In this document: positions 1 through 64,000 of the stretch, piece by piece
Layout: each line of letters opens with the position of its first letter
How positions within the stretch are numbered: the stretch's first letter is position 1
DNA from: a virus
DNA: 64,000 bases
IMG/VR virus record: IMGVR_UViG_3300030339_000003
Location: 167,367 to 231,366 of that record
Reading direction: 5' to 3' (one strand)
Position numbers and translations under genes: made by a program
Notes under the pieces: model-generated
The model's input: only the letters and a program-made list of their open reading frames with translations
Database searches by the model: none
Told to the model about the DNA's origin: nothing

Positions 1-202
1 GGTTGAATCCAATACGTACGCTGTTAAACAGATCGCGCGTTCGTTCCTGGCACGTATGCCTTGGTTCAACCCATCTGGTCAGCAAGCTCCATCTGCGTTT
101 ATGAACCGTACCGCAATCCTGGAATCTATCACTGATACCGGCTTGCTGGAAACCATGTCTCTGCAGAAAGCTAAAATTGTTTCTCCAACATACATCGGTT
201 AA
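1..202 (+). CDS. 3' end of an unidentified highly expressed protein
   Basis: The plus strand is open from the left edge in the frame that starts at base 2 and ends with TAA at 200-202, giving 66 residues ending in SPTYIG. The gene starts outside the window. Codons are strongly optimised (CTG, CGT, GGT, ATC, TTC), much more than in the neighbouring small genes, which in this type of phage marks abundant structural proteins. The fragment carries no motif I recognise. A bidirectional hairpin terminator follows 24 bases after the stop. A virion protein is likely, but this is inference from codon use and from the late-type strand only. Confidence 0.75.
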   Translation, partial: VESNTYAVKQIARSFLARMPWFNPSGQQAPSAFMNRTAILESITDTGLLETMSLQKAKIVSPTYIG

Positions 203-276
203 ACAAAAAAAAATAAAGATAACAATAACTCCTACCCGTGAGGGTAGGAGTTATATATTGTTTATGTATTTATTAA
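201..276. repeat. Copy 1 of a 76-bp dispersed terminator cassette
   Basis: This stretch is nearly identical to 33362-33437: by eye about 7 mismatches in 76 bases. It comprises an A-tract, a hairpin and a conserved tail (ATATATTGTTTATGT). Both copies start within one base of the stop codon of a plus-strand gene and end at or next to a converging minus-strand gene. Confidence 0.85.
227..252. terminator. Bidirectional hairpin terminator
   Basis: Perfect 11-bp stem AACTCCTACCC / GGGTAGGAGTT with a GTGA loop. It is flanked on the left by an A-tract that reads as a T-run on the minus strand and on the right by a T-rich tail. It lies between converging genes and so can end both. Confidence 0.9.
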
Positions 277-353
277 TTACAGAACTTATTGACGAATTTT
301 CTAACATAATAAACAATGACCGCTGCCAAAATTAATATCAAAATTATTTTCAT
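273..353 (-). CDS. 26-aa hydrophobic membrane peptide
   Basis: A short minus-strand frame starts with ATG at 353, preceded by AAAGGTG at a normal distance, and ends with TAA at 273-275. The peptide begins MKIILILILAAVIVYYVRK and ends NKFCN: one transmembrane segment followed by a basic tail and a near-terminal cysteine. It sits 33 bases downstream of the 176-aa membrane protein gene and before the terminator, so it is probably co-transcribed from the early promoter at 964. Function is unknown. The good ribosome site and clean membrane-peptide shape are the only evidence, so expression needs proof. Confidence 0.55.
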   Translation of the reverse strand: MKIILILILAAVIVYYVRKFVNKFCN

Positions 354-386
354 TTAACACCTTTCTTATTATAGGGTAAGAGTAAA

Positions 387-917
387 TTACACGCTGCGAT
401 ATAGCGGAGCTTTTAAAGGCAAGTATTTCGCAGTGGGCATGTTTTCGTGGATATACATAATACTTTTTAATGCATATCTATTATTGCGCATACAACGTAA
501 AATAGCACGATGATGAGCAGGTACTTTAAACAAGGGAACTTCTTCCAAGTCTAATGTGTAGTAATACAACAAAGTAGCGCGTAATAATTCTAACGCCTCT
601 TTGCCTTTTGCCGCATAGTGTTTAGAAATCTCCACACTGTGTAGCCAATTCAATATTTGATTCGTTGTCATCTCAACAGGAACCACAAAACTAAAGTGAT
701 CGAAATTCTTTAGGATGGTAGGTTTCTTAATAGAATCAGAACGCCTCAGTACAGCACGACGTTTACTGAATCCATGTTGATAGTGTAAAACAATGGATGC
801 ATTTAAGTAAGTAACACTGACGCGGAAAGGTTTCCACACAATCATAACAACAGTGTACAATACCAAAAATGTGTAAATACCGATCAAACACAGATTGATA
901 ACATCATCGTAATACAT
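387..917 (-). CDS. Early membrane-anchored protein of unknown function (176 aa)
   Basis: One transmembrane segment lies near the N-terminus (about residues 9-28), followed by a basic cytoplasmic-type domain rich in Tyr, Arg and Leu. ATG at 917 is preceded by AAGGAT at 9 bases. It is the first gene behind the early-promoter element at 964-971. The topology suggests an inner-membrane protein with its C-terminal domain in the cytosol. No family is recognised. The early promoter implies expression at the start of infection. Confidence 0.85.
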   Translation of the reverse strand: MYYDDVINLCLIGIYTFLVLYTVVMIVWKPFRVSVTYLNASIVLHYQHGFSKRRAVLRRSDSIKKPTILKNFDHFSFVVPVEMTTNQILNWLHSVEISKHYAAKGKEALELLRATLLYYYTLDLEEVPLFKVPAHHRAILRCMRNNRYALKSIMYIHENMPTAKYLPLKAPLYRSV

Positions 918-963
918 GGCACATATCCTTATAAAGTTTAACAGCTAAGTTTACTACTCCTAA

Positions 964-971
964 GTAATATA
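964..971 (-). promoter_or_regulatory. phiKZ-type early promoter element
   Basis: Minus strand reads TATATTAC inside AAATCTATATTACTTAGG, 47 bases upstream of the start of the 176-aa gene. It belongs to a ten-copy family in this window. TATATTAC is the known phiKZ early-promoter core. Confidence 0.8.
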
Positions 972-995
972 GATTTAAAACGTTATGTAATCTAA

Positions 996-1021
996 ATTCC
1001 CCACCCTCTCAGGCAGGGAAT
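996..1021 (-). terminator. Hairpin behind the 346-aa gene
   Basis: ATTCCC / GGGAAT arms enclose an imperfect inner stem. The hairpin lies 4 bases after the stop of the minus-strand gene at 1025, between it and the next promoter. Confidence 0.55.
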
Positions 1022-1024
1022 CAG

Positions 1025-2062
1025 TTACTTAGGTAAGTGAGCAAGTGCGTGTCCCAACAATGATAATACGTCATCTAGATCTGCATAAGCCGAATTAATA
1101 GAGATCTTAGAATGAGGAGAAATCAAATCACTATTGATGACTGTGGTGTAACCAATACCGTTAGGTGTTTTAAGAAGACCCACGTAGGTATTAGCTTCTT
1201 TGATTTGAACAGCCGCATTAAAGTAATTGGTACCCACTAATAAGTCTTGATCAATACCAACGTGAATATAGTGATTCTTTTCCAAATTAGGATTATCGAT
1301 AATAACACGAACTAATTTTTGTAAAGCATTTTGAACTGAAATTAAGAACTCTTCCAGTAATGCTGAACGTTGACGGTCATATGGGTGGCTACCATCTATT
1401 AGGTCCCGAACCATTAAACGATGCCAACCAAAACGTAACACTAAAACGTGTTCGCGTTGCTCTTTGTAATCCCGAGCTTTCAGGTTAACACTGATAGGGG
1501 TAAATGACGACTCTAAGGTACCTACATTTGTTTTATTTACCATACCGCGATAATACGCCGACGATAGTTGTAAATCACGAGCATAGTCCTTAGGTTCAAC
1601 AATCGCACCATGGAACTGCCAGTTTTCAATTGTCTCTTTAATTGAATCTAACCAATTCAAGAAACGCATGACTTCACTAAGCGACCGCGTGTTCATTAAG
1701 AACATCTTGGTATTTTTGTATACTAATGTAACTTGAGTACGACTAATTTCAAAACGCAATGAAGCAAAGCCAGTTTCACCAATAACACGCACCCATTTTT
1801 TAGCTCGAGGGTTTGATTGTTTGATGTCTTGCAGTGAACCAATGATATTGCTCATTTCGCCCAGTACGTTAATGTCTGGGTTAATGAACGAATTATCACG
1901 ATAGTTACGAATAACCATTTTAACTTGATGGAAAGGAATGGCTGTTTCGCCAACAGGCGTTACACGTTCGAGCAGTAAACTGAATACTGTTTCTGCGTCG
2001 TTATCTATGAGATATCTGTATTCCGCATGCGGAACAATATCTGGATAATCGTTATAGTCCAT
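1025..2062 (-). CDS. Unknown protein (346 aa)
   Basis: A soluble-looking alpha/beta protein with no recognised domain. The frame is open to an ATG at 2125, but those first codons would read through a terminator hairpin (2094-2121) and its T-run. I therefore start at the ATG at 2062, which has a GGATGA site; an ATG at 2074 is an alternative. The protein lies between the terminator of the preceding early gene and its own terminator, so it may have its own weak promoter or depend on read-through. Residues near the C-terminus are mixed hydrophobic and polar with no signal peptide. Function unknown. Confidence 0.75.
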   Translation of the reverse strand: MDYNDYPDIVPHAEYRYLIDNDAETVFSLLLERVTPVGETAIPFHQVKMVIRNYRDNSFINPDINVLGEMSNIIGSLQDIKQSNPRAKKWVRVIGETGFASLRFEISRTQVTLVYKNTKMFLMNTRSLSEVMRFLNWLDSIKETIENWQFHGAIVEPKDYARDLQLSSAYYRGMVNKTNVGTLESSFTPISVNLKARDYKEQREHVLVLRFGWHRLMVRDLIDGSHPYDRQRSALLEEFLISVQNALQKLVRVIIDNPNLEKNHYIHVGIDQDLLVGTNYFNAAVQIKEANTYVGLLKTPNGIGYTTVINSDLISPHSKISINSAYADLDDVLSLLGHALAHLPK

Positions 2063-2093
2063 ACATTCATCCATTACAAAAAAATAAATAAAT

Positions 2094-2121
2094 ATTACAG
2101 GGATCCTAAGACCCCTGTAAT
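2094..2121 (-). terminator. Hairpin terminator after the 146-aa early gene
   Basis: 9-bp stem ATTACAGGG / CCCTGTAAT, followed on the minus strand by ATTTATTTATTTTTTT, a classic intrinsic terminator. It sets the limit for the start of the next gene. Confidence 0.85.
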
Positions 2122-2138
2122 TCATTATTAAAGTTTAC

Positions 2139-2579
2139 TTAACCGAACAGCTTGGCAGCGGCTTCGCTGTTAGAATTTGACATTTGTTCACGGTAGTTGT
2201 TCAGGTCATCGGAATAGTTATAATCGATTGACGTGATTGCTTGACCGTACAGTGTGTTATCGCCGACTTCCTGTTTCAGGAAATGCTGGCTCTGAATTTG
2301 TGCGTACCCCAAATCGAGCGTTGAATCGAAACTGATATTTTCATTATTTTCATCGAAAGCTGAGCGCGCCAATTGCGCGGTAGCTTGTTCAGACTGCGCC
2401 ACCAGGTTGTTCAGGAAATTAAGGTGAACACCCAGAGAATCCTGAGTCACTTCTTCATTGAAGATTTCTGGTCCGGCCTGGAAAGTCGCATGCGAAGTAA
2501 CATTGTTAACGTCTGCACCAGCAACTAATGCAGTAACGCCATTTTCCATAATTTCATCAAAATTGGTATTCAAAGACAT
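2139..2579 (-). CDS. Abundant early protein of unknown function (146 aa)
   Basis: An acidic, Asn- and Ser-rich protein with no Cys and no hydrophobic segments. It has optimised codons (CTG, GGT, GAA, CAG), AGGAAATCC before the ATG at 2579, an early promoter at 2673-2680 and a strong terminator behind it, making a single-gene high-output unit. The composition resembles small abundant internal or scaffold-like proteins, but no family is recognised. High early expression of a small soluble protein would also suit a host-takeover or DNA-mimic role. This is inference only. Confidence 0.85.
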   Translation of the reverse strand: MSLNTNFDEIMENGVTALVAGADVNNVTSHATFQAGPEIFNEEVTQDSLGVHLNFLNNLVAQSEQATAQLARSAFDENNENISFDSTLDLGYAQIQSQHFLKQEVGDNTLYGQAITSIDYNYSDDLNNYREQMSNSNSEAAAKLFG

Positions 2580-2672
2580 GAGGATTTCCTTTAGATTAAC
2601 GGTTGAATTAATAAAGACAAAACAGAGGTAGCAGTCGCATCCTCTTGAACTCTTGTTCGTTGTGTCACCTAA

Positions 2673-2680
2673 GTAATATA
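2673..2680 (-). promoter_or_regulatory. phiKZ-type early promoter element
   Basis: Minus strand TTTCAAACCTATATTACTTAG contains TATATTAC. It lies 94 bases upstream of the 146-aa gene, leaving a long untranslated leader. Confidence 0.85.
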
Positions 2681-2746
2681 GGTTTGAAATTAGTTTAGAC
2701 TAACAAATATATTGTCAAGTTAAAAAATAAATATAAAAGAATATAT

Positions 2747-2776
2747 ACTACTCCTACCCGCAAGGGTAGGAGTAGT
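2747..2776 (-). terminator. Hairpin terminator
   Basis: 13-bp perfect stem ACTACTCCTACCC / GGGTAGGAGTAGT with a GCAA loop, followed on the minus strand by a long T-rich stretch. It lies 15 bases behind the secreted-protein gene at 2791. Its stem core is shared with 227, 33386, 39658 and 48304. Confidence 0.9.
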
Positions 2777-2790
2777 AGGATTACTGTAGT

Positions 2791-3231
2791 TTAAGGACGG
2801 AAAATGCCTTTAGTCAAACGTTTACTATTCAGATGATTGACTACAGAAGTAGGATCACATAAATAAGCATGTTTGGCTGTATCGCTAAAAACAACAAACG
2901 ATGAAACATTAGCCAACCCATTGTGTTCCACGATAACCGAATATTGTACAGTATCGTTTAGCACGTCAAGTGAATCAATGCTACCGCCTTTATCCTTTTC
3001 GATGTTAGCCAAACCCGTTTCAGTAATTGGGTTACTGACATCGGCAATAATGACATTACTACTGTCAACAGCTTTTACGTTCACATCAGTACCAGAACGC
3101 GCTGCGACTACAGTGCCACCATCTGCCAGTTTACATTGAAAAAGAATACCCTCTGCAGCATTAGCACTAAAAACTGTCAACATGTACAGCGCTACAACGC
3201 TAACTAATGTACAAAGGAATTGCTTTACCAT
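2791..3231 (-). CDS. Secreted or periplasmic early protein (146 aa)
   Basis: The N-terminus is a clear signal peptide: Lys, a hydrophobic core and an SANA-type cleavage site near residue 25 before AEG. The mature part has two cysteines far apart (in FQCKL and YLCDP), which could form a disulfide in the periplasm. The chosen ATG at 3231 has GGAG 8 bases upstream; a further ATG at 3243 has no ribosome site. It follows the 229-aa gene in the same early unit (promoter 4105). Exported early phage proteins often act at the envelope, for example in superinfection exclusion, but nothing here proves that. Confidence 0.85.
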   Translation of the reverse strand: MVKQFLCTLVSVVALYMLTVFSANAAEGILFQCKLADGGTVVAARSGTDVNVKAVDSSNVIIADVSNPITETGLANIEKDKGGSIDSLDVLNDTVQYSVIVEHNGLANVSSFVVFSDTAKHAYLCDPTSVVNHLNSKRLTKGIFRP

Positions 3232-3307
3232 GTGATACTCCATTTTAAATCATGAAAGGAAAAAGATTAAAGCGATAAAATCTACCAACGCACCAAACTT
3301 ACGTTCT

Positions 3308-3997
3308 TTATTGGATATTGGCGGCATCGCTTTCGGTAAGCGTTCTGATAACGGTTTGCAAGGCATCGAAGAAATCGGTTCCGTCTTCGTAGCCGGTGTG
3401 GATGTGGTTGAGGCATGCATTAACAAGCTCCTCACGCTTTTCGAGATACGGATATCCGCTTAAAGCTAACACCGTATCTTCGCAGGTAAATGACCAGTCT
3501 TCAGGAGTAACAATGTCACCCGTCATACTGCCTAAGAACCATGTTAAAGCTTCTGCGCGAGTTTCGAGATCTTGTGCAGGCAGCAATGCAAAGTCTACCA
3601 AGTACGGATCAAAACAGACCAGTTCGGTCATAACCGCTTTGAAAAGATTTGCATTGTTATCGTACTGTCGATGTGACAACAGTGAAATAACAGCTTTGCG
3701 ATGGTCGACGCTCAAAGTGAAAGCACGCTTAGCAAAGAGGCTAAGGTTAGGATGCTTGCTTTCAATAAACATTTGAACGACTTGCAGTGCATAGTCCGAG
3801 ATAGCGGTGAGCTTCCCGGCGTCATTACCCAGCTTCCGTGCGATCATGTGTCCTTCGGATTGGAGATCAATAGCGCGATCCCAAATCTTTTCGGATTCAT
3901 CAAAAATTGAACGAATCAGATTACCGTTACCAATGGCGTTACCCAAACCAATGAAATACCCGGCCATCAATTGTTTGTTCAAGTTCAGATCTTGCAT
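3308..3997 (-). CDS. Abundant early protein of unknown function (229 aa)
   Basis: A mostly helical protein with optimised codons, no signal peptide and no membrane segment. The ATG at 3997 is chosen because AAAGGA stands 7 bases upstream; the frame is open to an ATG at 4048 without a ribosome site. The early promoter lies at 4105-4112. No family is recognised. Codon use sets it with the 146-aa (2139), 419-aa (39712), 214-aa (43430) and 135-aa (52166) proteins as presumably the most abundant minus-strand products in the window. Confidence 0.85.
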   Translation of the reverse strand: MQDLNLNKQLMAGYFIGLGNAIGNGNLIRSIFDESEKIWDRAIDLQSEGHMIARKLGNDAGKLTAISDYALQVVQMFIESKHPNLSLFAKRAFTLSVDHRKAVISLLSHRQYDNNANLFKAVMTELVCFDPYLVDFALLPAQDLETRAEALTWFLGSMTGDIVTPEDWSFTCEDTVLALSGYPYLEKREELVNACLNHIHTGYEDGTDFFDALQTVIRTLTESDAANIQ

Positions 3998-4104
3998 ATA
4001 TTGTCCTTTACCTAAGTTGATTAAATTGACTAAGTTAATTGTCCACAATATACTTAATCGTGTAACATTTCATTCACATAGAAATAAATGTTGGACACTC
4101 TTAA

Positions 4105-4112
4105 GTAATATA
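4105..4112 (-). promoter_or_regulatory. phiKZ-type early promoter element
   Basis: Minus strand TTATAAGTCTATATTACTTAAG, 108 bases upstream of the 229-aa gene. Confidence 0.8.
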
Positions 4113-4143
4113 GACTTATAATTATTTATAATCTAAAAGAGAA

Positions 4144-4171
4144 GTTAAGTTGCGGGCTACCGCAACTTAAC
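4144..4171 (-). terminator. Hairpin terminator of the RNAP/protease block
   Basis: Perfect 12-bp stem GTTAAGTTGCGG / CCGCAACTTAAC just behind the prohead protease gene. It closes the minus-strand late unit that runs from 14301 to 4178. Confidence 0.85.
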
Positions 4172-4177
4172 CATTAT

Positions 4178-5032
4178 TTAAAAGATACTCAGCGGGTTAG
4201 CACGCACTAATGTGTGTTTGGTATTACGGGTAGCAGCCAAACGTTGCATCATTGCTTCTAAGCCAGTAAATGATTCCATACCGGCGTAGCGCTCCATTAC
4301 TTTAGGGTTAGAACGAATACGTTCCCAGCTGTCCAACAGATCTTCGGTTTCTACAACAAATTCAGATTCTTTATCGTAGATATCCATACCGTTGTTTGCT
4401 GCTGCTAAGAATTGTTCACAACCCGCAGTAAGGTGTTTACACGCAGTATGTTCGCCAGGTTCCCAAACCAAATCAACACCAGTGAAGTATTCGATTTGAC
4501 GGTCTTTCCCTTTTACCTGAGGAGCAGTAACAGTACGCATACTTAACGCAGTATTGATATCAGGATTCGTTAATGAGTCCTGAGCAATTTGCTTATGAGT
4601 ACCAAACGGAATAACTTCTGCTTGTAACTGCACCGGGTCATAACGACCGCCCATCATGTTGAAGTGGATCTTACGGATGTGTAATGCGACGTTATCATCC
4701 ATAATAGTACGGAGACGCATAATCCATTCGAATTCTTCAGTAATAGGTGTACGGCAAACTACACCATTAACCTTTTCAAAATAGAAAGGTTTAGGGTGCC
4801 CCAGTTCTGCATAAACTTCGCCACGTGCAACACGACGGTGTAAATCAGAATTAGGATTCATACATTCCATTACATAATCATTGACCACGTAACGGTGACC
4901 TAAACGTAACGGAGCATTTAACATCCCCGCATTCATAAGGTAATACCCGGTATCATCCATGGGTGACAAAGCACCCTTCTTACCAGTTTGGGCTAACAAG
5001 GTATTACCGAATGTTAAAGTATTAGTCGACAT
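4178..5032 (-). CDS. Prohead maturation protease (phiKZ gp175-like)
   Basis: Predicted serine protease that cleaves scaffold and head proteins during capsid maturation. Visible pattern of the T4 gp21/herpes assemblin fold: GEVYAELGHP (residues 71-80, candidate catalytic His79) and NTALSMRTV (about 160-168, candidate nucleophile Ser164), which matches the SSR-type serine of the family. The length of 284 aa is near that of the phiKZ and SPN3US proteases. The position also fits: in phiKZ the protease gp175 lies just before the RNA polymerase genes gp178-gp180. It overlaps the upstream 244-aa gene by 11 bases. Catalytic residues are assigned by eye and need alignment. Confidence 0.75.
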   Translation of the reverse strand: MSTNTLTFGNTLLAQTGKKGALSPMDDTGYYLMNAGMLNAPLRLGHRYVVNDYVMECMNPNSDLHRRVARGEVYAELGHPKPFYFEKVNGVVCRTPITEEFEWIMRLRTIMDDNVALHIRKIHFNMMGGRYDPVQLQAEVIPFGTHKQIAQDSLTNPDINTALSMRTVTAPQVKGKDRQIEYFTGVDLVWEPGEHTACKHLTAGCEQFLAAANNGMDIYDKESEFVVETEDLLDSWERIRSNPKVMERYAGMESFTGLEAMMQRLAATRNTKHTLVRANPLSIF

Positions 5033-5756
5033 CAGTCGGTATCCCTCTAATCAGACGGTCTAAATTAGACACTTTATCGGCAGGCTTAATAATTGCTGAT
5101 AACAGGTTGTCCGCTAAATAACCACCCATGATCTTACTGAACGAATCATTAATCAACATGGATGGGTTATTCAGACCTACGATAACTGGCTCTCTGCCTT
5201 CTTTCATCGCTTTACTACCACGATAAGGTTTTTCCAAGTCATCCGGGTCACGGTAAATAATGGATGCCAATACACGCATAACGTGAGGACTGGAACCCAC
5301 TGCTTTACCTATTTCAGAGCGCGCTGAATCGAAAAGAGAACTGTGTGCTTTATAATCCATATACCAAGGTATTTTGGCATAGTTCACAAATTCCATGAAA
5401 TAGAAATAAGGAACGTTTGGATCTATAGATGCTTGAATGTTTTCAAAGACAATATCGCCTTCACGAAACACCATGCAAATATATTTGTCGCCTTTAACAC
5501 TAACATCACGCATTTCACTTGGGAACATACGCATTGGAAGCATAGACGTCCAGCACATATAACACTCATCAGGAATAACAAAACCTAATACCGGCAATAC
5601 CGAAACGTAGTCAATAACTTCCGCCATTTTGTTTTGTATAAACCGTTGAGGGAAATATACATTCAATTCACGATTGGCAACTACTGAACCGTCATCCAGA
5701 ACAGTAATTGCCTTACGCACTTTATTCGGGTCTTTCACCAAATCAGTGAGTTCCAT
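5022..5756 (-). CDS. Conserved virion-block protein (244 aa, position of phiKZ gp176)
   Basis: A soluble protein rich in Tyr, Met and Trp with no recognised motif. It lies between the protease and a 504-aa virion-type protein and overlaps the protease start by 11 bases, so the two are translationally linked. By synteny it corresponds to the gene before the protease in phiKZ-like genomes. A weak GGAC site precedes the ATG at 5756. The role is inferred as late (head assembly or virion), without domain support. Confidence 0.8.
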   Translation of the reverse strand: MELTDLVKDPNKVRKAITVLDDGSVVANRELNVYFPQRFIQNKMAEVIDYVSVLPVLGFVIPDECYMCWTSMLPMRMFPSEMRDVSVKGDKYICMVFREGDIVFENIQASIDPNVPYFYFMEFVNYAKIPWYMDYKAHSSLFDSARSEIGKAVGSSPHVMRVLASIIYRDPDDLEKPYRGSKAMKEGREPVIVGLNNPSMLINDSFSKIMGGYLADNLLSAIIKPADKVSNLDRLIRGIPTDVD

Positions 5757-5768
5757 AATTGGTCCGCG

Positions 5769-7283
5769 TTATTTATTGGTAAACAGCATGTTAACTAAAT
5801 AGTTAATTACTGCAACGTGTAGGACTTTACGCTGGTCAACTTCAGTTGCCGTGTGGTGACTGTGAACGCCGACTTCACGCAAGATCTGACTAGCGTCTTT
5901 ACAGCCAATGCCATCTAAGAAATTGTTAACTAAACCGCATTCTTCAATAGCAACAGAAACGTGTTTGTTTTCACGCGCTACAGTGTAATTGATGCTTTCG
6001 CCGTAATTAACAGGTAACACTTTTGTAATCAATGCATCAATGTTACCCGCGTAAACAGTTTTAACAACTTCATCCAGTTCCGGAGAATGTTCAACAAAAT
6101 GGATAATGGCTTTACGAATCGCGTCGTTCAAAACGGAAGAACGTTCTTTTCCGACAACTTCGTTAAGAGCATTAACAATATTGTTATAACCTTTACGAGC
6201 AGAACTAAAATCAGCAAAATAACCACGAGCTTCTGCACCATTCAGACCCACATATTTAGTCCAGAAATACGCAGTAACAATTTCAGACATAGTGATCTTT
6301 GATTCGACACACATGTCAACACCAGTTGTGTTATAGAACACATTGGCTTTTGCTTTAACGCGTTTGAATGGACGAACACCAGCAACAGGAGCAACTTCAC
6401 GAATGCTACCGTCAGTCAGTTCAACAACACGTAATGGAGAATCAGCCAGCGTAGAAGCGGCGACCTTCAATTCAATCAATGCTTCGGTATAGGCGTCAAA
6501 CAAAGTACCCACTAAAGCACGATACGCTTCCAGAGAACCTGCAGTCAGACCTTCGAACGGTTCATCTGTCTTTGCCATTTTAGCTAAGAAAATGTACTGA
6601 ACGAAAATGGTATCCATGCGTGTAATACGTGGCTGAGTAAAGTCAATAGATTCTTTCTCGTAATCGACTGCAAACGGTAAAGAATAGAAATTTGACATAC
6701 TGGACAGCGCGTCTGTCAAATCAACGTTTGATGACATCAACAGCTTTTTGATTTCTGGATTATCAATATCCAACCAATCAATGATCTTACGCGAATCCCA
6801 ACGTGCAAATGTAACTTTCGGGAAATTCGTTTTGCGGTAATCTGCAAAGCTTAAAGATGGGTTAGACTTTGCAGTCGGGTAATACAGTGAGCTAAAGAAT
6901 GGATGATCGGTTTTAACAAATTCCAGTTCCAGGTCATCTGATAAGAAGTTATTCAGACTGCCACAGAAATCGTTTTCAAACACCGGATATAAACGTTCTT
7001 CGAGCAACGTCGCAAAAGGTTTGGCGTAAGCGCGAATTTGGTCAAAGATAGTACGAACTTTTTCTGATAAAATATCTGTTACGTTCTCAAACGTATTCAG
7101 ATAATCACCATTGGTCGCAGAGTTCTGTGTTACGACCGCACGATAGTTGTCGCTAGTGATTGGAAGAGCGCCACCTAATTGATCGTTTAACGCAATAACC
7201 ACCGGACTAAGACGTGGGGTGATATCTTTATCAGTTGATACTGCCAATGTTTCAGCAATAGCAAGGTTTGTTGTATTGATCAT
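5769..7283 (-). CDS. Probable virion structural protein (504 aa, position of phiKZ gp177)
   Basis: A large soluble protein with alternating helical and beta stretches and no enzyme motif. AAGGGCTGATA precedes the ATG at 7283. It is in the same unit as endolysin, RNAP and protease. Its place between the protease pair and the polymerase subunits matches a conserved virion-protein slot in phiKZ relatives. Codon use is intermediate to high. Assignment as structural is inference from context. Confidence 0.8.
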   Translation of the reverse strand: MINTTNLAIAETLAVSTDKDITPRLSPVVIALNDQLGGALPITSDNYRAVVTQNSATNGDYLNTFENVTDILSEKVRTIFDQIRAYAKPFATLLEERLYPVFENDFCGSLNNFLSDDLELEFVKTDHPFFSSLYYPTAKSNPSLSFADYRKTNFPKVTFARWDSRKIIDWLDIDNPEIKKLLMSSNVDLTDALSSMSNFYSLPFAVDYEKESIDFTQPRITRMDTIFVQYIFLAKMAKTDEPFEGLTAGSLEAYRALVGTLFDAYTEALIELKVAASTLADSPLRVVELTDGSIREVAPVAGVRPFKRVKAKANVFYNTTGVDMCVESKITMSEIVTAYFWTKYVGLNGAEARGYFADFSSARKGYNNIVNALNEVVGKERSSVLNDAIRKAIIHFVEHSPELDEVVKTVYAGNIDALITKVLPVNYGESINYTVARENKHVSVAIEECGLVNNFLDGIGCKDASQILREVGVHSHHTATEVDQRKVLHVAVINYLVNMLFTNK

Positions 7284-7292
7284 TATCAGCCC

Positions 7293-7463
7293 TTATTCTT
7301 CAGCAGTTAAATGACGGTTGATAGCCTTGCTGATCTTTTCATCTTTGATCGCAGGTTCCAAAGGCGCCATGAATTCAAGGCCGATTTTCTTAATGGTGGC
7401 GTTGACTACGGCTTCAATGTTTGCAATGCTGATGACATTACCAACGAATACATCATTGTCCAT
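7293..7463 (-). CDS. Small conserved-block protein (56 aa)
   Basis: A short frame starts with ATG at 7463, whose A is shared with the TAA stop of the endolysin gene (TAATG), and ends with TAA at 7293-7295, 9 bases before the next start. The product begins MDNDVFVGNVISIANIEAVV and ends HLTAEE; it looks like a small helical, mixed-charge protein. The tight stop-start overlap and full filling of the gap between two real genes make it a real gene. No function is recognised. Position beside a lysozyme could suggest an accessory or regulatory role, but that is speculation. Confidence 0.8.
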   Translation of the reverse strand: MDNDVFVGNVISIANIEAVVNATIKKIGLEFMAPLEPAIKDEKISKAINRHLTAEE

Positions 7464-8332
7464 TATTTAGTTCTCCGGTTAACGAGTTGCATACCTTCAA
7501 AATAAGACGCGTAAATACGCTGACTGATTTCGCCAATGGTGATGAGGTTATCTTTATTGACGTCAAGCCCGGCGTTCTGAGTATAACCCGTTTGACCTTT
7601 AGTAAAGATCACTTCATTTGGATTATGCCCAATAGCTTTAGGATAGAAGACGCTCAGATAGAAATCATCAAGACGAGTAAATTTACCGTACTGTTTCATA
7701 CGCATTTCAAAATACTTGAATACGTATTGCAATTGGTCACGTTGGCTCAGACCTTTCAGGAAGGCCAAGGTTACGCCCATGTCAGAAGCAGCACCTTTCA
7801 TGAACTGAATCAGGCCGTAAGCTTCAGCACCCGCCATATTTTGTTTAGCAGGGTCAAACGTACCAGCCGACTCAAAGCCCATAATACCCATACAACAATG
7901 AGCGCCACGCCAACCTAAACCAACTGTCGGTTTATCAGCCCAGTCTTTAACGTCCTGAGTAAATTCAACAGGAACACGTTTAGACCAACAAATATCCCAT
8001 TCCGGTAATTTGTTATCTGCACGGTATTCTTTGTTGATAGTGTAGAAGGCAAAGGATGTACCGTCGCCATAAAGACCATCGGCTGTACCAGAGTAAAGAC
8101 CCAATACTTTTAACGCTGTTTGTAAGTCTTTCAAAATGCCGTCTGGAGTAAGGGTGCCGAACAGGCCACCCGGAACAGTTACATTACGTTTCTTAGCGGC
8201 TAACGCTAATAACATGTTAGCCGCTTTAATGCTACCGCCACCCCAAACGCCATCAATGGCACCTGCATATAAACGTGATTCGCTCAAGCCTACTTGCAGA
8301 TCTTTAATTGCATTGATGCCGCTGTTAATCAT
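7463..8332 (-). CDS. Modular endolysin: two peptidoglycan-binding repeats plus lytic transglycosylase domain
   Basis: Residues about 8-40 and 66-98 are two peptidoglycan-binding repeats of the type Q..L...G.Y.G..DG..G..T. Residues about 140-280 look like an SLT-type transglycosylase: MGFES (candidate catalytic Glu154), followed by GAEAYGLIQFM, the usual G..G..Q motif. The architecture, N-terminal binding and C-terminal muralytic domain, is that of phiKZ gp144 and EL gp188, here with two binding repeats. There is no signal peptide or membrane anchor, so it would need a holin or act as a virion enzyme. AGGGAAG precedes ATG 8332. It sits in the RNAP block rather than a separate lysis cassette. 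Confidence 0.85.
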   Translation of the reverse strand: MINSGINAIKDLQVGLSESRLYAGAIDGVWGGGSIKAANMLLALAAKKRNVTVPGGLFGTLTPDGILKDLQTALKVLGLYSGTADGLYGDGTSFAFYTINKEYRADNKLPEWDICWSKRVPVEFTQDVKDWADKPTVGLGWRGAHCCMGIMGFESAGTFDPAKQNMAGAEAYGLIQFMKGAASDMGVTLAFLKGLSQRDQLQYVFKYFEMRMKQYGKFTRLDDFYLSVFYPKAIGHNPNEVIFTKGQTGYTQNAGLDVNKDNLITIGEISQRIYASYFEGMQLVNRRTK

Positions 8333-8335
8333 AAA

Positions 8336-11300
8336 TTACTTCCCTCTATAAATGCTAATAAATTTATCTTTAACCGCATAACTAAATTCAGTAACAACGG
8401 CTTTGTTACGTAAACTTATTACCATACGTTTAAACATGGATTTGAAACTGAACTTTAATGGTACAGGACGACCGTCTTCGGTAAACATTTGTTTGTCAGT
8501 AATGTGACCTAACGTACCTTTCATCTGGTTACCAAATACATATTTATTTGAAATCGCCCCAGTGCCTGTAGTTTCGATAACGATATTGATGCGGACGCTG
8601 CCATATGGAATACTGGCTTTCTTAACGTTGATACCTGTACCGATACGTACGCTGTCAGGTCCTTTGCCCAGTAACTTACTTAAGCCACGTTGCTTCTTAT
8701 CATGTTCACGAACCAATGCCTTAATTGATTCAGACATATCTTCTTCCGCTGCATTATAAGCAACTTCGATTGCAATGACTTTACCATGATAATGAGACTT
8801 GATTTGTTTGATGCCGTACTTATTAGCTTCACTCAGGATATCGTCTTCCGTCATATATTCATCAATATAGGCTTCGGAGATTTCGCATAAAATCGAGTCG
8901 TACTCAACACTATCCCCAATTTTGCGTTTAAAGCGAACAGATTTGTCTGAATCAACAAGGAATTCATTGTCCTTAGGTAATGGTGTAATGAATTCCTCAG
9001 CCAGACCACGATAGAACTCCATGGAGTCTTCATAGACTGTCTGGTCTTCAATAAACAACGCGCGTGTCATACGACCCGTTTTAAGGGACACCTGGCCAGG
9101 GTTGTAAATATCAGGAGCAAACCATTCTTCATCGTACGCCAATACACGACCTACAGGGAATTTATCCCCAGCAGACAATGACGTAACTAATGTGTGACGA
9201 TAAAGATCACCGTCAGCTTTACCTAAACGCAAACCTAATTGACAACTATCGGTGGTACCGTCTTCATAAGTGACCGTAATACCATCTTTAGTTATCGCCG
9301 TAACCGTACCCGCTTTCTTAGCAACCTTAGAATAGATATCATCTAAACGGTGAGCTGCTGTAACATCACCACCTGTACGGATAATGTTGGGGGTATAGTT
9401 CTTTGCAGATATTGCATGACTTGACTGTATGGAAGAGAACGATGAACGTTTAGGGTCATCAAGCAAACCACCATAACGTAAACTACCGATAGAACTTAAA
9501 AGCTGAGCACCTTTACTTTGTTCTTTGGTGTCAATACCACCACGGAAGTCTTCGATGCGTGGGTCCGATGTTAAGAAAGCACTAAAGCCAACTTTACCGG
9601 AGTCTTTGTTAGCCTCAGATATTACGCCTTTGTAAGACTTAAGTTGTCCACGTGTGCGTTTCAACATCGTTTGTTCGTCACGACCTTTGAACCCACCAAA
9701 GGTTACATCTTCCTGACTTTTCAAAGCATGGAACGGAGACATTTCTTTGACATCACCTTTGGACGAGTCCGTAATGATATTAGTAATGACCGCCTCAGGG
9801 TTTAAATCAAATGTCTGATTACCCGTCTTAGGCTTGCTTTGGAATTGCCTATTAGACTTACACAGCTCAGAATAGATGTGACTAACAAAACGCTCGTAAC
9901 CGATAACTAATTGTTCTTCAATTTCTACTTCATGGCGAGTATGGTCATTAACCAACATCTTAACCGCATCAATCAAAAGGTAATGGAACGTTGTACTGTA
10001 ACCCATCCCCTTTAAACGTTCTTTGGTGATTGGGTCAATAAACAGATCGAACATGTTTTTCATTTCGTTGAAATGATTAGGCCGCACTTTAGGGTCACCC
10101 ATTAAAGGAACCCAAATGCCACGCTTGTTCAAATCTGCACGACTGAAGTTAATCATGTTGTTTAACTTAGTCATCCCACCAAAGACTAATGCTGTCAAAC
10201 GATCGCGTTTGTTAAAGATTAAACGCTCGTCATTAAAGTCTAACGAATACTCGTCTTTATCCAGTTTATAACGTTGACCAGAAGGAATAGTGCGATAGCG
10301 TGCTTTCAGAACTTTTAACAGTTCATCAATACCGAAGTAATAACACAACACAACACCAGCAGGGAAACGATAACCGCCAATATTAATTACAGAATACTCG
10401 ACTGGCATCTTAGCCATATCGATACCTAACAGGTCTTCAAAAGCACCTAAGGTTTCTGTACCCACACTGATGTTACCGTATTCATCAACACACATGGCTT
10501 TGCCACGATATGTCCCCACAACCCAGTTATCCGGCTTATTCAAGTTCTTCCATTCAGGATGTTGCTCGATTAAACCGTGGGTATCGAAATCAAAATCTAA
10601 TGTGCTTTCTTTATAAGGAACCACAATGGTTTTAAATTTGCGACTTAACATGGTGACGTAACGAGGACTGACGACAGAACGATCGACCAAGTTACCGATA
10701 GAGATAAACAATTTCTTTTGACGTGCTAACAACTGAATACGTTTAATCAATTCATTACCGTAATTATCAGCAACAAATTCACTACGTGTAATGTTAACTT
10801 TCTTATCGTAATAAGAAGTCAATACCACACGGTCTTCAGCGATCTTACGAATGGGCTTTTCGATACGTTGGAATTGGAAATAAGATTTCACACCATCGAC
10901 CAAAAACATCCCATTGTCGTCAACTGTAGGGAAACGGAATACACGCACAGCGGCTTTACCATTAACCGGCATCAGCTGGACTTTAATAACTTGGTAAGAG
11001 CCTTCGATATCTTCTACTTGGTCAATTTGGTAATCGGCCAAAATAATGCCTGTATTCTGAATGTTCAGAACAGCAGCAGCGATATCTTTATGCATGAACT
11101 TTTTAGGGTAATCGTTACGTAACGAAACAACACGTTGACGTAATAAGGTTTCATCCAATATGGTAGTAAAATCACCACGAATGTCACCACCAATGTCTTT
11201 CAGTTCTTCCGGAGTAATCTTAATGAAGTCTTCCAACGATTGACCATTAGGCATTCCGATGGTTTTATAAGACTCTGCTTTCTTTTCGTAATACTGTTGT

Positions 11301-12688
11301 TGTTTAACAGTAAGTGAACCTTCTTTAGCCAGTTCACGCAAAGCAAGCTTAATACCGGATTCAGGAGTATCAAAGATATCACGTTGAGTTGCAATAGCTT
11401 CGCTCACTAACATAGGTTCTAACAACGCATCATCAATTGGACTTAACCAGTTTAATGCGTCTTCATCACCTAAGGTATCTGCTGTTCCTTCTCCTTCTCC
11501 AGTTTTTGGAATAACAGGGTTTCCTGTTCCCTCAGTTCCATTGCTTGTCGGAACAGATGTGCTTCCTTTACTGCTACTGGTTCCGGTGTCAGTCCGAGGA
11601 ACCTCTTTAGGCTTGCTGAAAAGATCAGTAATAGAACGAGGACTAGTATCGTCCTCCCCATTGACATCTTCGCCAGCTTCGACTTCGTCAGATGGTATTT
11701 GTACTTGTCCTTCTCCTCCAGCTGAGTCTTCAGTCTTTTCCGTTCCTCCAGCCAGTCCTCTATTATCTTGTTCTTGGTCATCGGTAATTTCCGGGGTATT
11801 GACATGTTGCGTGTTATTAACAAAGTTAATCAATAACAAATAGAAACGTTTAACCGCAACAGTAATTTTGGCTTCAGTGTCTTGTAGTGGTTTATACCAC
11901 GACATCAACATACCTAAGTTAATGATTATTGTACGACTACCTGTTACAAACATAAGGTGAACTTTATCTAAGACGTTAGGATCCAGTTTACCAAACAATG
12001 ATTGTTCAGTGTTACCAGATAAATACATCCACAAGTCCATCAGCCAATAACAGTTCTCAGCTTTAGTAGCGTGCAAGAAACTATTATCAGGAACAGGTAA
12101 TCCTTCAACAAAGCTCTTTTCATAACGCACAATGTCAGCTGTTAATAATTTCCAGCCTGGCATGTTCAATGGTAAATCAATACGAATAAATTGATTACGC
12201 ATTGGGTGGTTGTGCCCGGTTTCATTAACGCAGCTAAACAACATGTTCCAGTCGTTATAAGCTTTAAAGAAGTTAATGTATTTATTCGGACTGTATTTCC
12301 ACCCACGTTGTGCCAAGGCATGGTTTTGTACAACTAACCGCGAATCTTTATTATAAACAGCAGAAAGATCACGCATCCATTTATAGTTGTAATGTTTGTT
12401 ACGATAGAACTTAATTACCGGCGTACTGTTAAAAGTAACAGGATGACCTTTACCCAAAATGGGAGTGAACCCGAATTGGAAGTCAATATACGTTTCACCT
12501 GGGTAATTACTGATAAAGGTTTCTTTAACGCCAGGACCTTCGTCTTGTTCATGCTTAGGCATATAGTGAATCAAACTACCACGCGGTAAAATGATATCAC
12601 TAACAGGATGATTGCGTGGAGCCATAATGTCTTGCTTTTTACGTAAGACGTAGGCTTTGAAGAATTCAGCGTAAGTATAAAGTCTCAT
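8336..12688 (-). CDS. RNA polymerase beta-like subunit, lacking the C-terminal clamp piece (phiKZ gp178-like)
   Basis: 1450 aa. Residues 1-290 form an N-terminal domain; about 295-410 is an acidic, Gly/Ser/Thr-rich linker of low complexity. The rest follows bacterial RpoB in order: GMFLVDGVKSYFQFQR (RpoB NGTFIINGTERV region), GRDEQTMLKRTRGQLKSYKG to TSDPR (rifampicin-region equivalent), KRSSFSSIQSSHAI (RpoB DDANRALMGANMQRQA), MTRALFIEDQTVYEDS (NFEDSILVSE), KYVFGNQMKGTLG (GDKMAGRHGNKG). It ends about there and lacks the RpoB C-terminus, which appears as a separate gene at 30006. The start ATG overlaps the beta-prime stop (ATGA). It probably belongs to the virion RNAP, by synteny with phiKZ gp178/gp180. 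Confidence 0.9.
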   Translation of the reverse strand: MRLYTYAEFFKAYVLRKKQDIMAPRNHPVSDIILPRGSLIHYMPKHEQDEGPGVKETFISNYPGETYIDFQFGFTPILGKGHPVTFNSTPVIKFYRNKHYNYKWMRDLSAVYNKDSRLVVQNHALAQRGWKYSPNKYINFFKAYNDWNMLFSCVNETGHNHPMRNQFIRIDLPLNMPGWKLLTADIVRYEKSFVEGLPVPDNSFLHATKAENCYWLMDLWMYLSGNTEQSLFGKLDPNVLDKVHLMFVTGSRTIIINLGMLMSWYKPLQDTEAKITVAVKRFYLLLINFVNNTQHVNTPEITDDQEQDNRGLAGGTEKTEDSAGGEGQVQIPSDEVEAGEDVNGEDDTSPRSITDLFSKPKEVPRTDTGTSSSKGSTSVPTSNGTEGTGNPVIPKTGEGEGTADTLGDEDALNWLSPIDDALLEPMLVSEAIATQRDIFDTPESGIKLALRELAKEGSLTVKQQQYYEKKAESYKTIGMPNGQSLEDFIKITPEELKDIGGDIRGDFTTILDETLLRQRVVSLRNDYPKKFMHKDIAAAVLNIQNTGIILADYQIDQVEDIEGSYQVIKVQLMPVNGKAAVRVFRFPTVDDNGMFLVDGVKSYFQFQRIEKPIRKIAEDRVVLTSYYDKKVNITRSEFVADNYGNELIKRIQLLARQKKLFISIGNLVDRSVVSPRYVTMLSRKFKTIVVPYKESTLDFDFDTHGLIEQHPEWKNLNKPDNWVVGTYRGKAMCVDEYGNISVGTETLGAFEDLLGIDMAKMPVEYSVINIGGYRFPAGVVLCYYFGIDELLKVLKARYRTIPSGQRYKLDKDEYSLDFNDERLIFNKRDRLTALVFGGMTKLNNMINFSRADLNKRGIWVPLMGDPKVRPNHFNEMKNMFDLFIDPITKERLKGMGYSTTFHYLLIDAVKMLVNDHTRHEVEIEEQLVIGYERFVSHIYSELCKSNRQFQSKPKTGNQTFDLNPEAVITNIITDSSKGDVKEMSPFHALKSQEDVTFGGFKGRDEQTMLKRTRGQLKSYKGVISEANKDSGKVGFSAFLTSDPRIEDFRGGIDTKEQSKGAQLLSSIGSLRYGGLLDDPKRSSFSSIQSSHAISAKNYTPNIIRTGGDVTAAHRLDDIYSKVAKKAGTVTAITKDGITVTYEDGTTDSCQLGLRLGKADGDLYRHTLVTSLSAGDKFPVGRVLAYDEEWFAPDIYNPGQVSLKTGRMTRALFIEDQTVYEDSMEFYRGLAEEFITPLPKDNEFLVDSDKSVRFKRKIGDSVEYDSILCEISEAYIDEYMTEDDILSEANKYGIKQIKSHYHGKVIAIEVAYNAAEEDMSESIKALVREHDKKQRGLSKLLGKGPDSVRIGTGINVKKASIPYGSVRINIVIETTGTGAISNKYVFGNQMKGTLGHITDKQMFTEDGRPVPLKFSFKSMFKRMVISLRNKAVVTEFSYAVKDKFISIYRGK

Positions 12689-14301
12689 TTATTTAACCCA
12701 CTGGTCGCCGCTTTCAATAAGAACGAAACTGGTTCACTGAAAGGATCATATAAGAAATCGCCTGAACCACTGATGTAGTATTCACGTTTGTTGAAAAGTT
12801 CTCTGATTTCATCTTTAGAGTCTTCACTACAAATAGAGTTAGTTGTTAACTGGTCACCATCATGGTCGGCATCGAGCGGAGCTGTACGGGTCGGGTCTAC
12901 ACTCAGTGAATCGAAGTAATCTGGCTTATCTGTTTTGTGCGGGTAATGTAACAGTGTGTCAGTGGGTTCCCAATACTCGTTTAATACAACGCGCTGCTTA
13001 GCATTTAACATTGTTTTTAAGTTTACCATCGACGGGTAAATAGAACCAATCCCGATGATAGGGTAACGCGTTTGTTGGATAAAGGATTCCATGATAGGAC
13101 GCGCACAATAAATATAAAACATTTCAATGTATGTCAAAGGTGTAACGTATTTACGGTCACGTCCTTCTGGCAAGTCGTTAATATCAAACAATACACTGAC
13201 TTCTTTACCGTCATCATAAACTAAACCTAAGTAACAACCATTTACGGTAATTACGCGGTTACGCACACTGGGTTCTTTAAACCCGTTAAACATTTTAATC
13301 AAGCCTTCGGTGGTTGTCCATTTGTCCAACACACTTGGATTCAATTCTTCATAGGTATAGCTTAACGTTTTAGGGTCAATCAATTTCACGTTTGCAGAAC
13401 CCATGGTGAAAACTTGTTCAATAAAGTTTTTCATTAAAGCATGGATACACACATACTGGAAATTCATTAATCCTTGGTACAACCCGATATCTGAAGAATT
13501 TGGGTTTACGCCATCATCATCATCTAAACGTTGACGACTGACTTTACGTGCTGTGATGATATTACGAACACCACCAATAATACCACGCGTACCAATCTTA
13601 CGTTGAATGAAACCACCTTTACCATCTAACAGATCAAAGACATAATCGTCGATGGTGTTCATTGCAGATTGTAATCCCCAGCGAACATTGTCATATAAAG
13701 GGTTAGCTTCATCACCAGGCGAGATATTTTGTACTGCGCGGGTTTTAAACATTAACTTACGATACAGTTCATTGATCTCGGGTTCAGTCACTTTACCAGA
13801 AGGTGAGAACTCGATGTCGCGTAAGCCAGCTGGCGGAACGATGATGCGATGATGTAGGGCAATGTCCTTATAATCGTTTACAACCTGTATACGCTGTTTA
13901 CGACGCGAGGATTGATTAAGTTTAGGATCGATCACACCGAAGTATTGCATAAAGAATGAAAAACCGGTTTGACCATCCAAAACGTTGGATTTTATGAAAT
14001 CCTTTTCGACAGGATCCCACACAGCATATACTGCGCCTTTAATAATTCCGGCGTATAGTGCTTTTAGTTTGATCAAGGAATCAAAGTAAGTGGGGTTAAA
14101 GATAGGAAGGTAAGTGCGAATAAACGCTTCCGTAGTATCACGCGTATCAGTGCCGACGCGACCAAAGATTTCAACAGAAAACAATCCATCTGGATTAAAG
14201 TTTTGGGTCATGCCCTCAAAACTGTCTGTAGAAGAAACCTCTTTATACAGTCCTGGTACAACAGTATTGGGATCCAATAAAGAAATTTTAGTGGGTTTCA
14301 T
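12685..14301 (-). CDS. RNA polymerase beta-prime-like subunit, N-terminal part with active site (phiKZ gp180-like)
   Basis: 538 aa. It carries the magnesium-binding loop as LDADHDGDQL (about residues 472-481; bacterial consensus NADFDGDQM), with three Asp that hold the catalytic metal. Upstream, GFIQRKIGTRGIIGGVRN matches the RpoC segment GRFRQNLLGKRVDYSGRS. It ends soon after the active-site loop, so bridge helix and trigger loop must come from another gene (phiKZ gp80-like), not found in this window. AGGAATATC precedes ATG 14301, only 25 bases from the divergent tail-lysin start. It overlaps the beta gene by ATGA, giving coupled synthesis of two polymerase subunits. Confidence 0.92.
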   Translation of the reverse strand: MKPTKISLLDPNTVVPGLYKEVSSTDSFEGMTQNFNPDGLFSVEIFGRVGTDTRDTTEAFIRTYLPIFNPTYFDSLIKLKALYAGIIKGAVYAVWDPVEKDFIKSNVLDGQTGFSFFMQYFGVIDPKLNQSSRRKQRIQVVNDYKDIALHHRIIVPPAGLRDIEFSPSGKVTEPEINELYRKLMFKTRAVQNISPGDEANPLYDNVRWGLQSAMNTIDDYVFDLLDGKGGFIQRKIGTRGIIGGVRNIITARKVSRQRLDDDDGVNPNSSDIGLYQGLMNFQYVCIHALMKNFIEQVFTMGSANVKLIDPKTLSYTYEELNPSVLDKWTTTEGLIKMFNGFKEPSVRNRVITVNGCYLGLVYDDGKEVSVLFDINDLPEGRDRKYVTPLTYIEMFYIYCARPIMESFIQQTRYPIIGIGSIYPSMVNLKTMLNAKQRVVLNEYWEPTDTLLHYPHKTDKPDYFDSLSVDPTRTAPLDADHDGDQLTTNSICSEDSKDEIRELFNKREYYISGSGDFLYDPFSEPVSFLLKAATSGLNK

Positions 14302-14326
14302 TTGATATTCCTGAAAGAGGGTTCAC

Positions 14327-17300
14327 ATGAGTGACAATTGGAATGACGATCCTTTTAATGGCGATATCGATTTTGATTCTGATTTTGATTCCGACAAGAA
14401 AGGATCGAAGTTAAAATCATTCGCTATAGGATTTCTAGGAGGTGCAAAAGACGCCCTCGTAGGATCAACCGACGCCAAGATTAAAACAGTTAAAATGGCC
14501 CTTCCGGCATCGTTCCACGGGACATTTGAATTCATTAACGATACACGTCGTTTAGTCAGTCAAGTCACTGACGAATTCAAAAAGAACACCGCTGGTTCAA
14601 TGCAAGATATCCAGCAGATTATGGAAGGCCGCAAAGGACGCATTAATGATTCGACTGGTGGTGTCATTTCTAGCCAGTTGGATAAGTTCAGCCAATACGA
14701 CTTTAGTACTTGGAATACAGGAGGGACAACCACTTCTGAATCCACAGGTCAGCAAGACACGACTGATGAAGAAGTTAATGAGCTAATTGGTGTAACAAAA
14801 CAAACATCATTACTTACACTCGGCGGATTAAAACAATTAGGCGGTGATCTCACTAACGCCATTGTATCAGCTGGCGCAGCACAATCATCTGCATTAACCG
14901 GTATTAACGTTGGATTAGTCAAGTCTAACGCTTATTTGAAAAACTTAGTCGACTATCAAATTAAAGTTCAAGCTAAGAACGATGCGATGAAAATTAATTT
15001 GTTAGCTCGCATGCATTTAACTAATGCTAAGTTCTACAAATTCGTTGAAGCTTCCAACCACATGATGATGAAAGAATTCAGAGACATCGCTAAGTTTAGC
15101 AAAATGCCTGACTTCCAGAAAATGTCAATGACTGATGAAGTCAAGAAACGTATTCGTGGTACGTTCTTTGACACCGTCCGTGGCGGCATGGGTGGTATCG
15201 GTGGACTGGTTAATGACCGTGTAGGTAAATACGCACGTGACAACGGTTATAACGCGTTAAGTAACATAACCTCATCTCTTGCTATGGCTAAGGATATGAC
15301 CGGCGGTATGTCGTCTCAGGACCTCATGCAGATGTTCGGTGGCATGGTAGGTGGTGGCGCTATTGATATGCTTCCACGTATGATGAACGGACCTATGGCT
15401 GCTAAGTTGAAACAACGCTTTAGTAAAGCCAATCCGGCCATGGCCAGACGCATGGGTAAGAACTGGGGCAAATTGACAACTCGTGGCAATCAGCTCAGCT
15501 ATGGTTTACAAAACATGGAAGGGATGTTTAATACGCTGTCACAAAACTACCAGGGCGGTCACTTCTTTGATGAGGACGAAGGAACTTACGAGGACTATGT
15601 TGCAGCTTTACCTCCAGACCAAACACCAATGTCTAAACGCAAATGGTCTATGTCTAAGTGGGGCAAATCTGCGGCTAATAAAGGGTTAGGTGCTATTTTA
15701 GATCAAACTTACGGTTCTGGTAAAACCAAATACGAACTCAAGAAACGTACACTGTCTGATAACCCGGAACAACACATCTGGACTCGTCAGTCCGATCGTA
15801 CGTTAAATGAAATCATTCCTGCATTGATTACCCAAACAAACTTGTCTTTAGAGATGATGCGTACGGGTAATAACAATTTAAAACCAATGCGTTATGATTG
15901 GACTAAAGGCCAGTTTATTAACCCTAATCAGGCTAAGGCTTTAGTTACTCGCGACATCTATGGTGAGAACGCTTTAGGCTCTGCAGTTTATAGTGCGAAG
16001 TCTGCGGCAGGCACCATCGATAAAGAAAACCAATTATCTAAAAGTGCGAAAGATACTTTAGCGTTACAACTTGCTAAGAACTCGCATGCTAAATTAGATT
16101 TCTCTCCTTACCATTTATTGAACTTAGAAAAAGACGGTATTGATCCAAAGATCGCTAAAGAAATCCGTGAGATGACTTTAAAGAACTTTGGTATTACGAC
16201 CGATAATCTTAATCAGTTCACAAATGGCACTGACCGTGACCGTGCTAAGTTATTAGCCTTCATGCCAGGCAAAGGTGCCGCATTAGCAAACGAAGCGTTA
16301 CCGATGGTTAAGGACATCCGTCGTGGACTTTCTGATTCTAGCGCGATGATCGACCAATACCGTAATTCTGGTCATTATGACACATTACGCGAAGCAGGTA
16401 TTATTACTACTGATAAAAATGGTCGTGAAGAAATCGATGAACAGAAAATGTGGGATATGTTCAAGCTTCAACAGAACGATCCTAACTTTAATAAAAAGCT
16501 TACACAGCAGTACGCCAAGAAAGGTCGTAAACCAGGTGCGACTGTTAACCGTCCAGGAGTATTAGGCGGAGACGCTGGTGAAGCCCCAGACTTTGGTGAA
16601 TTGACCGAAACAGTAAGTCAACTGAATACCAACATCAAAGGGTTAGGCGCAGGCGGTTTAGGCGGTTCTGCTAACAGTGACACCGGAGCTTATTTTAATA
16701 AGTTATCTGGGCAAATGGACACACTGATTGGGATCCAAACTAGCCACACTGAAATTTTCCAAAAGCTTTTAGAAAAACAACCAACTATTATCCGCTCTAA
16801 ACGTGCGAAAGCCGAAGAAGAGCAAGGTAAGAAAACACTGATGGATCGTATTAAAAGTATTTCACCACGAAATATCTTTAATAAAGGTGTTGAGACGTTG
16901 TTAAACAATGAACCACTTATTTTGGGTGGGTTAATTGGTGGTCTGGGTGCGTACGCTTTACATGACCCTAAGACTGCCGCATTGTTAGGCGCCGGTGCAT
17001 TAGCCATGGGTGCTTATTCTAAAGTCCGTTCACTAAACGCAGCTCGCTTTGCAGAACAAGAAGATCTGTATGAGAACCCGGGTGACGAAGAACCATTGTT
17101 ACGGGGTGAGCGTTTAAAACGCGGGGATTACTTTGACAGCGCTACACGTAAAGTATTAAAGACTTGGAGTGACGTAACTGGCGCCATCATTGATCGTACC
17201 GGCAATATCGTTGCTTCTGTTAAACAGTTAGGTGGTAAGCTGTTTGGTAAAGACGGTCGTGCAGTTATGTTGAAAGGGTTAAACAAACTTAAAGCTTTAG

Positions 17301-20300
17301 GCTTGAAAGTGTTTAATGCCTTTGACCCGATTGGTCGTACCAAGAAAGCCTTTAATAAACTGGCTACTCGCTTTAATCAAATGGATGTATATAAAGCGGG
17401 TGAAAAGACACCTATCTTGATCGGTAAGAAATTCGATACAGGTTTTTACTACAAGCATGATGCTGACGGTAAACCTGTGATGTTAAAAGGTTGGAACGAA
17501 ATTGATGGCCCTGTCTATACCAAAGACGGTGAATGTATTGTTACTCAAGATGATTTTGATCGTGGGTTGCGTACATCTATTGGGGTATCGATTAACCGCT
17601 TGGGTTCTATGTCTAAAACAGCCGGTATCTTTGGTATGGATCTCTTAGGGAAACTTAAAGATAAAACCATTGCTGGCGGTAAGAAAGCATACGACAAAGG
17701 TAAGGAATTCGTTAAAGCCGATTATACACCAATCGTAAGTTCTGTTGACCGTATCTATTACCTGTTGTGCTCTAAGTTTGGTATCGAGCCCGCAACATTA
17801 ACTAACGAAGAAAAACTCCAAGTTGTTAATGCAGCAGGTAGCGGTAAGAAACTCTTTGAACATCCGAAAGATCCTGCTGAACGTTTGAATTCATTGGAAG
17901 ATGAAAAACGTCAGAAAGCCGCTAAGAAGGAAGAAAAGGTTAAGGACTCTATCATTAATATCGCTGATTCATTAGGTGGTATGAATAAGGGTGAGAAAAA
18001 GAAAGAGAAGAAAACAGGATTCCTTGGCTTGCTCATGGGCGGACTTGGAATGATTAAAGGCTTAGCTGAAAAGATCTTTGGTAAAACAATCATTAATGGT
18101 TTCACCACGCTCTTTAAGTTTGCCGGCATGGGTCTGTCTGTGTTACCAAAAATCGGTGGCGGCATCATGTCCATCGCTAAGTTCTTTACGGGTGGTAAGG
18201 AAGAAGCTAACCCGCTCGAAGAACTGTTAGGCGGTTTAGGCGGCGGAGATGACGAAGAAGAAGAAGGTAATGGACGCCGTCGTAATCGTCGTGACCGTAA
18301 CCGTGGCGGTGAAGAAGGAGATGAGGACACCCGCACTGGTCGTCGCAGGAATAGGCGCCGTAACAGACGTCGCAATGGTCGAGGTGGACGCGGAGGGAAT
18401 GGACCGACTCCAGGTAATCCGCCACCAGCACCAGATGAAATAAATGATCGTGCCAACCCAAATAGACGTAACCGTAACAGACGTCGTCGTCGTGGACCAG
18501 GCCCGGGGCCTACACCTCCTCCATCTCCACCACCATCAAGAGGTCGTCGTTTATTAAACCGCTTTAAGAAAGTCCCTAAAAAGATTGGTATTGGTGGTTT
18601 ATTAACGTCAGGTGCTTTAATGGCAGGCGGTGCATTGGCCGGTAACCTCATGGACAGTGAAACGCTGGAAACTGCAGGTAACGTGGCTGGTCTGTATTCG
18701 TTAGCTTCTACAGTAGCGGGTGCGGCTGGCATTGATATCGGTATCGGTGCGTTGGCCTCAGGCGCAATGACGGGTCTTGGTATGGCCGGTTCTGGCTTAG
18801 CAGCCGCAGGTACCGCAATAGCGGGTATTATCTCGGCTCCAGTATTAATTGGTGCTGCGGTAATAGGTGGTTTAGGTTTAGCGGGTTATGGTTTGTACAA
18901 ATGGTACACCAAAGGAAAATACCGCCAAGTTGATATTCGTTTTGCACAATACGGTATTAAAGATGTAGATAGTGACTTAGGTAAGAAAATCTTTGCTATT
19001 GAAAGTATGCTTACCAAACACGTCATTGTTAATAATGGTGGTGCGTCATTTACAACCGATACACCTATCCAAGAAATCTTTAAAGCGTTGTCTGTAGACT
19101 CAGAAGGAAAACAGTCTGCAGAAATTGGTAACGTGTTCAGTTGGTTTAACGGACGTTTCAAACCCGTCTTCTTAACGTATATGTCTTGTTTAGACACCTT
19201 GAAAATTAAGTCACTTGAGGAATACGATAAGTTAACCGACAAGCGCGCGTATGATATCGCTTACCAAGCAACGCAGGCTATCGTGGGCATGCCTTCTCAG
19301 CCGTACACCATTACTCCAAACATTGATTCTAAAATTGAATTGATGGGTAAAGATGAAACGACTGCGGAAGTAGGTCAGTACTTGGAAGAACTGAAGAAAT
19401 ACACATTAAAAGACAAAGAAGGTGCTAAGGTCCGAGATGTGATGGTTCAAACCGAGTCGATGAGTAAGTTGGCCAGTGAAAAATCAATGCTCGAAGAAAA
19501 GCTTAAACATAAGTCTTTCTGGGGCGGCGGTGGCACAACATCTTACCTTGAATCCCAAGATGCTGAAAACCGTATTAAAGAAATCGATAAAGAAACCAAA
19601 GCTTTGTCTGACGCCTATGGTCCAGGTAAAGTAGCTGGTAACGTCGATGTTAAAGACCTTATTCCTGAAACCGGAATATTGGAAGCTTTCACTGCAGTAC
19701 GTATGAACGCCTATGGTACGTCTTTAACATCAGGGGCAGAATACGGCGCAGCAGTAAATGCGGGATGGAAGTTTGAAGCATTAGCACGATTAGAAAGACG
19801 TTGTGAATCCTTAATCCAAGTGATTGGTAAAGATGTTCGGTTTGTCGGTAAGACCGGTGAATTGTTCCAGGAATTCAAAGCAGCTTTCCGTGTTAAAGAC
19901 AGCAAAGCAAATGATTGGTGTTTGTGGTTCCGTGACCGTTTCTTACCGGTCCTGATGACTTACATGCGTCAGTACAATGCTTATGGCCATGGACGTCCTG
20001 GCGCTAACTGGAAGGCTTTGACAGCTACAGCTAAGTACCAGATCGCACTAGCCATTGTTGACTCACGTTCGCAAACTGATAAGAAACAATTTATTCCAGT
20101 TTGGAACGTAGCAGTCAGTCCGTTTGAAGGTGGTTACTCTATACCTAAGACGGGCGAAGTCGACAAGCTAATGAACTCCATGGAGGAATTGTCTAATCAG
20201 GCAAAACTCCGTAACCCTGTATTGGAAGCAAGCAAAACCAGCTCATTGCAAGGCGTTAATGCAAACACTGCTCACGCAGTTGGTGGTGGTGTTACTGACA

Positions 20301-22039
20301 AGCTATCTGGAAGTGGGGCACCAGGTACTCGTTTAGATCTAGCTTCTCAACAAAGCTTCTACATTAACCCTCCGACGACCAACTATGCACCGCTAGGCGG
20401 CAACACTGATCTTAACCAAGTGGATCTGTCTGGTGTTAAACCTTCTGCTGCGGGTAACGATACAGGTGTTACTGTACCGCGTGCTGCTGCCGAACAGTTA
20501 ATCATTAAGGAAATGATTGCTGAAGGATTTACGGATCCTCGGGCTATTGCAGAAATGTTGGCGTTAACTAACTACGAATCACAAGGTTATACCCAAACCA
20601 CTGAGAACATGCGTTACCGTGACCCTGCTCGTTTAATGTCTTTGTTTAAGAACGTAACGAACATGGGTACTGCACAACAGTTAGTACAAGCCGGCCCTCA
20701 GGCAATTGCTAACTTTGTTTATGGTGGCGCCAAAGGTGCTTCATTAGGGAACGTCAATCCTAATGATGGTTGGGATTTCCGTGGTCGTGGTTTGGTGCAA
20801 TTAACGGGTCGTGCTAACTATCGTAAATACGGACAAATGATCGGTGTTGATCTGGAGAAAAACCCAGGCTTAGCATCTAGTGATCCTAAGGTAATGGCTA
20901 AGTTGGCTGTGGCGTTCTTTAAAGCCAACAAACAGCTTCAGTCCATTACTAATAACAATAACTTCGGTTATAGTGCATTGGGATTAAATGGCGGTAATGC
21001 GTTACCAGGAATGGAAAAACGTTTTGCTCTGTACAAAGATTATTTGTCACGTCTCTCTAGCGGTCAATTAAAACCAGACGGTAAAGCGACTGATACGACG
21101 GCAACACCTAATGCTCCGGCAACTCCAACGCCTCCGGCTGCTTCATCTCCAGCAGGTAACCCGGCAAGTGTTGGTCCTGTTGGTGGTGCTAACGTCCCTC
21201 TTACACCAGTTAGTGGAAGTGGGTTAGATGGCGGTGCTCGTAATGGAGGCGGTGTTAACGATGCGTTCCAAAAGGTTATCGACACGACCAGTGTTGCTTC
21301 TGGTTCAGGTTCTGTTGATTTCAAAGATCTGAAAGTTAAGTCTGCGGAAACAACAGCGGGCGGTCCTTCACATCCAGGTATCATTCGTTTAGCGAAAGAA
21401 GTTCAGCAACGTGTATCCGACTTCAATCGCTTTACTGCGTTAAATGATGCTTACCATCATCGTGCTAACCCAAGGTCTAAACATGCTCAAGGTCTGGCTT
21501 TTGACTTTACTACAAATGGTGGTGTCGGTACTTCTGATGCAGCTATTGGCGTATTGAACAAAATCCTTTCTGATGCAGGTATGACTCCGGGCGACTTCAA
21601 AATTATTAATGAATACAAAACTCCGTCAGGTCATGCGACGGGTGGTCATGTTCACTTTAACTTTGAAAGTACTACGGCTGCTGACAAGTATATGCGTACT
21701 GCAGGTAATAATACTGCGGTCACTGCACGTACAGCAACTGAAGAAGCGATGAATGAAGCGCCTCCGGTATCACCAACTACTGGTGTTCCAACGGGCGTTC
21801 CTACTGCGCCAGTGCGCCAGACCAACCCTGATCTTCCTCAGCAATCAAATGAGGGTCCGGATTACTTGCAACAAGCCAAAGATCAGAAAATGGCTGAACG
21901 TGTTGCTGCAATGTCTCCGGAAGAAATGGCTAAGGTGATGGCTGACGCTAACGCTAACAATGATAAATTGTTAAAAGCAATTTTGGAACAATTGAAACAA
22001 AATGGGCAAAAACCTACGCCTGTAGTTCATCCTGTTTAA
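14327..22039 (+). CDS. Giant tail protein: tape-measure-like virion lysin with GH19 and M15 domains (phiKZ gp181-like)
   Basis: 2570 aa. The N-terminal half is long and helical. Hydrophobic Gly-rich segments lie at about 860-900, 1230-1290 and 1423-1524. An Arg/Asn-rich then Pro-rich low-complexity stretch lies at about 1310-1412. Residues about 2048-2245 are a GH19 chitinase/lysozyme domain: YES with a candidate catalytic Glu near 2083, TENMRY (second Glu near 2093), WDFRGRGLVQLTGRANY. Residues about 2346-2455 are an M15-type peptidase: SKHAQGLAFDF and GHVHFN supply the His, Asp and His zinc ligands. The C-terminus is a coiled tail. The hydrophobic segments suggest tape measure and membrane insertion, and the two enzymes cell-wall passage. 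AGAGGG precedes the ATG. Confidence 0.88.
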   Translation: MSDNWNDDPFNGDIDFDSDFDSDKKGSKLKSFAIGFLGGAKDALVGSTDAKIKTVKMALPASFHGTFEFINDTRRLVSQVTDEFKKNTAGSMQDIQQIMEGRKGRINDSTGGVISSQLDKFSQYDFSTWNTGGTTTSESTGQQDTTDEEVNELIGVTKQTSLLTLGGLKQLGGDLTNAIVSAGAAQSSALTGINVGLVKSNAYLKNLVDYQIKVQAKNDAMKINLLARMHLTNAKFYKFVEASNHMMMKEFRDIAKFSKMPDFQKMSMTDEVKKRIRGTFFDTVRGGMGGIGGLVNDRVGKYARDNGYNALSNITSSLAMAKDMTGGMSSQDLMQMFGGMVGGGAIDMLPRMMNGPMAAKLKQRFSKANPAMARRMGKNWGKLTTRGNQLSYGLQNMEGMFNTLSQNYQGGHFFDEDEGTYEDYVAALPPDQTPMSKRKWSMSKWGKSAANKGLGAILDQTYGSGKTKYELKKRTLSDNPEQHIWTRQSDRTLNEIIPALITQTNLSLEMMRTGNNNLKPMRYDWTKGQFINPNQAKALVTRDIYGENALGSAVYSAKSAAGTIDKENQLSKSAKDTLALQLAKNSHAKLDFSPYHLLNLEKDGIDPKIAKEIREMTLKNFGITTDNLNQFTNGTDRDRAKLLAFMPGKGAALANEALPMVKDIRRGLSDSSAMIDQYRNSGHYDTLREAGIITTDKNGREEIDEQKMWDMFKLQQNDPNFNKKLTQQYAKKGRKPGATVNRPGVLGGDAGEAPDFGELTETVSQLNTNIKGLGAGGLGGSANSDTGAYFNKLSGQMDTLIGIQTSHTEIFQKLLEKQPTIIRSKRAKAEEEQGKKTLMDRIKSISPRNIFNKGVETLLNNEPLILGGLIGGLGAYALHDPKTAALLGAGALAMGAYSKVRSLNAARFAEQEDLYENPGDEEPLLRGERLKRGDYFDSATRKVLKTWSDVTGAIIDRTGNIVASVKQLGGKLFGKDGRAVMLKGLNKLKALGLKVFNAFDPIGRTKKAFNKLATRFNQMDVYKAGEKTPILIGKKFDTGFYYKHDADGKPVMLKGWNEIDGPVYTKDGECIVTQDDFDRGLRTSIGVSINRLGSMSKTAGIFGMDLLGKLKDKTIAGGKKAYDKGKEFVKADYTPIVSSVDRIYYLLCSKFGIEPATLTNEEKLQVVNAAGSGKKLFEHPKDPAERLNSLEDEKRQKAAKKEEKVKDSIINIADSLGGMNKGEKKKEKKTGFLGLLMGGLGMIKGLAEKIFGKTIINGFTTLFKFAGMGLSVLPKIGGGIMSIAKFFTGGKEEANPLEELLGGLGGGDDEEEEGNGRRRNRRDRNRGGEEGDEDTRTGRRRNRRRNRRRNGRGGRGGNGPTPGNPPPAPDEINDRANPNRRNRNRRRRRGPGPGPTPPPSPPPSRGRRLLNRFKKVPKKIGIGGLLTSGALMAGGALAGNLMDSETLETAGNVAGLYSLASTVAGAAGIDIGIGALASGAMTGLGMAGSGLAAAGTAIAGIISAPVLIGAAVIGGLGLAGYGLYKWYTKGKYRQVDIRFAQYGIKDVDSDLGKKIFAIESMLTKHVIVNNGGASFTTDTPIQEIFKALSVDSEGKQSAEIGNVFSWFNGRFKPVFLTYMSCLDTLKIKSLEEYDKLTDKRAYDIAYQATQAIVGMPSQPYTITPNIDSKIELMGKDETTAEVGQYLEELKKYTLKDKEGAKVRDVMVQTESMSKLASEKSMLEEKLKHKSFWGGGGTTSYLESQDAENRIKEIDKETKALSDAYGPGKVAGNVDVKDLIPETGILEAFTAVRMNAYGTSLTSGAEYGAAVNAGWKFEALARLERRCESLIQVIGKDVRFVGKTGELFQEFKAAFRVKDSKANDWCLWFRDRFLPVLMTYMRQYNAYGHGRPGANWKALTATAKYQIALAIVDSRSQTDKKQFIPVWNVAVSPFEGGYSIPKTGEVDKLMNSMEELSNQAKLRNPVLEASKTSSLQGVNANTAHAVGGGVTDKLSGSGAPGTRLDLASQQSFYINPPTTNYAPLGGNTDLNQVDLSGVKPSAAGNDTGVTVPRAAAEQLIIKEMIAEGFTDPRAIAEMLALTNYESQGYTQTTENMRYRDPARLMSLFKNVTNMGTAQQLVQAGPQAIANFVYGGAKGASLGNVNPNDGWDFRGRGLVQLTGRANYRKYGQMIGVDLEKNPGLASSDPKVMAKLAVAFFKANKQLQSITNNNNFGYSALGLNGGNALPGMEKRFALYKDYLSRLSSGQLKPDGKATDTTATPNAPATPTPPAASSPAGNPASVGPVGGANVPLTPVSGSGLDGGARNGGGVNDAFQKVIDTTSVASGSGSVDFKDLKVKSAETTAGGPSHPGIIRLAKEVQQRVSDFNRFTALNDAYHHRANPRSKHAQGLAFDFTTNGGVGTSDAAIGVLNKILSDAGMTPGDFKIINEYKTPSGHATGGHVHFNFESTTAADKYMRTAGNNTAVTARTATEEAMNEAPPVSPTTGVPTGVPTAPVRQTNPDLPQQSNEGPDYLQQAKDQKMAERVAAMSPEEMAKVMADANANNDKLLKAILEQLKQNGQKPTPVVHPV

Positions 22040-22047
22040 TAATACGT

Positions 22048-22067
22048 AAGAGTCAAGGACGACTCTT
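22048..22067 (+). terminator. Hairpin after the tail-lysin gene
   Basis: 7-bp stem AAGAGTC / GACTCTT followed by TTATT, between the stop at 22039 and the next start. It is short, so attenuation rather than full termination is likely. Confidence 0.6.
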
Positions 22068-22084
22068 TTATTAAGGAATTTATT

Positions 22085-24316
22085 ATGGTTACCACTGTAC
22101 GTGATAAAGACATTATCACGAAATCATTTCGCATGTTAGCGTCTGAAGGGAATACCGTAGCACTTTTAGATAATTACAATTGGAGTAATTACTTTAACGT
22201 GTTCAGTTCCGCTACTGGCGATAATCGTTTTGTTAACCCAGTCACTCAATTTTCGCCCGCTACAGATCCACGTTACGATCGTTTTATGAAAAGTTCTGAA
22301 GGCGGCATGGGACCAATGTATAAAACGTTGTATGACAACAATGCTACTTTGTTAACCATTATACCAGGCCAACCAGAATTTGCAGGGTTATTAAGTTTTA
22401 TTACCAATATGTTCGACCCCGTCTCGGCTATTATGGCTAACAAAGGGCGTCGTCCGTATCTGACTTTCTATATAGGACAAGCGGCTTCCAGTATCGCGTT
22501 CTGGCCTATGCAGTTGTTCAGTGTGTCTTTACAGTTCTTGCAGTTTTTGATGGACTCACCTAAGAACAAGTTCTATACCGTTAAAGCTAACATGCCTGAT
22601 TACATTATGATGGCATCCGGCGTATTAAACGATATCATGACTCGCTTAGGTTATATCGATCCAGTATTGCCTAATAATCAACAACAGCAAACAGATCCTT
22701 TATACGGTATCAACCCGTCAAGTACGTCATCCAGTAAAGTTGCTTTGCTAAACAAAATGTACAGCGACGTTATTTATGAAGATGGCACTATCGACTTATT
22801 CCGCTTAGTGGCTCGTGGTGCTCGTAAACACCGTTTCCAATTAAAAGCATTATCCGATTATGATAATAATTTGGCTAATGGCAGTACGATGTCGGTTAAA
22901 CAAAAGTATACGTTAATCCGATCTTTAATGGAACAAACCACAATGGAGTTGGGGACTTCTACCGCGGTTACCCAGGGTTCTCCTACTGCTCCACAAATTG
23001 AGAAATACGTTAAAACAGTTGGTGCATACCGTACAGGCGAGGGCTTATACCCAGAAGGTCAATCAGCTTATCTTAATGAAAAGATATATGCTGACCCCAA
23101 TGTAACAGCTACGGGAGCAACAGGTTTAGGGAATGACGAAACGGGTACTAACGCAATTCAATCCGTTCAGAACCAGTTAATGCAATCCCCTCCTGCTGCT
23201 AACAACCCTCAGGCTATTCAAGCAGCTTCCACACAAGGAACGTTTAGCAGTGCCACTGCAGCTCAAACGAATCCTAATGAAGGTGGTAAGGCGGATATCC
23301 CAGACGCTAATGCATTGTTGACCGATTACAAAACTCCACCGAGTACAGCTTACGCCGATAACACGATTGACAGTAGCTGGGCAGGTGGCGTTTATGATTA
23401 TCTGAAGACAGCATTAAACGGCGGCTTGGATGCATTGACTTTCCGTGTAGAAGGTGGGAGTTCTCCGGTTTCTGATACGTTCAGTAACTCAGCAGGACCG
23501 TCACCTATTGCTGATAAGTTTAACTCCATTGTACGTCAAGCTCACGATTTCAACTTTGATATTGCGGGCGGTGCAACAGGGTTCGGTATTATCGATGCTG
23601 TAGTTGACCGTGTTAAAGACTTAGGTTCCGGTTTATTAGCAGGTTCGGTACTGGGGAACATTCCTTTAGCGCTGGCTAATAACTCGTACATTAAAGTTCC
23701 CGACCACTGGCAATCGGCTTCTGTTAACTTGCACCGTGAATCATACGAAATCGCAAGTTATTGTAACTACGCACATCCGTATGAACAAGTCATGAAAATC
23801 TGGGTTATCTTTTCATTACTTCTGCCTCTGGTGGCGCCAGTCAGTTCTGGTGGTAGTTCATATACGTCACCTCCACTAGTTAAAGTGTTCTGCCAATCCC
23901 GTCAGTTGATTCGTGTCGGTATGGTTGAATCCATGAACTTTGTGTTTGGTGAAGGTGAATGTGGTTGGACTCGTGACCGTAAACCATTGAACTTTAAAGC
24001 CCAATTAAACTTTGTGGACTTGGAGCCTTTGGTGTCCGTTCCGATTAACCGTGCATTGACTGTGTTGGATGTGACTAACCCGGCCGCAGTAGTTAAACGA
24101 TTAAGCGATGATTCGGCGTATAACGACTACCTGGGACGTTTAACTGGTATGTCTTACTTGGATACTGTTTTACGTTATAGTCGCTTAAACCGCATGCTGA
24201 CCACTGCAGGATTGGACTTTAAGTCTAGCTTCCGTGCTGACGCTGTAGGTGCTATGTTAAGTGACAACTTAGTGGGTGATGTTCTGCGTATGTTTGCTAA
24301 ACCAATTGCTCGTTAA
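22085..24316 (+). CDS. Tail or baseplate structural protein (743 aa, position of phiKZ gp182)
   Basis: It directly follows the tape-measure-like gene, with AAGGA before ATG 22085. The middle (about 340-450) is Ala/Asn/Gln-rich linker. Residues about 595-655 (from SPPLVKVF through RVGMVESMNFVF to FVDLEPL) follow the pattern of tube-initiator/baseplate adaptor proteins of contractile tails (SPP.V.F, then G.V.S, then a short beta strand and PL.F.A...F.DL). That match is made by eye and is weak to moderate. The protein contains one hydrophobic stretch (about 560-580) that is probably buried rather than membrane-spanning. It probably belongs to the contractile tail. Confidence 0.8.
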   Translation: MVTTVRDKDIITKSFRMLASEGNTVALLDNYNWSNYFNVFSSATGDNRFVNPVTQFSPATDPRYDRFMKSSEGGMGPMYKTLYDNNATLLTIIPGQPEFAGLLSFITNMFDPVSAIMANKGRRPYLTFYIGQAASSIAFWPMQLFSVSLQFLQFLMDSPKNKFYTVKANMPDYIMMASGVLNDIMTRLGYIDPVLPNNQQQQTDPLYGINPSSTSSSKVALLNKMYSDVIYEDGTIDLFRLVARGARKHRFQLKALSDYDNNLANGSTMSVKQKYTLIRSLMEQTTMELGTSTAVTQGSPTAPQIEKYVKTVGAYRTGEGLYPEGQSAYLNEKIYADPNVTATGATGLGNDETGTNAIQSVQNQLMQSPPAANNPQAIQAASTQGTFSSATAAQTNPNEGGKADIPDANALLTDYKTPPSTAYADNTIDSSWAGGVYDYLKTALNGGLDALTFRVEGGSSPVSDTFSNSAGPSPIADKFNSIVRQAHDFNFDIAGGATGFGIIDAVVDRVKDLGSGLLAGSVLGNIPLALANNSYIKVPDHWQSASVNLHRESYEIASYCNYAHPYEQVMKIWVIFSLLLPLVAPVSSGGSSYTSPPLVKVFCQSRQLIRVGMVESMNFVFGEGECGWTRDRKPLNFKAQLNFVDLEPLVSVPINRALTVLDVTNPAAVVKRLSDDSAYNDYLGRLTGMSYLDTVLRYSRLNRMLTTAGLDFKSSFRADAVGAMLSDNLVGDVLRMFAKPIAR

Positions 24317-24342
24317 TTTTTTACTATGAAAGAATGATATAC

Positions 24343-24368
24343 GCTGCTACTCCTTCGGGAGTAGTGGC
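24343..24368 (+). terminator. Hairpin terminator
   Basis: CTACTCC / GGAGTAG stem with a TTCG loop, extended by weaker pairs, then TATATTTAATTAT. It ends the tail unit before the 451-aa gene. Confidence 0.8.
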
Positions 24369-24468
24369 TATATTTAATTATGCTGGAAGAAGATATTATG
24401 TATTCAAATGAATACACTAAGTGAATCAAATGATTTGCTTTATCTTATTTAAATTAATGAGGTTTAAA

Positions 24469-25824
24469 ATGTCAAACACAAATGCTGTTGAACCAACCAC
24501 TATCCCGCTGTATGAAAAAGATGAACTGACTGTTGTTGGCTATCCGACTCATAACTCTAAAAATGTAAAAATCTATTGGGCTGGTGGGTTACTTGCAAGT
24601 GCTCCAGATTTGGTAGGTGCTGTAAGTAACGCTTATATTGGCATTCGTTTAATGTCACCTAAACACAACGCGTGGTTAAAAACCGTTGAGTTAAGAAATA
24701 AGATCTTAAAACACTTGATGGACATGGATTGGTTAATTGCTGATTCATTGAGTCGAAATAAAGACGGCATTGCAAAGAACCTGGGCTTGGGCATTACGTG
24801 GCATTTAGGTGAAGACGCAAAAGATCAAAAATCTGATCCTCTTTATGGCTATATCCATGAAAAGCACCAGCTTGATAATGTTGAGCGTATTAAATCAAAA
24901 GATATTTTAAATTACGAACATGATCTCTTAACGGTAAGCATTGATTTTAAAGATATGTGCTTCCCGCATGATAGTTTTACTTCTGTTCGTGGTTTAGCGA
25001 TTGATGAATCTTTTGATGACCAAATTACTTTGTTGTTACAATCAGTAGCAGGTAATACCGTTATTCGTCATCGTAATGCTTGGCGTGGTGACACTAAGTT
25101 AACCCGTCATCAACTCTACGCCATCGATGGTTCATATCCGTCTTGTGGTTATTACACCACAAGAGAAGACTTTATTAATGTTTTGGCATCAATCCCGGAA
25201 TGCTGGAAAAAGGCAAATGTTATTGCTGAAACCGAAGAACAAAAAACTTTACTGACTGTCCACGATGCTTCACCAGAAGACATCGAGCGTTGTAAAACTG
25301 AGTTCCTTAAACAGAATTCAGATAATGGCGAAGTGATTGTTGGCCGGCTTGAAAATACTACCATGCAATTTAATCCTGATATAAAAGGAATGGTCGTCAA
25401 TAACGGTAACGGAAGTACTGTTCATATCGACGTAAGTAATGGTGAGATAACAGCTTCTTGTGGTCATGAAGGATCTTTAACTATTTCTCCTGGTGTGACT
25501 ACAATCAAAACTGATCGTTTGTTTATTTCATCTGATTTCATTCGTAATATCCCGCCATACGTTCATAGTGCTTTTGAAATTATGGCAAAACAATTGTGTG
25601 CAGTGCGTCCATCTTTAAATATTGTACAATATTTAGAAAATACACTTTTGTGGGATTACCAAACAGTCCCATTTAATGAATACGTTATGTCTTCTCAATT
25701 CTTTACGGTAACTAATGATCCAATTGATAAACAGTTTTTAGAGACTGTTGCTTCCGAATACCGGAAACATGGAAAAGGATGTAAGTTACTTGCAGAAACA
25801 ATGAAAGATATGTACAAAAAATAA
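24469..25824 (+). CDS. Unknown plus-strand protein (451 aa)
   Basis: Start ATG 24469 is chosen for the GAGG site 7 bases upstream; the frame reaches a GTG at 24421 without one. Soluble and acidic, with a central region rich in short beta strands (about 300-360, including NNGNGSTVHIDVSNGE) and a helical C-terminus. Codon use is more AT-rich than in the tail genes before it, and terminators isolate it on both sides, so it may be an accessory insertion rather than part of the tail unit. No family is recognised. Confidence 0.8.
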   Translation: MSNTNAVEPTTIPLYEKDELTVVGYPTHNSKNVKIYWAGGLLASAPDLVGAVSNAYIGIRLMSPKHNAWLKTVELRNKILKHLMDMDWLIADSLSRNKDGIAKNLGLGITWHLGEDAKDQKSDPLYGYIHEKHQLDNVERIKSKDILNYEHDLLTVSIDFKDMCFPHDSFTSVRGLAIDESFDDQITLLLQSVAGNTVIRHRNAWRGDTKLTRHQLYAIDGSYPSCGYYTTREDFINVLASIPECWKKANVIAETEEQKTLLTVHDASPEDIERCKTEFLKQNSDNGEVIVGRLENTTMQFNPDIKGMVVNNGNGSTVHIDVSNGEITASCGHEGSLTISPGVTTIKTDRLFISSDFIRNIPPYVHSAFEIMAKQLCAVRPSLNIVQYLENTLLWDYQTVPFNEYVMSSQFFTVTNDPIDKQFLETVASEYRKHGKGCKLLAETMKDMYKK

Positions 25825-25835
25825 ATAACTAATAC

Positions 25836-25867
25836 TAGCTACTACTCCCTTGCGGGAGTAGTAGCTA
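25836..25867. terminator. Bidirectional hairpin terminator
   Basis: 14-bp perfect stem TAGCTACTACTCCC / GGGAGTAGTAGCTA with a TTGC loop, between converging genes. The stem core is shared with 43379. Confidence 0.9.
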
Positions 25868-25878
25868 TATGTTTGCTT

Positions 25879-27006
25879 TTATTCTGATTGGTCTAACATA
25901 GGAACATTTGGAAAGTTTTGCTGGAAAGCACTAATAGCATTCATAGATGCAAACATGCCGGAAGTACAAATCAAAGGAATCAATTCAGGATACGTTTCAT
26001 TACACAACATAACCTTTTTAATATCCGTACTGATTGACCCTAGCATCCCCATATCGTAAGTTTGCCCAAAAGCATTATTACGCAGATACCAGGTCGTCCC
26101 TACTACTTTACCACACACATCCATCAGCTGTTGTTTAATGGCAGGATATTGATCAATAGTGGTATTGGGGTCTAAAGTAAAGTTACCAAAGATTTGACTG
26201 ATCAATTGTGGATACTTGGCATTTAATACCGCGTATTGATAAGGATCAATTAATTCCAATACTTTAGCAATACTGACCAGGTCACCATTACGCAACATAT
26301 AACTTACAGCATTGATTAAAGCAGTCTTTGCATCTTCTTTATCAGTGTATGCATTAACTATTTGTGCATAAGAGTCAGACATCCCATAATCGGCTGCTGT
26401 GTACAACATGGAGTTGTTATAAGCAGTAGCTATCGTGTTATCAAACAAAGAAGTGGAAATGCCTGTGGTGCGTTGTAGCGCGTTTAAGAAGCCATTACCA
26501 AATTGATCACGCCAGTTCTTTGTAATACGGAACGAACCATTATCAGACGTAACCATATTACCAAAATAACCACCCGTCAAATCACCAAATTCTTGGTTCA
26601 TGGTGTTGGTAATTTGATTCATTAACGCAGCGTTACTGGATAAGTCAAAACCAATCTTCGCGCCTAGAGCAGCAGTAATGCCCGCTTTATCAAGGGAAAC
26701 ACCATTTGCCCCAATTTTGATATAGCGTGATAAATCTTTGGTGTCTATCAACCCGCCCGTTAATGAATTAACAATGGAGTTAAGTTTTTCAACAACTGAG
26801 CTTTTATAAGCTGTAATGGTTCCAGTAACTTGGGACTCAGTTGATTTAAATAAAGCAACACCATCTTTCAATTTGTTTTTAACAGGGTCAATGGCTTTAA
26901 CAGCATCACCAGAGTACTTCTTTAACCCTTGTGTAACATTTTTACTAAAGTCGCTAATGTTGTTAGCGGGGTTTAAATTGTCAAATACGGAAGTACTGTC
27001 AAATGC
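25879..27006 (-). CDS. Probable virion protein (375 aa)
   Basis: ATG 27006 is chosen because GGAG lies 8 bases upstream; a longer reading to 27072 would run through a terminator hairpin. Residues 1-100 are helical and amphipathic. The rest is Asn/Thr/Ala-rich with a regular beta and helix mix and few charged residues, typical of tail or internal virion proteins. No enzyme motif is seen. A terminator separates it from the 143-aa gene upstream. Function unknown. Confidence 0.8.
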   Translation of the reverse strand, partial: AFDSTSVFDNLNPANNISDFSKNVTQGLKKYSGDAVKAIDPVKNKLKDGVALFKSTESQVTGTITAYKSSVVEKLNSIVNSLTGGLIDTKDLSRYIKIGANGVSLDKAGITAALGAKIGFDLSSNAALMNQITNTMNQEFGDLTGGYFGNMVTSDNGSFRITKNWRDQFGNGFLNALQRTTGISTSLFDNTIATAYNNSMLYTAADYGMSDSYAQIVNAYTDKEDAKTALINAVSYMLRNGDLVSIAKVLELIDPYQYAVLNAKYPQLISQIFGNFTLDPNTTIDQYPAIKQQLMDVCGKVVGTTWYLRNNAFGQTYDMGMLGSISTDIKKVMLCNETYPELIPLICTSGMFASMNAISAFQQNFPNVPMLDQSE

Positions 27007-27041
27007 CATAAAAATCTCCAAAAAATAAAAGACACCTATAA

Positions 27042-27069
27042 ACTTGCCTAAGGTTTCCCTTAGACAAGT
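27042..27069 (-). terminator. Hairpin between the 143-aa and 375-aa genes
   Basis: ACTTG-CTAAGG / CCTTAG-CAAGT stem with one internal mismatch and a short loop, followed on the minus strand by TTTATAGG and then a T-rich run. It may be partial, since the downstream gene shows no promoter of its own. Confidence 0.7.
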
Positions 27070-27082
27070 CATAGTTTAAATT

Positions 27083-27514
27083 TTAGTCATCTGAATTGTC
27101 AACAGGGATGTCATCTACAGTGCTATTCTTAGCATGTTTAATCATTCCCGATTCAGTTACCACGTAAACTTCGCCTTTTGCATTCTTTACTTCCAACGTT
27201 ATTTTGTACTCAGCCATTTGCATAACTGATAACCCTTCAAATAGCTTCGCTGCCGATAATCTAGGTTTGTGGAAGAACGCATCTCTGATATTGCCGGTTT
27301 TAGTCAATCTGTCAGTTCTCGCTTTGTCTGGATCCTTACTGGTTACTACCCAGTCTAAATAGTCGTTTAAGAACTTAGTCCACTTATAGGGGTTCATATT
27401 CATTTTGTTTAATAAACCCCTAAATAGTTTAGCCGGTGGATCTATAAGTTCCTCATCTGGAATATATCTTTTAGATATAGTTTCCATTTGGTGCTTATTA
27501 GATTTTGTTCCCAC
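27083..27514 (-). CDS. Unknown basic protein (143 aa)
   Basis: A Lys-rich soluble protein with no recognised domain. The start is uncertain: GTG 27514 has GGGG upstream and overlaps the end of the preceding gene by 17 bases, while ATG 27487 lacks a ribosome site. It is the second gene behind the early promoter at 28219. The charged, acidic C-terminus ends in DDIPVDNSDD. Confidence 0.7.
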   Translation of the reverse strand: MGTKSNKHQMETISKRYIPDEELIDPPAKLFRGLLNKMNMNPYKWTKFLNDYLDWVVTSKDPDKARTDRLTKTGNIRDAFFHKPRLSAAKLFEGLSVMQMAEYKITLEVKNAKGEVYVVTESGMIKHAKNSTVDDIPVDNSDD

Positions 27515-28175
27515 CTAAACCCCGTATAGTCAATTCGTACAAAGTAATCAGCACAGTCAATGCTTCATTTATTAGTGTAACAAAATCTTTACGCCCAACA
27601 AATGATTCTGCACCTGGGTACTGTTTCTTTGTGCGTTCAAATAGACCTTCAACTTTAACGTAATCTGAATGTGTGCAATTCATATCAGCTAATGGCTCCG
27701 AAGGGATGTAATCGTTCTCATCAATAACTGGATGCTTGAGTGTATAATTGTAAACACTTAGCAATGAGGGTAAAAATAGTTCGAACACTTCGTTAATACT
27801 TTCTTCGTTGTCATACCAGTCCCCAAAAAACTTCATTTGTGAATCACCGAAAAAGGTCGGGATATTGTTGTACTTAGCATCGTAATGTATTTGACCTAGG
27901 TGTAAACCATCATACACGAGGTCGTTAAAATCAGTGGACGTTTTACAGTAAGTCGTAAGTTTAACCCCGGTAATAACATCAAATTTTTTTAAACTAAAAG
28001 ACTTATAATCGTTTATAAGGAAATTGTATAGGGAACTAGAAACATATACCAATCCTTTTTTAGGCGAAAACAATTGATCTTTTAAATCAATTAGGTAATC
28101 ATGCTGTTCATTTAATACTTTTAAAGACTTACCAGAAGTATTAAAGAAACGTTTAAACAACAGTGAAAGAAGCAT
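27498..28175 (-). CDS. Unknown early protein (225 aa)
   Basis: A soluble protein, rich in Tyr, Phe and Leu, with AT-rich codons. GGAG stands 8 bases before ATG 28175 and the early-promoter element lies 44 bases upstream. It ends in GLGGNKI and overlaps the next gene. No motif is recognised. The C-terminal third is helical and hydrophobic but not membrane-spanning. Confidence 0.8.
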   Translation of the reverse strand: MLLSLLFKRFFNTSGKSLKVLNEQHDYLIDLKDQLFSPKKGLVYVSSSLYNFLINDYKSFSLKKFDVITGVKLTTYCKTSTDFNDLVYDGLHLGQIHYDAKYNNIPTFFGDSQMKFFGDWYDNEESINEVFELFLPSLLSVYNYTLKHPVIDENDYIPSEPLADMNCTHSDYVKVEGLFERTKKQYPGAESFVGRKDFVTLINEALTVLITLYELTIRGLGGNKI

Positions 28176-28218
28176 TGCTTATCTCCAAAAAAGAATTAGG
28201 TTATCCGTATACATCCAG

Positions 28219-28226
28219 ATAATATA
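28219..28226 (-). promoter_or_regulatory. phiKZ-type early promoter element (variant)
   Basis: Minus strand TTTCAAACCTATATTATCTGG reads TATATTAT, one base off the core. It lies 44 bases from the minus-strand start at 28175 and 15 bases from the divergent plus-strand start at 28241. Confidence 0.75.
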
Positions 28227-28240
28227 GGTTTGAAAAGATT

Positions 28241-28774
28241 ATGGCTAATGAAAATACAACAGATAGTTTCACACCTGTAGAGCGTTTGGATCCATTAGAT
28301 GATCTTAATGCAGCAGGTAAAGAAGTCGATACAATGTTACTGGAAATTATTGGTAACTTGAATCGTAATGAAGATGACGTCGAACAAGACCATTTAACCA
28401 CGTCTTTGCAAAAGCATCGTGCGTTGTTGTTAAAGTTTGCAACATTGGCTTATATGAAAAAGCCGACCAGTGCAATGTTGTTAAGTTCTTTAATCTCCTT
28501 AGTGGGTTCTTTAGAAAAGTCAGTACGTGATGACCGTAAAGAACGTTCCAAGAAAGAAGAAGGTGAATCTAATCAAATTAGCTTTAACCAGATTATTGAA
28601 TCTTTAAATGCGATATCGCAAGGTGCTGTGGTTACACCAACGTTTAACTTGACAAGCTTTATTCTCGACCCTACTAAGTCATTGGTAGACATTGAAAACG
28701 AGTTTAAACCAATACGTGCTGAAGAACTACAACAAGGTAATGCCTTAGTTGATATCGACGGAAATCTCATCTAA
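28241..28774 (+). CDS. Unknown helical protein (177 aa)
   Basis: An acidic, helical protein with a basic middle (RDDRKERSKKEE) and a helix-rich core at about 45-85. It is alone on the plus strand between minus-strand units, with its own terminator. The upstream region overlaps the divergent early promoter, and its ribosome site (GAAAAGATT) is weak. Size and helical make-up would fit a small terminase or adaptor-like protein, but no signature supports that. Confidence 0.8.
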   Translation: MANENTTDSFTPVERLDPLDDLNAAGKEVDTMLLEIIGNLNRNEDDVEQDHLTTSLQKHRALLLKFATLAYMKKPTSAMLLSSLISLVGSLEKSVRDDRKERSKKEEGESNQISFNQIIESLNAISQGAVVTPTFNLTSFILDPTKSLVDIENEFKPIRAEELQQGNALVDIDGNLI

Positions 28775-28785
28775 CAAACATATAA

Positions 28786-28813
28786 TAGGTAAAGGGCTTG
28801 CGCCCTTTACCTA
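28786..28813. terminator. Bidirectional hairpin terminator
   Basis: 12-bp perfect stem TAGGTAAAGGGC / GCCCTTTACCTA with a TTGC loop, between the converging 177-aa and 243-aa genes. Confidence 0.88.
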
Positions 28814-28814
28814 G

Positions 28815-29546
28815 TTAGTTGGTATGGTCATAAGACCAATGCGGAATTGGTTCAAATGAGAAAATAGCTGCTAACGTCAAGCCCATAGCACGCAATACAT
28901 CGGCCGGTTTACCTGTAATGTTCTCAACAGGTTTTAACAGTACGTCAGGTACGAAAAACACCGTTTCAGTAATAGGTTCTGTTTTGATGTTGTCCATAAA
29001 TGCTTTATTATCATTTAAGAACAGATCGTACTTATAAACGTAGTTAAACGAACGATAAAAAGAAGGTGTAGCCAAATGAGCGTCTTTATGTATTAACTTT
29101 ATTTCGTGACGACCTTTAAAGCGAGCACGTAACGAACGAACCAGTTCTTGGCTTTGTTCATTAGTTAATACATAAGGGAACGTGTTGACGATAATTGAAA
29201 ACGACTTAATGTTTGTCAATTGATCGTACGACGCTTCAGTTTCCATAACAGTCTTCAGTAGCACATTGCCTAAATTAGACGGCATGTAATATAAGAAGTC
29301 ATTAATAGAACGATTGTCGTAAGCTTCTTTAAAGTTCTCGGGGGTAACGTTCAGCCCAGGAAAATTAAATATTTCATAACGACGACCCTCGTACATTTTC
29401 TTGGCAAACTTAGCCCACTTATTATCCGCATCTTCCAGACGTTGTTGAGTTGGTAAAGATTGGTCTGCAATGATTTTAAAGATCAACCCTTTGCGGTAAT
29501 CAAACCAACTGTCTAATTCCGTATAGACACTTATTTCTTTATTCAT
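28815..29546 (-). CDS. Unknown protein in the RecA-like/RNAP-C unit (243 aa)
   Basis: A soluble protein rich in aromatic residues and the last gene of the five-gene minus-strand unit from 32502. Stop and start junctions within the unit are tight. No domain is recognised. The unit order (RecA-like ATPase, small protein, beta C-terminal piece, then this pair) resembles the phiKZ gp152-gp149 neighbourhood, which argues for a conserved late or virion role. Confidence 0.8.
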   Translation of the reverse strand: MNKEISVYTELDSWFDYRKGLIFKIIADQSLPTQQRLEDADNKWAKFAKKMYEGRRYEIFNFPGLNVTPENFKEAYDNRSINDFLYYMPSNLGNVLLKTVMETEASYDQLTNIKSFSIIVNTFPYVLTNEQSQELVRSLRARFKGRHEIKLIHKDAHLATPSFYRSFNYVYKYDLFLNDNKAFMDNIKTEPITETVFFVPDVLLKPVENITGKPADVLRAMGLTLAAIFSFEPIPHWSYDHTN

Positions 29547-30013
29547 TATTTAGCCCCTTTCTTCGTTTCCATAGGAACAATCAAATCAATTTGATCAATG
29601 AAGAAACGCAACGCAAACAACACACAACCTGTATAGTCGCGGTGGTCTAAACGAATGTCTAAAGATTCTTTAACCGGATAATAAGTAACTATTGTTTTGA
29701 ATTCAGTCAATAGCTTTTTAAAGTAAGCTTCAGGAGTAACCAAATCTGCAATAACCGCCATCACAAACATTAATGTGTCATTATACATTAACCCGTCACG
29801 GCTTATTAAAGTTTTAAATTCTTCATACGTGTCGTTAAACTTAGCAACAGGTGCCTCGTAGAAAGATTTTTCAACTGCAGGAATAAAGTTCAGGTAACCC
29901 GACTTATTGGTATAACGCAATTGAGCGTACATCCAGTGCTTACAGATGATTTCGCCCAGCACCATTAAGTCAGGGGTATCTGGATGTGAAAATTTAGAAT
30001 CAGCATTAACCAT
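29546..30013 (-). CDS. Unknown protein (155 aa) coupled to the RNAP beta C-terminal gene
   Basis: ATG 30013 overlaps the stop of the upstream polymerase gene (ATGGTTAA) and has GGAT 8 bases upstream. A longer frame to 30094 would lie entirely inside that gene. Soluble, with a helical and aromatic make-up and several His and Asp residues but no recognised motif. Translational coupling to a polymerase subunit makes an accessory role in the same particle plausible. Confidence 0.78.
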   Translation of the reverse strand: MVNADSKFSHPDTPDLMVLGEIICKHWMYAQLRYTNKSGYLNFIPAVEKSFYEAPVAKFNDTYEEFKTLISRDGLMYNDTLMFVMAVIADLVTPEAYFKKLLTEFKTIVTYYPVKESLDIRLDHRDYTGCVLFALRFFIDQIDLIVPMETKKGAK

Positions 30014-30689
30014 AACGTTTATCCAAATTGTTTTCCAGCAGGCGAGCACGGAACCAATAGTGCGCTGTACGCAATGACTTAGCAATGTCGCCACGTTTTA
30101 AACACGCATTGGTATTAGTCTTGCCTGTTTCGATCAAGTCAGTACGATAGTTTTTAGCTGCACCTACGTCACCGCCTTTAACGTTATAGATTTCATTGGT
30201 AGTATTGAGTAACCCCAATGCCCCACCCATTACGCTGACCTCTGGAATAGAAAGACCTGTTGCACGTGAGTCCATCATTACTTGACCAGTTAAGTCATCA
30301 ACTTTGGAGTCATCTTTAGCGGCATTAACTTTCTTGATCCACATTTGTGCTTGCTGAATTAATTCAGCCGTACCCACAAAGTGTTTATGAGGAGACATCG
30401 ATTTTAAACCAGTATCGTGGTCGTAAGAAATAATACGCTGATATACTGGGCGACCCAAACGTTCACAACGCTTGACCATGTCTTCAAAATCAATGTCTTC
30501 TTTACGATCGGTATTACTTAACCAGATCGCTAAGTCGCCACCGTTTTCCAACCAAACAACAAAGTCATCGAATTCTTTATCGTTCATCATAGATAAACGT
30601 TTCTTATAAATAATACCATTACCCCCACCGGGGGTAATAGCTTGCATCTCCTTGATTAAAAATTCTTCCGCAGCTTTGCGATTACCCAT
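30006..30689 (-). CDS. RNA polymerase beta C-terminal piece (phiKZ gp149-like)
   Basis: 227 aa. It follows the last ~180 residues of bacterial RpoB: [19 protein letters not shown] matches [37 protein letters not shown] matches [23 protein letters not shown] and VMMDSRATG match [40 protein letters not shown] matches [39 protein letters not shown] matches TVKSDDVNGRTKMYKNIV. This is the clamp/beta-prime anchoring end missing from the 1450-aa beta gene. The usual RpoB motif GGKAQFGGQRFG is largely absent, so only the scaffold is kept. GGAAATGAC precedes ATG 30689. Assignment is by manual alignment. Confidence 0.72.
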   Translation of the reverse strand: [227 protein letters not shown]

Positions 30690-30693
30690 CTTG

Positions 30694-31068
30694 TCATTTC
30701 CTTACGTATCCATAAACGTAGATTGGTTTCCCCAGACTGGTAACACATTGATAAGCGCTACTTAAGAAAGGATCGTCCGAGTTTTTGATAATTAACATCT
30801 CATCAAATAACAAAGTCGAATTTTCTAAAGACTGCACGAAGGTAGTTTTGTTCTTTGCATCCATGTCTAATGCCGGAATAGTGACGTCCAAATCACAAAT
30901 ACCACGGTTAGTGGTAATAGACACAACTTCAATGTCACGAGTAGTAGATAAAGCCAATTTAGCTTTAAGATCACTTACGTACTGTTTTGCATCGGTGCAC
31001 TGTTTTTCGAATACACCATCAGTGATAACTAATGTACGAGCATTAATTCTTGGGATTGCTTCGCTCAT
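30694..31068 (-). CDS. Unknown protein (124 aa) between RecA-like and RNAP genes
   Basis: A small alpha/beta protein: strand-forming segments TLVITDG, IEVVSITT and PIYVYGYVRK alternate with helices, suggesting a compact nucleotide-binding-like fold without a P-loop. It starts immediately after the RecA-like stop (TAAATG) and ends 4 bases before the polymerase piece, so it is part of the same operon. No family is recognised. Confidence 0.8.
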   Translation of the reverse strand: MSEAIPRINARTLVITDGVFEKQCTDAKQYVSDLKAKLALSTTRDIEVVSITTNRGICDLDVTIPALDMDAKNKTTFVQSLENSTLLFDEMLIIKNSDDPFLSSAYQCVTSLGKPIYVYGYVRK

Positions 31069-32502
31069 TTATTTTTTAGCCTTAAAGTCTGGACTACCTT
31101 CGCCAATCGCAATGCGCATCAGTTCAAAAGTAGAAATAGTTGTTTTCTTAATATCTGGGTTTAAGAACCAGAAATCGACAGTTTCGTTTAATACCCATTC
31201 CCAATCCATCACTTTATTAAGACGTTCAAAGAATTCTTCGATGGATAAGCGATAACGCATAGGAAGGTTAAGGTCGTACTTAATTTTGTTCATGTACTGG
31301 TAAGTAATACACAGCGCGCGACGCAGACGTTGATCTTCATTTATTTGTCCACGAATAGTAGTACGTCCCAGTTTTAAATCAGGCAACAGAACCAATGAAT
31401 GGCTACGTGTGTTATCAGAATCATAACCAAAGAACTTATGCTTTTTCAAGTTATGATAAGCAGTAAGGTCTTCTTGGATGCCCAGGTATTGGCTACCTAT
31501 AAAGGTAGTATGACCGCCAGACAAACCATTCTTGTTACGATACGGACTAACGAAGTATTCCATCAGATCCGGAGAAGCTTTACCATCATCGGTAACAAAT
31601 TCATCTTTACCGTATGGGTCTGGGTACAACCATTCTTGACCGTTCTTCAACGGAGCACCACGAATGATCTCAATACCCAACGCAGGTAAGTTCTTCATGG
31701 TCTTAGGACCAGCGATCTTTTTACCTTGACGCAGGAAGGTGGTTTGTTTTTCCAGCGGTTGACCGGTCATGTTAATAATGTCTTGAACTTGTGCAGTCCA
31801 GGACTGATACATGCCTACTTCGCCACCGAGCTGGTCTGCATCACTGTGTACGATACGTTTAAGGTTACCGAACACCATGTCACGGGTTTTCTTCGCACCG
31901 CCTTCATCAACGTCACCTTCACGGAAATCTTTGGCTGCTTTAGCAAAGTTCATTTCGGTGCCGGAGTCGATATGAGGAATCAATGGCGGTAACATCATTA
32001 AAGGAGACTTACCATCGTTAGAAAGGAATGGTGTAGCAACTTTAAGGTTTTTGTTTTTCTTCATTTCATCTTTAATGAGTTGGTTTTTCTCAATAAAGAA
32101 TTTATGAACATCGGTACCGTCGTATTCGTTACCGTTAAAATAGAAGAAACGCTTATCCAACAGATTATGTTGGAAGTAACTAGGGATGCCGATCTCACGG
32201 TCAATCATCGCAGCTAAGCGACTCACCCCAAAGGTCTTCTCAATATCAAAGAAGAAACCCGCAGAACAGTTTATACGCGCTAATGCACGACCCATTAATA
32301 AAACCAACAAACCTGATTTCTGAGTATTCGAGCCACCCACAATAGCGTTGTTAGGAGTCATACCGCCGTTTAAATAATAACGGCCATCGGTGCCTAAGAG
32401 ATCTTCCCCGTTTAACTGATCGAAAATATAAGAATAAGGAATAAACGGTGTAATGATTTCAGAAGATTTTATACCTTCTAAAAAAGAAAAGGGTGAACTC
32501 AT
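31069..32502 (-). CDS. RecA/UvsX-like ATPase with altered P-loop
   Basis: 477 aa. Residues 52-64 (NAIVGGSNTQKSG) occupy the Walker A position but have Gln in place of the final Gly before Lys62-Ser63. The following strand, CSAGFFFDIEKTFGVSRLAAMI (80-101), matches the RecA segment AFIDAEHALDPIYARKLG with the catalytic Glu at 88. phiKZ relatives carry a UvsX-like gene at this place (gp152), which fits. The predicted role is strand exchange or a related DNA-motor function; the P-loop change leaves ATPase activity open. It is the first gene of a five-gene minus unit and is divergent from the 267-aa gene. Confidence 0.6.
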   Translation of the reverse strand: MSSPFSFLEGIKSSEIITPFIPYSYIFDQLNGEDLLGTDGRYYLNGGMTPNNAIVGGSNTQKSGLLVLLMGRALARINCSAGFFFDIEKTFGVSRLAAMIDREIGIPSYFQHNLLDKRFFYFNGNEYDGTDVHKFFIEKNQLIKDEMKKNKNLKVATPFLSNDGKSPLMMLPPLIPHIDSGTEMNFAKAAKDFREGDVDEGGAKKTRDMVFGNLKRIVHSDADQLGGEVGMYQSWTAQVQDIINMTGQPLEKQTTFLRQGKKIAGPKTMKNLPALGIEIIRGAPLKNGQEWLYPDPYGKDEFVTDDGKASPDLMEYFVSPYRNKNGLSGGHTTFIGSQYLGIQEDLTAYHNLKKHKFFGYDSDNTRSHSLVLLPDLKLGRTTIRGQINEDQRLRRALCITYQYMNKIKYDLNLPMRYRLSIEEFFERLNKVMDWEWVLNETVDFWFLNPDIKKTTISTFELMRIAIGEGSPDFKAKK

Positions 32503-32566
32503 TGTTTGGCCTCAGATTTTATGAATCAATTAAATTATTTATCTTCTATATATAGGGTGTCCAGTG

Positions 32567-33367
32567 ATGAATTACAATTTCGTTTCCCAAGTTAAAAATT
32601 CTAATTTGTTAGAGATATCGGGTGTCGAATCGCTGGGTGTGGGTGAAGCACTTCATTTATTTTTCGAAGAGTTCTTTACTGGCACCGACCGTAAATTAGC
32701 CCAATTTCAAACAAGCCTACATACTATTAATTGGCAGGGCACTGAAAAATTACTGAAAGATCGCAACATTAATTTCATTAATAATGCCAATCAACGTATT
32801 ACTGTCCCGACATATTTCCAGGCGGGTGAAGGCGAGATGTTGTATTATGTTTCTAACATCGTAAGCGCTATCACCGTGGTCGAAGGCTTTAAGACTGAAA
32901 TCCAACGTTTCTACGATTGGATGAAAAACGTCATTAAGAAAGGACGTGCCGACAAAGCTTACCAGTGGACCATCACGAACTACGATTCTAAGGTGGGCGA
33001 GGTTGTCGCTTTCATCAAAGAACTGCGTGAAGGGCCTAAGACGGCTACCATGAACAAGGTATACGTTAACTTCCCGGAAGCCTTTGGTTTAATGTCACGT
33101 TATTCTTTAGCAGTGGAAGCAATCAAAGCGCGTGATGCCGAAGTCATGGCTCGTGATCTTAAAAACGTCTATGAAGTGGGTAATCTGTTAGTTGCTAAGA
33201 TCAAAGCAAATGATCTGGTGATTGATGCGTACACATTGAAAGGGATCCAAGACAAAGTATCTCAATTCAATGAACTCACTAATGTGGTGGGCGGAGCTTT
33301 AGGTTTAATTAATGAACTGACTGCAGTATTTAACAGCCAGTTAAAAGAATTCCAAGCTTTTAAATAA
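32567..33367 (+). CDS. Probable virion protein (266 aa)
   Basis: Mostly helical, with long amphipathic stretches at about 80-130 and 150-260, no Cys and good codons. ATG 32567 follows AGGGTG at 9 bases; GTG 32564 is an alternative. It sits alone on the plus strand and ends in the second copy of the 76-bp terminator cassette, like the highly expressed gene at the left window edge. A head or internal structural role is inferred from composition and codon use. Confidence 0.82.
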   Translation: MNYNFVSQVKNSNLLEISGVESLGVGEALHLFFEEFFTGTDRKLAQFQTSLHTINWQGTEKLLKDRNINFINNANQRITVPTYFQAGEGEMLYYVSNIVSAITVVEGFKTEIQRFYDWMKNVIKKGRADKAYQWTITNYDSKVGEVVAFIKELREGPKTATMNKVYVNFPEAFGLMSRYSLAVEAIKARDAEVMARDLKNVYEVGNLLVAKIKANDLVIDAYTLKGIQDKVSQFNELTNVVGGALGLINELTAVFNSQLKEFQAFK

Positions 33368-33437
33368 AAAAAAATAAAGATAGTTATAACTCCTACCCGC
33401 AAGGGTAGGAGTTATATATTGTTTATGTGTTTATTAA
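33362..33437. repeat. Copy 2 of the 76-bp dispersed terminator cassette
   Basis: Nearly identical to 201-276 including A-tract, stem, ATATATTGTTTATGT tail and the TTTATTAA at the end of the minus-strand neighbour. Differences are in three bases of the spacer, two of the loop and two others. Confidence 0.85.
33386..33415. terminator. Bidirectional hairpin terminator
   Basis: 13-bp perfect stem ATAACTCCTACCC / GGGTAGGAGTTAT with a GCAA loop, A-tract on the left and T-rich tail on the right, between converging genes. Confidence 0.9.
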
Positions 33438-33931
33438 CGTTCTAATAAACTAAAATGATATTTGGCGGTAATATCTGTCGTGTTCATATTCGTATAAACT
33501 TCAATACGAACTTCATTACCTTCACTGCGTGCCCAATCTTTTAATTCTTTTAACTCCGTATGAACATCTAAGACAGTATTTGCAAATCTAACATAAGGCT
33601 CATCTTCCCACCCGGTAGGCCAAGTGCAATATGTGATTGCAAGACCATAAAACATATCTTCCGGCCAAAGCTTATCGTGTAACACAATGACTTTGGGAAT
33701 AAGAGTAGGTTTTTCTTCTACGGGGTTACCTTGCATTTGAACAGCTATTTTCTTAGCTGACGCGAATAACTCTTGAATGAGATCATTTGTTTTAAACCAA
33801 TTCACATTGGCATCATCGTCAGGAAATAAAGTAGATAAACGATCTAGATCGTCCAACTTAGCTTTTATCTGAGCCATAATTTTACTATGCTCTTTTTCTA
33901 AAGCAACAATATCTAATTTGACTTCAGTCAT
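33434..33931 (-). CDS. Unknown early protein with N-terminal coiled coil (165 aa)
   Basis: Residues about 8-40 form a charged heptad-like coiled coil. The middle holds TYCTWPTGWEDEP, whose core C.WP.GW recurs in the 196-aa protein at 34839. AAGGA precedes ATG 33931. It is the second gene behind the early promoter at 34591. No family is recognised; the shared tryptophan motif hints at a common fold in two early proteins. Confidence 0.8.
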   Translation of the reverse strand: MTEVKLDIVALEKEHSKIMAQIKAKLDDLDRLSTLFPDDDANVNWFKTNDLIQELFASAKKIAVQMQGNPVEEKPTLIPKVIVLHDKLWPEDMFYGLAITYCTWPTGWEDEPYVRFANTVLDVHTELKELKDWARSEGNEVRIEVYTNMNTTDITAKYHFSLLER

Positions 33932-33940
33932 TTCATTTCC

Positions 33941-34546
33941 TTAAGAAAAACTTTCATTGATGTAACTAGGAAAAAGAACCATGGTGTCATATTCGTTTTG
34001 CATACGTAATGGAAGGTCTTGACTGACTTTGCCAGTAGAAGACTTACGCATGCGATGCTGATGACGACGTTTACCTTCTACATCATAAGACGCAGGGATA
34101 GGTAATTTGCCAGAACCTAATTGCCCAGTACGGAATGCATAATCAAGTGTATGTTTCGGTACACGAATATCAAAGCCATTCAGTGTATCGTACATGCTGT
34201 ACCTAATCATGTCACGGAACTGGAACCCAAACGGTCCATAATCGGCCATATTGTAATAAGTAAATGGCACTCCGTCACCGTACCCCGTGTTACGCTCATA
34301 GTGTCGGATTTCTGTAATCTGATAAACGTCTAACGGATAAAGAAAATAACCTTCTGAATTCTTAGCTTTTGCAGGTGGCTCACCGATGGAATAAAGTGAG
34401 TGCATGTGTTCCCGCATTAATAAAGAACGAAATAGTCTTCCCGATGGAACGCCAAACACGTGCGGTATGTTCCACGGATCGCTGAATGATTTAGCACGAT
34501 TGTTTAAAACATTATTGACAACAACACTTAGAATAGAAGATCTCAT
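33941..34546 (-). CDS. Unknown early protein (201 aa)
   Basis: A basic, Tyr- and Arg-rich protein with a positively charged region EGKRRHQHRMRKSSTGK near residues 160-176 that could bind nucleic acid. AAGGGG stands before ATG 34546 and the early promoter lies 45 bases upstream. No membrane segment, signal peptide or recognised domain. Confidence 0.8.
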   Translation of the reverse strand: MRSSILSVVVNNVLNNRAKSFSDPWNIPHVFGVPSGRLFRSLLMREHMHSLYSIGEPPAKAKNSEGYFLYPLDVYQITEIRHYERNTGYGDGVPFTYYNMADYGPFGFQFRDMIRYSMYDTLNGFDIRVPKHTLDYAFRTGQLGSGKLPIPASYDVEGKRRHQHRMRKSSTGKVSQDLPLRMQNEYDTMVLFPSYINESFS

Positions 34547-34590
34547 AACAACCCCTTAATTAATAAACAATACATTAACTATCTACCTAA

Positions 34591-34598
34591 GTAATATA
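34591..34598 (-). promoter_or_regulatory. phiKZ-type early promoter element
   Basis: Minus strand TTAGACCTATATTACTTAGG, a full-consensus member, 45 bases before the 201-aa gene. Confidence 0.85.
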
Positions 34599-34620
34599 GG
34601 TCTAATAAAAAATACATTAT

Positions 34621-34650
34621 AAAGATGAAGAGCCGAAGCCCCTCATCTTT
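34621..34650 (-). terminator. Hairpin terminator
   Basis: On the minus strand AAAGATGAGGGGC pairs with GCTCTTCATCTTT around a TTCG loop, with two G-U pairs that form only in this orientation, followed by a T-rich run. It ends the unit 37125-34664. Confidence 0.85.
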
Positions 34651-34663
34651 TTTTTATAAAGTG

Positions 34664-34849
34664 TTACTCACCAATTTTATTTTTAATGCATGCTAACATG
34701 GAATGATAGAGTATTGCAGTAATATTTTCGCTCATCCATATCTTCATGTCGGCAACACTACCGTAAGGATTTTTAAACCATTCGGTATCGACATGTTTAT
34801 GTTCCAACAGTCTTGCAGGGTCAGTGATAACAGCTAACTTATTTGGCAT
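34664..34849 (-). CDS. Small unknown protein (61 aa)
   Basis: ATG 34849 overlaps the end of the upstream gene and is preceded by GGAAAG. A longer frame lies inside that gene and is rejected. The product begins MPNKLAVITDPARLL and is helical toward its C-terminus with one Cys. It is the last gene of a four-gene coupled unit. Function unknown. Confidence 0.7.
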   Translation of the reverse strand: MPNKLAVITDPARLLEHKHVDTEWFKNPYGSVADMKIWMSENITAILYHSMLACIKNKIGE

Positions 34850-35429
34850 CGCTACTTTCCGGTTTAAGCTCGTAAAGATCTTCACGACCGTGTTGTATGA
34901 TGATGCGCGCATAATTTTCAGGTAATTCATTGAAGGGGGCGTATAATCCCCAACCATGCGGCCAACATTTATATTTGGCGAGCAAGTCGTCAAATAAAGA
35001 TTGCCAGTCAGTAATGCCAGGATACATGCGTTCTAAATTCTTCCGCGCAATATCGCCTTCAGTTGCAGTTGCAAATTCATCATTAATGGTCTTAGCGAGA
35101 ATGGAGTTTAAAACCCAATCGTCATTGTAAGAACATAAACTGATTTCTTGCGACCAATCGCCGACCAATTCGTGCAAAATAATGTCATTGTTTTGATCGC
35201 CGGGCGCTTCAGCTATCTTAATTTCTTTAATAACATAGCCTTGTTCATCTAAATACTCAAGACAATTAGAAAGAGAAACAGATAGTTTATTGCTCTTAAT
35301 TGCTTGAATAACTTGTTTGACGTCAACTGGAGTCACATTACGTGATTCAGGATCTTCCTCATCCAAATAATTAACCCACGCTTGTAATAAACGTAATTCT
35401 GGATGTGTGCAATTGATAACTGTAATCAT
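34839..35429 (-). CDS. Unknown acidic protein with C.WP.GW motif (196 aa)
   Basis: An acidic, Asn/Asp/Glu-rich soluble protein. Near the C-terminus, KYKCWPHGWGLYAP resembles TYCTWPTGWEDEP of the 165-aa protein at 33434. Its ATG overlaps the stop of the 57-aa gene (ATGA). No recognised family. The gene order suggests a coupled set with the 511-aa protein upstream. Confidence 0.8.
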   Translation of the reverse strand: MITVINCTHPELRLLQAWVNYLDEEDPESRNVTPVDVKQVIQAIKSNKLSVSLSNCLEYLDEQGYVIKEIKIAEAPGDQNNDIILHELVGDWSQEISLCSYNDDWVLNSILAKTINDEFATATEGDIARKNLERMYPGITDWQSLFDDLLAKYKCWPHGWGLYAPFNELPENYARIIIQHGREDLYELKPESSDAK

Positions 35430-35599
35430 TTAGCGTCCTTATTTTCGGAGTCATACATGTGGGTGAGAAAATTTAACATCCCGCCAAATGCACGTTTAGA
35501 ATCATCAGCCGAAGGAATACTAAATTGTTCATCAACTGGTAACAAAAAGCCAATTGCAGCTTCTAGTGAAACAGTATTATCTCGTTTATCAGAAATCAT
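35426..35599 (-). CDS. Small unknown protein (57 aa)
   Basis: ATG 35599 overlaps the stop of the 509-aa gene (ATGA) and its own TGA at 35426-35428 overlaps the next ATG (ATGA). The product begins MISDKRDNTVSLEAAIGFLL and ends SENKDAK. Two stop-start overlaps make it a near-certain gene despite its length. Function unknown. Confidence 0.85.
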   Translation of the reverse strand: MISDKRDNTVSLEAAIGFLLPVDEQFSIPSADDSKRAFGGMLNFLTHMYDSENKDAK

Positions 35600-37125
35600 T
35601 TCTTAACCTCCGCTTTCTTTGGTGGTTCTTGGCCTAATTCTTTGATGCTGAGTACGCGTAAGTTGGCTACCGCGCTAGTCTGAATATAAACCCAATCAGG
35701 CGCTTCAATAACACAATAATAACGAATAGCTTTATCGTTCTGTGTGTCGGCAGCAACCCAAATCTTAACATCTTCAGCTAAGACAGCATTAATGTTATTT
35801 CGTTCTGGTAAATCATAACCTAATGACAAATTCAGCTTAACAGGCTTAGCAGCATTACGATGCACAACTGGAACTGGAATAACGGTCATATTAGCTTTAA
35901 AGTCTGGATGCAACTTTCTTTTTACCACACCTTTCTTATTTGTTTCTTCGACAATAAATAAAGAGGTGATATCGTGAAATTGTGTCCAACCTTTCTTATT
36001 TGTTTCATCACGCTCAATAAACAAATCAAATAAGTGACTTACTTTAGCAATGTTGTTACGAATATGGTAAGACAACAACGGAGGGTCAATCATTTCAATC
36101 AGTGTAGGTTCTTCACGACCTGCTGATTCAAATGGGATATTAATATCTTTACCTGCTTTAATACCAGGAAAAGTATCAATAATCCTTGCAACATCCTTTG
36201 ACACAACAGCTTTTAAAATACCCGCACTCAAGTATTCATTTGGGTTGGGGATATTTTTCTTTGTATATTCAAAAAGCTTGTCTAACATTTCAACAGGCTT
36301 CTTACTAAACAAAGTACTGAAGGTCACATCGGGTGTTAGTTTGCCGTAATACTTTTTATCAGGCTCAACCCGTCCGAAGTTATAACCGCGGTAACCATGG
36401 TAATCGTCATAAAAATGAGAACCAGGACCTGTATTAAAATACCAGCGGCCAGCTGTGACGATCTTATTAAAATCCGTTTCAGGCTCTTCATACTCTTTCT
36501 TCGTTAATACTTCAAAAATAATACGTTTCTTACCAGTAGGTGTGGTTTCAATCTTTGCCAACCCTGCCTGCTTAGAACTTAATTTGTTACCCAATCCACC
36601 TTCTACACTGGAATCCACATCGAATAAGATTTTCTTACCGAGTGCTTTCCATTCAGCGTATTGCAGTTGTAGTTTTTCTAACAATGTCACTTCATTAGCC
36701 GACAATGTTGTTTTACCTACAACGTATTCTTTCTCTGCCAGTTTACGTAAATCAGCGTTAATCAGTTTCTCAAATATCGGATGCTGACAAATAAAACAGA
36801 CATTATTAAAACGTGTCTTGTTTTCTTCTTTAGTCACATAATCCAGCATGCTCGTAAGAAGTGTCAATCCTGCATCGATAAGTGTAGCTCCATTTGTAAC
36901 TGTAGTAAGGCAGTACTCCTTAATGTTGATTGCCGTACCTTGTTGTTTAGCGTTACCGAGATAATATCCTAAAGTCGTCGGTACCCCACGTTGTAACTGC
37001 TTTTTCCCTGCTTCGGCGATCTTGTACGTGTAAGCATGATTACCGGCCGTGAATTTTGATTGTTTATTGAACGACACTTCTTGTATCGCCATGTAAACGA
37101 TCATGTTTTCCAATTCTTCGATCAT
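35596..37125 (-). CDS. Unknown large protein (509 aa)
   Basis: A Lys-rich soluble protein with no recognised domain. Visible points: a Cys-containing stretch CFICQHPIF near residue 110, an aromatic segment GPGSHFYDDYHGYRGYNFG near 240, and a beta-rich C-terminal third. ATG 37125 is preferred over a TTG at 37131; AAGG lies 10 bases upstream. It heads a four-gene unit whose members are joined by ATGA or similar overlaps, and no early-promoter element lies in front of it. Codons are moderate. The role remains open. Confidence 0.8.
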   Translation of the reverse strand: MIEELENMIVYMAIQEVSFNKQSKFTAGNHAYTYKIAEAGKKQLQRGVPTTLGYYLGNAKQQGTAINIKEYCLTTVTNGATLIDAGLTLLTSMLDYVTKEENKTRFNNVCFICQHPIFEKLINADLRKLAEKEYVVGKTTLSANEVTLLEKLQLQYAEWKALGKKILFDVDSSVEGGLGNKLSSKQAGLAKIETTPTGKKRIIFEVLTKKEYEEPETDFNKIVTAGRWYFNTGPGSHFYDDYHGYRGYNFGRVEPDKKYYGKLTPDVTFSTLFSKKPVEMLDKLFEYTKKNIPNPNEYLSAGILKAVVSKDVARIIDTFPGIKAGKDINIPFESAGREEPTLIEMIDPPLLSYHIRNNIAKVSHLFDLFIERDETNKKGWTQFHDITSLFIVEETNKKGVVKRKLHPDFKANMTVIPVPVVHRNAAKPVKLNLSLGYDLPERNNINAVLAEDVKIWVAADTQNDKAIRYYCVIEAPDWVYIQTSAVANLRVLSIKELGQEPPKKAEVKK

Positions 37126-37141
37126 GGACAATAAACCTTAA

Positions 37142-37168
37142 ATAAGGAGGACACAATATCCTCCTTAT
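37142..37168 (-). terminator. Hairpin between the spanin-like and 509-aa genes
   Basis: 10-bp stem ATAAGGAGGA / TCCTCCTTAT with a 7-base loop. Because the loop-proximal AGGAGG could also be exposed in RNA, it may have a regulatory side effect, but it lies 17 bases before the gene start on the minus strand. Confidence 0.75.
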
Positions 37169-37199
37169 AGTTAATATTTACGCGACGCGCAATTACATT

Positions 37200-37598
37200 T
37201 TAACGGTCTTTAGGTTTCGGACATTGCTCCAACTGAACCCGCAGTTGCTGGTTATCTTGATAAAGAATGATAACTTTCCCAACTAGCGTTTGATTGTCCG
37301 CGTATAATGAAGTTGTCACCCGCTCCAGAGACGACATACGTTGATTTAAAAGCTCGTAGGTGTCACCGTTACGTAGGTAAGCAACATTGAGCTGTGTGTA
37401 ATCTTTTTTTAAGTTATTATAGTCTAAATAACCATTCACAACTTGGAATATAATCAGGGAGTTGGCTAGGGCCAATAAAGCAACCATAGTCGCCAAGTGA
37501 CGCGCAATAATAAACATTCTAATATTGTCTATCACCGTGGTACTCGGGAGCATTAATTCTATGAACCTTTCTAACCATTCCCTGATAATCAGATACAT
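37200..37598 (-). CDS. Membrane-anchored coiled-coil protein, inner-spanin-like topology (132 aa)
   Basis: Residues about 28-54 form a transmembrane segment after a short N-terminal region that begins with a hydrophobic helix. The remainder (about 60-128) is a charged coiled coil (NLKKDYTQLN, LNQRMSSLERV, QQLRVQLEQ) ending in CPKPKDR. This is the shape of an inner spanin, which links inner and outer membrane at lysis. No lipobox-bearing outer partner was found overlapping or beside it, so the call stays topological. It is divergent, by 27 bases, from the 449-aa virion-like gene. Confidence 0.6.
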   Translation of the reverse strand: MYLIIREWLERFIELMLPSTTVIDNIRMFIIARHLATMVALLALANSLIIFQVVNGYLDYNNLKKDYTQLNVAYLRNGDTYELLNQRMSSLERVTTSLYADNQTLVGKVIILYQDNQQLRVQLEQCPKPKDR

Positions 37599-37625
37599 GA
37601 TTACCCCCTTTATATAGGCCAGATT

Positions 37626-38975
37626 ATGACAACGACATATTTATCGTTTGCCAGCATTGCAAAATTGCACAATAACCAAAATGCGACGGTGTCTCCTATA
37701 GGGGAGCTGTCTTTGAATTCCAAAACATTTGAAAAAGATCCAGCCGTTTATAGCGTCACGGGATCGTCAGAAATTGTACTGTATAATTTCTTATCCCGTA
37801 AAGATAACACAACTACAACTTTAAGTCAAGCGCTGGCAGAAAGACAAATACAAATCGCAGATTGGCTTTATCAACAGGCGTTAGCAGGTAATATCACTGA
37901 CTCATCAATTGCCACACTAAATGCATTGAAAACAACATTTACTGATGCAATTGAATTTGAAGACGTCGGTGAAATGGCGACGAATAATTCCATTTATTTA
38001 CCCTCCGTAGTACGTGGATTCCATTTAGTAAGCACCACTGTTAACAACATTACCACTACAGACAAACAAGAGTTTTATCTGTGGTTTGCCGATTCCTATT
38101 TTAACGTGCAATATACACACGCGACGTACGGAATTGTACATCCGGTACCGCTAACGGAAATTGATTCGCTGTATGAAATGAATTACCAACAACTGGAAGC
38201 GCGTTTAGCACTCGAAACGCCAGATGTCATCGTCGACCGTGAAACTGCCATTACGGACGGGGCGGCGTACACATCACGCAAAGTATCAAAGTTTGCTATA
38301 TTGGATTTAATCAATACACCAAACAGCGTCTTTGGGTTTTGGCGAATCTTGACCAATGGTAATTATAATGAGGATGACGCGTTAGATCAAACTCGTAAAG
38401 AAATATTGGCTAACAGTAAATATACTGAAACCCAATGGGGAGAGAAAATACCTGACCTTTTTAATCCTAACGAGTACTATGTCATCCCGCGATATGATCG
38501 TTTAGGGTTAGTAAACAAAACAAATAACACTTCTGGTTTGTCTCCAATCGTTGATTTTGAAACCGAGTTAGATTTTGTTAATGTTTACCTGACACCTAAT
38601 ATGTCAAGTGATCATGTCATAAAATCCACTCAATCAATTCCGATGGTATACAAATCGTTCCAGGCAACGATAACGGCCAAAGCTAACAACCGCACTGGGT
38701 TCTTGAAAATCTATGATAGTTATAAAGATTATTCATTAATTCCATCAACAGATTCCGATTATGGTTTGATGGCTGCAAGTACTCGTGCATTTATCGAAAC
38801 ATTGTCTCGTTTAGTATCTGCTGCTGAAGTCACCACTGAATTCTCTATTCCTAAGCCTGGCACCGCAACAGTAACGCGCTTTGGTAAATTGTGGGTCACA
38901 GCCAAAGTAAACGGTATGCGCTTTATGGTGCTGGCTCGTTCACAAATGGTTGATGATGGTTTAGTCGAGGCGTAA
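37626..38975 (+). CDS. Virion structural protein, tail-type (449 aa)
   Basis: A Thr/Asn/Ser-rich protein with long beta-prone stretches and few Lys clusters, no Cys motifs and no enzyme signature. It lies one base before the 221-aa gene start, forming a two-gene plus unit closed by the terminator at 39658. Composition and late strand suggest a tail, baseplate or fibre component. The exact role is not visible. Confidence 0.8.
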   Translation: MTTTYLSFASIAKLHNNQNATVSPIGELSLNSKTFEKDPAVYSVTGSSEIVLYNFLSRKDNTTTTLSQALAERQIQIADWLYQQALAGNITDSSIATLNALKTTFTDAIEFEDVGEMATNNSIYLPSVVRGFHLVSTTVNNITTTDKQEFYLWFADSYFNVQYTHATYGIVHPVPLTEIDSLYEMNYQQLEARLALETPDVIVDRETAITDGAAYTSRKVSKFAILDLINTPNSVFGFWRILTNGNYNEDDALDQTRKEILANSKYTETQWGEKIPDLFNPNEYYVIPRYDRLGLVNKTNNTSGLSPIVDFETELDFVNVYLTPNMSSDHVIKSTQSIPMVYKSFQATITAKANNRTGFLKIYDSYKDYSLIPSTDSDYGLMAASTRAFIETLSRLVSAAEVTTEFSIPKPGTATVTRFGKLWVTAKVNGMRFMVLARSQMVDDGLVEA

Positions 38976-38976
38976 G

Positions 38977-39642
38977 ATGGCATCAAACACTTTAAACGTA
39001 ATACCGGCATGGAAAGCAGCAGGGTCGTTCGAAGCCAATAACCCTTTTGATGCCGTAGTAAATAAAGATACTTATTACACGATTGAATCAACAAGCACTA
39101 TCAGTGAAATGCAGGGACGTAATACCGACCTGTACACTGTAATCTTTAAACCAGCTGGTATTGCTCAAGAAGATTACCAATCGATTGTTGATAGTATTAA
39201 TGCGGCAGGTGGCGGTATCTTAACACTGATTGCCAAAGACGGTACTCGTGTTTACTTACCTACTACTTATTTGAAGTCATTCCCATTAACAGATGGTATT
39301 TCTTACGAGCGTCTGTGTTTGGTTGCTGACTTGGGAGCAGTTCCTCCAACATTGAAAACGAAAATTGATGACGTATTAACACACGTTAAAAATTATATCG
39401 AGTTACATGTTGGTATTGAATCGGCTACCGTCCAGTTAGGTACAGTGCCTTTAGTTGGGTATGTGACAGCAGAACAAGCAGCAGTATTTGAAGCTACTCG
39501 TCAAACCGCTATTGCTAATGTTAAAAATGATGTATTGACCATTGCTGATCAAGCAACTCAAATTGCATCACAAGCTGCATACATTGCACAACTCGAAGCA
39601 AAAGTTATTGCATTAACAAATGCAAATACAACAACGCCTTAA
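38977..39642 (+). CDS. Virion structural protein with C-terminal coiled coil (221 aa)
   Basis: Residues 1-130 are a compact beta/alpha region. Residues about 160-215 are an Ala/Gln-rich heptad coiled coil (TRQTAIANVKN, DQATQIASQAAYIAQLEAKV) that probably trimerises. Such proteins often link fibres to the virion. It directly follows the 449-aa gene (stop TAA, one base, ATG), so the two are made together. No family is recognised. Confidence 0.8.
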   Translation: MASNTLNVIPAWKAAGSFEANNPFDAVVNKDTYYTIESTSTISEMQGRNTDLYTVIFKPAGIAQEDYQSIVDSINAAGGGILTLIAKDGTRVYLPTTYLKSFPLTDGISYERLCLVADLGAVPPTLKTKIDDVLTHVKNYIELHVGIESATVQLGTVPLVGYVTAEQAAVFEATRQTAIANVKNDVLTIADQATQIASQAAYIAQLEAKVIALTNANTTTP

Positions 39643-39657
39643 AAAAGAAAGAAGTGA

Positions 39658-39687
39658 ATTACTCCTACCCGCAGGGGTAGGAGTAAT
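39658..39687. terminator. Bidirectional hairpin terminator
   Basis: 13-bp perfect stem ATTACTCCTACCC / GGGTAGGAGTAAT with a GCAG loop, between converging genes. It shares the ACTCCTACCC stem family. Confidence 0.9.
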
Positions 39688-39711
39688 AGTTTAAGATTAT
39701 TTATTTGTTAC

Positions 39712-40971
39712 TTAAAAGCTTTCGGTACGCACATCGCCAATTGGACGGGCAGCGATTTCTTTAGGATCGGTTACCAGTTTCATTACCGCGTGTGGACGGC
39801 ACAGTGGATGACGCATTACAGCCAAACGGTTGGTGATCAGTTTCACGAATTCAGGACGGAACTGCAGCATATAACCCGCACCGATATCTTCAACCATGGT
39901 TGGGTTTTTGTCATCGGTATAATCCCAAACTTTCAGGGATGACATATCCAGGCCAGGCTGTGCAGATACAGTTTTGATGTGTTGCAACAGTGCTTCGACT
40001 TCGGTATCGAGTTCTTTAACCATAGAGTCGGCACGCATGTCGTACACTTGTTCGCTCATCGGCATGATCTGTGACCACATACGTTTGAACAACAGATCTT
40101 CAATCAGTGTCAGCGCTGGGTGCTGTTCGACATTTTTAGGGAAATACTTTTCAGCGTATTCGTTAAAGCTATTGAAAGCCGTGGTCAGACGTTTCAGACA
40201 TTGACGACCCAGTTCACCCGTGATAACGTCATCCAGATCACCTTCTTTATATGGTGCCGGAGTCAGTTGGAACTCTTCTTCGTTGTTTGGATCAACTTTG
40301 TATTCCAGACGGGAAAGTGAAACGGCCAACTGGCGCTTATCAAAGTCAATGAAGTGACTGAAGAACAGATTGTGGTTACGAACGATCGTAGTGTCGTTGA
40401 TCAGCGTTACGATATTTGCTTTTACGCGTTTAGCAGAGTCATGGTACGTACCGGCCAGTTTATCGAAGCGAGCTTCCAGTTCTGCAAAGTCACCATCGGT
40501 AACACCTTTCCAGTATTCTTCCGCTTCTGGCGAATACAGAACGCTAATCGGATAATCGCAGCCCAGGTCTTGCATGGCAAACGCTTGACCATAATGATTA
40601 GCTGCATTAGTTGGTTTGATTTCCCAGAAGCGCGGATCTTGGATTTCTGTTTGCAGAGTCGCCACGTCAAGTCCAGGTGTTGACATTTCTTTAACTAGCG
40701 CGACAACTTTAGACCAGTGTTGCTGGAACACGCGGAAGGTGCGGTATTTGCCATTGCTAAATACGAAGTTAACGTCGTAAGCTTTCACGTGGTTTATAAC
40801 ACGTGCTTTTTCGCCAACATAAGTGAATTCACGAATCAGAGAATCGGTAATAATAACATCCAGTACTGAACGGTCATCATGAGTCCCAATGCAGCTGTCG
40901 AAGAAACGAGCGAATGCGAGCTGAGCGGGTTGATGATCTACTGCTGCTTTCAATGTGATAACGTTTGACAT
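39712..40971 (-). CDS. Abundant early-unit protein of unknown function (419 aa)
   Basis: Strongly optimised codons over the whole length (CTG, CGC, GTT, ACC), no signal peptide and no membrane segment; a mixed helical protein with many aromatic and acidic residues. It lies behind the 64-aa gene and the early promoter at 41263, and a strong terminator follows. An early, very highly expressed 419-aa protein is unusual among the small early genes here. A structural part of the infected cell (shell, filament or nucleoid-like) is possible, but it is shorter than known chimallins and I see no match. Function unknown. Confidence 0.85.
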   Translation of the reverse strand: MSNVITLKAAVDHQPAQLAFARFFDSCIGTHDDRSVLDVIITDSLIREFTYVGEKARVINHVKAYDVNFVFSNGKYRTFRVFQQHWSKVVALVKEMSTPGLDVATLQTEIQDPRFWEIKPTNAANHYGQAFAMQDLGCDYPISVLYSPEAEEYWKGVTDGDFAELEARFDKLAGTYHDSAKRVKANIVTLINDTTIVRNHNLFFSHFIDFDKRQLAVSLSRLEYKVDPNNEEEFQLTPAPYKEGDLDDVITGELGRQCLKRLTTAFNSFNEYAEKYFPKNVEQHPALTLIEDLLFKRMWSQIMPMSEQVYDMRADSMVKELDTEVEALLQHIKTVSAQPGLDMSSLKVWDYTDDKNPTMVEDIGAGYMLQFRPEFVKLITNRLAVMRHPLCRPHAVMKLVTDPKEIAARPIGDVRTESF

Positions 40972-40998
40972 TACGTAAATATCCTTTGGTTAATGTAA

Positions 40999-41193
40999 TT
41001 AAAAATCTTGTTTATTTTCTAACAAAACAACCAGCGCCTTTAACTCTTGCAAAGTAAAGGTGCCATCTAAAACTGTCTCTTGTTCTTCAGCACGCATTTC
41101 TACGTAACCAAAGTCTTGAGCGTCCGAAGCTTTTTGTAAATATTCTTTAGCTTCCTTTACCGAAAGGAAATTAATTACGACAGGTACACCCAT
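40999..41193 (-). CDS. Small early protein (64 aa)
   Basis: ATG 41193 has AAGGAT at a normal distance; an upstream ATG at 41226 has none. Acidic, with a predicted strand-helix start (MGVPVVINFLSVKEAKEYL) and helical end. It is the first gene behind the early promoter at 41263. Function unknown. Confidence 0.75.
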   Translation of the reverse strand: MGVPVVINFLSVKEAKEYLQKASDAQDFGYVEMRAEEQETVLDGTFTLQELKALVVLLENKQDF

Positions 41194-41262
41194 AAGAAAA
41201 TCCTTAGTATGTGACAATAAAAACATATTACAGTTAAAATTAATTATGATTACTACTCTTTA

Positions 41263-41270
41263 ATGATATA
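41263..41270 (-). promoter_or_regulatory. phiKZ-type early promoter element (variant)
   Basis: Minus strand TTTCAGACCTATATCATTAAAG reads TATATCAT, two bases off the core but with the full upstream TTTCAGACC. It lies 70 bases before the 64-aa gene and 30 bases from the divergent helicase start. Confidence 0.7.
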
Positions 41271-41299
41271 GGTCTGAAATTATAACGTACGGAGCTATT

Positions 41300-43363
41300 A
41301 TGTTTGATTTTCTCTTCGATCCATCTATTGAACAAATTAATGACTACTATATTTTCAAAGGCATTCCGTATTACCCTTTATATATGGATTTCCAAAATGC
41401 TTATGGAACAACTTATTTACCTAAAGCCATATTAGAAAAAATAAACCGTTATAGCTTTAGAGTGCATAAGTTTTTCTTAGTGGAATTTCATTACACGTTA
41501 GTACGCATTATTAACCAACGTCGTTTAAAAACACCACTTGATAAGTTACTTAAGTTACAACTAATGATCGAAACCGAAACTTGGTTTGAACGTACGATTA
41601 ACTTAAAGAACTTAGATGACTTCAATAAAGTAAAAGACCAATTTCACACCAAACCCGAACCGCTACAAGATTTGTTCCTTCGTTCTTACAAATCTGTTAA
41701 ATATGCGTATTATTTAAAGGGTTGGTTATTAGATGGTAAAGTAGGGTCAGGTAAAACACTGGCTGCTATTATGTGGTCTGTCATGGTTAATAACTTACCC
41801 ACAATAGTAGTCGCTCCCGACATCGTAGTGAACAGTGTGTGGGTTAAAGAATTTATTAAGCATTTTAAACGACCTCCTAAAGTCTGGACGTCATTAGATG
41901 AATCTTTACCATTAGACTTTGGTTATGACTATTATGTAATCCATTATTCCGCCTTAACGTCTAACCAAGGTGAATCATTCAGTTATTTCTTAAAAGATAT
42001 TACTAAACATTATAAAAGCCCAATTAAATTAATCATTGATGAATCACATAACTTTAATGATGAAACCTCTAAACGTTCTCAGTTAATGACAGCGTGGGCC
42101 GATTCTAATTTCTTTAGTGATACTCTGTGTTTGTCCGGTACACCTTTAAAAGCACAAGGTCGTGAAACCTTTACACTGTTTACTATGATCGATGCGTTGT
42201 TTGTAGGTAAAGCGCGTAAAGCATTCTTTGAACTTTACGGTAAGTCACGTGAAAATCTAAATGAATTACTCAACCACCGTATTGGTCGTAGCAAGTTTAC
42301 CATTCCAGAAGTAACCGGATTAGGGCGAGCGGCTCCAGTAGAAACCATTGACATTGAAATTCCTAATGGTGAACGGTTTACTTTAAAGAATGTTCGTTCA
42401 GAAATGATGTTGTATATAGAAGAACGTATTAAGTTTTACTATGAACATCTTCCTGTATATACGGCTTTCTTTTGGAAGTGTGTAGACGATTACGGTCATA
42501 ACGTAAAGTCAAGTAAAAATGATTATGCTGATTATGAACGTTATGTTACTATTGTTAAACGTTTCCGTGATAAAGGTTACCGTACGTTTGATGAAAAGGA
42601 TAACGCGGACAATCTTTTCTGTAAAAAGATCGAAGAAGAGATTATGGATTTCTTACCGCGTGATATCCGTAAGGAATTCAAGAACGTACGCTCCGCAGTG
42701 AAGTACCTGGGACTTAAAATACGTGGTGAGGCATTGGGCAACGTATTAGGTAAGATGCGCATAGAAGCCGCTACAGCGCTTATTAGACACGCCGGAATAC
42801 CTACCTTAATTAAAGCAGTTAAGAAGAAAACGTTAATCTTTAGTTCTTATGTTGATACGGTTAAATATACTGTTGAATACCTTAAAGAAAACGGATTCAA
42901 ACCAATTGCTATTTATGGCGAAGTGTCTTCTGAACGCGATGCGTCTTTAACTTATTTAGCTGATGACCCTACTGCTAACCCAGGTGTCACTACCTTCAAA
43001 TCTTTAAAAGAAGGCGTGCCTTGTATCTTTGCAAACCAGGTCATTATGACTGATTCACCTTATCGTGAATATATCTTGACACAAGTTATCGCTCGTGTAT
43101 GGCGTAAAGGCCAAGACGAAGAATGTTTCTTCTGGTTATTGAACTTAGACACCGGTAATGAAATTAACATTGCTAGTCGTTCTATTGACATTATGAAATG
43201 GTCAGCAGAACAAGTCGATCAGTTAATCAGTAAAGCGGCAGGTTATGGTGGTATGGATGAGTTGAAAGGTGTTATGGGAGCCGAGTGCTTAGCCTGTGAT
43301 ATATGGGAAGAAGAACAAAGCTATCCAATCATGAAACGTCAAACCACATTTAGCATATTCTAA
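41300..43363 (+). CDS. SNF2-type DEAD/H-box helicase (phiKZ gp203-like)
   Basis: 687 aa. Superfamily 2 motifs in order: Walker A GKVGSGKT (146-153), LIIDESHNFND with DESH at about 247-250, LSGTPLKAQGR (about 277-287), TLIFSSYVDTVKYTVEYL (motif IV region, near 516), and QVIARVWRKGQDEE (motif VI, about 595-608), which is the Q..GR..R.GQ signature of SNF2 proteins with Ala-Arg-Val in the middle. An insert of about 200 residues lies between the two RecA-like halves. phiKZ has a virion-associated SNF2-like helicase (gp203), so this may be packaged. GGAG precedes ATG 41300. A terminator follows at 43379. Confidence 0.88.
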   Translation: MFDFLFDPSIEQINDYYIFKGIPYYPLYMDFQNAYGTTYLPKAILEKINRYSFRVHKFFLVEFHYTLVRIINQRRLKTPLDKLLKLQLMIETETWFERTINLKNLDDFNKVKDQFHTKPEPLQDLFLRSYKSVKYAYYLKGWLLDGKVGSGKTLAAIMWSVMVNNLPTIVVAPDIVVNSVWVKEFIKHFKRPPKVWTSLDESLPLDFGYDYYVIHYSALTSNQGESFSYFLKDITKHYKSPIKLIIDESHNFNDETSKRSQLMTAWADSNFFSDTLCLSGTPLKAQGRETFTLFTMIDALFVGKARKAFFELYGKSRENLNELLNHRIGRSKFTIPEVTGLGRAAPVETIDIEIPNGERFTLKNVRSEMMLYIEERIKFYYEHLPVYTAFFWKCVDDYGHNVKSSKNDYADYERYVTIVKRFRDKGYRTFDEKDNADNLFCKKIEEEIMDFLPRDIRKEFKNVRSAVKYLGLKIRGEALGNVLGKMRIEAATALIRHAGIPTLIKAVKKKTLIFSSYVDTVKYTVEYLKENGFKPIAIYGEVSSERDASLTYLADDPTANPGVTTFKSLKEGVPCIFANQVIMTDSPYREYILTQVIARVWRKGQDEECFFWLLNLDTGNEINIASRSIDIMKWSAEQVDQLISKAAGYGGMDELKGVMGAECLACDIWEEEQSYPIMKRQTTFSIF

Positions 43364-43378
43364 AAAGCAAACATAAAT

Positions 43379-43408
43379 AACTACTACTCCCTTGCGGGAG
43401 TAGTAGTT
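43379..43408. terminator. Bidirectional hairpin terminator
   Basis: 13-bp perfect stem AACTACTACTCCC / GGGAGTAGTAGTT with a TTGC loop, between converging genes. It shares its stem with 25836. Confidence 0.9.
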
Positions 43409-43429
43409 AGCATTATTCAACTTACCGTA

Positions 43430-44074
43430 TTACATGGTAGCTTGGTAAGCAGTTGCGTCCAGATGACCGTAGTCAGTTGCTGGGATGTCGAGGTATGCTA
43501 CGCCGACCGGTGCATGATAAACTGCATCTTTGATGTAGTTATCAGCAAACACGTAAGTGTTGCCGGAAGTGGTAGTAGTTACAGAATCATCGAAATCATA
43601 GATGATAGCCGCTTTGATTGAAGCCAGTACAGCAGCCTGAGTCGCAGATTCGATTTGACCAGTTGGCGTGCCGCCCGCGATTGGTGCGTGAACTACCAGC
43701 AGTGCAGTTGCGTTGCTCAGTTCAGGAACAGCTACCTGATAAACACCTGCTTCTTCGATGTGGGTAATTGCATCGAGGAAAGAAGCCTGGTCAGTTACGC
43801 CGTCAAGTGTTTTGACAGTATAAGGCAGGATCTTTTGGTTTTGCAGAGTAGCACGAGTCCATGACTGTGCATCGCCGCGGAAGTTTTTGGTGGTGGAAAC
43901 AACGTTAGCAGAAATAACGCCGGTGCCTTCATCTTCAGTGATTGCACTGATTTGAAGATCAGCTTCAACCAAGCCATCAAACAGAGCGGCTTCGGCAGGA
44001 GTGGCGGAATAACGATCTTTGTTAAAAACGCTAAATGCGTTAATAAACAACTCTAGGGACTTTTTAGTAGCCAT
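43430..44074 (-). CDS. Abundant Ala/Thr-rich protein (214 aa), probably structural
   Basis: Highly optimised codons. Rich in Ala, Thr and Val with regular beta-prone segments and no Cys. It resembles small virion decoration or tail-tube-type proteins in composition, but no fold signature is visible. AAGGAT lies 12 bases before ATG 44074. No early-promoter element is found upstream, which favours late expression. The terminator at 43379 closes the unit. Confidence 0.82.
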   Translation of the reverse strand: MATKKSLELFINAFSVFNKDRYSATPAEAALFDGLVEADLQISAITEDEGTGVISANVVSTTKNFRGDAQSWTRATLQNQKILPYTVKTLDGVTDQASFLDAITHIEEAGVYQVAVPELSNATALLVVHAPIAGGTPTGQIESATQAAVLASIKAAIIYDFDDSVTTTTSGNTYVFADNYIKDAVYHAPVGVAYLDIPATDYGHLDATAYQATM

Positions 44075-44139
44075 GGCAATGAATATCCTTTAGTGGACGG
44101 AGGTTGTTGTATTTCGTGTGTACGTACAAATACATAAAA

Positions 44140-44439
44140 TTATATCACCCAGTAGATAATAGCACCGAGTGTTGTGATCCAAAATAAATCAATATCAACA
44201 AATTCATTACTTCGGAGTATGGAATAAATTATGTACAGTAAATGGAAAGCAATTATCCAAATTAAATAAGTGACTACATACATAAAACTAAATGCATTAT
44301 GTATTTTTGTTTCATGATAAACACATAGTGAAAACAACAACATTTGGTATATAAATAAGAAAAATTTCCATTGTGGTGTTAAAACGTATCGGATATGTTT
44401 TCTTACGTTAGAGATAACATGAATAACCGGTTTAAACAT
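44140..44439 (-). CDS. Small multi-pass membrane protein (99 aa or longer)
   Basis: Three transmembrane segments (FFLFIYQMLLFSLCVY, FMYVVTYLIWIIAFHLLYII and TLGAIIYWVI with flanks) separated by short loops. The start is uncertain: ATG 44439 has GGAC upstream. The frame is open to 44553, but its first codons would be the terminator hairpin at 44528 and its T-run, which happens to encode Phe-rich sequence. A membrane function such as a holin-like or exclusion protein is possible. AT-rich codons set it apart from its neighbours. Confidence 0.6.
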   Translation of the reverse strand: MFKPVIHVISNVRKHIRYVLTPQWKFFLFIYQMLLFSLCVYHETKIHNAFSFMYVVTYLIWIIAFHLLYIIYSILRSNEFVDIDLFWITTLGAIIYWVI

Positions 44440-44527
44440 AATTGTCTGTCCATCAAAATTAAAAGACGTTATAACTATTATATTTATTACTGTGGCACAA
44501 AATTGAAACAAAAAAATAAAGAACAAC

Positions 44528-44552
44528 TGGTAGAGCGCAATGCGCTCTACCA
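44528..44552 (-). terminator. Hairpin terminator
   Basis: 11-bp stem TGGTAGAGCGC / GCGCTCTACCA, then TTCTTTATTTTTTTG on the minus strand. It ends the 129-aa gene at 44558. Confidence 0.9.
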
Positions 44553-44557
44553 ATATG

Positions 44558-44947
44558 TCATTTTTGATTTAAGTAAATAAATGAATAGACTTTGTTCAAA
44601 AATGTAAATGATTTTTCGCACTGGGCTTTTTCTTCCTTTGTAGCCGCAGCGATGTCCAAAATTTCATAATTGTTAATGAGTGTGTACAATCCCGCTTTAG
44701 AATAGTTGCATTGCATTATTTTCTTTAATTCGCGACGCGCTGTGACGCCCAATGGTTTCTTTTCAATTATCTTAATTAAACCATTCGTTAATTTTTCATT
44801 GCGAGTGAATTTAGTTAAGAATAAACTACGGCGGGTTTCTTCTGGTGTGGTAGTATCGTTATTACGTTCATCAACTAACCGGCAATCCACAATGTGTTCA
44901 ATGGACGGAGATTTACTGCGAAAGAAATTTTGAATTATTTTAAACAT
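44558..44947 (-). CDS. Unknown basic protein (129 aa)
   Basis: Lys/Arg-rich soluble protein; the stretch TARRELKKIMQ followed by SKAGLYTLINNYEIL resembles a winged-helix or small DNA-binding arrangement, by eye only. GGACCAATT precedes ATG 44947. It lies downstream of the chaperonin with a terminator between, so it may rely on read-through. No family is recognised. Confidence 0.75.
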   Translation of the reverse strand: MFKIIQNFFRSKSPSIEHIVDCRLVDERNNDTTTPEETRRSLFLTKFTRNEKLTNGLIKIIEKKPLGVTARRELKKIMQCNYSKAGLYTLINNYEILDIAAATKEEKAQCEKSFTFLNKVYSFIYLNQK

Positions 44948-44968
44948 GACAATTGGTCCTTATAATTA

Positions 44969-44989
44969 CCTGGGGTTTACCACCCCAGG
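44969..44989 (-). terminator. Hairpin after the chaperonin gene
   Basis: 8-bp stem CCTGGGGT / ACCCCAGG with a 5-base loop directly behind the chaperonin stop. No long T-run follows, so termination may be partial. Confidence 0.7.
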
Positions 44990-45001
44990 CTAAGGCGTTA
45001 A

Positions 45002-46627
45002 TTAAAAACTTACAGCGCCAGATTTATTACCTAGCATGATGCTAGACGTATTAGCTAAAATCTTAGCGGTGGCAAATGCGCCTTTCAAAGCAGTAATTGA
45101 TGCATAGGCGGTATCGTACACGCCCAGGTATTCAGGTGTTCCTTGTTTGGTTGTTGCTAAGTTGACGATTTCCTTATAGGCAAGCATGGCAGGGAAGTTC
45201 TGACCAAAATCAATTGTTGAATCATAAATGCCCATGTCTTTGGTCAGATGCAACCATTGTTCAAAACAGACTTTTACGAAATCAGCAATCAGTGGTTCGC
45301 GTTCATATTGTAACGCTACAGTAAATGCGGCTTTACGAAGTGCAGTACCACAGCCAGGCAAGATGCCGTTTTCCAATGCGGACCTGACAGCCAACACAAC
45401 GTCATCATAACGGTCTTTACGCTCTTTGATTTCGTTTGGTGTTTCACCGCCCACATACACGGTTACGATCTCACTACGAAGCGCATAGAGACGTTTCTGA
45501 GTAGCACGACCATACGGACTATAACGACGCTGCGCACCTAAAGACTCTAATGAATCTTCGATATGTTTAGCCCGCTCTTCAATCCGTAATTGTGTTTCTT
45601 CGTTCATGCTTTTGATAATGGTTTGGTTTAGACTACTGATAATAGTTTCTTTACAAACCGTTAAGGTTGTAGATTCCAAATCAGTGAAAGCCGGAACTGT
45701 TTCAGCGCCTAACACGGTGGCCACGTCACCCAGAATTGCAGTGCCGATAGAACCGCCAGTCGAAGTACGGAATACTACAAACTTTTTATCGCCATGTGAC
45801 TCAGACAATGCCTGGTTGGTACTCAGAACCAAACCGACAAAACGATTGTCAACATTAGGCGCAACTAACCCGATACGATTGTTTGGATAGGTTTTAGCCA
45901 GCAAACGTAATTGCGTGAAGACTACTGAATCAGTAAGAGAACCATCAATAATTAAATTACGGTTAATGACGGCAAATACCATATCGGTAAATTCCGTATC
46001 AGCACCATTACCAAACGTACTAAACACACCATCAGCCAGAGTCATATGAACTGAATGACCTTGGGACTCCATGATCTTATCCTGCGCGCTGGAAGATTCA
46101 TAAATTTCAACCATCGGGAAACGATCTTTGTTACGATAGATATCCAGAACGTTTTTGGTAATCCCGTCGTCCTGATTAGCTGTGGTCAACGCCATGTCAT
46201 ACAGACGTGCGTCGTCACGAGTCAGATCGATAGTATCCTTCTTCAGTTGCTCGATGGTTTGATGTACCAAATCTTCAATACGCTTAGTGCTAACAAAGCC
46301 AGGGTATTTCAACAACAGATCGTAAAAGTATTTCATAAGAAACACAGTTGTGGTTGTACCATCACCACATTCGTTTTCAGTTTTACGAGCCGCTTCTTCA
46401 ATGATGCGGTTAATGCGTTCAGCGTGAGCGTCGTCCATTTCTAGACAACCTGCTACTGTTGCACCATCTTTAGTGGTTTGAGTTGCTGTACCTTCGGCAT
46501 ACACTACCACATTACCATTGGGACCCATGGTAGAAGTCACAATTTCAAAAACAGTATTCACTGTATCGGTAATTACTTTGCGCGTTTCATCTTTACCCAA
46601 AGCTTTAGGGCGTGTAGTTAAAGTCAT
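45002..46627 (-). CDS. Phage-encoded GroEL-type chaperonin
   Basis: 541 aa. Group I chaperonin hallmarks: TKDGATVAG (52-60; phosphate-binding, with Asp54), GDGTTTT (88-94), and DVVLAVRSALENGILPGCGTAL, the equivalent of the GroEL stretch that contains catalytic Asp398. The length is close to GroEL and the EL gp146 chaperonin. It lacks the GGM-repeat tail, and the apical segment differs strongly from the bacterial one. No co-chaperonin gene lies beside it, as in EL and OBP, whose chaperonin acts without one. The early promoter at 46680 implies early synthesis. Likely client: phage structural or enzymatic proteins. Confidence 0.95.
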   Translation of the reverse strand: MTLTTRPKALGKDETRKVITDTVNTVFEIVTSTMGPNGNVVVYAEGTATQTTKDGATVAGCLEMDDAHAERINRIIEEAARKTENECGDGTTTTVFLMKYFYDLLLKYPGFVSTKRIEDLVHQTIEQLKKDTIDLTRDDARLYDMALTTANQDDGITKNVLDIYRNKDRFPMVEIYESSSAQDKIMESQGHSVHMTLADGVFSTFGNGADTEFTDMVFAVINRNLIIDGSLTDSVVFTQLRLLAKTYPNNRIGLVAPNVDNRFVGLVLSTNQALSESHGDKKFVVFRTSTGGSIGTAILGDVATVLGAETVPAFTDLESTTLTVCKETIISSLNQTIIKSMNEETQLRIEERAKHIEDSLESLGAQRRYSPYGRATQKRLYALRSEIVTVYVGGETPNEIKERKDRYDDVVLAVRSALENGILPGCGTALRKAAFTVALQYEREPLIADFVKVCFEQWLHLTKDMGIYDSTIDFGQNFPAMLAYKEIVNLATTKQGTPEYLGVYDTAYASITALKGAFATAKILANTSSIMLGNKSGAVSF

Positions 46628-46679
46628 TTTTAAATCCTTGTTAGTGTGTTATAGAAAATAGCTAATACATTACACTTAA

Positions 46680-46687
46680 GTAATATA
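46680..46687 (-). promoter_or_regulatory. phiKZ-type early promoter element
   Basis: Minus strand ATTTGAACCTATATTACTTAAG, 53 bases upstream of the chaperonin start. Confidence 0.85.
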
Positions 46688-46696
46688 GGTTCAAAT

Positions 46697-47125
46697 TTAA
46701 TTGGTCATTAAAACCAAAGTATTACCCAGTGGTTGTGCGGTGAAAAAGAAACATTCATTGCCAATTGATAAATCGGTAATCTTTAATCCTTTATTAATAA
46801 GTTCATCCGTTGATGTATATTCTGGACAAATGTCCCTGTTCAAAAACGTCATGTTACAAACTGATACCCGAAGCTGAAGACTGGTAGGGTTACGACCACT
46901 TGCTTCGATAATTGTTAAGATTTTCTTTTCACACAAAGTAAACGCTTTTGTATGAGGAATCATCTTAGAATTGCCCATGTAGTTTTTTACAAAATCATGG
47001 ACTTCTTCATTTTGAAGTAAGTCAAGTGCAATTGCATCTATGCGCTTTATCACTTGATCAACACATTTGCGATTAGCATTAACGTCGCGTTTGTTAATCA
47101 AATGTTTAATGAATTTTTTAATCAT
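46697..47125 (-). CDS. Unknown protein (142 aa) upstream of the chaperonin
   Basis: Basic N-terminal helix (KKFIKHLINKRDVNANRK), then a mixed alpha/beta part with four cysteines spread over the sequence and no metal-site spacing. ATG 47125 has GGATT at 8 bases; ATG 47131 is too close to it. It ends just upstream of the chaperonin promoter. No family is recognised. Confidence 0.75.
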   Translation of the reverse strand: MIKKFIKHLINKRDVNANRKCVDQVIKRIDAIALDLLQNEEVHDFVKNYMGNSKMIPHTKAFTLCEKKILTIIEASGRNPTSLQLRVSVCNMTFLNRDICPEYTSTDELINKGLKITDLSIGNECFFFTAQPLGNTLVLMTN

Positions 47126-47142
47126 TTTCATAATCCAAAAAA

Positions 47143-47170
47143 ATAAGGGGAATAGTCCGTTTCCCCTTAT
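47143..47170 (-). terminator. Hairpin terminator
   Basis: 10-bp stem ATAAGGGGAA / TTCCCCTTAT behind the 239-aa gene, followed on the minus strand by TTTTTTTGG. Confidence 0.88.
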
Positions 47171-47212
47171 ATAAAAGTCCTCGTTAAAGGACGGCCAAAA
47201 AACACATTGTAG

Positions 47213-47932
47213 TTAGAGTGCGATCAATAAACCTAATTCTGAAACACGAACAAAATACTGTTCCGCTAAAGTTTCAACAAAATACGGGTTATGATAAAAA
47301 CTCGGTATTGCTTGTTTTGCTTTTTGCACAGGCGGGACATTCATATTAGGCTTAGCCGCCAATGCATCTGCCGCTGCCAAAACTTTATCATTATCCGCCC
47401 CTAGCATTTCTTGAAGCTTATTTAATACACTTTGAGAATGTCTTTCTAAGCTAACTTCAACACCAGCAACGAGATCAGTTATTTCTTTTGGTACTAAGTT
47501 ACCATAAAGACCTGCCATTCGTTTATCTACGAGATCTTGCGTCGCTTTGTCATCACGCACAAAACGTAAATAAGATCGGCCATCAACGACAATTAAATCA
47601 AAACGATACACTGTGCTGTTATCGGTAAAATCATCAAACCGATGAAATACGTCATAGCCCAAATCATAATTATTTTGTATTTCTTTTGAAACAATATGAG
47701 GATATTCTGGAACTTGGTGATTAGTAAATAAATCACTTAGTAAGCGTATAATACGACCCCCCATATCTCGACCAGCATGAGGGCTTATTTCGTCGTGCTG
47801 ACGACAATAATCATTTTGTACTACATCGCAAACACGACGATGATGTTCGGTATAATAACCCGGAATACCGTCAACATTAACTTTTTTTGGTTCTTTATAA
47901 AAATTCTGATCACTTAAATCTCTTACACTCAT
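47213..47932 (-). CDS. Unknown early protein (239 aa)
   Basis: A soluble, Asp/His/Arg-rich protein; residues about 20-75 include several His and Asp (YYTEHHRR, HDEISPHAGRDMG) that could bind metal, and the C-terminal third is helical with an Ala-rich linker. GGAG is before ATG 47932. It lies 2 bases after the 93-aa gene in the unit driven by the promoter at 48257. No family is recognised. Confidence 0.8.
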   Translation of the reverse strand: MSVRDLSDQNFYKEPKKVNVDGIPGYYTEHHRRVCDVVQNDYCRQHDEISPHAGRDMGGRIIRLLSDLFTNHQVPEYPHIVSKEIQNNYDLGYDVFHRFDDFTDNSTVYRFDLIVVDGRSYLRFVRDDKATQDLVDKRMAGLYGNLVPKEITDLVAGVEVSLERHSQSVLNKLQEMLGADNDKVLAAADALAAKPNMNVPPVQKAKQAIPSFYHNPYFVETLAEQYFVRVSELGLLIAL

Positions 47933-47934
47933 TT

Positions 47935-48216
47935 CTAACTCCTTAATTTACCAGTTGAATACGAAGGCATAACTTTTGCTTGCTCTTTCTTAATACGACG
48001 AGCAGACATTTTACGCTTCTGATTTTTAGTTAACGCTTCACGTACCAAGCGCGTTTTAAAACGAATACCACAGTTTACTTCAGGAGATAATTTACTAATA
48101 GGTACAACGTCTGGTTTAGTATGAAATAAATTACTGCGTTTCGCATACCCCATCAAAATATTTCCGATAGGTAACTCGCGCGAACTAATTAATACAACAT
48201 CTTTATCGTTAGACAT
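47935..48216 (-). CDS. Small early protein with LT..QK..MS.R.IKK motif (93 aa)
   Basis: The C-terminal half holds LTKNQKRKMSARRIKKEQAK, a basic helical stretch closely resembling LTAKQKSRMTSRQIKKHAKK at the end of the 298-aa protein at 50176. AAAGGTG precedes ATG 48216 and the early promoter lies 41 bases upstream. The rest has no recognised domain. The shared basic tail could be a nucleic-acid-binding element or a localisation tag; this is inference. Confidence 0.82.
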   Translation of the reverse strand: MSNDKDVVLISSRELPIGNILMGYAKRSNLFHTKPDVVPISKLSPEVNCGIRFKTRLVREALTKNQKRKMSARRIKKEQAKVMPSYSTGKLRS

Positions 48217-48256
48217 TACGCACCTTTAAATAATGATTACAGGTTTATCTACTCTA

Positions 48257-48264
48257 ATAATGTA
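48257..48264 (-). promoter_or_regulatory. phiKZ-type early promoter element (variant)
   Basis: Minus strand TTTCAGACCTACATTATTAGAG reads TACATTAT, two bases off the core with intact upstream TTTCAGACC. It stands 41 bases before the 93-aa gene. Confidence 0.7.
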
Positions 48265-48303
48265 GGTCTGAAATATTAACAGTGAAAATAAAAATAACGT
48301 AAT

Positions 48304-48331
48304 ATTACTCCTACCTCACGGTAGGAGTAAT
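48304..48331 (-). terminator. Hairpin terminator
   Basis: 12-bp perfect stem ATTACTCCTACC / GGTAGGAGTAAT with a TCAC loop, 13 bases behind the 169-aa gene. Member of the ACTCCTACC stem family. Confidence 0.9.
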
Positions 48332-48343
48332 AGATTAGATCAC

Positions 48344-48853
48344 TTACTCGCGATTTTTACGACGAGCTTTCATGTGTTTAATAACAACATCTTGCAAACT
48401 ACTTTTTGATGCTGGTGTTGCAGCCATAAGAACATCGATTTCACCACGACGTAACCCGCCTTCTGGCATACGGCCTGTTTGTTGGATAGTACGACAATGG
48501 CTCGTTAATGAAGAATGTACAGATTTATCTGCATTTGATTGGCAATGGCATTGTGCGCATTTACCGTCATCTTTTGCTTTAATACGACCGGCCTTTTGAA
48601 TATCGTGCTCTAAAGGCAAAATTGGCGTGAGATATGCACACTGAACGTCAGTGTCAGTGACCTGCTCTTTACGACTGATGTTCATTTCGGCGTCAGTACA
48701 AGGCAGAACCGGAACTGGAAGACCTTTTGCTGCTAACAGTATACGTTGAGCGGTTTTACCGCTAAAATACAAACGAGCCGGAGCACCAATAGCAACCATT
48801 GGTTTCAGTTCACTATTACCCAGGATATCTTTTACTTTGTTTTCTTTAGACAT
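48344..48853 (-). CDS. Unknown early protein with a Cys cluster (169 aa)
   Basis: Contains CAQCHC near residues 100-105 plus a His and Cys at about 117-119 (SHCRT): a possible zinc-binding knuckle. The C-terminus is basic (KHMKARRKNRE). AAAAGGA precedes ATG 48853. A TATATTAC-like element (AATATTAC, 48897-48904) lies in the upstream hairpin. No family is recognised. Confidence 0.75.
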   Translation of the reverse strand: MSKENKVKDILGNSELKPMVAIGAPARLYFSGKTAQRILLAAKGLPVPVLPCTDAEMNISRKEQVTDTDVQCAYLTPILPLEHDIQKAGRIKAKDDGKCAQCHCQSNADKSVHSSLTSHCRTIQQTGRMPEGGLRRGEIDVLMAATPASKSSLQDVVIKHMKARRKNRE

Positions 48854-48881
48854 AACTTATTTCCTTTTAAACGTTTGTGTG

Positions 48882-48936
48882 ACTAAGTGGGGTTAACGTA
48901 ATATTAAGAATTTCATATAACCCCTTACCCCACTTA
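48882..48936 (-). terminator. Long-loop hairpin behind a secreted-protein gene
   Basis: 10-bp arms CTAAGTGGGG / CCCCACTTAG enclose 35 bases with an alternative inner stem (GGGGTTA / TAACCCC). The two pairings compete, so this may be a switch-like terminator. An early-promoter-like AATATTAC lies in the loop on the minus strand. Confidence 0.55.
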
Positions 48937-48974
48937 GCCGTTGTTTAGTATTTAATATGTTTAACAGTTAAAAA

Positions 48975-49325
48975 TTAATTAACTGTACCGAAAGTAAAAT
49001 TACCTTTGTTTGTTTGTACAACAAACCCAGTATAATTGCAATCGTTATAGATACGATATACTGCGACCGCACCACGTTCTAACACAGCAGGTGTAGCAAA
49101 CTTACCCTTACACTCTGCACCAGCAAAAGCAATGTTAGTGATTGTCAGTTCGTCACTGACGTTAGTAATGATCATATCTTTAAAATGATACGCTTTATCA
49201 CCAGAACGAATATCGCCAAAAGAACTGTAGATCTGAAGCACATTATCAGCAGGGAAAGACTGAGCATTTGCAATACCACACACAAACAAACCTAACCCTA
49301 CAACAGCTGATTTTAACATGTTCAT
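48975..49325 (-). CDS. Secreted early protein, paralogue A (116 aa)
   Basis: Signal peptide with cleavage after NAQ or ANA (residues about 20-22). The mature part resembles the 124-aa protein at 49782: DMIITNVSDELTITNIAF against DYIITSMTNNLLVMDVIA, then C.G in both, V.VYRI against VLIYRM, then DC and QTNKGNFTF against LTNKGNQSF. Two Cys are conserved and could form a disulfide. Both are probably periplasmic beta-sandwich proteins. ATG 49325 has AAGG upstream. No family is recognised. Confidence 0.85.
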   Translation of the reverse strand: MNMLKSAVVGLGLFVCGIANAQSFPADNVLQIYSSFGDIRSGDKAYHFKDMIITNVSDELTITNIAFAGAECKGKFATPAVLERGAVAVYRIYNDCNYTGFVVQTNKGNFTFGTVN

Positions 49326-49334
49326 TTAATTACC

Positions 49335-49769
49335 TTATTTTTCACGAGAATCTTCAATGAGTACAAACATAACTTCATCGCCGCCACGCTTTTGGTTAAA
49401 GTTTTCCAATGTACGAGCAAAGGCCCGCAATTCGTCAGAGTCTTTACCAAAAATATCGTCCAGGAAACTAAAGGTCAATTCTTCATGAATACCAAACCCA
49501 TACAGATGTTCGGTTAATGGGAGTTGCCAATTTGTTTCCTCTTCTTCAACCAGTTCACGACGCGTCGCCAATAAAAGATCTAAAGTCAACTCATCGATAC
49601 CGACAACCTTTTTACAATCATCAGTTACACTGCTGTCGATTTCATTATAATCTTTGGTAATTTCACCAGAGTTCAAGAAATCAAAAGCATCGTCAACACT
49701 TCCATCACAAATAGTACTCAACACTTCTTCATTCAAAATATACAAACGTGCAATAATTGGAGAAGACAT
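49335..49769 (-). CDS. Unknown acidic protein (144 aa)
   Basis: Very acidic (many Asp and Glu) and helical, lying between the two secreted paralogues. AAAGGGG precedes ATG 49769. The charge and lack of Cys suggest a cytosolic binding or DNA-mimic type of protein, but this is only composition. Function unknown. Confidence 0.78.
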   Translation of the reverse strand: MSSPIIARLYILNEEVLSTICDGSVDDAFDFLNSGEITKDYNEIDSSVTDDCKKVVGIDELTLDLLLATRRELVEEEETNWQLPLTEHLYGFGIHEELTFSFLDDIFGKDSDELRAFARTLENFNQKRGGDEVMFVLIEDSREK

Positions 49770-49781
49770 ATTAAACCCCTT

Positions 49782-50156
49782 TTAATTAAAAGAAAAACTT
49801 TGATTACCTTTGTTAGTCAAGATAACCATATTTTTGACAGTACAATCTTTACCTTTTTGAATAATGGGCATACGGTAAATAAGAACATATCCGTCACCTA
49901 TCACGCTAAGATTAGGATTACCCATGAACCCAGTACACGTTGTGTCATCAGCAATCACATCCATAACCAAAAGGTTATTTGTCATTGATGTGATGATATA
50001 ATCCATGACCTGTATTTCTGACCCGTCTTTTGCGGGTAATGTAGTCAGGACAGGACTAACAACTAAAAGCCAGTTATCTTGCTTAGGCGGAACACTTGCA
50101 AAACAACTTACGGAAAACATTACAATAAAAACAAGCAAATATTTAAATGTGTTCAT
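49782..50156 (-). CDS. Secreted early protein, paralogue B (124 aa)
   Basis: Signal peptide with a hydrophobic core and SCFA-S cleavage region (about residues 17-21); because a Cys lies near the site a lipoprotein is possible, but the lipobox is poor. The mature domain is similar over about 90 residues to paralogue A at 48975, including both conserved Cys and the TNKGN.SF end. AGGGA precedes ATG 50156. The two secreted genes flank an acidic protein gene in one unit. Confidence 0.82.
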   Translation of the reverse strand: MNTFKYLLVFIVMFSVSCFASVPPKQDNWLLVVSPVLTTLPAKDGSEIQVMDYIITSMTNNLLVMDVIADDTTCTGFMGNPNLSVIGDGYVLIYRMPIIQKGKDCTVKNMVILTNKGNQSFSFN

Positions 50157-50175
50157 GGGGATCCCTAATTAATGA

Positions 50176-51072
50176 TTATTTGTTTTTCTTAGCATGCTTT
50201 TTGATTTGACGAGAAGTCATGCGTGATTTTTGTTTGGCGGTAAGAGTAATCGATCTCGCCCATTTCTTAACATCAATTGTTCCTTCAGTGTCGTAAAACA
50301 CATCTGGAGTGGATTGTTTAGCTTTGGCGATAATGCTATCCAGGCAAGGAATTGAGTGAGAAAGAATCCCCCCAATGACACCAGCCGAATGTGTGAGTAA
50401 AGAACCGTCAAGAAACGATTTATCGCTTCGAATCGATAACCTTACATTTGAATCACGTGATAATAATTTATCAACCAAATCAAGTTCACCGGGTTTAATA
50501 GTTATGGTTCCTTCAGTTAACGGATTATAGTGCATCGAGTCCAACAAATCTTTTAACTTTGAAATCGATTCAGCGTTCCAAATGCTACCGTTAGCTTTAA
50601 AGATTTCATCCATTTGTCTACGAAGTATGATGAGATCTTCAACATCATTTTCATCTTTACCCAAATCGGACTTATGGAATTCAATAGCATCATTGATTGT
50701 TGCAAACACAATCCCCGATTCAAAGCGTGACACTACCTTTACACCAATGAATGGGTGGCGCTCACCCATTTCTACCTTGCGACGCAGAAGCCCTTCACTT
50801 TTACCGAAAGCCTCTTTACGTGCTTTTAATTCTTGTTCCGCAGTTTCAGCAATATTTAAACCATCGGGGGAAAGAAAAACGGGAGTTTCCAAACTGCTTT
50901 TATTAGAGCGCTCACGCATGCGCTCTGATAGACCATAATAGCGACTACTTTGTAAATTGGCGAGTGTTACCATTTCATCTGGAATGGTAAATCCATCCGA
51001 TTCCGGAGTATCAAAGATATCGTTCTTCAAACCTTTCTTATAATTGGGGTCACGCTTTAAGCTTACAGTCAT
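50176..51072 (-). CDS. Unknown early protein with basic C-terminal tail (298 aa)
   Basis: Start ATG 51072 has GAGGAAT upstream; the frame can be read from a TTG at 51087 but that is less likely. A soluble, charged protein. The last 25 residues include LTAKQKSRMTSRQIKKHAKK, the motif shared with the 93-aa protein at 47935. The middle is mixed alpha/beta with a run of Asp/Ser. It lies downstream of the 40-aa peptide, behind a terminator. Function unknown. Confidence 0.82.
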   Translation of the reverse strand: MTVSLKRDPNYKKGLKNDIFDTPESDGFTIPDEMVTLANLQSSRYYGLSERMRERSNKSSLETPVFLSPDGLNIAETAEQELKARKEAFGKSEGLLRRKVEMGERHPFIGVKVVSRFESGIVFATINDAIEFHKSDLGKDENDVEDLIILRRQMDEIFKANGSIWNAESISKLKDLLDSMHYNPLTEGTITIKPGELDLVDKLLSRDSNVRLSIRSDKSFLDGSLLTHSAGVIGGILSHSIPCLDSIIAKAKQSTPDVFYDTEGTIDVKKWARSITLTAKQKSRMTSRQIKKHAKKNK

Positions 51073-51103
51073 GGAATAATTCCTCAAAAAATATAAAGAA
51101 ATA

Positions 51104-51127
51104 CTAAGGGCTCAAACGAGCCCTTAG
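51104..51127 (-). terminator. Hairpin terminator
   Basis: 10-bp perfect stem CTAAGGGCTC / GAGCCCTTAG with an AAAC loop behind the 40-aa gene, followed on the minus strand by TATTTCTTTATATTTTTTG. Confidence 0.88.
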
Positions 51128-51131
51128 CTTA

Positions 51132-51254
51132 TTACTTATTCAAGATAGCCTGACGACCACGGTTATCTTCTTTGCAATGCTTAACAAAACTTTTAGCAGC
51201 GGCGAATACAACAACAACTGCGATAGGAGTAATAAATGCAACGATAATAGCCAT
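51132..51254 (-). CDS. 40-aa membrane peptide
   Basis: ATG 51254 is preceded by AAGGA at 8 bases; TAA at 51132-51134. The product begins MAIIVAFITPIAVVVVFAAA and has a basic, polar C-terminus (KSFVKHCKED, then NRGRQ): one transmembrane helix plus cytosolic tail. A perfect terminator lies 4 bases after the stop. Shape and size recall small holin-like or inhibitory membrane peptides, but function is unknown. Confidence 0.72.
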   Translation of the reverse strand: MAIIVAFITPIAVVVVFAAAKSFVKHCKEDNRGRQAILNK

Positions 51255-51287
51255 GGTAATATCCTTAATAAGTATGTTTAAATTAAA

Positions 51288-51650
51288 TTACAGACGATGT
51301 TGGTTGAGCTTCAACATTTGTTCAAAAGTATCACGTTTCAACAAACGTTCCAATTTAGGATCGTAGGTCTTGTGATCGATTTCCATTTTAACCAGTTCAC
51401 CTGATGCGTTGTTAATCATGGTGACCGTATAATCCATTCCTATTTTGACCATGACATCGATCAAGCGAGGAAGTGACACATGTACAAGACGCATGTTCTT
51501 AATACCCAACAGCGTGCCGTACGGGACGCGTGAGTCACGGGATAACTGCTTAATAGTCCCATGATTCAAATGACGATGCAGATAAGAAGACACCTGAGCA
51601 TAAGCGAACACACGTACTCGTTCGGTAGATCCTTGGCGTACTGTAGACAT
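51288..51650 (-). CDS. XRE-like helix-turn-helix DNA-binding protein (120 aa)
   Basis: Residues about 30-75, from GTIKQLSRDSRVPYGTLLGI through the Arg-rich wing and VSLPRLIDVMVKIGMDYTV, match the HTH pattern of XRE/lambda-repressor-type regulators (ELA...GVS...I, then L..L...G). The N-terminal stretch is basic, and the remainder is a dimer-like helical region. AAGGGTATTTGTT precedes ATG 51650. It may regulate phage or host transcription in the early phase. The match is made by eye. Confidence 0.68.
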   Translation of the reverse strand: MSTVRQGSTERVRVFAYAQVSSYLHRHLNHGTIKQLSRDSRVPYGTLLGIKNMRLVHVSLPRLIDVMVKIGMDYTVTMINNASGELVKMEIDHKTYDPKLERLLKRDTFEQMLKLNQHRL

Positions 51651-51664
51651 AACAAATACCCTTC

Positions 51665-52087
51665 TTATTTGGTTTTAAAAACGTCGTGGAAAAAATGAGC
51701 ATAATCTTTATTCAGTATTTCCAAGATTTCTGTTTTGTCGCAATCTTCGGAAACATAAGCTAATCCGGCTTCCTCTTCATAGGTAAAGACAATTTGATTA
51801 TTCTTTACATACAAAATATAGTCATACCAGACATTCCCATCAAGCCCATAAATGTGCAATGACCCAGTATAACCCTCAGGACTTTTGATGGCAATTGTAA
51901 GCTCATTACCATCATCAGCCGCTTGCGCGTATTCATTACCAGTACTCACAAAACCCAATTTACCATCAACATCAATAGCAAATTGGGCCAGTGTGCAGCC
52001 GAATTGTTTAGACTGATAATTATCAGAAAGATAAACAATTTTAACTTTGTTATCCTTCGCTACTTTAAAATCATCAAACATACCCAT
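51665..52087 (-). CDS. Unknown early protein (140 aa)
   Basis: An acidic, Asp/Tyr-rich protein with strong beta character, Cys at two separated places and no recognised domain. It opens MGMFDDFKVAKDN; AAAAGG lies 12 bases before ATG 52087, and the ATG two codons later is possible. It sits between the HTH gene and the 135-aa early gene. Function unknown. Confidence 0.78.
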   Translation of the reverse strand: MGMFDDFKVAKDNKVKIVYLSDNYQSKQFGCTLAQFAIDVDGKLGFVSTGNEYAQAADDGNELTIAIKSPEGYTGSLHIYGLDGNVWYDYILYVKNNQIVFTYEEEAGLAYVSEDCDKTEILEILNKDYAHFFHDVFKTK

Positions 52088-52165
52088 AATTTTAATTACC
52101 TTTTAAAAAGAATCAAATAAAAGTTTTAGTTAGGCTATCGGCCAAAATAGGATAACGATCATAGA

Positions 52166-52573
52166 TTAAGCAGCCAGGAAATCCTCTGCTAATACTTTGA
52201 ACTCTTCTTCTACTTTAGACGCAGTGTTATAAACACCAGTGACTACCCACAGTTTTTCCAAGCCTTTAACTGTGATGAACTGACGATAAGCAGCCCATGC
52301 TTTGTTCAGGTCGTTTGCAAAGCTTTTAACTACAGTAGCGTTAGCACGCAACCAAGTATAAACGCTAGCCAAACGGTCGTAACGGCTTTCTTCGTTACGA
52401 ATAATAGATACAGCGCGATCAACGTCTTCTTCTAAGATGGTGATTTCTTCACCTTTAGGATTGGACCAGATATAACGACGTTCAGCAATACGAATGATTG
52501 TTGCTTTAGATGCAGTGATGTTAGCACGCACTAATTCGATAAACTCTTTAGATAATACAAATGAAAGTTTCAT
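52166..52573 (-). CDS. Abundant early helical protein (135 aa)
   Basis: ATG 52573 has AGGAG 8 bases upstream, one of the strongest ribosome sites in the window; an ATG at 52600 lacks one. Optimised codons. The sequence is almost entirely helical (long stretches such as KATIIRIAERRYIW and ASKVEEEFKVLAED), with no Cys. It is first behind the early promoter at 52630, whose core and flanks are full consensus. High early output suggests a stoichiometric inhibitor or binding protein. Function unknown. Confidence 0.85.
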   Translation of the reverse strand: MKLSFVLSKEFIELVRANITASKATIIRIAERRYIWSNPKGEEITILEEDVDRAVSIIRNEESRYDRLASVYTWLRANATVVKSFANDLNKAWAAYRQFITVKGLEKLWVVTGVYNTASKVEEEFKVLAEDFLAA

Positions 52574-52629
52574 GGTAATACTCCTAGGTTGGCCGATCAA
52601 TAAACATAATTGTTTATTTATATACCCAA

Positions 52630-52637
52630 GTAATATA
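52630..52637 (-). promoter_or_regulatory. phiKZ-type early promoter element
   Basis: Minus strand TTTCAGACCTATATTACTTGGG, 57 bases before the 135-aa gene. Perfect core and upstream box. Confidence 0.88.
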
Positions 52638-52662
52638 GGTCTGAAACCTTCTGTATTATAAA

Positions 52663-53190
52663 TTATTGCTTATCGATACTTACCGCAAAATCAGGTAGTA
52701 ATGCTTTGATTGCATTAAGTACAATCGTAGCATGCATGAGTTCGTCAATATAAATATTAACCAAATAATGCATGTGTTTATCTATGCCAACTAAACGTAA
52801 AGTGATGTATTGATCGGCATCAGTAAGTTTTTCATCATCAGCGATTAAAGCTAACGTTCTTTGTTCCTGGCCAGGACGATTAAACATGTGGCGTGGAGCA
52901 TTACTACTGGATGTCACGTAGCTAATATGACCCTTACAACTTAATCCTAGTGGGGCCGCTCTAGCCAATTCATGATACAGCTCCCAGGTATTAAAACGAT
53001 GATCGGTGAGTTCAGATAATTGACGTTCATTAATAATCGTTTCGGAATAGCCTTCATCAAACAAAGACATAAAGTTTATGCTTTCTTTAATTTCCCTGAT
53101 ACTTTTCCGTGTAGCTTTATTGGATTCAATACCAGCTAGTCGGTCGATAATTGTTTTTAATTGGTTAATTAAAAATTCTGATTCTTTCAT
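52663..53190 (-). CDS. Unknown protein (175 aa)
   Basis: A soluble helical protein with charged N-terminal helices (residues 1-55), a central beta segment with one Cys and a hydrophobic C-terminal helix. AAAAGGAG precedes ATG 53190, a strong site. It ends just upstream of the promoter at 52630. No family is recognised. Confidence 0.8.
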   Translation of the reverse strand: MKESEFLINQLKTIIDRLAGIESNKATRKSIREIKESINFMSLFDEGYSETIINERQLSELTDHRFNTWELYHELARAAPLGLSCKGHISYVTSSSNAPRHMFNRPGQEQRTLALIADDEKLTDADQYITLRLVGIDKHMHYLVNIYIDELMHATIVLNAIKALLPDFAVSIDKQ

Positions 53191-53201
53191 GTTAGCTCCT
53201 T

Positions 53202-53666
53202 TTACTTTGGCGTAGAAATTGTTTGAACATCGTGCTGTAGTTTAGTTAACAAATCAACAGCATCAGAATTATGTTCAGCTCCCAATAAAAGTTTTACCAT
53301 CCCTAATACATCCGCTTTAGAATAGACAATGTATAAATTATTATCGTCGAATAATCCTTCTCTCCCGGATTCGTCAAATCCCAATGGATAGTCTTTTTGA
53401 TCCAAGTTATTTTTAAGATTATGCAAAATTTCTTCGTACGCTAATGCGGTAACCGTAAAACAGTCTTCGTTATATGCTGGATGGTCTTCTGGGATGTCGG
53501 TATTAATGCAATTTACGGGCTGATAAACAAAATCGATTTGTTCTTCTCCGTTTGACAATTTACAATGTATTGGGTTTGAACCAATGTCACAATAAGTTTT
53601 ATCAAAATAAGAAAAAATAGTTCCAGCGGGCAGTTTCTTAAAATCTTGATATTTATAAATTTTCAT
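53202..53666 (-). CDS. Unknown acidic protein (154 aa)
   Basis: Acidic (many Asp, Glu) with a Tyr/Asn-rich N-terminus and three Cys. AAGGA precedes ATG 53666. Terminator 53687 lies upstream of it, and the gene runs to 11 bases from the next one. Function unknown. Confidence 0.78.
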   Translation of the reverse strand: MKIYKYQDFKKLPAGTIFSYFDKTYCDIGSNPIHCKLSNGEEQIDFVYQPVNCINTDIPEDHPAYNEDCFTVTALAYEEILHNLKNNLDQKDYPLGFDESGREGLFDDNNLYIVYSKADVLGMVKLLLGAEHNSDAVDLLTKLQHDVQTISTPK

Positions 53667-53686
53667 GTTAAATTCCTTAAATAAAT

Positions 53687-53712
53687 ATATCCTTACCTTA
53701 CGGTAAGGATAT
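53687..53712 (-). terminator. Hairpin terminator
   Basis: 11-bp perfect stem ATATCCTTACC / GGTAAGGATAT with a TTAC loop behind the 34-aa gene, then a T-rich stretch on the minus strand (ATTTATTTAAGG). Confidence 0.88.
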
Positions 53713-53729
53713 AGAGTTAATCAATTTCT

Positions 53730-53834
53730 TTATGAGAACAATGGGGTTTGTTTATTACGCAAGATAATGTCATTGTTAATGATCTTGCGGTAATCTTTAG
53801 TATGGTCTTCGCCATACAGTAAGATCTTGTGCAT
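53730..53834 (-). CDS. 34-aa peptide
   Basis: ATG 53834 overlaps the stop of the membrane-protein gene (TAATG), with GGTGG upstream; TAA at 53730-53732. The product begins MHKILLYGEDHTKDYRK and is polar and basic. The stop-start overlap and terminator behind it make it plausible, but the short length keeps confidence moderate. Function unknown. Confidence 0.6.
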   Translation of the reverse strand: MHKILLYGEDHTKDYRKIINNDIILRNKQTPLFS

Positions 53835-54031
53835 TATTTCCACCCCTTAGATAGTAGGTATATCCCGACAAAAGCAATAACCAAACCAACCATTACTACG
53901 GTAACAGATTTATAACTTTTACGATACCAACCAGGTTTAAAGTCAGTATGATCTTCATCGTAAATAAAGAAAGATATAAACATTAACCCTGCTGCTACAT
54001 ATAAAAGAATGTTGCCAATTTTGTCAGCCAT
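53834..54031 (-). CDS. Two-pass small membrane protein (65 aa)
   Basis: Transmembrane helices at about 7-24 (ILLYVAAGLMFISFFIY) and 42-60 (VTVVMVGLVIAFVGIYLL) are joined by a charged loop. It overlaps the end of the PP-loop ATPase gene by 8 bases, and the two are probably co-translated. The topology would place both ends in the cytosol, or both outside. A membrane anchor or pore-forming accessory of the PP-loop protein is a possibility, without proof. Confidence 0.78.
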   Translation of the reverse strand: MADKIGNILLYVAAGLMFISFFIYDEDHTDFKPGWYRKSYKSVTVVMVGLVIAFVGIYLLSKGWK

Positions 54032-54971
54032 TGGTATCGTCCGCGGTGGTTAAATCATTAGGAGTGTTTTCGGGCGTTGTTTGTGGGTGGTTTTTGTCAT
54101 AATAGTCAATGGCTAAACAAATTCTTTCATGCAATTCCATACACTTTTTGTATTCCTGAAGAAGTGTATCCGAGTCAACAACAGTTTTATTTTTTAGATA
54201 TGCATTTAAATTTAAAAATTTACTTAATAAAAATTCTTCTGGATGTTGCAAATCAGAAGGTTTTGCATAAGAGAACTTATCTGAATCAGCAAAACATCTC
54301 CCGTAATCATTAACAAACAATTGTCTGTTTTCATCCCAATCATTTAAATAATTAGGTAACGGGATATCAGCCGCTTTGTATTCTTCAAGTTTAGCGGGAC
54401 TGACATTTGGACCAATCATGTTTAAAACCAAATAATCTCTTAACCCAGGATTTATTCTTTCATAAACAATACGTTTGGTTAAATTCCACAATGGCGTGAT
54501 AATCGGTATCGGATGAACAGATAAACGAGACAACGGATTAACTGTAATTGGATAATGTTTTAATTCATCGTATTGTTTTTCAGTTAAGTCAGAATAATTA
54601 AGAGACGTTTCATAAGCATCTTCTTTTAACCATCCAGCGACAAAAACCACACTATTGTAAAATTCACGGCCTTGTGCGTCAGTTAACATACATGCAGTGC
54701 GAAACTGTTGGTTTACACGCAGAGATTTATTTTCACCTCTATGCGTGCCAAAAAACGACTTAGGAGAATAAACTAACCAAATACTCGCTTTTGGATAAAG
54801 TTCTGTTAATCGTTTATAAGCTCGATAAATTAATGACGCCTCATAAACTTCAGCTGCGCGACCATTAACACAACCATAAGTCAATTCAACGGCATAACCT
54901 TGTTCAATATACATTTGTGCTAAGTACATTGATTCAACACCGCCACTAAAGGCAACAATAGCCGTTTTCAT
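54024..54971 (-). CDS. PP-loop ATP-pyrophosphatase, QueC-related
   Basis: 315 aa. Residues 8-14 are FSGGVES, the PP-loop of the N-type ATP-pyrophosphatase family (consensus SGGxDS, here with Val-Glu). The segments FVAGWLKEDAYETSLNY and TPLWNLTKRIVYERI follow QueC-like order (nucleotide site, then the P.....K.EI. helix). The QueC zinc tetrad of closely spaced cysteines is absent, so it is not a standard 7-cyano-7-deazaguanine synthase. AGAGGAT precedes ATG 54971. It overlaps the two-pass membrane gene behind it. It may adenylate a carboxylate or nucleoside substrate in defence evasion or DNA modification; the substrate is unknown. Confidence 0.75.
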   Translation of the reverse strand: MKTAIVAFSGGVESMYLAQMYIEQGYAVELTYGCVNGRAAEVYEASLIYRAYKRLTELYPKASIWLVYSPKSFFGTHRGENKSLRVNQQFRTACMLTDAQGREFYNSVVFVAGWLKEDAYETSLNYSDLTEKQYDELKHYPITVNPLSRLSVHPIPIITPLWNLTKRIVYERINPGLRDYLVLNMIGPNVSPAKLEEYKAADIPLPNYLNDWDENRQLFVNDYGRCFADSDKFSYAKPSDLQHPEEFLLSKFLNLNAYLKNKTVVDSDTLLQEYKKCMELHERICLAIDYYDKNHPQTTPENTPNDLTTADDTNG

Positions 54972-54972
54972 A

Positions 54973-55263
54973 TTACTTATCCTCTAAGTCTTTATTAAGT
55001 TTCTTTTCAGCAAAATCGATACAACTAAATATTTGTTTCTTTTCCAAACGTAAATTGGCAACAGTAGTATTTAATCGATTGCCGTTATTAACAGTTTCCC
55101 AGTAAATGGGAGATTCTATTTCAGTTACGTTTAGGTTTTCTAACTTTTCATTATTGCGAATGATGTCTTGTAATAATACGATAAGCTCACTATTAACCTT
55201 AACAAGATTTTTCTTCATTCGGTCAATATCGGCAATACGTTTAAGATGCTCTTGTTTGGTCAT
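54973..55263 (-). CDS. Small coiled-coil protein (96 aa)
   Basis: ATG 55263 has GGTGG upstream; an ATG at 55278 is unlikely. Residues about 5-45 and 65-95 are charged helices with heptad character. It ends 1 base before the PP-loop gene start, so it is likely coupled to it. Function unknown. Confidence 0.75.
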   Translation of the reverse strand: MTKQEHLKRIADIDRMKKNLVKVNSELIVLLQDIIRNNEKLENLNVTEIESPIYWETVNNGNRLNTTVANLRLEKKQIFSCIDFAEKKLNKDLEDK

Positions 55264-55288
55264 TATAACCACCAACAATGAATGTGAT

Positions 55289-55318
55289 TAAAAGGGCGCA
55301 GTTACCCACGCCCATTAA
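55289..55318 (-). terminator. Hairpin behind the 260-aa gene
   Basis: GGGCG / CGCCC stem with AT-rich outer pairs and TTTTAA after it on the minus strand. It is weaker than the others. Confidence 0.6.
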
Positions 55319-55343
55319 AATTACTGATGAGAGACTTAACTCT

Positions 55344-56123
55344 TTAAACTAAAGAAAATTTCTTTGCTTTAGTTGGGTTGGTCAGTAAAACGTAACCCGT
55401 CTTGACTGGGTTTTCGAAGTCTGTGTTATCACCTTCGAATACCATTACACGGCCTGTAGCCGTAATTACATAGTACGATACGTCTTCCTTCTTTTCTTTG
55501 TTGTAGTAGACATTAGCACGACGAACAATCAAACCACAATTGATCACCTTTTTAATATTGTCGTTAGTTGTTGTCTTGACCAAAGTGTAAGTAGTTTCTT
55601 TATGGACACCTTGTTTGATAGAGATCTTTTCTTTCTCTAACAGTTCTTTGACGAAGTCAGGTGTCAAAATAGGTGACATCGGACTAGTACCATGTGCAAT
55701 CATTGTGTTAGTCGCATAGTACGTTTGCATAACGCGATGCTTCATGCTTTCCAAGAACTGGTGACCGAATAACAACGGACGGTCAACACTGTGGTAATTG
55801 TCTTTCTTAAACAGTTGGGTGAAGGACACATTCCCGAAATCCATTTTTAACAGGATCTCTTTATTATCATTAGGAATAATGATAGAAGGCACCAGCAGTT
55901 TGTCAGTGATACCTTTCAACATCATAGAAGAAAGACGAGGCTTGCCGATAAAGCCAGTGTTATTACGGACCAGCTGGGTTGTTACTTGGATACGCATAAT
56001 GCCATCAGTCGCAGTTACTACGGACAATGAATCTGCGATCTTACCATCATCAAAGAAACCACCCACGTTATGCAGGTTATGATGGAAACAGACCAGATGC
56101 GCAACACCAGTTTTTGTTGTCAT
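55344..56123 (-). CDS. Unknown early protein (259 aa)
   Basis: ATG 56123 has AAAGG upstream and lies just behind the stop of the ParB-like gene; the longer frame to 56180 would overlap that gene without a ribosome site. A beta-rich, Lys-rich protein with the N-terminal segment LVCFHHNLHNVGGFFDD containing a His cluster. No family is recognised. The final residues are NPTKAKKFSLV. Confidence 0.8.
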   Translation of the reverse strand: MTTKTGVAHLVCFHHNLHNVGGFFDDGKIADSLSVVTATDGIMRIQVTTQLVRNNTGFIGKPRLSSMMLKGITDKLLVPSIIIPNDNKEILLKMDFGNVSFTQLFKKDNYHSVDRPLLFGHQFLESMKHRVMQTYYATNTMIAHGTSPMSPILTPDFVKELLEKEKISIKQGVHKETTYTLVKTTTNDNIKKVINCGLIVRRANVYYNKEKKEDVSYYVITATGRVMVFEGDNTDFENPVKTGYVLLTNPTKAKKFSLV

Positions 56124-56148
56124 TGTTTTATTGCCTTTTGTTGTGGGA

Positions 56149-56634
56149 TTAAGAAACTTTACAAGACTTAATATCATCATAAGTCATGACACGAGCATGT
56201 ATTTTAGTACGACCGTTTAACGACGCTTTCATGATACGATTAAATCCATCTAATACTCTCCAACGTCCGTTGTGTCGGATAACTAAAATAGGGTATACTG
56301 TTTTTGCTGCCTCCACTTTTTCTTTAGTAATTGATGAAAATAACAAAGCGTGCATGACGTCCATAAGTGGGAAATCCACAATAGGTTTAACACTACCAGC
56401 GGCTCTTAATAATAGCGGTGAATATTTGTCGCCCAAAAACAAAACATTATCTTCAAGATTAAAGAATGTTTCACTTTTTGTTGGGTCAGACAACAGTGAC
56501 ATATGCAATTGGGCGAGTTCTTGAAGAGACATATTCTTTTCAGGTTCAATACCCAACCAAGTTACTTTGGAAATAATGTTACCATTACCTCTAACAATGT
56601 GACGAGCTTGATCTACTTTCTTTTCTTCTTGCAT
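56149..56634 (-). CDS. ParB-like nuclease-fold protein (161 aa)
   Basis: Residues about 113-150, from YPILVIRHNGRWRVLDGF through NRIMKASLNG to HARVM, follow the ParB/Srx N-terminal pattern (P..V.......V.DG..R..A........). The stretch DGFNRIMKA (129-137) is the phosphate-binding turn. There is no HTH domain, so it is a stand-alone ParB-like domain as found in nucleases, CTPases and phage anti-restriction or methyltransferase-linked proteins. GAGGC precedes ATG 56634, which lies 22 bases inside the preceding gene. It probably acts on DNA or a nucleotide in the early phase. Confidence 0.7.
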   Translation of the reverse strand: MQEEKKVDQARHIVRGNGNIISKVTWLGIEPEKNMSLQELAQLHMSLLSDPTKSETFFNLEDNVLFLGDKYSPLLLRAAGSVKPIVDFPLMDVMHALLFSSITKEKVEAAKTVYPILVIRHNGRWRVLDGFNRIMKASLNGRTKIHARVMTYDDIKSCKVS

Positions 56635-56894
56635 GGATTGCCTCTGCGTTTACTGGAACATGTTGCTAATTTAGGTGGACGTAATGAAACAGGTTTACGG
56701 TAATAATGTTTTCTTTGAAGTCGAACTATTCCTTTAATGGCTTTACGAAATGAATTACCAATGTTTTTAACCGCCTGTTCTAAATCGGTTAGACCTTCAT
56801 CGACACTTGCAATACATTCTGCAATATAGGTATCGTCCCAATTTGCCTCTTCAACAATTATAAACTCTTCATCGAAATTAGTAACTTCGCCCAT
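56613..56894 (-). CDS. Small protein with basic C-terminal tail (93 aa)
   Basis: ATG 56894 has GGAGG at 4 bases beyond the usual spacing, a strong site; a longer frame overlaps the upstream gene and is rejected. The N-terminal half is acidic. The C-terminal half is strongly basic and contains CSSKRRGNPCKKKRK. It overlaps the ParB-like gene by 22 bases. The asymmetric charge suggests binding to a nucleic acid. Function unknown. Confidence 0.78.
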   Translation of the reverse strand: MGEVTNFDEEFIIVEEANWDDTYIAECIASVDEGLTDLEQAVKNIGNSFRKAIKGIVRLQRKHYYRKPVSLRPPKLATCSSKRRGNPCKKKRK

Positions 56895-56904
56895 AATGCC
56901 TCCA

Positions 56905-57336
56905 CTACCAACGTTTAGTTTTATTATTACCCATTTTAAAACGAGTAGGATGTAATTGACCCGTGTGTTGATCGAAATGCTTTCTTTTACCAGGCGCGTA
57001 TGATTGTAAACTTTGGCTGGTAGGTAAATTGATTTCCATAAGCTTAGCGCGCTCTTGGATATCACGATAGGTTTGTCGACCCATATGCTGGATTGTCTGG
57101 AGACTAGGTCCTGCGCCCAACACAACCGTTCTGGTAACATGTGGTTGTGAATGATGATATTGGAAATCTTTGAGTTCAGATTCTTTTACGCATACCACAT
57201 TAACCCGGATTTCGTTATCCAAACATTCTTTAAAGAAAGCTTCAGTGTTTGGAATTTGAACACCTTGTTCGTCAAACAAAACAACTTCATTAGTTATTTC
57301 ACTGGACGCCATAGTCACATTAACACTTTTGCACAT
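56905..57336 (-). CDS. Unknown protein with C-terminal KTKRW (143 aa)
   Basis: ATG 57336 has GGTGG upstream and follows the stop of the 136-aa gene; a longer frame is rejected. The C-terminal part is basic and His-rich (GKRKHFDQHTGQLHP) and ends NKTKRW, the same terminal motif as its neighbour at 57338. Middle: VTRTVVLGAGPSLQTIQHMG, a Gly-rich turn that could bind a nucleotide. No family is recognised. Confidence 0.78.
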   Translation of the reverse strand: MCKSVNVTMASSEITNEVVLFDEQGVQIPNTEAFFKECLDNEIRVNVVCVKESELKDFQYHHSQPHVTRTVVLGAGPSLQTIQHMGRQTYRDIQERAKLMEINLPTSQSLQSYAPGKRKHFDQHTGQLHPTRFKMGNNKTKRW

Positions 57337-57337
57337 A

Positions 57338-57748
57338 TTACCACCGTTTAGTTTTGCGATTAACATCTTTAAAGTATGTTTCATGAACCCACACTTTAGC
57401 TTGACGCTTGGCTGTTTTTTCAATGACTCGCTGACGTGGTTCCCACACAATAACAATGTCACTGTTATTCACAACGATCAACGTAAAGTTATCATCAACA
57501 TCATGATCGTCGATAAAGTCATTAACATCTTCAACTAACGCATCCAGGTCAATACGTTCTTTATGTGATATGTTAACTACGTTACCTGTTTTACGTTTGG
57601 TCATATCACCAGCAGACCATTCTTTTGAATGATAATTGAATACCATTCCACCAAATCCCACTGTACCAATTAGTGTGCTAAAATACACTGGAGATTCATC
57701 AGTCAAAAAATTATTGATGAAGTCTTTAAGCTTTTCACCTGGAGTCAT
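57338..57748 (-). CDS. Unknown protein with C-terminal KTKRW (136 aa)
   Basis: A soluble alpha/beta protein: DVNDFIDDHDVDDNFTLIVV gives a strand-helix unit with several Asp. It ends NRKTKRW, shared with the next protein. AAAGGG precedes ATG 57748. It is second behind the early promoter at 58475, following the HD gene. No family is recognised. Confidence 0.78.
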   Translation of the reverse strand: MTPGEKLKDFINNFLTDESPVYFSTLIGTVGFGGMVFNYHSKEWSAGDMTKRKTGNVVNISHKERIDLDALVEDVNDFIDDHDVDDNFTLIVVNNSDIVIVWEPRQRVIEKTAKRQAKVWVHETYFKDVNRKTKRW

Positions 57749-57753
57749 TTCAA

Positions 57754-58431
57754 TTACCCTTTAAAGTTGGTCGCAACATGATCTTTGACTGTTGACATTA
57801 ACAATGGTTTGTTATCTACAACTGAGATAATATTTTTAATAATATCTTTGTTTAATTCAAAACCAAATTCAGGATAAGAACTCCACATGTATCCTGTCTT
57901 TTCTGACAACTTGTCAACCAAATGATCAACAATTTCATTGACCAAATCTTCTTTACTAATAACTCCCCATGCAACTCTTGCTTTCATGCAGCGATCGATA
58001 AGGTCAGTAAGGTCTAATTTACCACGATCTGCTAAAGCTACGTATTCTGAATAGACAGAAGAGTGTACGCCTTTATAACTAGCACGGTGTTCATAACACG
58101 TTTTAGCGATCAACATGGTTTCTTGTTCATTAAACATTTTTGGTGCGTGAATGTCTAAATAACGGAAAGCTAAACCAAAAGAAATCTGGTGATGTGTTTC
58201 ACGATCATAACGGCAACCCAAATCGTGCATTAAACAACCTGCTAAAATAATACTAATTTCTTTTTTAGTAAACTTACCTGCAGCTAATTCCAAACCATAC
58301 GCGCATACATTATAAACATGGTCTACATTATGCGCGGGATCATTACACTTCACGCTAACATAACACGCTTCAATTAAACCCGCTGGTAAATAAGTACCTA
58401 ATAAATCATGATAGTTTTTTGACGATTTCAT
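57754..58431 (-). CDS. HD-domain metal-dependent phosphohydrolase (225 aa)
   Basis: Metal ligands in HD order: HNVDH (His38 candidate), CLMHD (His69-Asp70), YEHR (His115) and ALADRG (Asp135), with the usual spacing of small HD phosphohydrolases that hydrolyse nucleotides or signalling molecules. AT-rich codons. GAAGAGA precedes ATG 58431 and the early promoter lies 44 bases upstream. An early phage HD enzyme could degrade a host defence or signalling nucleotide, or a dNTP; the sequence does not tell which. Confidence 0.82.
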   Translation of the reverse strand: MKSSKNYHDLLGTYLPAGLIEACYVSVKCNDPAHNVDHVYNVCAYGLELAAGKFTKKEISIILAGCLMHDLGCRYDRETHHQISFGLAFRYLDIHAPKMFNEQETMLIAKTCYEHRASYKGVHSSVYSEYVALADRGKLDLTDLIDRCMKARVAWGVISKEDLVNEIVDHLVDKLSEKTGYMWSSYPEFGFELNKDIIKNIISVVDNKPLLMSTVKDHVATNFKG

Positions 58432-58474
58432 TCTATTCTCTTCTTAAAAATATAAAGGTTACCAATACTAATTG

Positions 58475-58482
58475 ATAATATA
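58475..58482 (-). promoter_or_regulatory. phiKZ-type early promoter element (variant)
   Basis: Minus strand TTTTAAATCTATATTATCAAT reads TATATTAT, one base off the core, 44 bases before the HD gene and upstream of the divergent fibre gene at 58544. Confidence 0.78.
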
Positions 58483-58543
58483 GATTTAAAATATTTTGTA
58501 TTTTGATGATTTTATGTCTCCAATCTTTCAAAAGGAACATTAA

Positions 58544-59716
58544 GTGAGCAAGTTGATTAATCTTTTAACGGATCCCGTGCTGTACAACGGTAAAACATTA
58601 TACCCTTCTCAAAAGAGCAAATTGGATGCTCTGACTGGTGATGATTTTACTGTTTCTAATTTACAAAATATAGATTATTACAATAATGGTTATCAAGCGG
58701 ATTTAATTACAACCGACGGGTTCGTTAGAGCTTCCGCTCAAAAGTGGAATTCCGCCATTCCTGTTAATTTAAAGAATGTGCAAACAAATGGTGTTGCGGG
58801 TAACTTATTGGATTGTATCCAACAACCGTCAAATGCTATTACTTACACTATTGACGGCAATGTAAAGAACGTATATATTTGTGTGGTTGATGGTGCCGAT
58901 GACGCTCAAGTATTAGCAGGGTTACAAACAGGATTGGGGATCGCATTAACTACAGATGATTATACATTATCTACCCCAGCAGCTAATACACCTAATTATC
59001 GTAAAGTTGTTTTTAAATCACCATATTTAGTTGGAAATGTGTATGTTGTTTCTACACGTTTTGAAAGCGCCATATTTGTTACTTTACCAAATCTTAATAT
59101 TGGGCGGGTCACGTACACCGCCACGCAACAAACTCCTTCAGTAGATAAACTTACTGTAGCCTCGGCATTAGCTTGGAATGCTTATTATGCGTCATGGAAT
59201 TCAACTGTCAGTTTAGAAGACATGACTAACCGTTTATCTGGCAATATGTACAACCAATTAGTATTCTTTAATGAACTATATACGTTATATAGTGGCGGCA
59301 CAGGCAATACTTATTTTAATTGTAAAAACGGTTTAATTGACGGCTCCAATACTTGGGGTTATAATAAGTTGACTTACACTGTTTCATTATTTGCTGATTC
59401 TGATTGGTTTGATTTTATTCCTTTAAGCAATTTAGACGACCTAGCGACTATGGATAAAGAAGGTTTTTATTCGGTAGCCGATCAATCCACATTTAAGTTT
59501 TGGTTAATGGTTGATGCAAATTCTGGTGCAATTAACACCATGTTGAACAAACATAGTGAAAAGATTTATTTCATGCCAGAAGACTACGATTTTAGTATTA
59601 GTGGCTCTGGTGATAATGGAATTCCGCAACCAACTTATAAGTATCGTGGTCGCTTTACAATGACCAATGCAATTATGCAAGACGGTTCAATATATGTAAG
59701 ATGGATTGGTGAATAA
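58544..59716 (+). CDS. Fibre- or tail-associated virion protein (390 aa)
   Basis: GTG start at 58544 with AGGA 8 bases upstream. Asn/Thr/Tyr/Ser-rich with regular beta-prone stretches, no enzyme motif and a C-terminal SIYVRWIGE. It lies on the plus strand facing the minus-strand fibre array, with a bidirectional terminator between. Composition is that of tail fibre or baseplate proteins. It does not share the RGDWE motif of the array. Confidence 0.78.
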   Translation: MSKLINLLTDPVLYNGKTLYPSQKSKLDALTGDDFTVSNLQNIDYYNNGYQADLITTDGFVRASAQKWNSAIPVNLKNVQTNGVAGNLLDCIQQPSNAITYTIDGNVKNVYICVVDGADDAQVLAGLQTGLGIALTTDDYTLSTPAANTPNYRKVVFKSPYLVGNVYVVSTRFESAIFVTLPNLNIGRVTYTATQQTPSVDKLTVASALAWNAYYASWNSTVSLEDMTNRLSGNMYNQLVFFNELYTLYSGGTGNTYFNCKNGLIDGSNTWGYNKLTYTVSLFADSDWFDFIPLSNLDDLATMDKEGFYSVADQSTFKFWLMVDANSGAINTMLNKHSEKIYFMPEDYDFSISGSGDNGIPQPTYKYRGRFTMTNAIMQDGSIYVRWIGE

Positions 59717-59728
59717 TAAACATTAAAA

Positions 59729-59760
59729 TATATACTCTCAGCGTAAGCTGAGAGTATATA
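59729..59760. terminator. Bidirectional hairpin terminator
   Basis: 14-bp perfect stem TATATACTCTCAGC / GCTGAGAGTATATA with a GTAA loop, between converging genes. Confidence 0.9.
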
Positions 59761-59763
59761 GAG

Positions 59764-60657
59764 TTATAGTTGTAATTCAAATACAACACAAGTCATTGTA
59801 TTTGTTGTTGTTGTCATGTTCCATGTGCCGCCAACATTATTATTATTTGCTATTGCCGACATAGCCAATGGTGTGCTAGCTGCTTTATAATTTCCTGCAA
59901 TTATCCATGGGCTTCCTGATGGCAATGACAATACCAAATCTGAACATTTTGGAATATCAAATTGTAAAGAACGTAATCCCGACATGGTTGCAAATAACGC
60001 TGCCATTTCTGATTTTGCATAAGTATCGTCAAAATTAGTTAGCAGACCGTTACTTCCGGTAATGAATTCACCAAAGGGATTTATTTCGGTGGTGAACTTA
60101 TTGGTGACGTAAGGAAATCTGGCAAGGTAATTAAAGTCATTTAAAGAAACAATTACCCCGTTCGTCACCCTGTCTGTTCCAGCGGCAGGAAATAACTTAC
60201 TCATCACATTAACGGCGTAACCCTGACAATAATAAGAATTAGCAAAATAAATAATACGTCCGTTTATAATCCATTTAAACCATTTAAGTGGGTTTGTGTA
60301 GGGCGGAGGTCCCGCTATCGCTCTTACATCGGTATACGATGGAAGTAATGAAGCATCTACCTCACCAAAATACCCAACTTCCCAATCACCCCTAATTGGA
60401 ACGGCGTTACCGGGTCCTGCATTTGGGAAGTTAGCCAGCGGGATAACAATAGAAGATCCGGTACTTTCATTCAGTGTATTTAATACTTTATAAAAATATA
60501 CCGTATTATCCAAAGCCGAGGTGTCTATATATGAAGTTGTTCCGTGCTCGATAGTTGCTAATGTATTAAACGTGCCATTTCTTGTATCGCTTCGCTGTAC
60601 GATGACTACCTCTTCAGGGTCAAAAACATGCTCAAGCCAATTAACAATAATAGACAT
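59764..60657 (-). CDS. Fibre-like paralogue 1 (297 aa)
   Basis: Residues 1-75 form a fibronectin-III-like beta sandwich (W...QRSDTRNGTF...TSYIDTS...VYFYKV). Then comes the family block IRGDWEVGYFGEV (about 89-101), KWFKWIINGRIIFFANSYY and RFPYVTNKFTTEINP. The C-terminus ends VVFELQL. It is similar in layout to the four genes behind it but with low identity, the mark of receptor-facing surfaces that diversify. Last gene of the minus array; terminator after it. Confidence 0.85.
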   Translation of the reverse strand: MSIIVNWLEHVFDPEEVVIVQRSDTRNGTFNTLATIEHGTTSYIDTSALDNTVYFYKVLNTLNESTGSSIVIPLANFPNAGPGNAVPIRGDWEVGYFGEVDASLLPSYTDVRAIAGPPPYTNPLKWFKWIINGRIIYFANSYYCQGYAVNVMSKLFPAAGTDRVTNGVIVSLNDFNYLARFPYVTNKFTTEINPFGEFITGSNGLLTNFDDTYAKSEMAALFATMSGLRSLQFDIPKCSDLVLSLPSGSPWIIAGNYKAASTPLAMSAIANNNNVGGTWNMTTTTNTMTCVVFELQL

Positions 60658-60659
60658 AA

Positions 60660-61598
60660 TTAACTCGCTGGTAAAAGTTCCACAATAGGTAAAATAACAC
60701 CAGCTGAAAGAGTATTTGTTGACAACATCATACTGTCAACCCATTGTCCGCCAGTAACTTGTAAAGTTATTACTTTAGCATTGCTTTCCACAAAAGTATT
60801 AGTAAAATAGTTTTGTGCAGCAAAAGTACTCAAAGCAAAATCATGAAAACGCATGTGGTCGCTAACACTTAATGCGTCGACACCTTGTTGTATCGTTTTA
60901 ATGAAAGCCATAAGCTCAGCTTTAGCAAATGTACTGCCTGGATTAATGATAACACCTGTTGATGTATTCGCAGTGATATCATTATTAGGGTTTTGTTCCG
61001 TGGTAACTAATGTAGAAGCGTAAGGTAAACGTGCTAAGAAATTGTAACTACCAACAGTTACCTTGGCTCCATTTGCAATACGATCAGCACCAGCAGCAAC
61101 AAATAATTTCCCAGAAGATATTCCCGGATTACTGGTTACAATACCCGCTGTCATTGATGTCCCAAAGACATTGTTTGGAATAAAAACAATTCTTCCCCCA
61201 ATAATCCATTTAGCCCAAGTAGTCGGAGAAGCTACAGGGGTAGGGGTAATATTGGCAGCAGTTTTGATTTGCGCCCACGTAGGTAATAAAGCGGCAGCTA
61301 CTTCACCGAATAACCCGAATTCCCAATCCCCACGCAGTATTGTAGTTGGGCCCGGCCCAATGTTTGTCACGTTACGCATTGGTATTACGTTAGAATAAGC
61401 AACGTCTGTTCCAATAGCGGCATCAACACGATAAAAATAAAGAGTATCGTTAAGCGCGGTATTATCGGTGATTGACGTTACGCTGCCCGCTACTGAGTCT
61501 ATTAATGTAGTGGGTCCGTTTCTTGTAGTGCTTCGATATATTCTGATGTTGTCTAAAGCAGCAGAATTACGATTTGACCATTTGATTGTAATAGCCAT
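60660..61598 (-). CDS. Fibre-like paralogue 2 (312 aa)
   Basis: Same plan: FN3-like N-terminus (W...YRSTTRNGPT...TSITDN...LYFYRV), LRGDWEFGLFGEV, WAKWIIGGRIVFIPNNVF and RLPYASTLVTTEQNPN, ending IVELLPAS. AAGG precedes ATG 61598. It is separated from paralogue 1 by 2 bases, so the array is one operon. Confidence 0.85.
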   Translation of the reverse strand: MAITIKWSNRNSAALDNIRIYRSTTRNGPTTLIDSVAGSVTSITDNTALNDTLYFYRVDAAIGTDVAYSNVIPMRNVTNIGPGPTTILRGDWEFGLFGEVAAALLPTWAQIKTAANITPTPVASPTTWAKWIIGGRIVFIPNNVFGTSMTAGIVTSNPGISSGKLFVAAGADRIANGAKVTVGSYNFLARLPYASTLVTTEQNPNNDITANTSTGVIINPGSTFAKAELMAFIKTIQQGVDALSVSDHMRFHDFALSTFAAQNYFTNTFVESNAKVITLQVTGGQWVDSMMLSTNTLSAGVILPIVELLPAS

Positions 61599-61606
61599 AT
61601 GTTACC

Positions 61607-62530
61607 TTAAAGTAATAATTCGTATACCGGTAAAAACGAACAAGGATCGCCCGACAAAATGCGCTGAGCGTATACTTCTTGAATGCTTTGACTGTTGCTG
61701 CCACCAGGCATTGCTGTTTTGTACTGGTCCACGTAAGTGTTTGTTAACCAATAAGTCACGTTATTTCGAAAATTAAATGCAGTGTCATTAACTTTATAAC
61801 CTTTACTTAATTTTGGTGTAGTGACGGATTGGCCAGAAAACGTGTTTTGTATGGCTTGTATTTCAGATTTGGTGATTGTATCATCATTGACGTCTAGATA
61901 AGTTCCCGACCCCGTTACAAATTCACCATTTGGGTTTAATTCCGTTGTGAATTTATTTGTAGCATATGGGCATCTAATTAAAAAATTAAATCCATTTAAA
62001 GGAATTGTAACGCCATTAGCAATACGATCACTACCTGCCGGATAAATAAACATTTTACCCAAAGTGTTATATGCGCCAGACACATCATAATTATAAAACG
62101 TAAAGGGGAAGAAAATAATTCTTCCGTTTACTATCCACTTAAACCACGTACTGGCGTTGTTTGTAGTACCGTCTGAACTTACACCAGTAGCATTTTTTAT
62201 CATGGTAAAGGTGGGTAAGTCAGCAGGCAATACTGGACCAAAATAACCGAATTCCCAGTCCCCACGAATAATACTAGCGGGACCAGGACCACTGTTTGGA
62301 AAATTAGCAGCGGGCACTATTAACGATTGACCGGTATCATTGCCTACGATGTTTTCTATTTGATAAAAATAAACTTTATTATTGACCGCCGTAGTGTCTT
62401 CATAAGTTAACAAAGTCCCGTCTAAAGTAGCTAGTAAGATATAAGTTCCCTTACGTTGATCACTACGCCACACTTTAATGCTATCGGGTGTGGCTGTTCG
62501 TAACGGCAACCAATTAATAGTAATAGACAT
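61607..62530 (-). CDS. Fibre-like paralogue 3 (307 aa)
   Basis: FN3-like N-terminus (W...WRSDQRKGTY...LTYEDTT...VYFYQI), then IRGDWEFGYFGPV, TWFKWIVNGRIIFFPFTFY and RCPYATNKFTTELNPNGEF, ending LPVYELLL. The central repeats match paralogue 1 closely (TNKFTTE, FNFL), and the C-terminal third differs. AGGCG precedes ATG 62530. Confidence 0.85.
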   Translation of the reverse strand: MSITINWLPLRTATPDSIKVWRSDQRKGTYILLATLDGTLLTYEDTTAVNNKVYFYQIENIVGNDTGQSLIVPAANFPNSGPGPASIIRGDWEFGYFGPVLPADLPTFTMIKNATGVSSDGTTNNASTWFKWIVNGRIIFFPFTFYNYDVSGAYNTLGKMFIYPAGSDRIANGVTIPLNGFNFLIRCPYATNKFTTELNPNGEFVTGSGTYLDVNDDTITKSEIQAIQNTFSGQSVTTPKLSKGYKVNDTAFNFRNNVTYWLTNTYVDQYKTAMPGGSNSQSIQEVYAQRILSGDPCSFLPVYELLL

Positions 62531-62539
62531 AATTACGCC

Positions 62540-63421
62540 TTAAATAAGCAATTCAAGAATAGGCCAAAACATTGATCCGGAATCCATAGCTAGTGCAAAT
62601 CCAACAGTAAACCCAGACCCATTACGAAGAGTATTCATAGGTCCAACACCCAGTATTCGTGTTGAATCGTACCACGTGTTGGTCATGAGGTATTGCGCAA
62701 TGCCTCCGGAAGACATATCACCCATTCGATTAGGTAAAAAAATACCTGTTTGATCTTCAATGGTAGAACTTGCTATTAAAGCTCCGACTTCGGATTTTGC
62801 TATGGTCGGCTCTAATTTATCGAGCGTAATATCGTTATCTGGATTTACCCCCGTAGTCGTTTTAATGCTGGCATAAGGGCAACGCACCCCATAATAAAAC
62901 CCATTCTTTTCAACTCGCACCATAGAAGTAGGATCCGAGTTAGCAGAGAGTAAAATTCCTTTAGTATTACCGGGAGTGAAATTGGTATAATAGAAATTAT
63001 CTGGAATAAATATAATCTTCCCATTAACAACCCATTTATACCATTTCGTGGGGTTAAGTCCGGTTGCCGTAATTGTACCAGCTGCCGCAATATCACCAAA
63101 GGTTGGTAGATTATCTAAAATAACCTCACCAAACGTTCCAAACTCCCAATCTCCTCGCTTTATACGGTTATCTCCAGGACCTTGAAACGGATAGTTAGCC
63201 ATCGGTATAATGTTGGATAAAGATTCGTCAGAACCAATTACAGAACCTACACGATAAAAATAAATTTTGTAATTATCCGCGGTGTTATCAGTGTATGTTA
63301 ACAAATTACCAGCAATTGTGTCAATAAGAGTTAAAGGACCATTACGGGTATTACTGCGATAAATTTTAATAGCATCTAAAACTGCGGTATTATTATTCAG
63401 CCACTTTATTGTAACGGTCAT
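62540..63421 (-). CDS. Fibre-like paralogue 4 (293 aa)
   Basis: FN3-like N-terminus (W...YRSNTRNGPL...LTYTDN...IYFYRV), KRGDWEFGTFGEV, KWYKWVVNGKIIFIPDNFYY and RCPYASIKTTTGVNPD, ending WPILELLI. AAGGGA precedes ATG 63421. N-terminally closest to paralogue 2. Confidence 0.85.
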   Translation of the reverse strand: MTVTIKWLNNNTAVLDAIKIYRSNTRNGPLTLIDTIAGNLLTYTDNTADNYKIYFYRVGSVIGSDESLSNIIPMANYPFQGPGDNRIKRGDWEFGTFGEVILDNLPTFGDIAAAGTITATGLNPTKWYKWVVNGKIIFIPDNFYYTNFTPGNTKGILLSANSDPTSMVRVEKNGFYYGVRCPYASIKTTTGVNPDNDITLDKLEPTIAKSEVGALIASSTIEDQTGIFLPNRMGDMSSGGIAQYLMTNTWYDSTRILGVGPMNTLRNGSGFTVGFALAMDSGSMFWPILELLI

Positions 63422-63444
63422 TTAAATATCCCTTATGACATCAT

Positions 63445-64000
63445 TTAAAATTGCAATTCAAGAATAGGCCACCAAATAAAACGAGTCGTTACGCCATTGG
63501 TTGCAATAACGGTAGTTCCTGGACTAACCAAATCTTCTGTTTTAAATAACAGAGTGTCTGTAATATAAGTATTAGAAATGATACCTTGACTTACGCTAGT
63601 CACGTCATAGTCAGAAAACTTTTGTCCGTTAAGTTCAGCTATCAGAGCCATGTTCCGAACAATTGATGCAAGAATAGCACCCATTTCGGTTTTAGTCATG
63701 TCAGTGTCATATTGAGTAATAACATTATTTTCGTCTACCGCAAACAATCCTCCCGCATTAACAGCGGTCGTGAATTTATTTGTAGCATATGGGGAACGGA
63801 TTAAGAATTGATAATCCCCCTTATTTACAATATTTGCGGATGTTGCAGGGTCGGCTCCAGCTGGAAGAACAGCCGTACCAATGCCCGAACTTCCAGACCC
63901 AAATAAACTATTATAAGAATAGTAGTTATTTGGAATAAAAATAATGCGACCGTTAACAACCCATTTCAGCCATGTATCCATTGTACCGATTTGGTTTATA
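63445..64000 (-). CDS. Fibre-like paralogue 5, 5' end beyond the window
   Basis: The minus frame is open to the window edge; the ATG at 63981 is internal because it stands at the family motif TWLKWVVNGRIIFIPNNYY, which lies about 120 residues into the other copies. RSPYATNKFTTAVN and the end WPILELQF match the family. The FN3-like part lies outside the window, and the array may contain more copies there. Confidence 0.85.
   Translation of the reverse strand, partial: INQIGTMDTWLKWVVNGRIIFIPNNYYSYNSLFGSGSSGIGTAVLPAGADPATSANIVNKGDYQFLIRSPYATNKFTTAVNAGGLFAVDENNVITQYDTDMTKTEMGAILASIVRNMALIAELNGQKFSDYDVTSVSQGIISNTYITDTLLFKTEDLVSPGTTVIATNGVTTRFIWWPILELQF

Follow-up and report, generated by a model that had tools for sequence, protein, structure and literature searches.

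Several phages encode small exclusion proteins located in the cell envelope: Sp and Imm of T4, Llp of T5 and Cor of the phi80 type. Proteins with exclusion or defence functions diverge fast. Jumbo phages are best known for intracellular events. In the portions of two overviews considered here (PMC7824862 and PMC13282480) the words "periplasm" and "signal peptide" are not used; the superinfection section of the former treats Ter systems and surface modification and includes no exported binding proteins. Among the titles and abstract openings on jumbo-phage superinfection exclusion and on the island genes discussed below, we have found no paper on the domain family which we describe here.

The window studied is a stretch of 64,000 nt (G000:C1:167367-231366) from a virus record of 231,366 bases. 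It contains a GroEL-like chaperonin gene (45002-46627) with a strong match to phrog_5725 (E 1.2e-113). The chaperonin is 37-39% identical to its counterparts in Pseudomonas phage EL and relatives and in Erwinia phage RisingSun, so that the source is a jumbo phage, distantly related to EL and RisingSun. From 43430 to 58431 every ORF kept in our greedy list lies on the minus strand. This region includes a compact run of a 303-aa gene, A2, an acidic gene and A1, in this order, with intergenic gaps of 19, 12 and 9 bases (Table 1). The 303-aa gene, whose product has a C-terminus rich in Lys and Arg, is probably the first gene of the unit, and the inverted repeat after A1 is a possible end of it. 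The product of another gene (47935-48216, minus strand) is otherwise unlike the 303-aa protein, but has a similar Lys/Arg-rich motif near its C-terminus (LTAKQKSRMTSRQIKK in the 303-aa protein and LTKNQKRKMSARRIKK in the other). These two are the only ones which match the pattern among the 65 window ORFs; the motif may act as a tail for sorting or for the binding of nucleic acids. Elsewhere in the window four successive genes of about 300 aa (59764-63421, minus strand) have similar N-termini and are likely a run of paralogues.

Table 1 Position of the A1/A2 unit, of nearby elements and of comparable genes in other loci
Feature	Positions	Strand	Remarks
A1, exported protein of 116 aa, ATG start	48975..49325	-	predicted signal peptide residues 1-21 (about 49263-49325); mature part of 95 aa, predicted Ig-like domain, Cys72 and Cys96
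Acidic protein of 144 aa between A1 and A2	49335..49769	-	without signal peptide by a simple rule
A2, exported paralogue of 124 aa, ATG start	49782..50156	-	predicted signal peptide residues 1-20 (about 50097-50156); mature domain of 104 aa, Cys74 and Cys105
303-aa protein directly upstream of A2	50176..51087	-	TTG start; slightly shorter with ATG start
Terminator-like hairpin preceding the run of four genes	51103..51128	-	
Inverted repeat after A1	48883..48937	-	CTAAGTGGGGT...ACCCCACTTAG; long loop, read by eye
Exact EL/OBP-type site, nearest upstream of the unit	52630..52646	-	
Exact EL/OBP-type site, next downstream of the unit	48257..48273	-	
Ten EL/OBP-type promoter-like sites	964, 2673, 4105, 28219, 34591, 41263, 46680, 48257, 52630, 58475	-	
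Exported companion in other loci	L113 5448-5909, L109 5447-5911, L136 4792-5256, L138 3796-4272		
Acidic genes of about 146 aa in Aeromonas phages	L073 6364-6807, L074 6355-6795, L078 6259-6696, L080 6347-6784		

A first-pass annotation of the sequence had described A1 and A2 as secreted paralogues with conserved cysteines, and this description has held. Both ORFs are present on the minus strand. Their products are paralogues which have diverged; each has a signal peptide, and two cysteines are common to both. In the BLASTP alignment, of 122 columns, they are 26% identical (E 4e-9). The mature domains have a Smith-Waterman score of 88, while the maximum is 57 when the signal peptides are removed and one partner is shuffled 5000 times (mean 24.9, sd 4.3). 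Each signal peptide has a basic n-region, a hydrophobic core and an Ala-X-Ala-type site, according to a simple and loose rule which 7 of the 65 window ORFs pass, A1 and A2 included. The last two cysteines of A1 (16, 72, 96) correspond to the last two of A2 (18, 74, 105); the first one of each protein lies inside the signal peptide. No lipobox pattern is found in either protein, Cys18 of A2 being preceded by S-V-S. All relatives which we have read at full length have a signal peptide, a hydrophobic N-terminus or a lipobox (by eye). A location of A1 and A2 in the envelope, at the periplasm or cell surface as suggested in the first-pass annotation, is therefore well supported as a prediction.

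The pair had also been placed in an early unit, a property which could not be observed in the letters as such. Promoters have been predicted for OBP, N1M2, EL and phiKZ, and the OBP promoter is reported as early in the part of PMC7058600 which we have used. From a table in that paper we composed the EL/OBP-type consensus TTTYARRYMTAYATTAY, with up to 2 mismatches allowed. Ten sites are found in the window, all of them on the minus strand, where 2.8 are expected and none of 100 shuffles reaches 10; the consensus was drawn up after some window sites had been seen and the test is not blind. Early-promoter-like sites bracket the unit on its own strand, which agrees with the early assignment. The terminator-like hairpin lies between the site at 52630 and A2, so that any direct control from this site is putative. 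Early expression of the unit is a fair inference, moderately supported by these sites. Another site of the same type precedes the GroEL-like gene.

Relatives of the pair are distant. A direct tblastn search with A1 or A2 against 50,697 phage records gave no match, with E values allowed up to 1, megablast of the A1-A2 region found nothing, and searches of viral contigs with A1, with A2 and with the alignment of the pair gave no relatives. The family was therefore reached solely through a weak match in a profile scan: phrog_36014, which has no assigned function, matches A1 across most of its length (E 0.049), and by itself does not reach A2. A combined profile of A1 and A2, the search proposed in the first-pass annotation, recovers RisingSun gp79 from the RisingSun genome (E 0.0046). 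The phrog_36014 profile recovers A1 from the genome of the source phage (E 0.0075), so that the link of gp79 with A1 is reciprocal. Identity among A1, A2 and gp79 is 17-27%.

With gp79 as a tblastn query we have found members in Aeromonas phages CF8, AerS_266, AVP1, ACP1, ZPAH34, PS1, PS2 and pAEv1810, in Klebsiella phage Eowyn, in KpHz_2 and KpGz_1 (labelled Serratia), in Erwinia phage SNUABM_54 and in Xanthomonas phage Rb1; the search gave 20 records with E up to 10, some of them weak by themselves, such as pAEv1810 (E 7). A family profile of 13 rows (A5) matches 14 of 45 phage records at E 0.1 or better; its rows were drawn from 11 of these 14, and only KpGz_1, KpHz_2 and Rb1 (7.3e-13) are independent of it. 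It is negative in the other 31, namely EL, Miami, phiKZ, Goslar, SPN3US, PhiPA3, OBP, PCH45 and 23 IMG/VR records which carry related GroEL genes; the family is therefore dispensable. A profile of the mature domains of the other 17 members, without A1 and A2, finds A1 at 4.5e-8 and A2 at 0.007; the best decoy for this profile is 0.12 among 9172 shuffled sequences, and the best decoys of all leave-out tests range from 0.12 to 0.52. When only A2 is left out it is found at 2.3e-5. Rb1 (1.7e-13), Eowyn gp203 (3.2e-4) and five island-type members omitted together (3e-19 or better) are also recovered. A1 and A2 thus almost certainly belong to a phrog_36014-like family of exported domains, as judged from these profiles.

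The first conserved cysteine, after an NRG-type turn, is found in all 19 aligned members. So is the second one, before the penultimate strand, in column 97 (8 members), in column 107 (9) or next to column 97 (2, by eye). Tandem pairs of family genes are found in four records: the source phage, Eowyn, KpGz_1 and KpHz_2. The Rb1 member is a lipoprotein form with lipobox LAGC and an Ala/Pro-rich linker. Its gene (L082 3707-4228) is unannotated, and the neighbouring annotated genes are on the other strand. In the tree of the 19-member alignment A1, A2, Eowyn gp203 and the SNUABM_54 member have very long branches, so that it does not tell whether transfer went from phages to islands or the other way. 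Three kinds of matches were discarded: one in G014 (E 0.0175; 67 aa with a stop, N-terminal half only, not recovered by the family profile), a second one in ZPAH34 (E 0.0103), which lies within a 421-aa frame, and phrog_31104 with the other matches of E 0.005-1 to window proteins, which we took as noise. Pfam, NCBIfam and PADLOC, which are incomplete libraries, give no match that names a function.

An acidic gene is indeed flanked by A1 and A2. Its product has 34 D/E and 13 K/R and shows the highest net acidity among the 65 window ORFs; no relatives of it were detected. In four of the seven Aeromonas phages read (CF8, AerS_266, ZPAH34 and PS1) a very acidic gene of about 146 aa comes right after the family gene; it is absent in AVP1, ACP1 and pAEv1810. 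We have rejected the idea that it is the same partner: hhalign gives a probability of 0.1% with the window protein, and the latter comes 584th of 1020 when ranked together with shuffles and window ORFs. The acidic protein of SNUABM_54 was likewise rejected as a relative. The arrangement alone is alike in the window and in the Aeromonas phages; the acidic proteins are dissimilar.

Predicted structures had also been suggested as a check. The model of mature A1 (ten-row alignment, mean pLDDT 77.7, pTM 0.64) is all-beta, with six strands and no helix. Its first match in BFVD is RisingSun gp79 (E 5.4e-4), followed by Eowyn gp202 (E 8.2e-4). In the PDB the best Foldseek match has E 3.9e-3 and the best VIA match a Z of 7.2, with 2.7 A over 71 residues; all are generic sandwiches. 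Adaptin ears, ApaG, DsbD-N and others belong to this kind of match and were not used for function. A sequence search of the PDB gave only matches of E 0.052 and 1.5. According to the model the A1 domain would be an ordinary Ig-like beta-sandwich, and nothing points to an active site.

The domain is also found in bacteria, within enterobacterial integrative islands. A search of bacterial genome contigs gave six relatives. Five of them are an exported protein of 261 aa, with the domain in its last 91 residues; the sixth, from Yokenella, is a stand-alone protein of 120 aa with a near-copy on an IMG/VR contig (L109). The same contigs searched with the Aeromonas rows gave none. The island of E. coli ATCC 25922 has tRNA-Sec at its start, followed by an integrase and ABC-three-component genes, and that of FHI_NMBU_03 has a type I restriction system next to it. 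In both of them there follow a WYL regulator, a GTPase, the exported protein, an HTH gene, an inovirus Gp2 gene, DUF932, RadC, YeeU and CbtA. A DNA query with the GTPase and exported-protein genes has some match in 703 of 5426 complete E. coli genomes and at least 80% coverage in 200 of them, ATCC 25922 and Nissle 1917 included, which brings a test in ordinary laboratory strains within reach. Of 149 genomes sampled from the family to which the Citrobacter genome belongs, 8 match at 1e-5, two of them already found earlier. Genes of the RadC or DUF932 type are present in four of the six newly found loci and, overall, in 13 of 15 bacterial or island loci (by eye). Elements of this kind, with an HUH endonuclease, RadC/ArdB and a CbtA/CbeA module, are described as defence-carrying mobile elements (PMC12458937, section 11); the exported protein is not mentioned in that section.

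Some further observations concern neighbours and extensions of the island forms. An exported companion of 154-158 aa adjoins the stand-alone form in bacterial islands, as seen by eye except for L113. The Yokenella companion (L113, 154 aa) matches phrog_3429 (E 6.9e-10); this phrog has a further match in the SNUABM_54 genome, away from the family gene (2.0e-6). The model of the full 261-aa protein is good in the common domain only, with pLDDT mostly below 60 in the N-terminal part; its BFVD matches to EL Q2Z179, to PhiEaH1 and to another protein of RisingSun may be due to this poorly modelled part and were given no weight. The window has a third probably exported protein (2791-3243, minus strand, 150 aa), for which no relatives were found. 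By eye it resembles the N-terminal domain of the 261-aa protein; this likeness, and with it the idea of a fusion, was not borne out (rank 91 among about 2000 shuffles in a profile test, BLASTP E 0.10, none of 45 records).

The first-pass annotation had given, as an example of the function, a block against a second phage or an envelope defence, which is a putative role. We propose, with a probability of about 0.38, that A1 and A2 are periplasmic binding modules which block an envelope step of competing phages. They would be synthesised with a Sec signal peptide, exported and trimmed. In the periplasm the mature proteins would fold as small Ig-like beta-sandwiches, each probably held by one disulphide between the two conserved cysteines, and would act as binding modules and not as enzymes. 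The blocked step may be a receptor, an injection site or an entry factor, and the divergence of A1 and A2 may serve to cover two targets or two types of phage. Enterobacterial mobile islands with anti-phage genes would use the same domain for a like purpose, as they would gain from excluding phages. The idea comes from the presence of the domain in a lytic phage and in anti-phage islands, since both profit from a closed cell. It is favoured by the ABC-three-component or type I restriction genes which adjoin in both annotated E. coli islands, and by the two copies in the phage beside EL/OBP-type promoter sites. The whole island context (integrase, inovirus Gp2, RadC, CbtA/YeeU, anti-phage cargo) fits an exclusion role, without being a proof of it. 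On the other hand, none of the known exclusion proteins is homologous to the family, the family is dispensable as judged from the 31 phage records without it, and exclusion pays a lytic phage for a short period only. Furthermore the island gene is found in the constant backbone, with the GTPase and the WYL regulator, outside the variable defence cargo; it may thus serve the element itself.

The strongest rival, which we nevertheless consider unlikely, is that A1 and A2 inhibit a protein of the host envelope by binding to it and so keep the infected cell intact and productive. The target could be an envelope stress sensor, a protease, a lysozyme-like or peptidoglycan enzyme, or a defence trigger located in the envelope; in islands the domain would protect the host of the element likewise. 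Export, a small fold predicted to be of the binding type with no enzyme-like match, the wide occurrence of the family in unrelated hosts and elements, and its place in the island backbone together with CbtA/YeeU genes all agree with such a role. A paper cited in PMC12458937 reports, in its title, an action of CbtA on FtsZ and MreB. However nothing indicates a host target, and the fast divergence noted above (17-27% identity) suggests a target that changes.

A role in lysis, by which the pair would set its timing from the periplasm or assist the lysis apparatus, is improbable. There are precedents for small exported proteins with cysteines in this process, and the T4 antiholin RI sets lysis timing from the periplasm; but no annotated lysis gene adjoins the family gene in 11 annotated phage regions, where most neighbours are "hypothetical", the domain is present in bacterial islands, and the promoter context is of the early type. 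Slightly less probable still is that the pair is exported in order to hinder the uptake or transfer of plasmids and other mobile elements, by entry exclusion or fertility inhibition: the bacterial relatives are on mobile islands, but among 72,556 plasmid records there is a single match to the Yokenella protein at E 1e-3, and no transfer genes were recognised beside it. It is very improbable that A1 and A2 are virion or assembly proteins with misleading signal-like N-termini: RisingSun gp79 lies near head genes, but it is missing among the 31 proteins detected by mass spectrometry in a RisingSun lysate, which argues weakly against a virion part, and there are bacterial island relatives and a lipoprotein form. 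The portion of the main text considered (PMC6034870) does not name gp79.

The block of competing phages has a wider version, which is tentative and rather doubtful: a hitherto unnamed exported Ig-like domain, common to lytic jumbo phages, with diverged tandem pairs in the source phage and in Eowyn-like phages, and to the conserved backbone of defence-carrying integrative islands in enterobacteria, would be a periplasmic module for conflicts over phage entry or the envelope. If this is true, phages and mobile elements of a competing class use the same protein to hold the cell against other phages. An exported family common to giant phages and defence islands offers a testable handle on their conflict at the envelope.

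Among the closest known proteins, the 261-aa island protein (in E. coli ATCC 25922 and Nissle 1917, among others), annotated as "hypothetical protein", has the A1/A2 domain as its C-terminal 91 aa, 48% identical to RisingSun gp79 over 87 aa (phrog_36014, 3.6e-21). It differs from A1 and A2 by an extra N-terminal domain, a Gln-rich linker and the position of its gene after those of the WYL regulator and the GTPase. RisingSun gp79 itself (RisingSun and Joad, phrog_36014) resembles A1 in its signal peptide, a single domain of about 90 aa and two cysteines, but it is a single copy near head genes and shares 17-22% identity with A2 and A1. Eowyn gp202/gp203 and the equivalent pairs in KpGz_1 and KpHz_2 are tandem exported members as A1 and A2 are; unlike these they are directly adjacent, with no acidic gene in between, and the N-terminus is longer in the first copy. 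For A1 and A2, whose exclusion activity is putative, there was no sequence match to any named family; T4 Sp and Imm, T5 Llp and phi80-type Cor are small phage-encoded proteins located in the envelope, as A1 and A2 are predicted to be.
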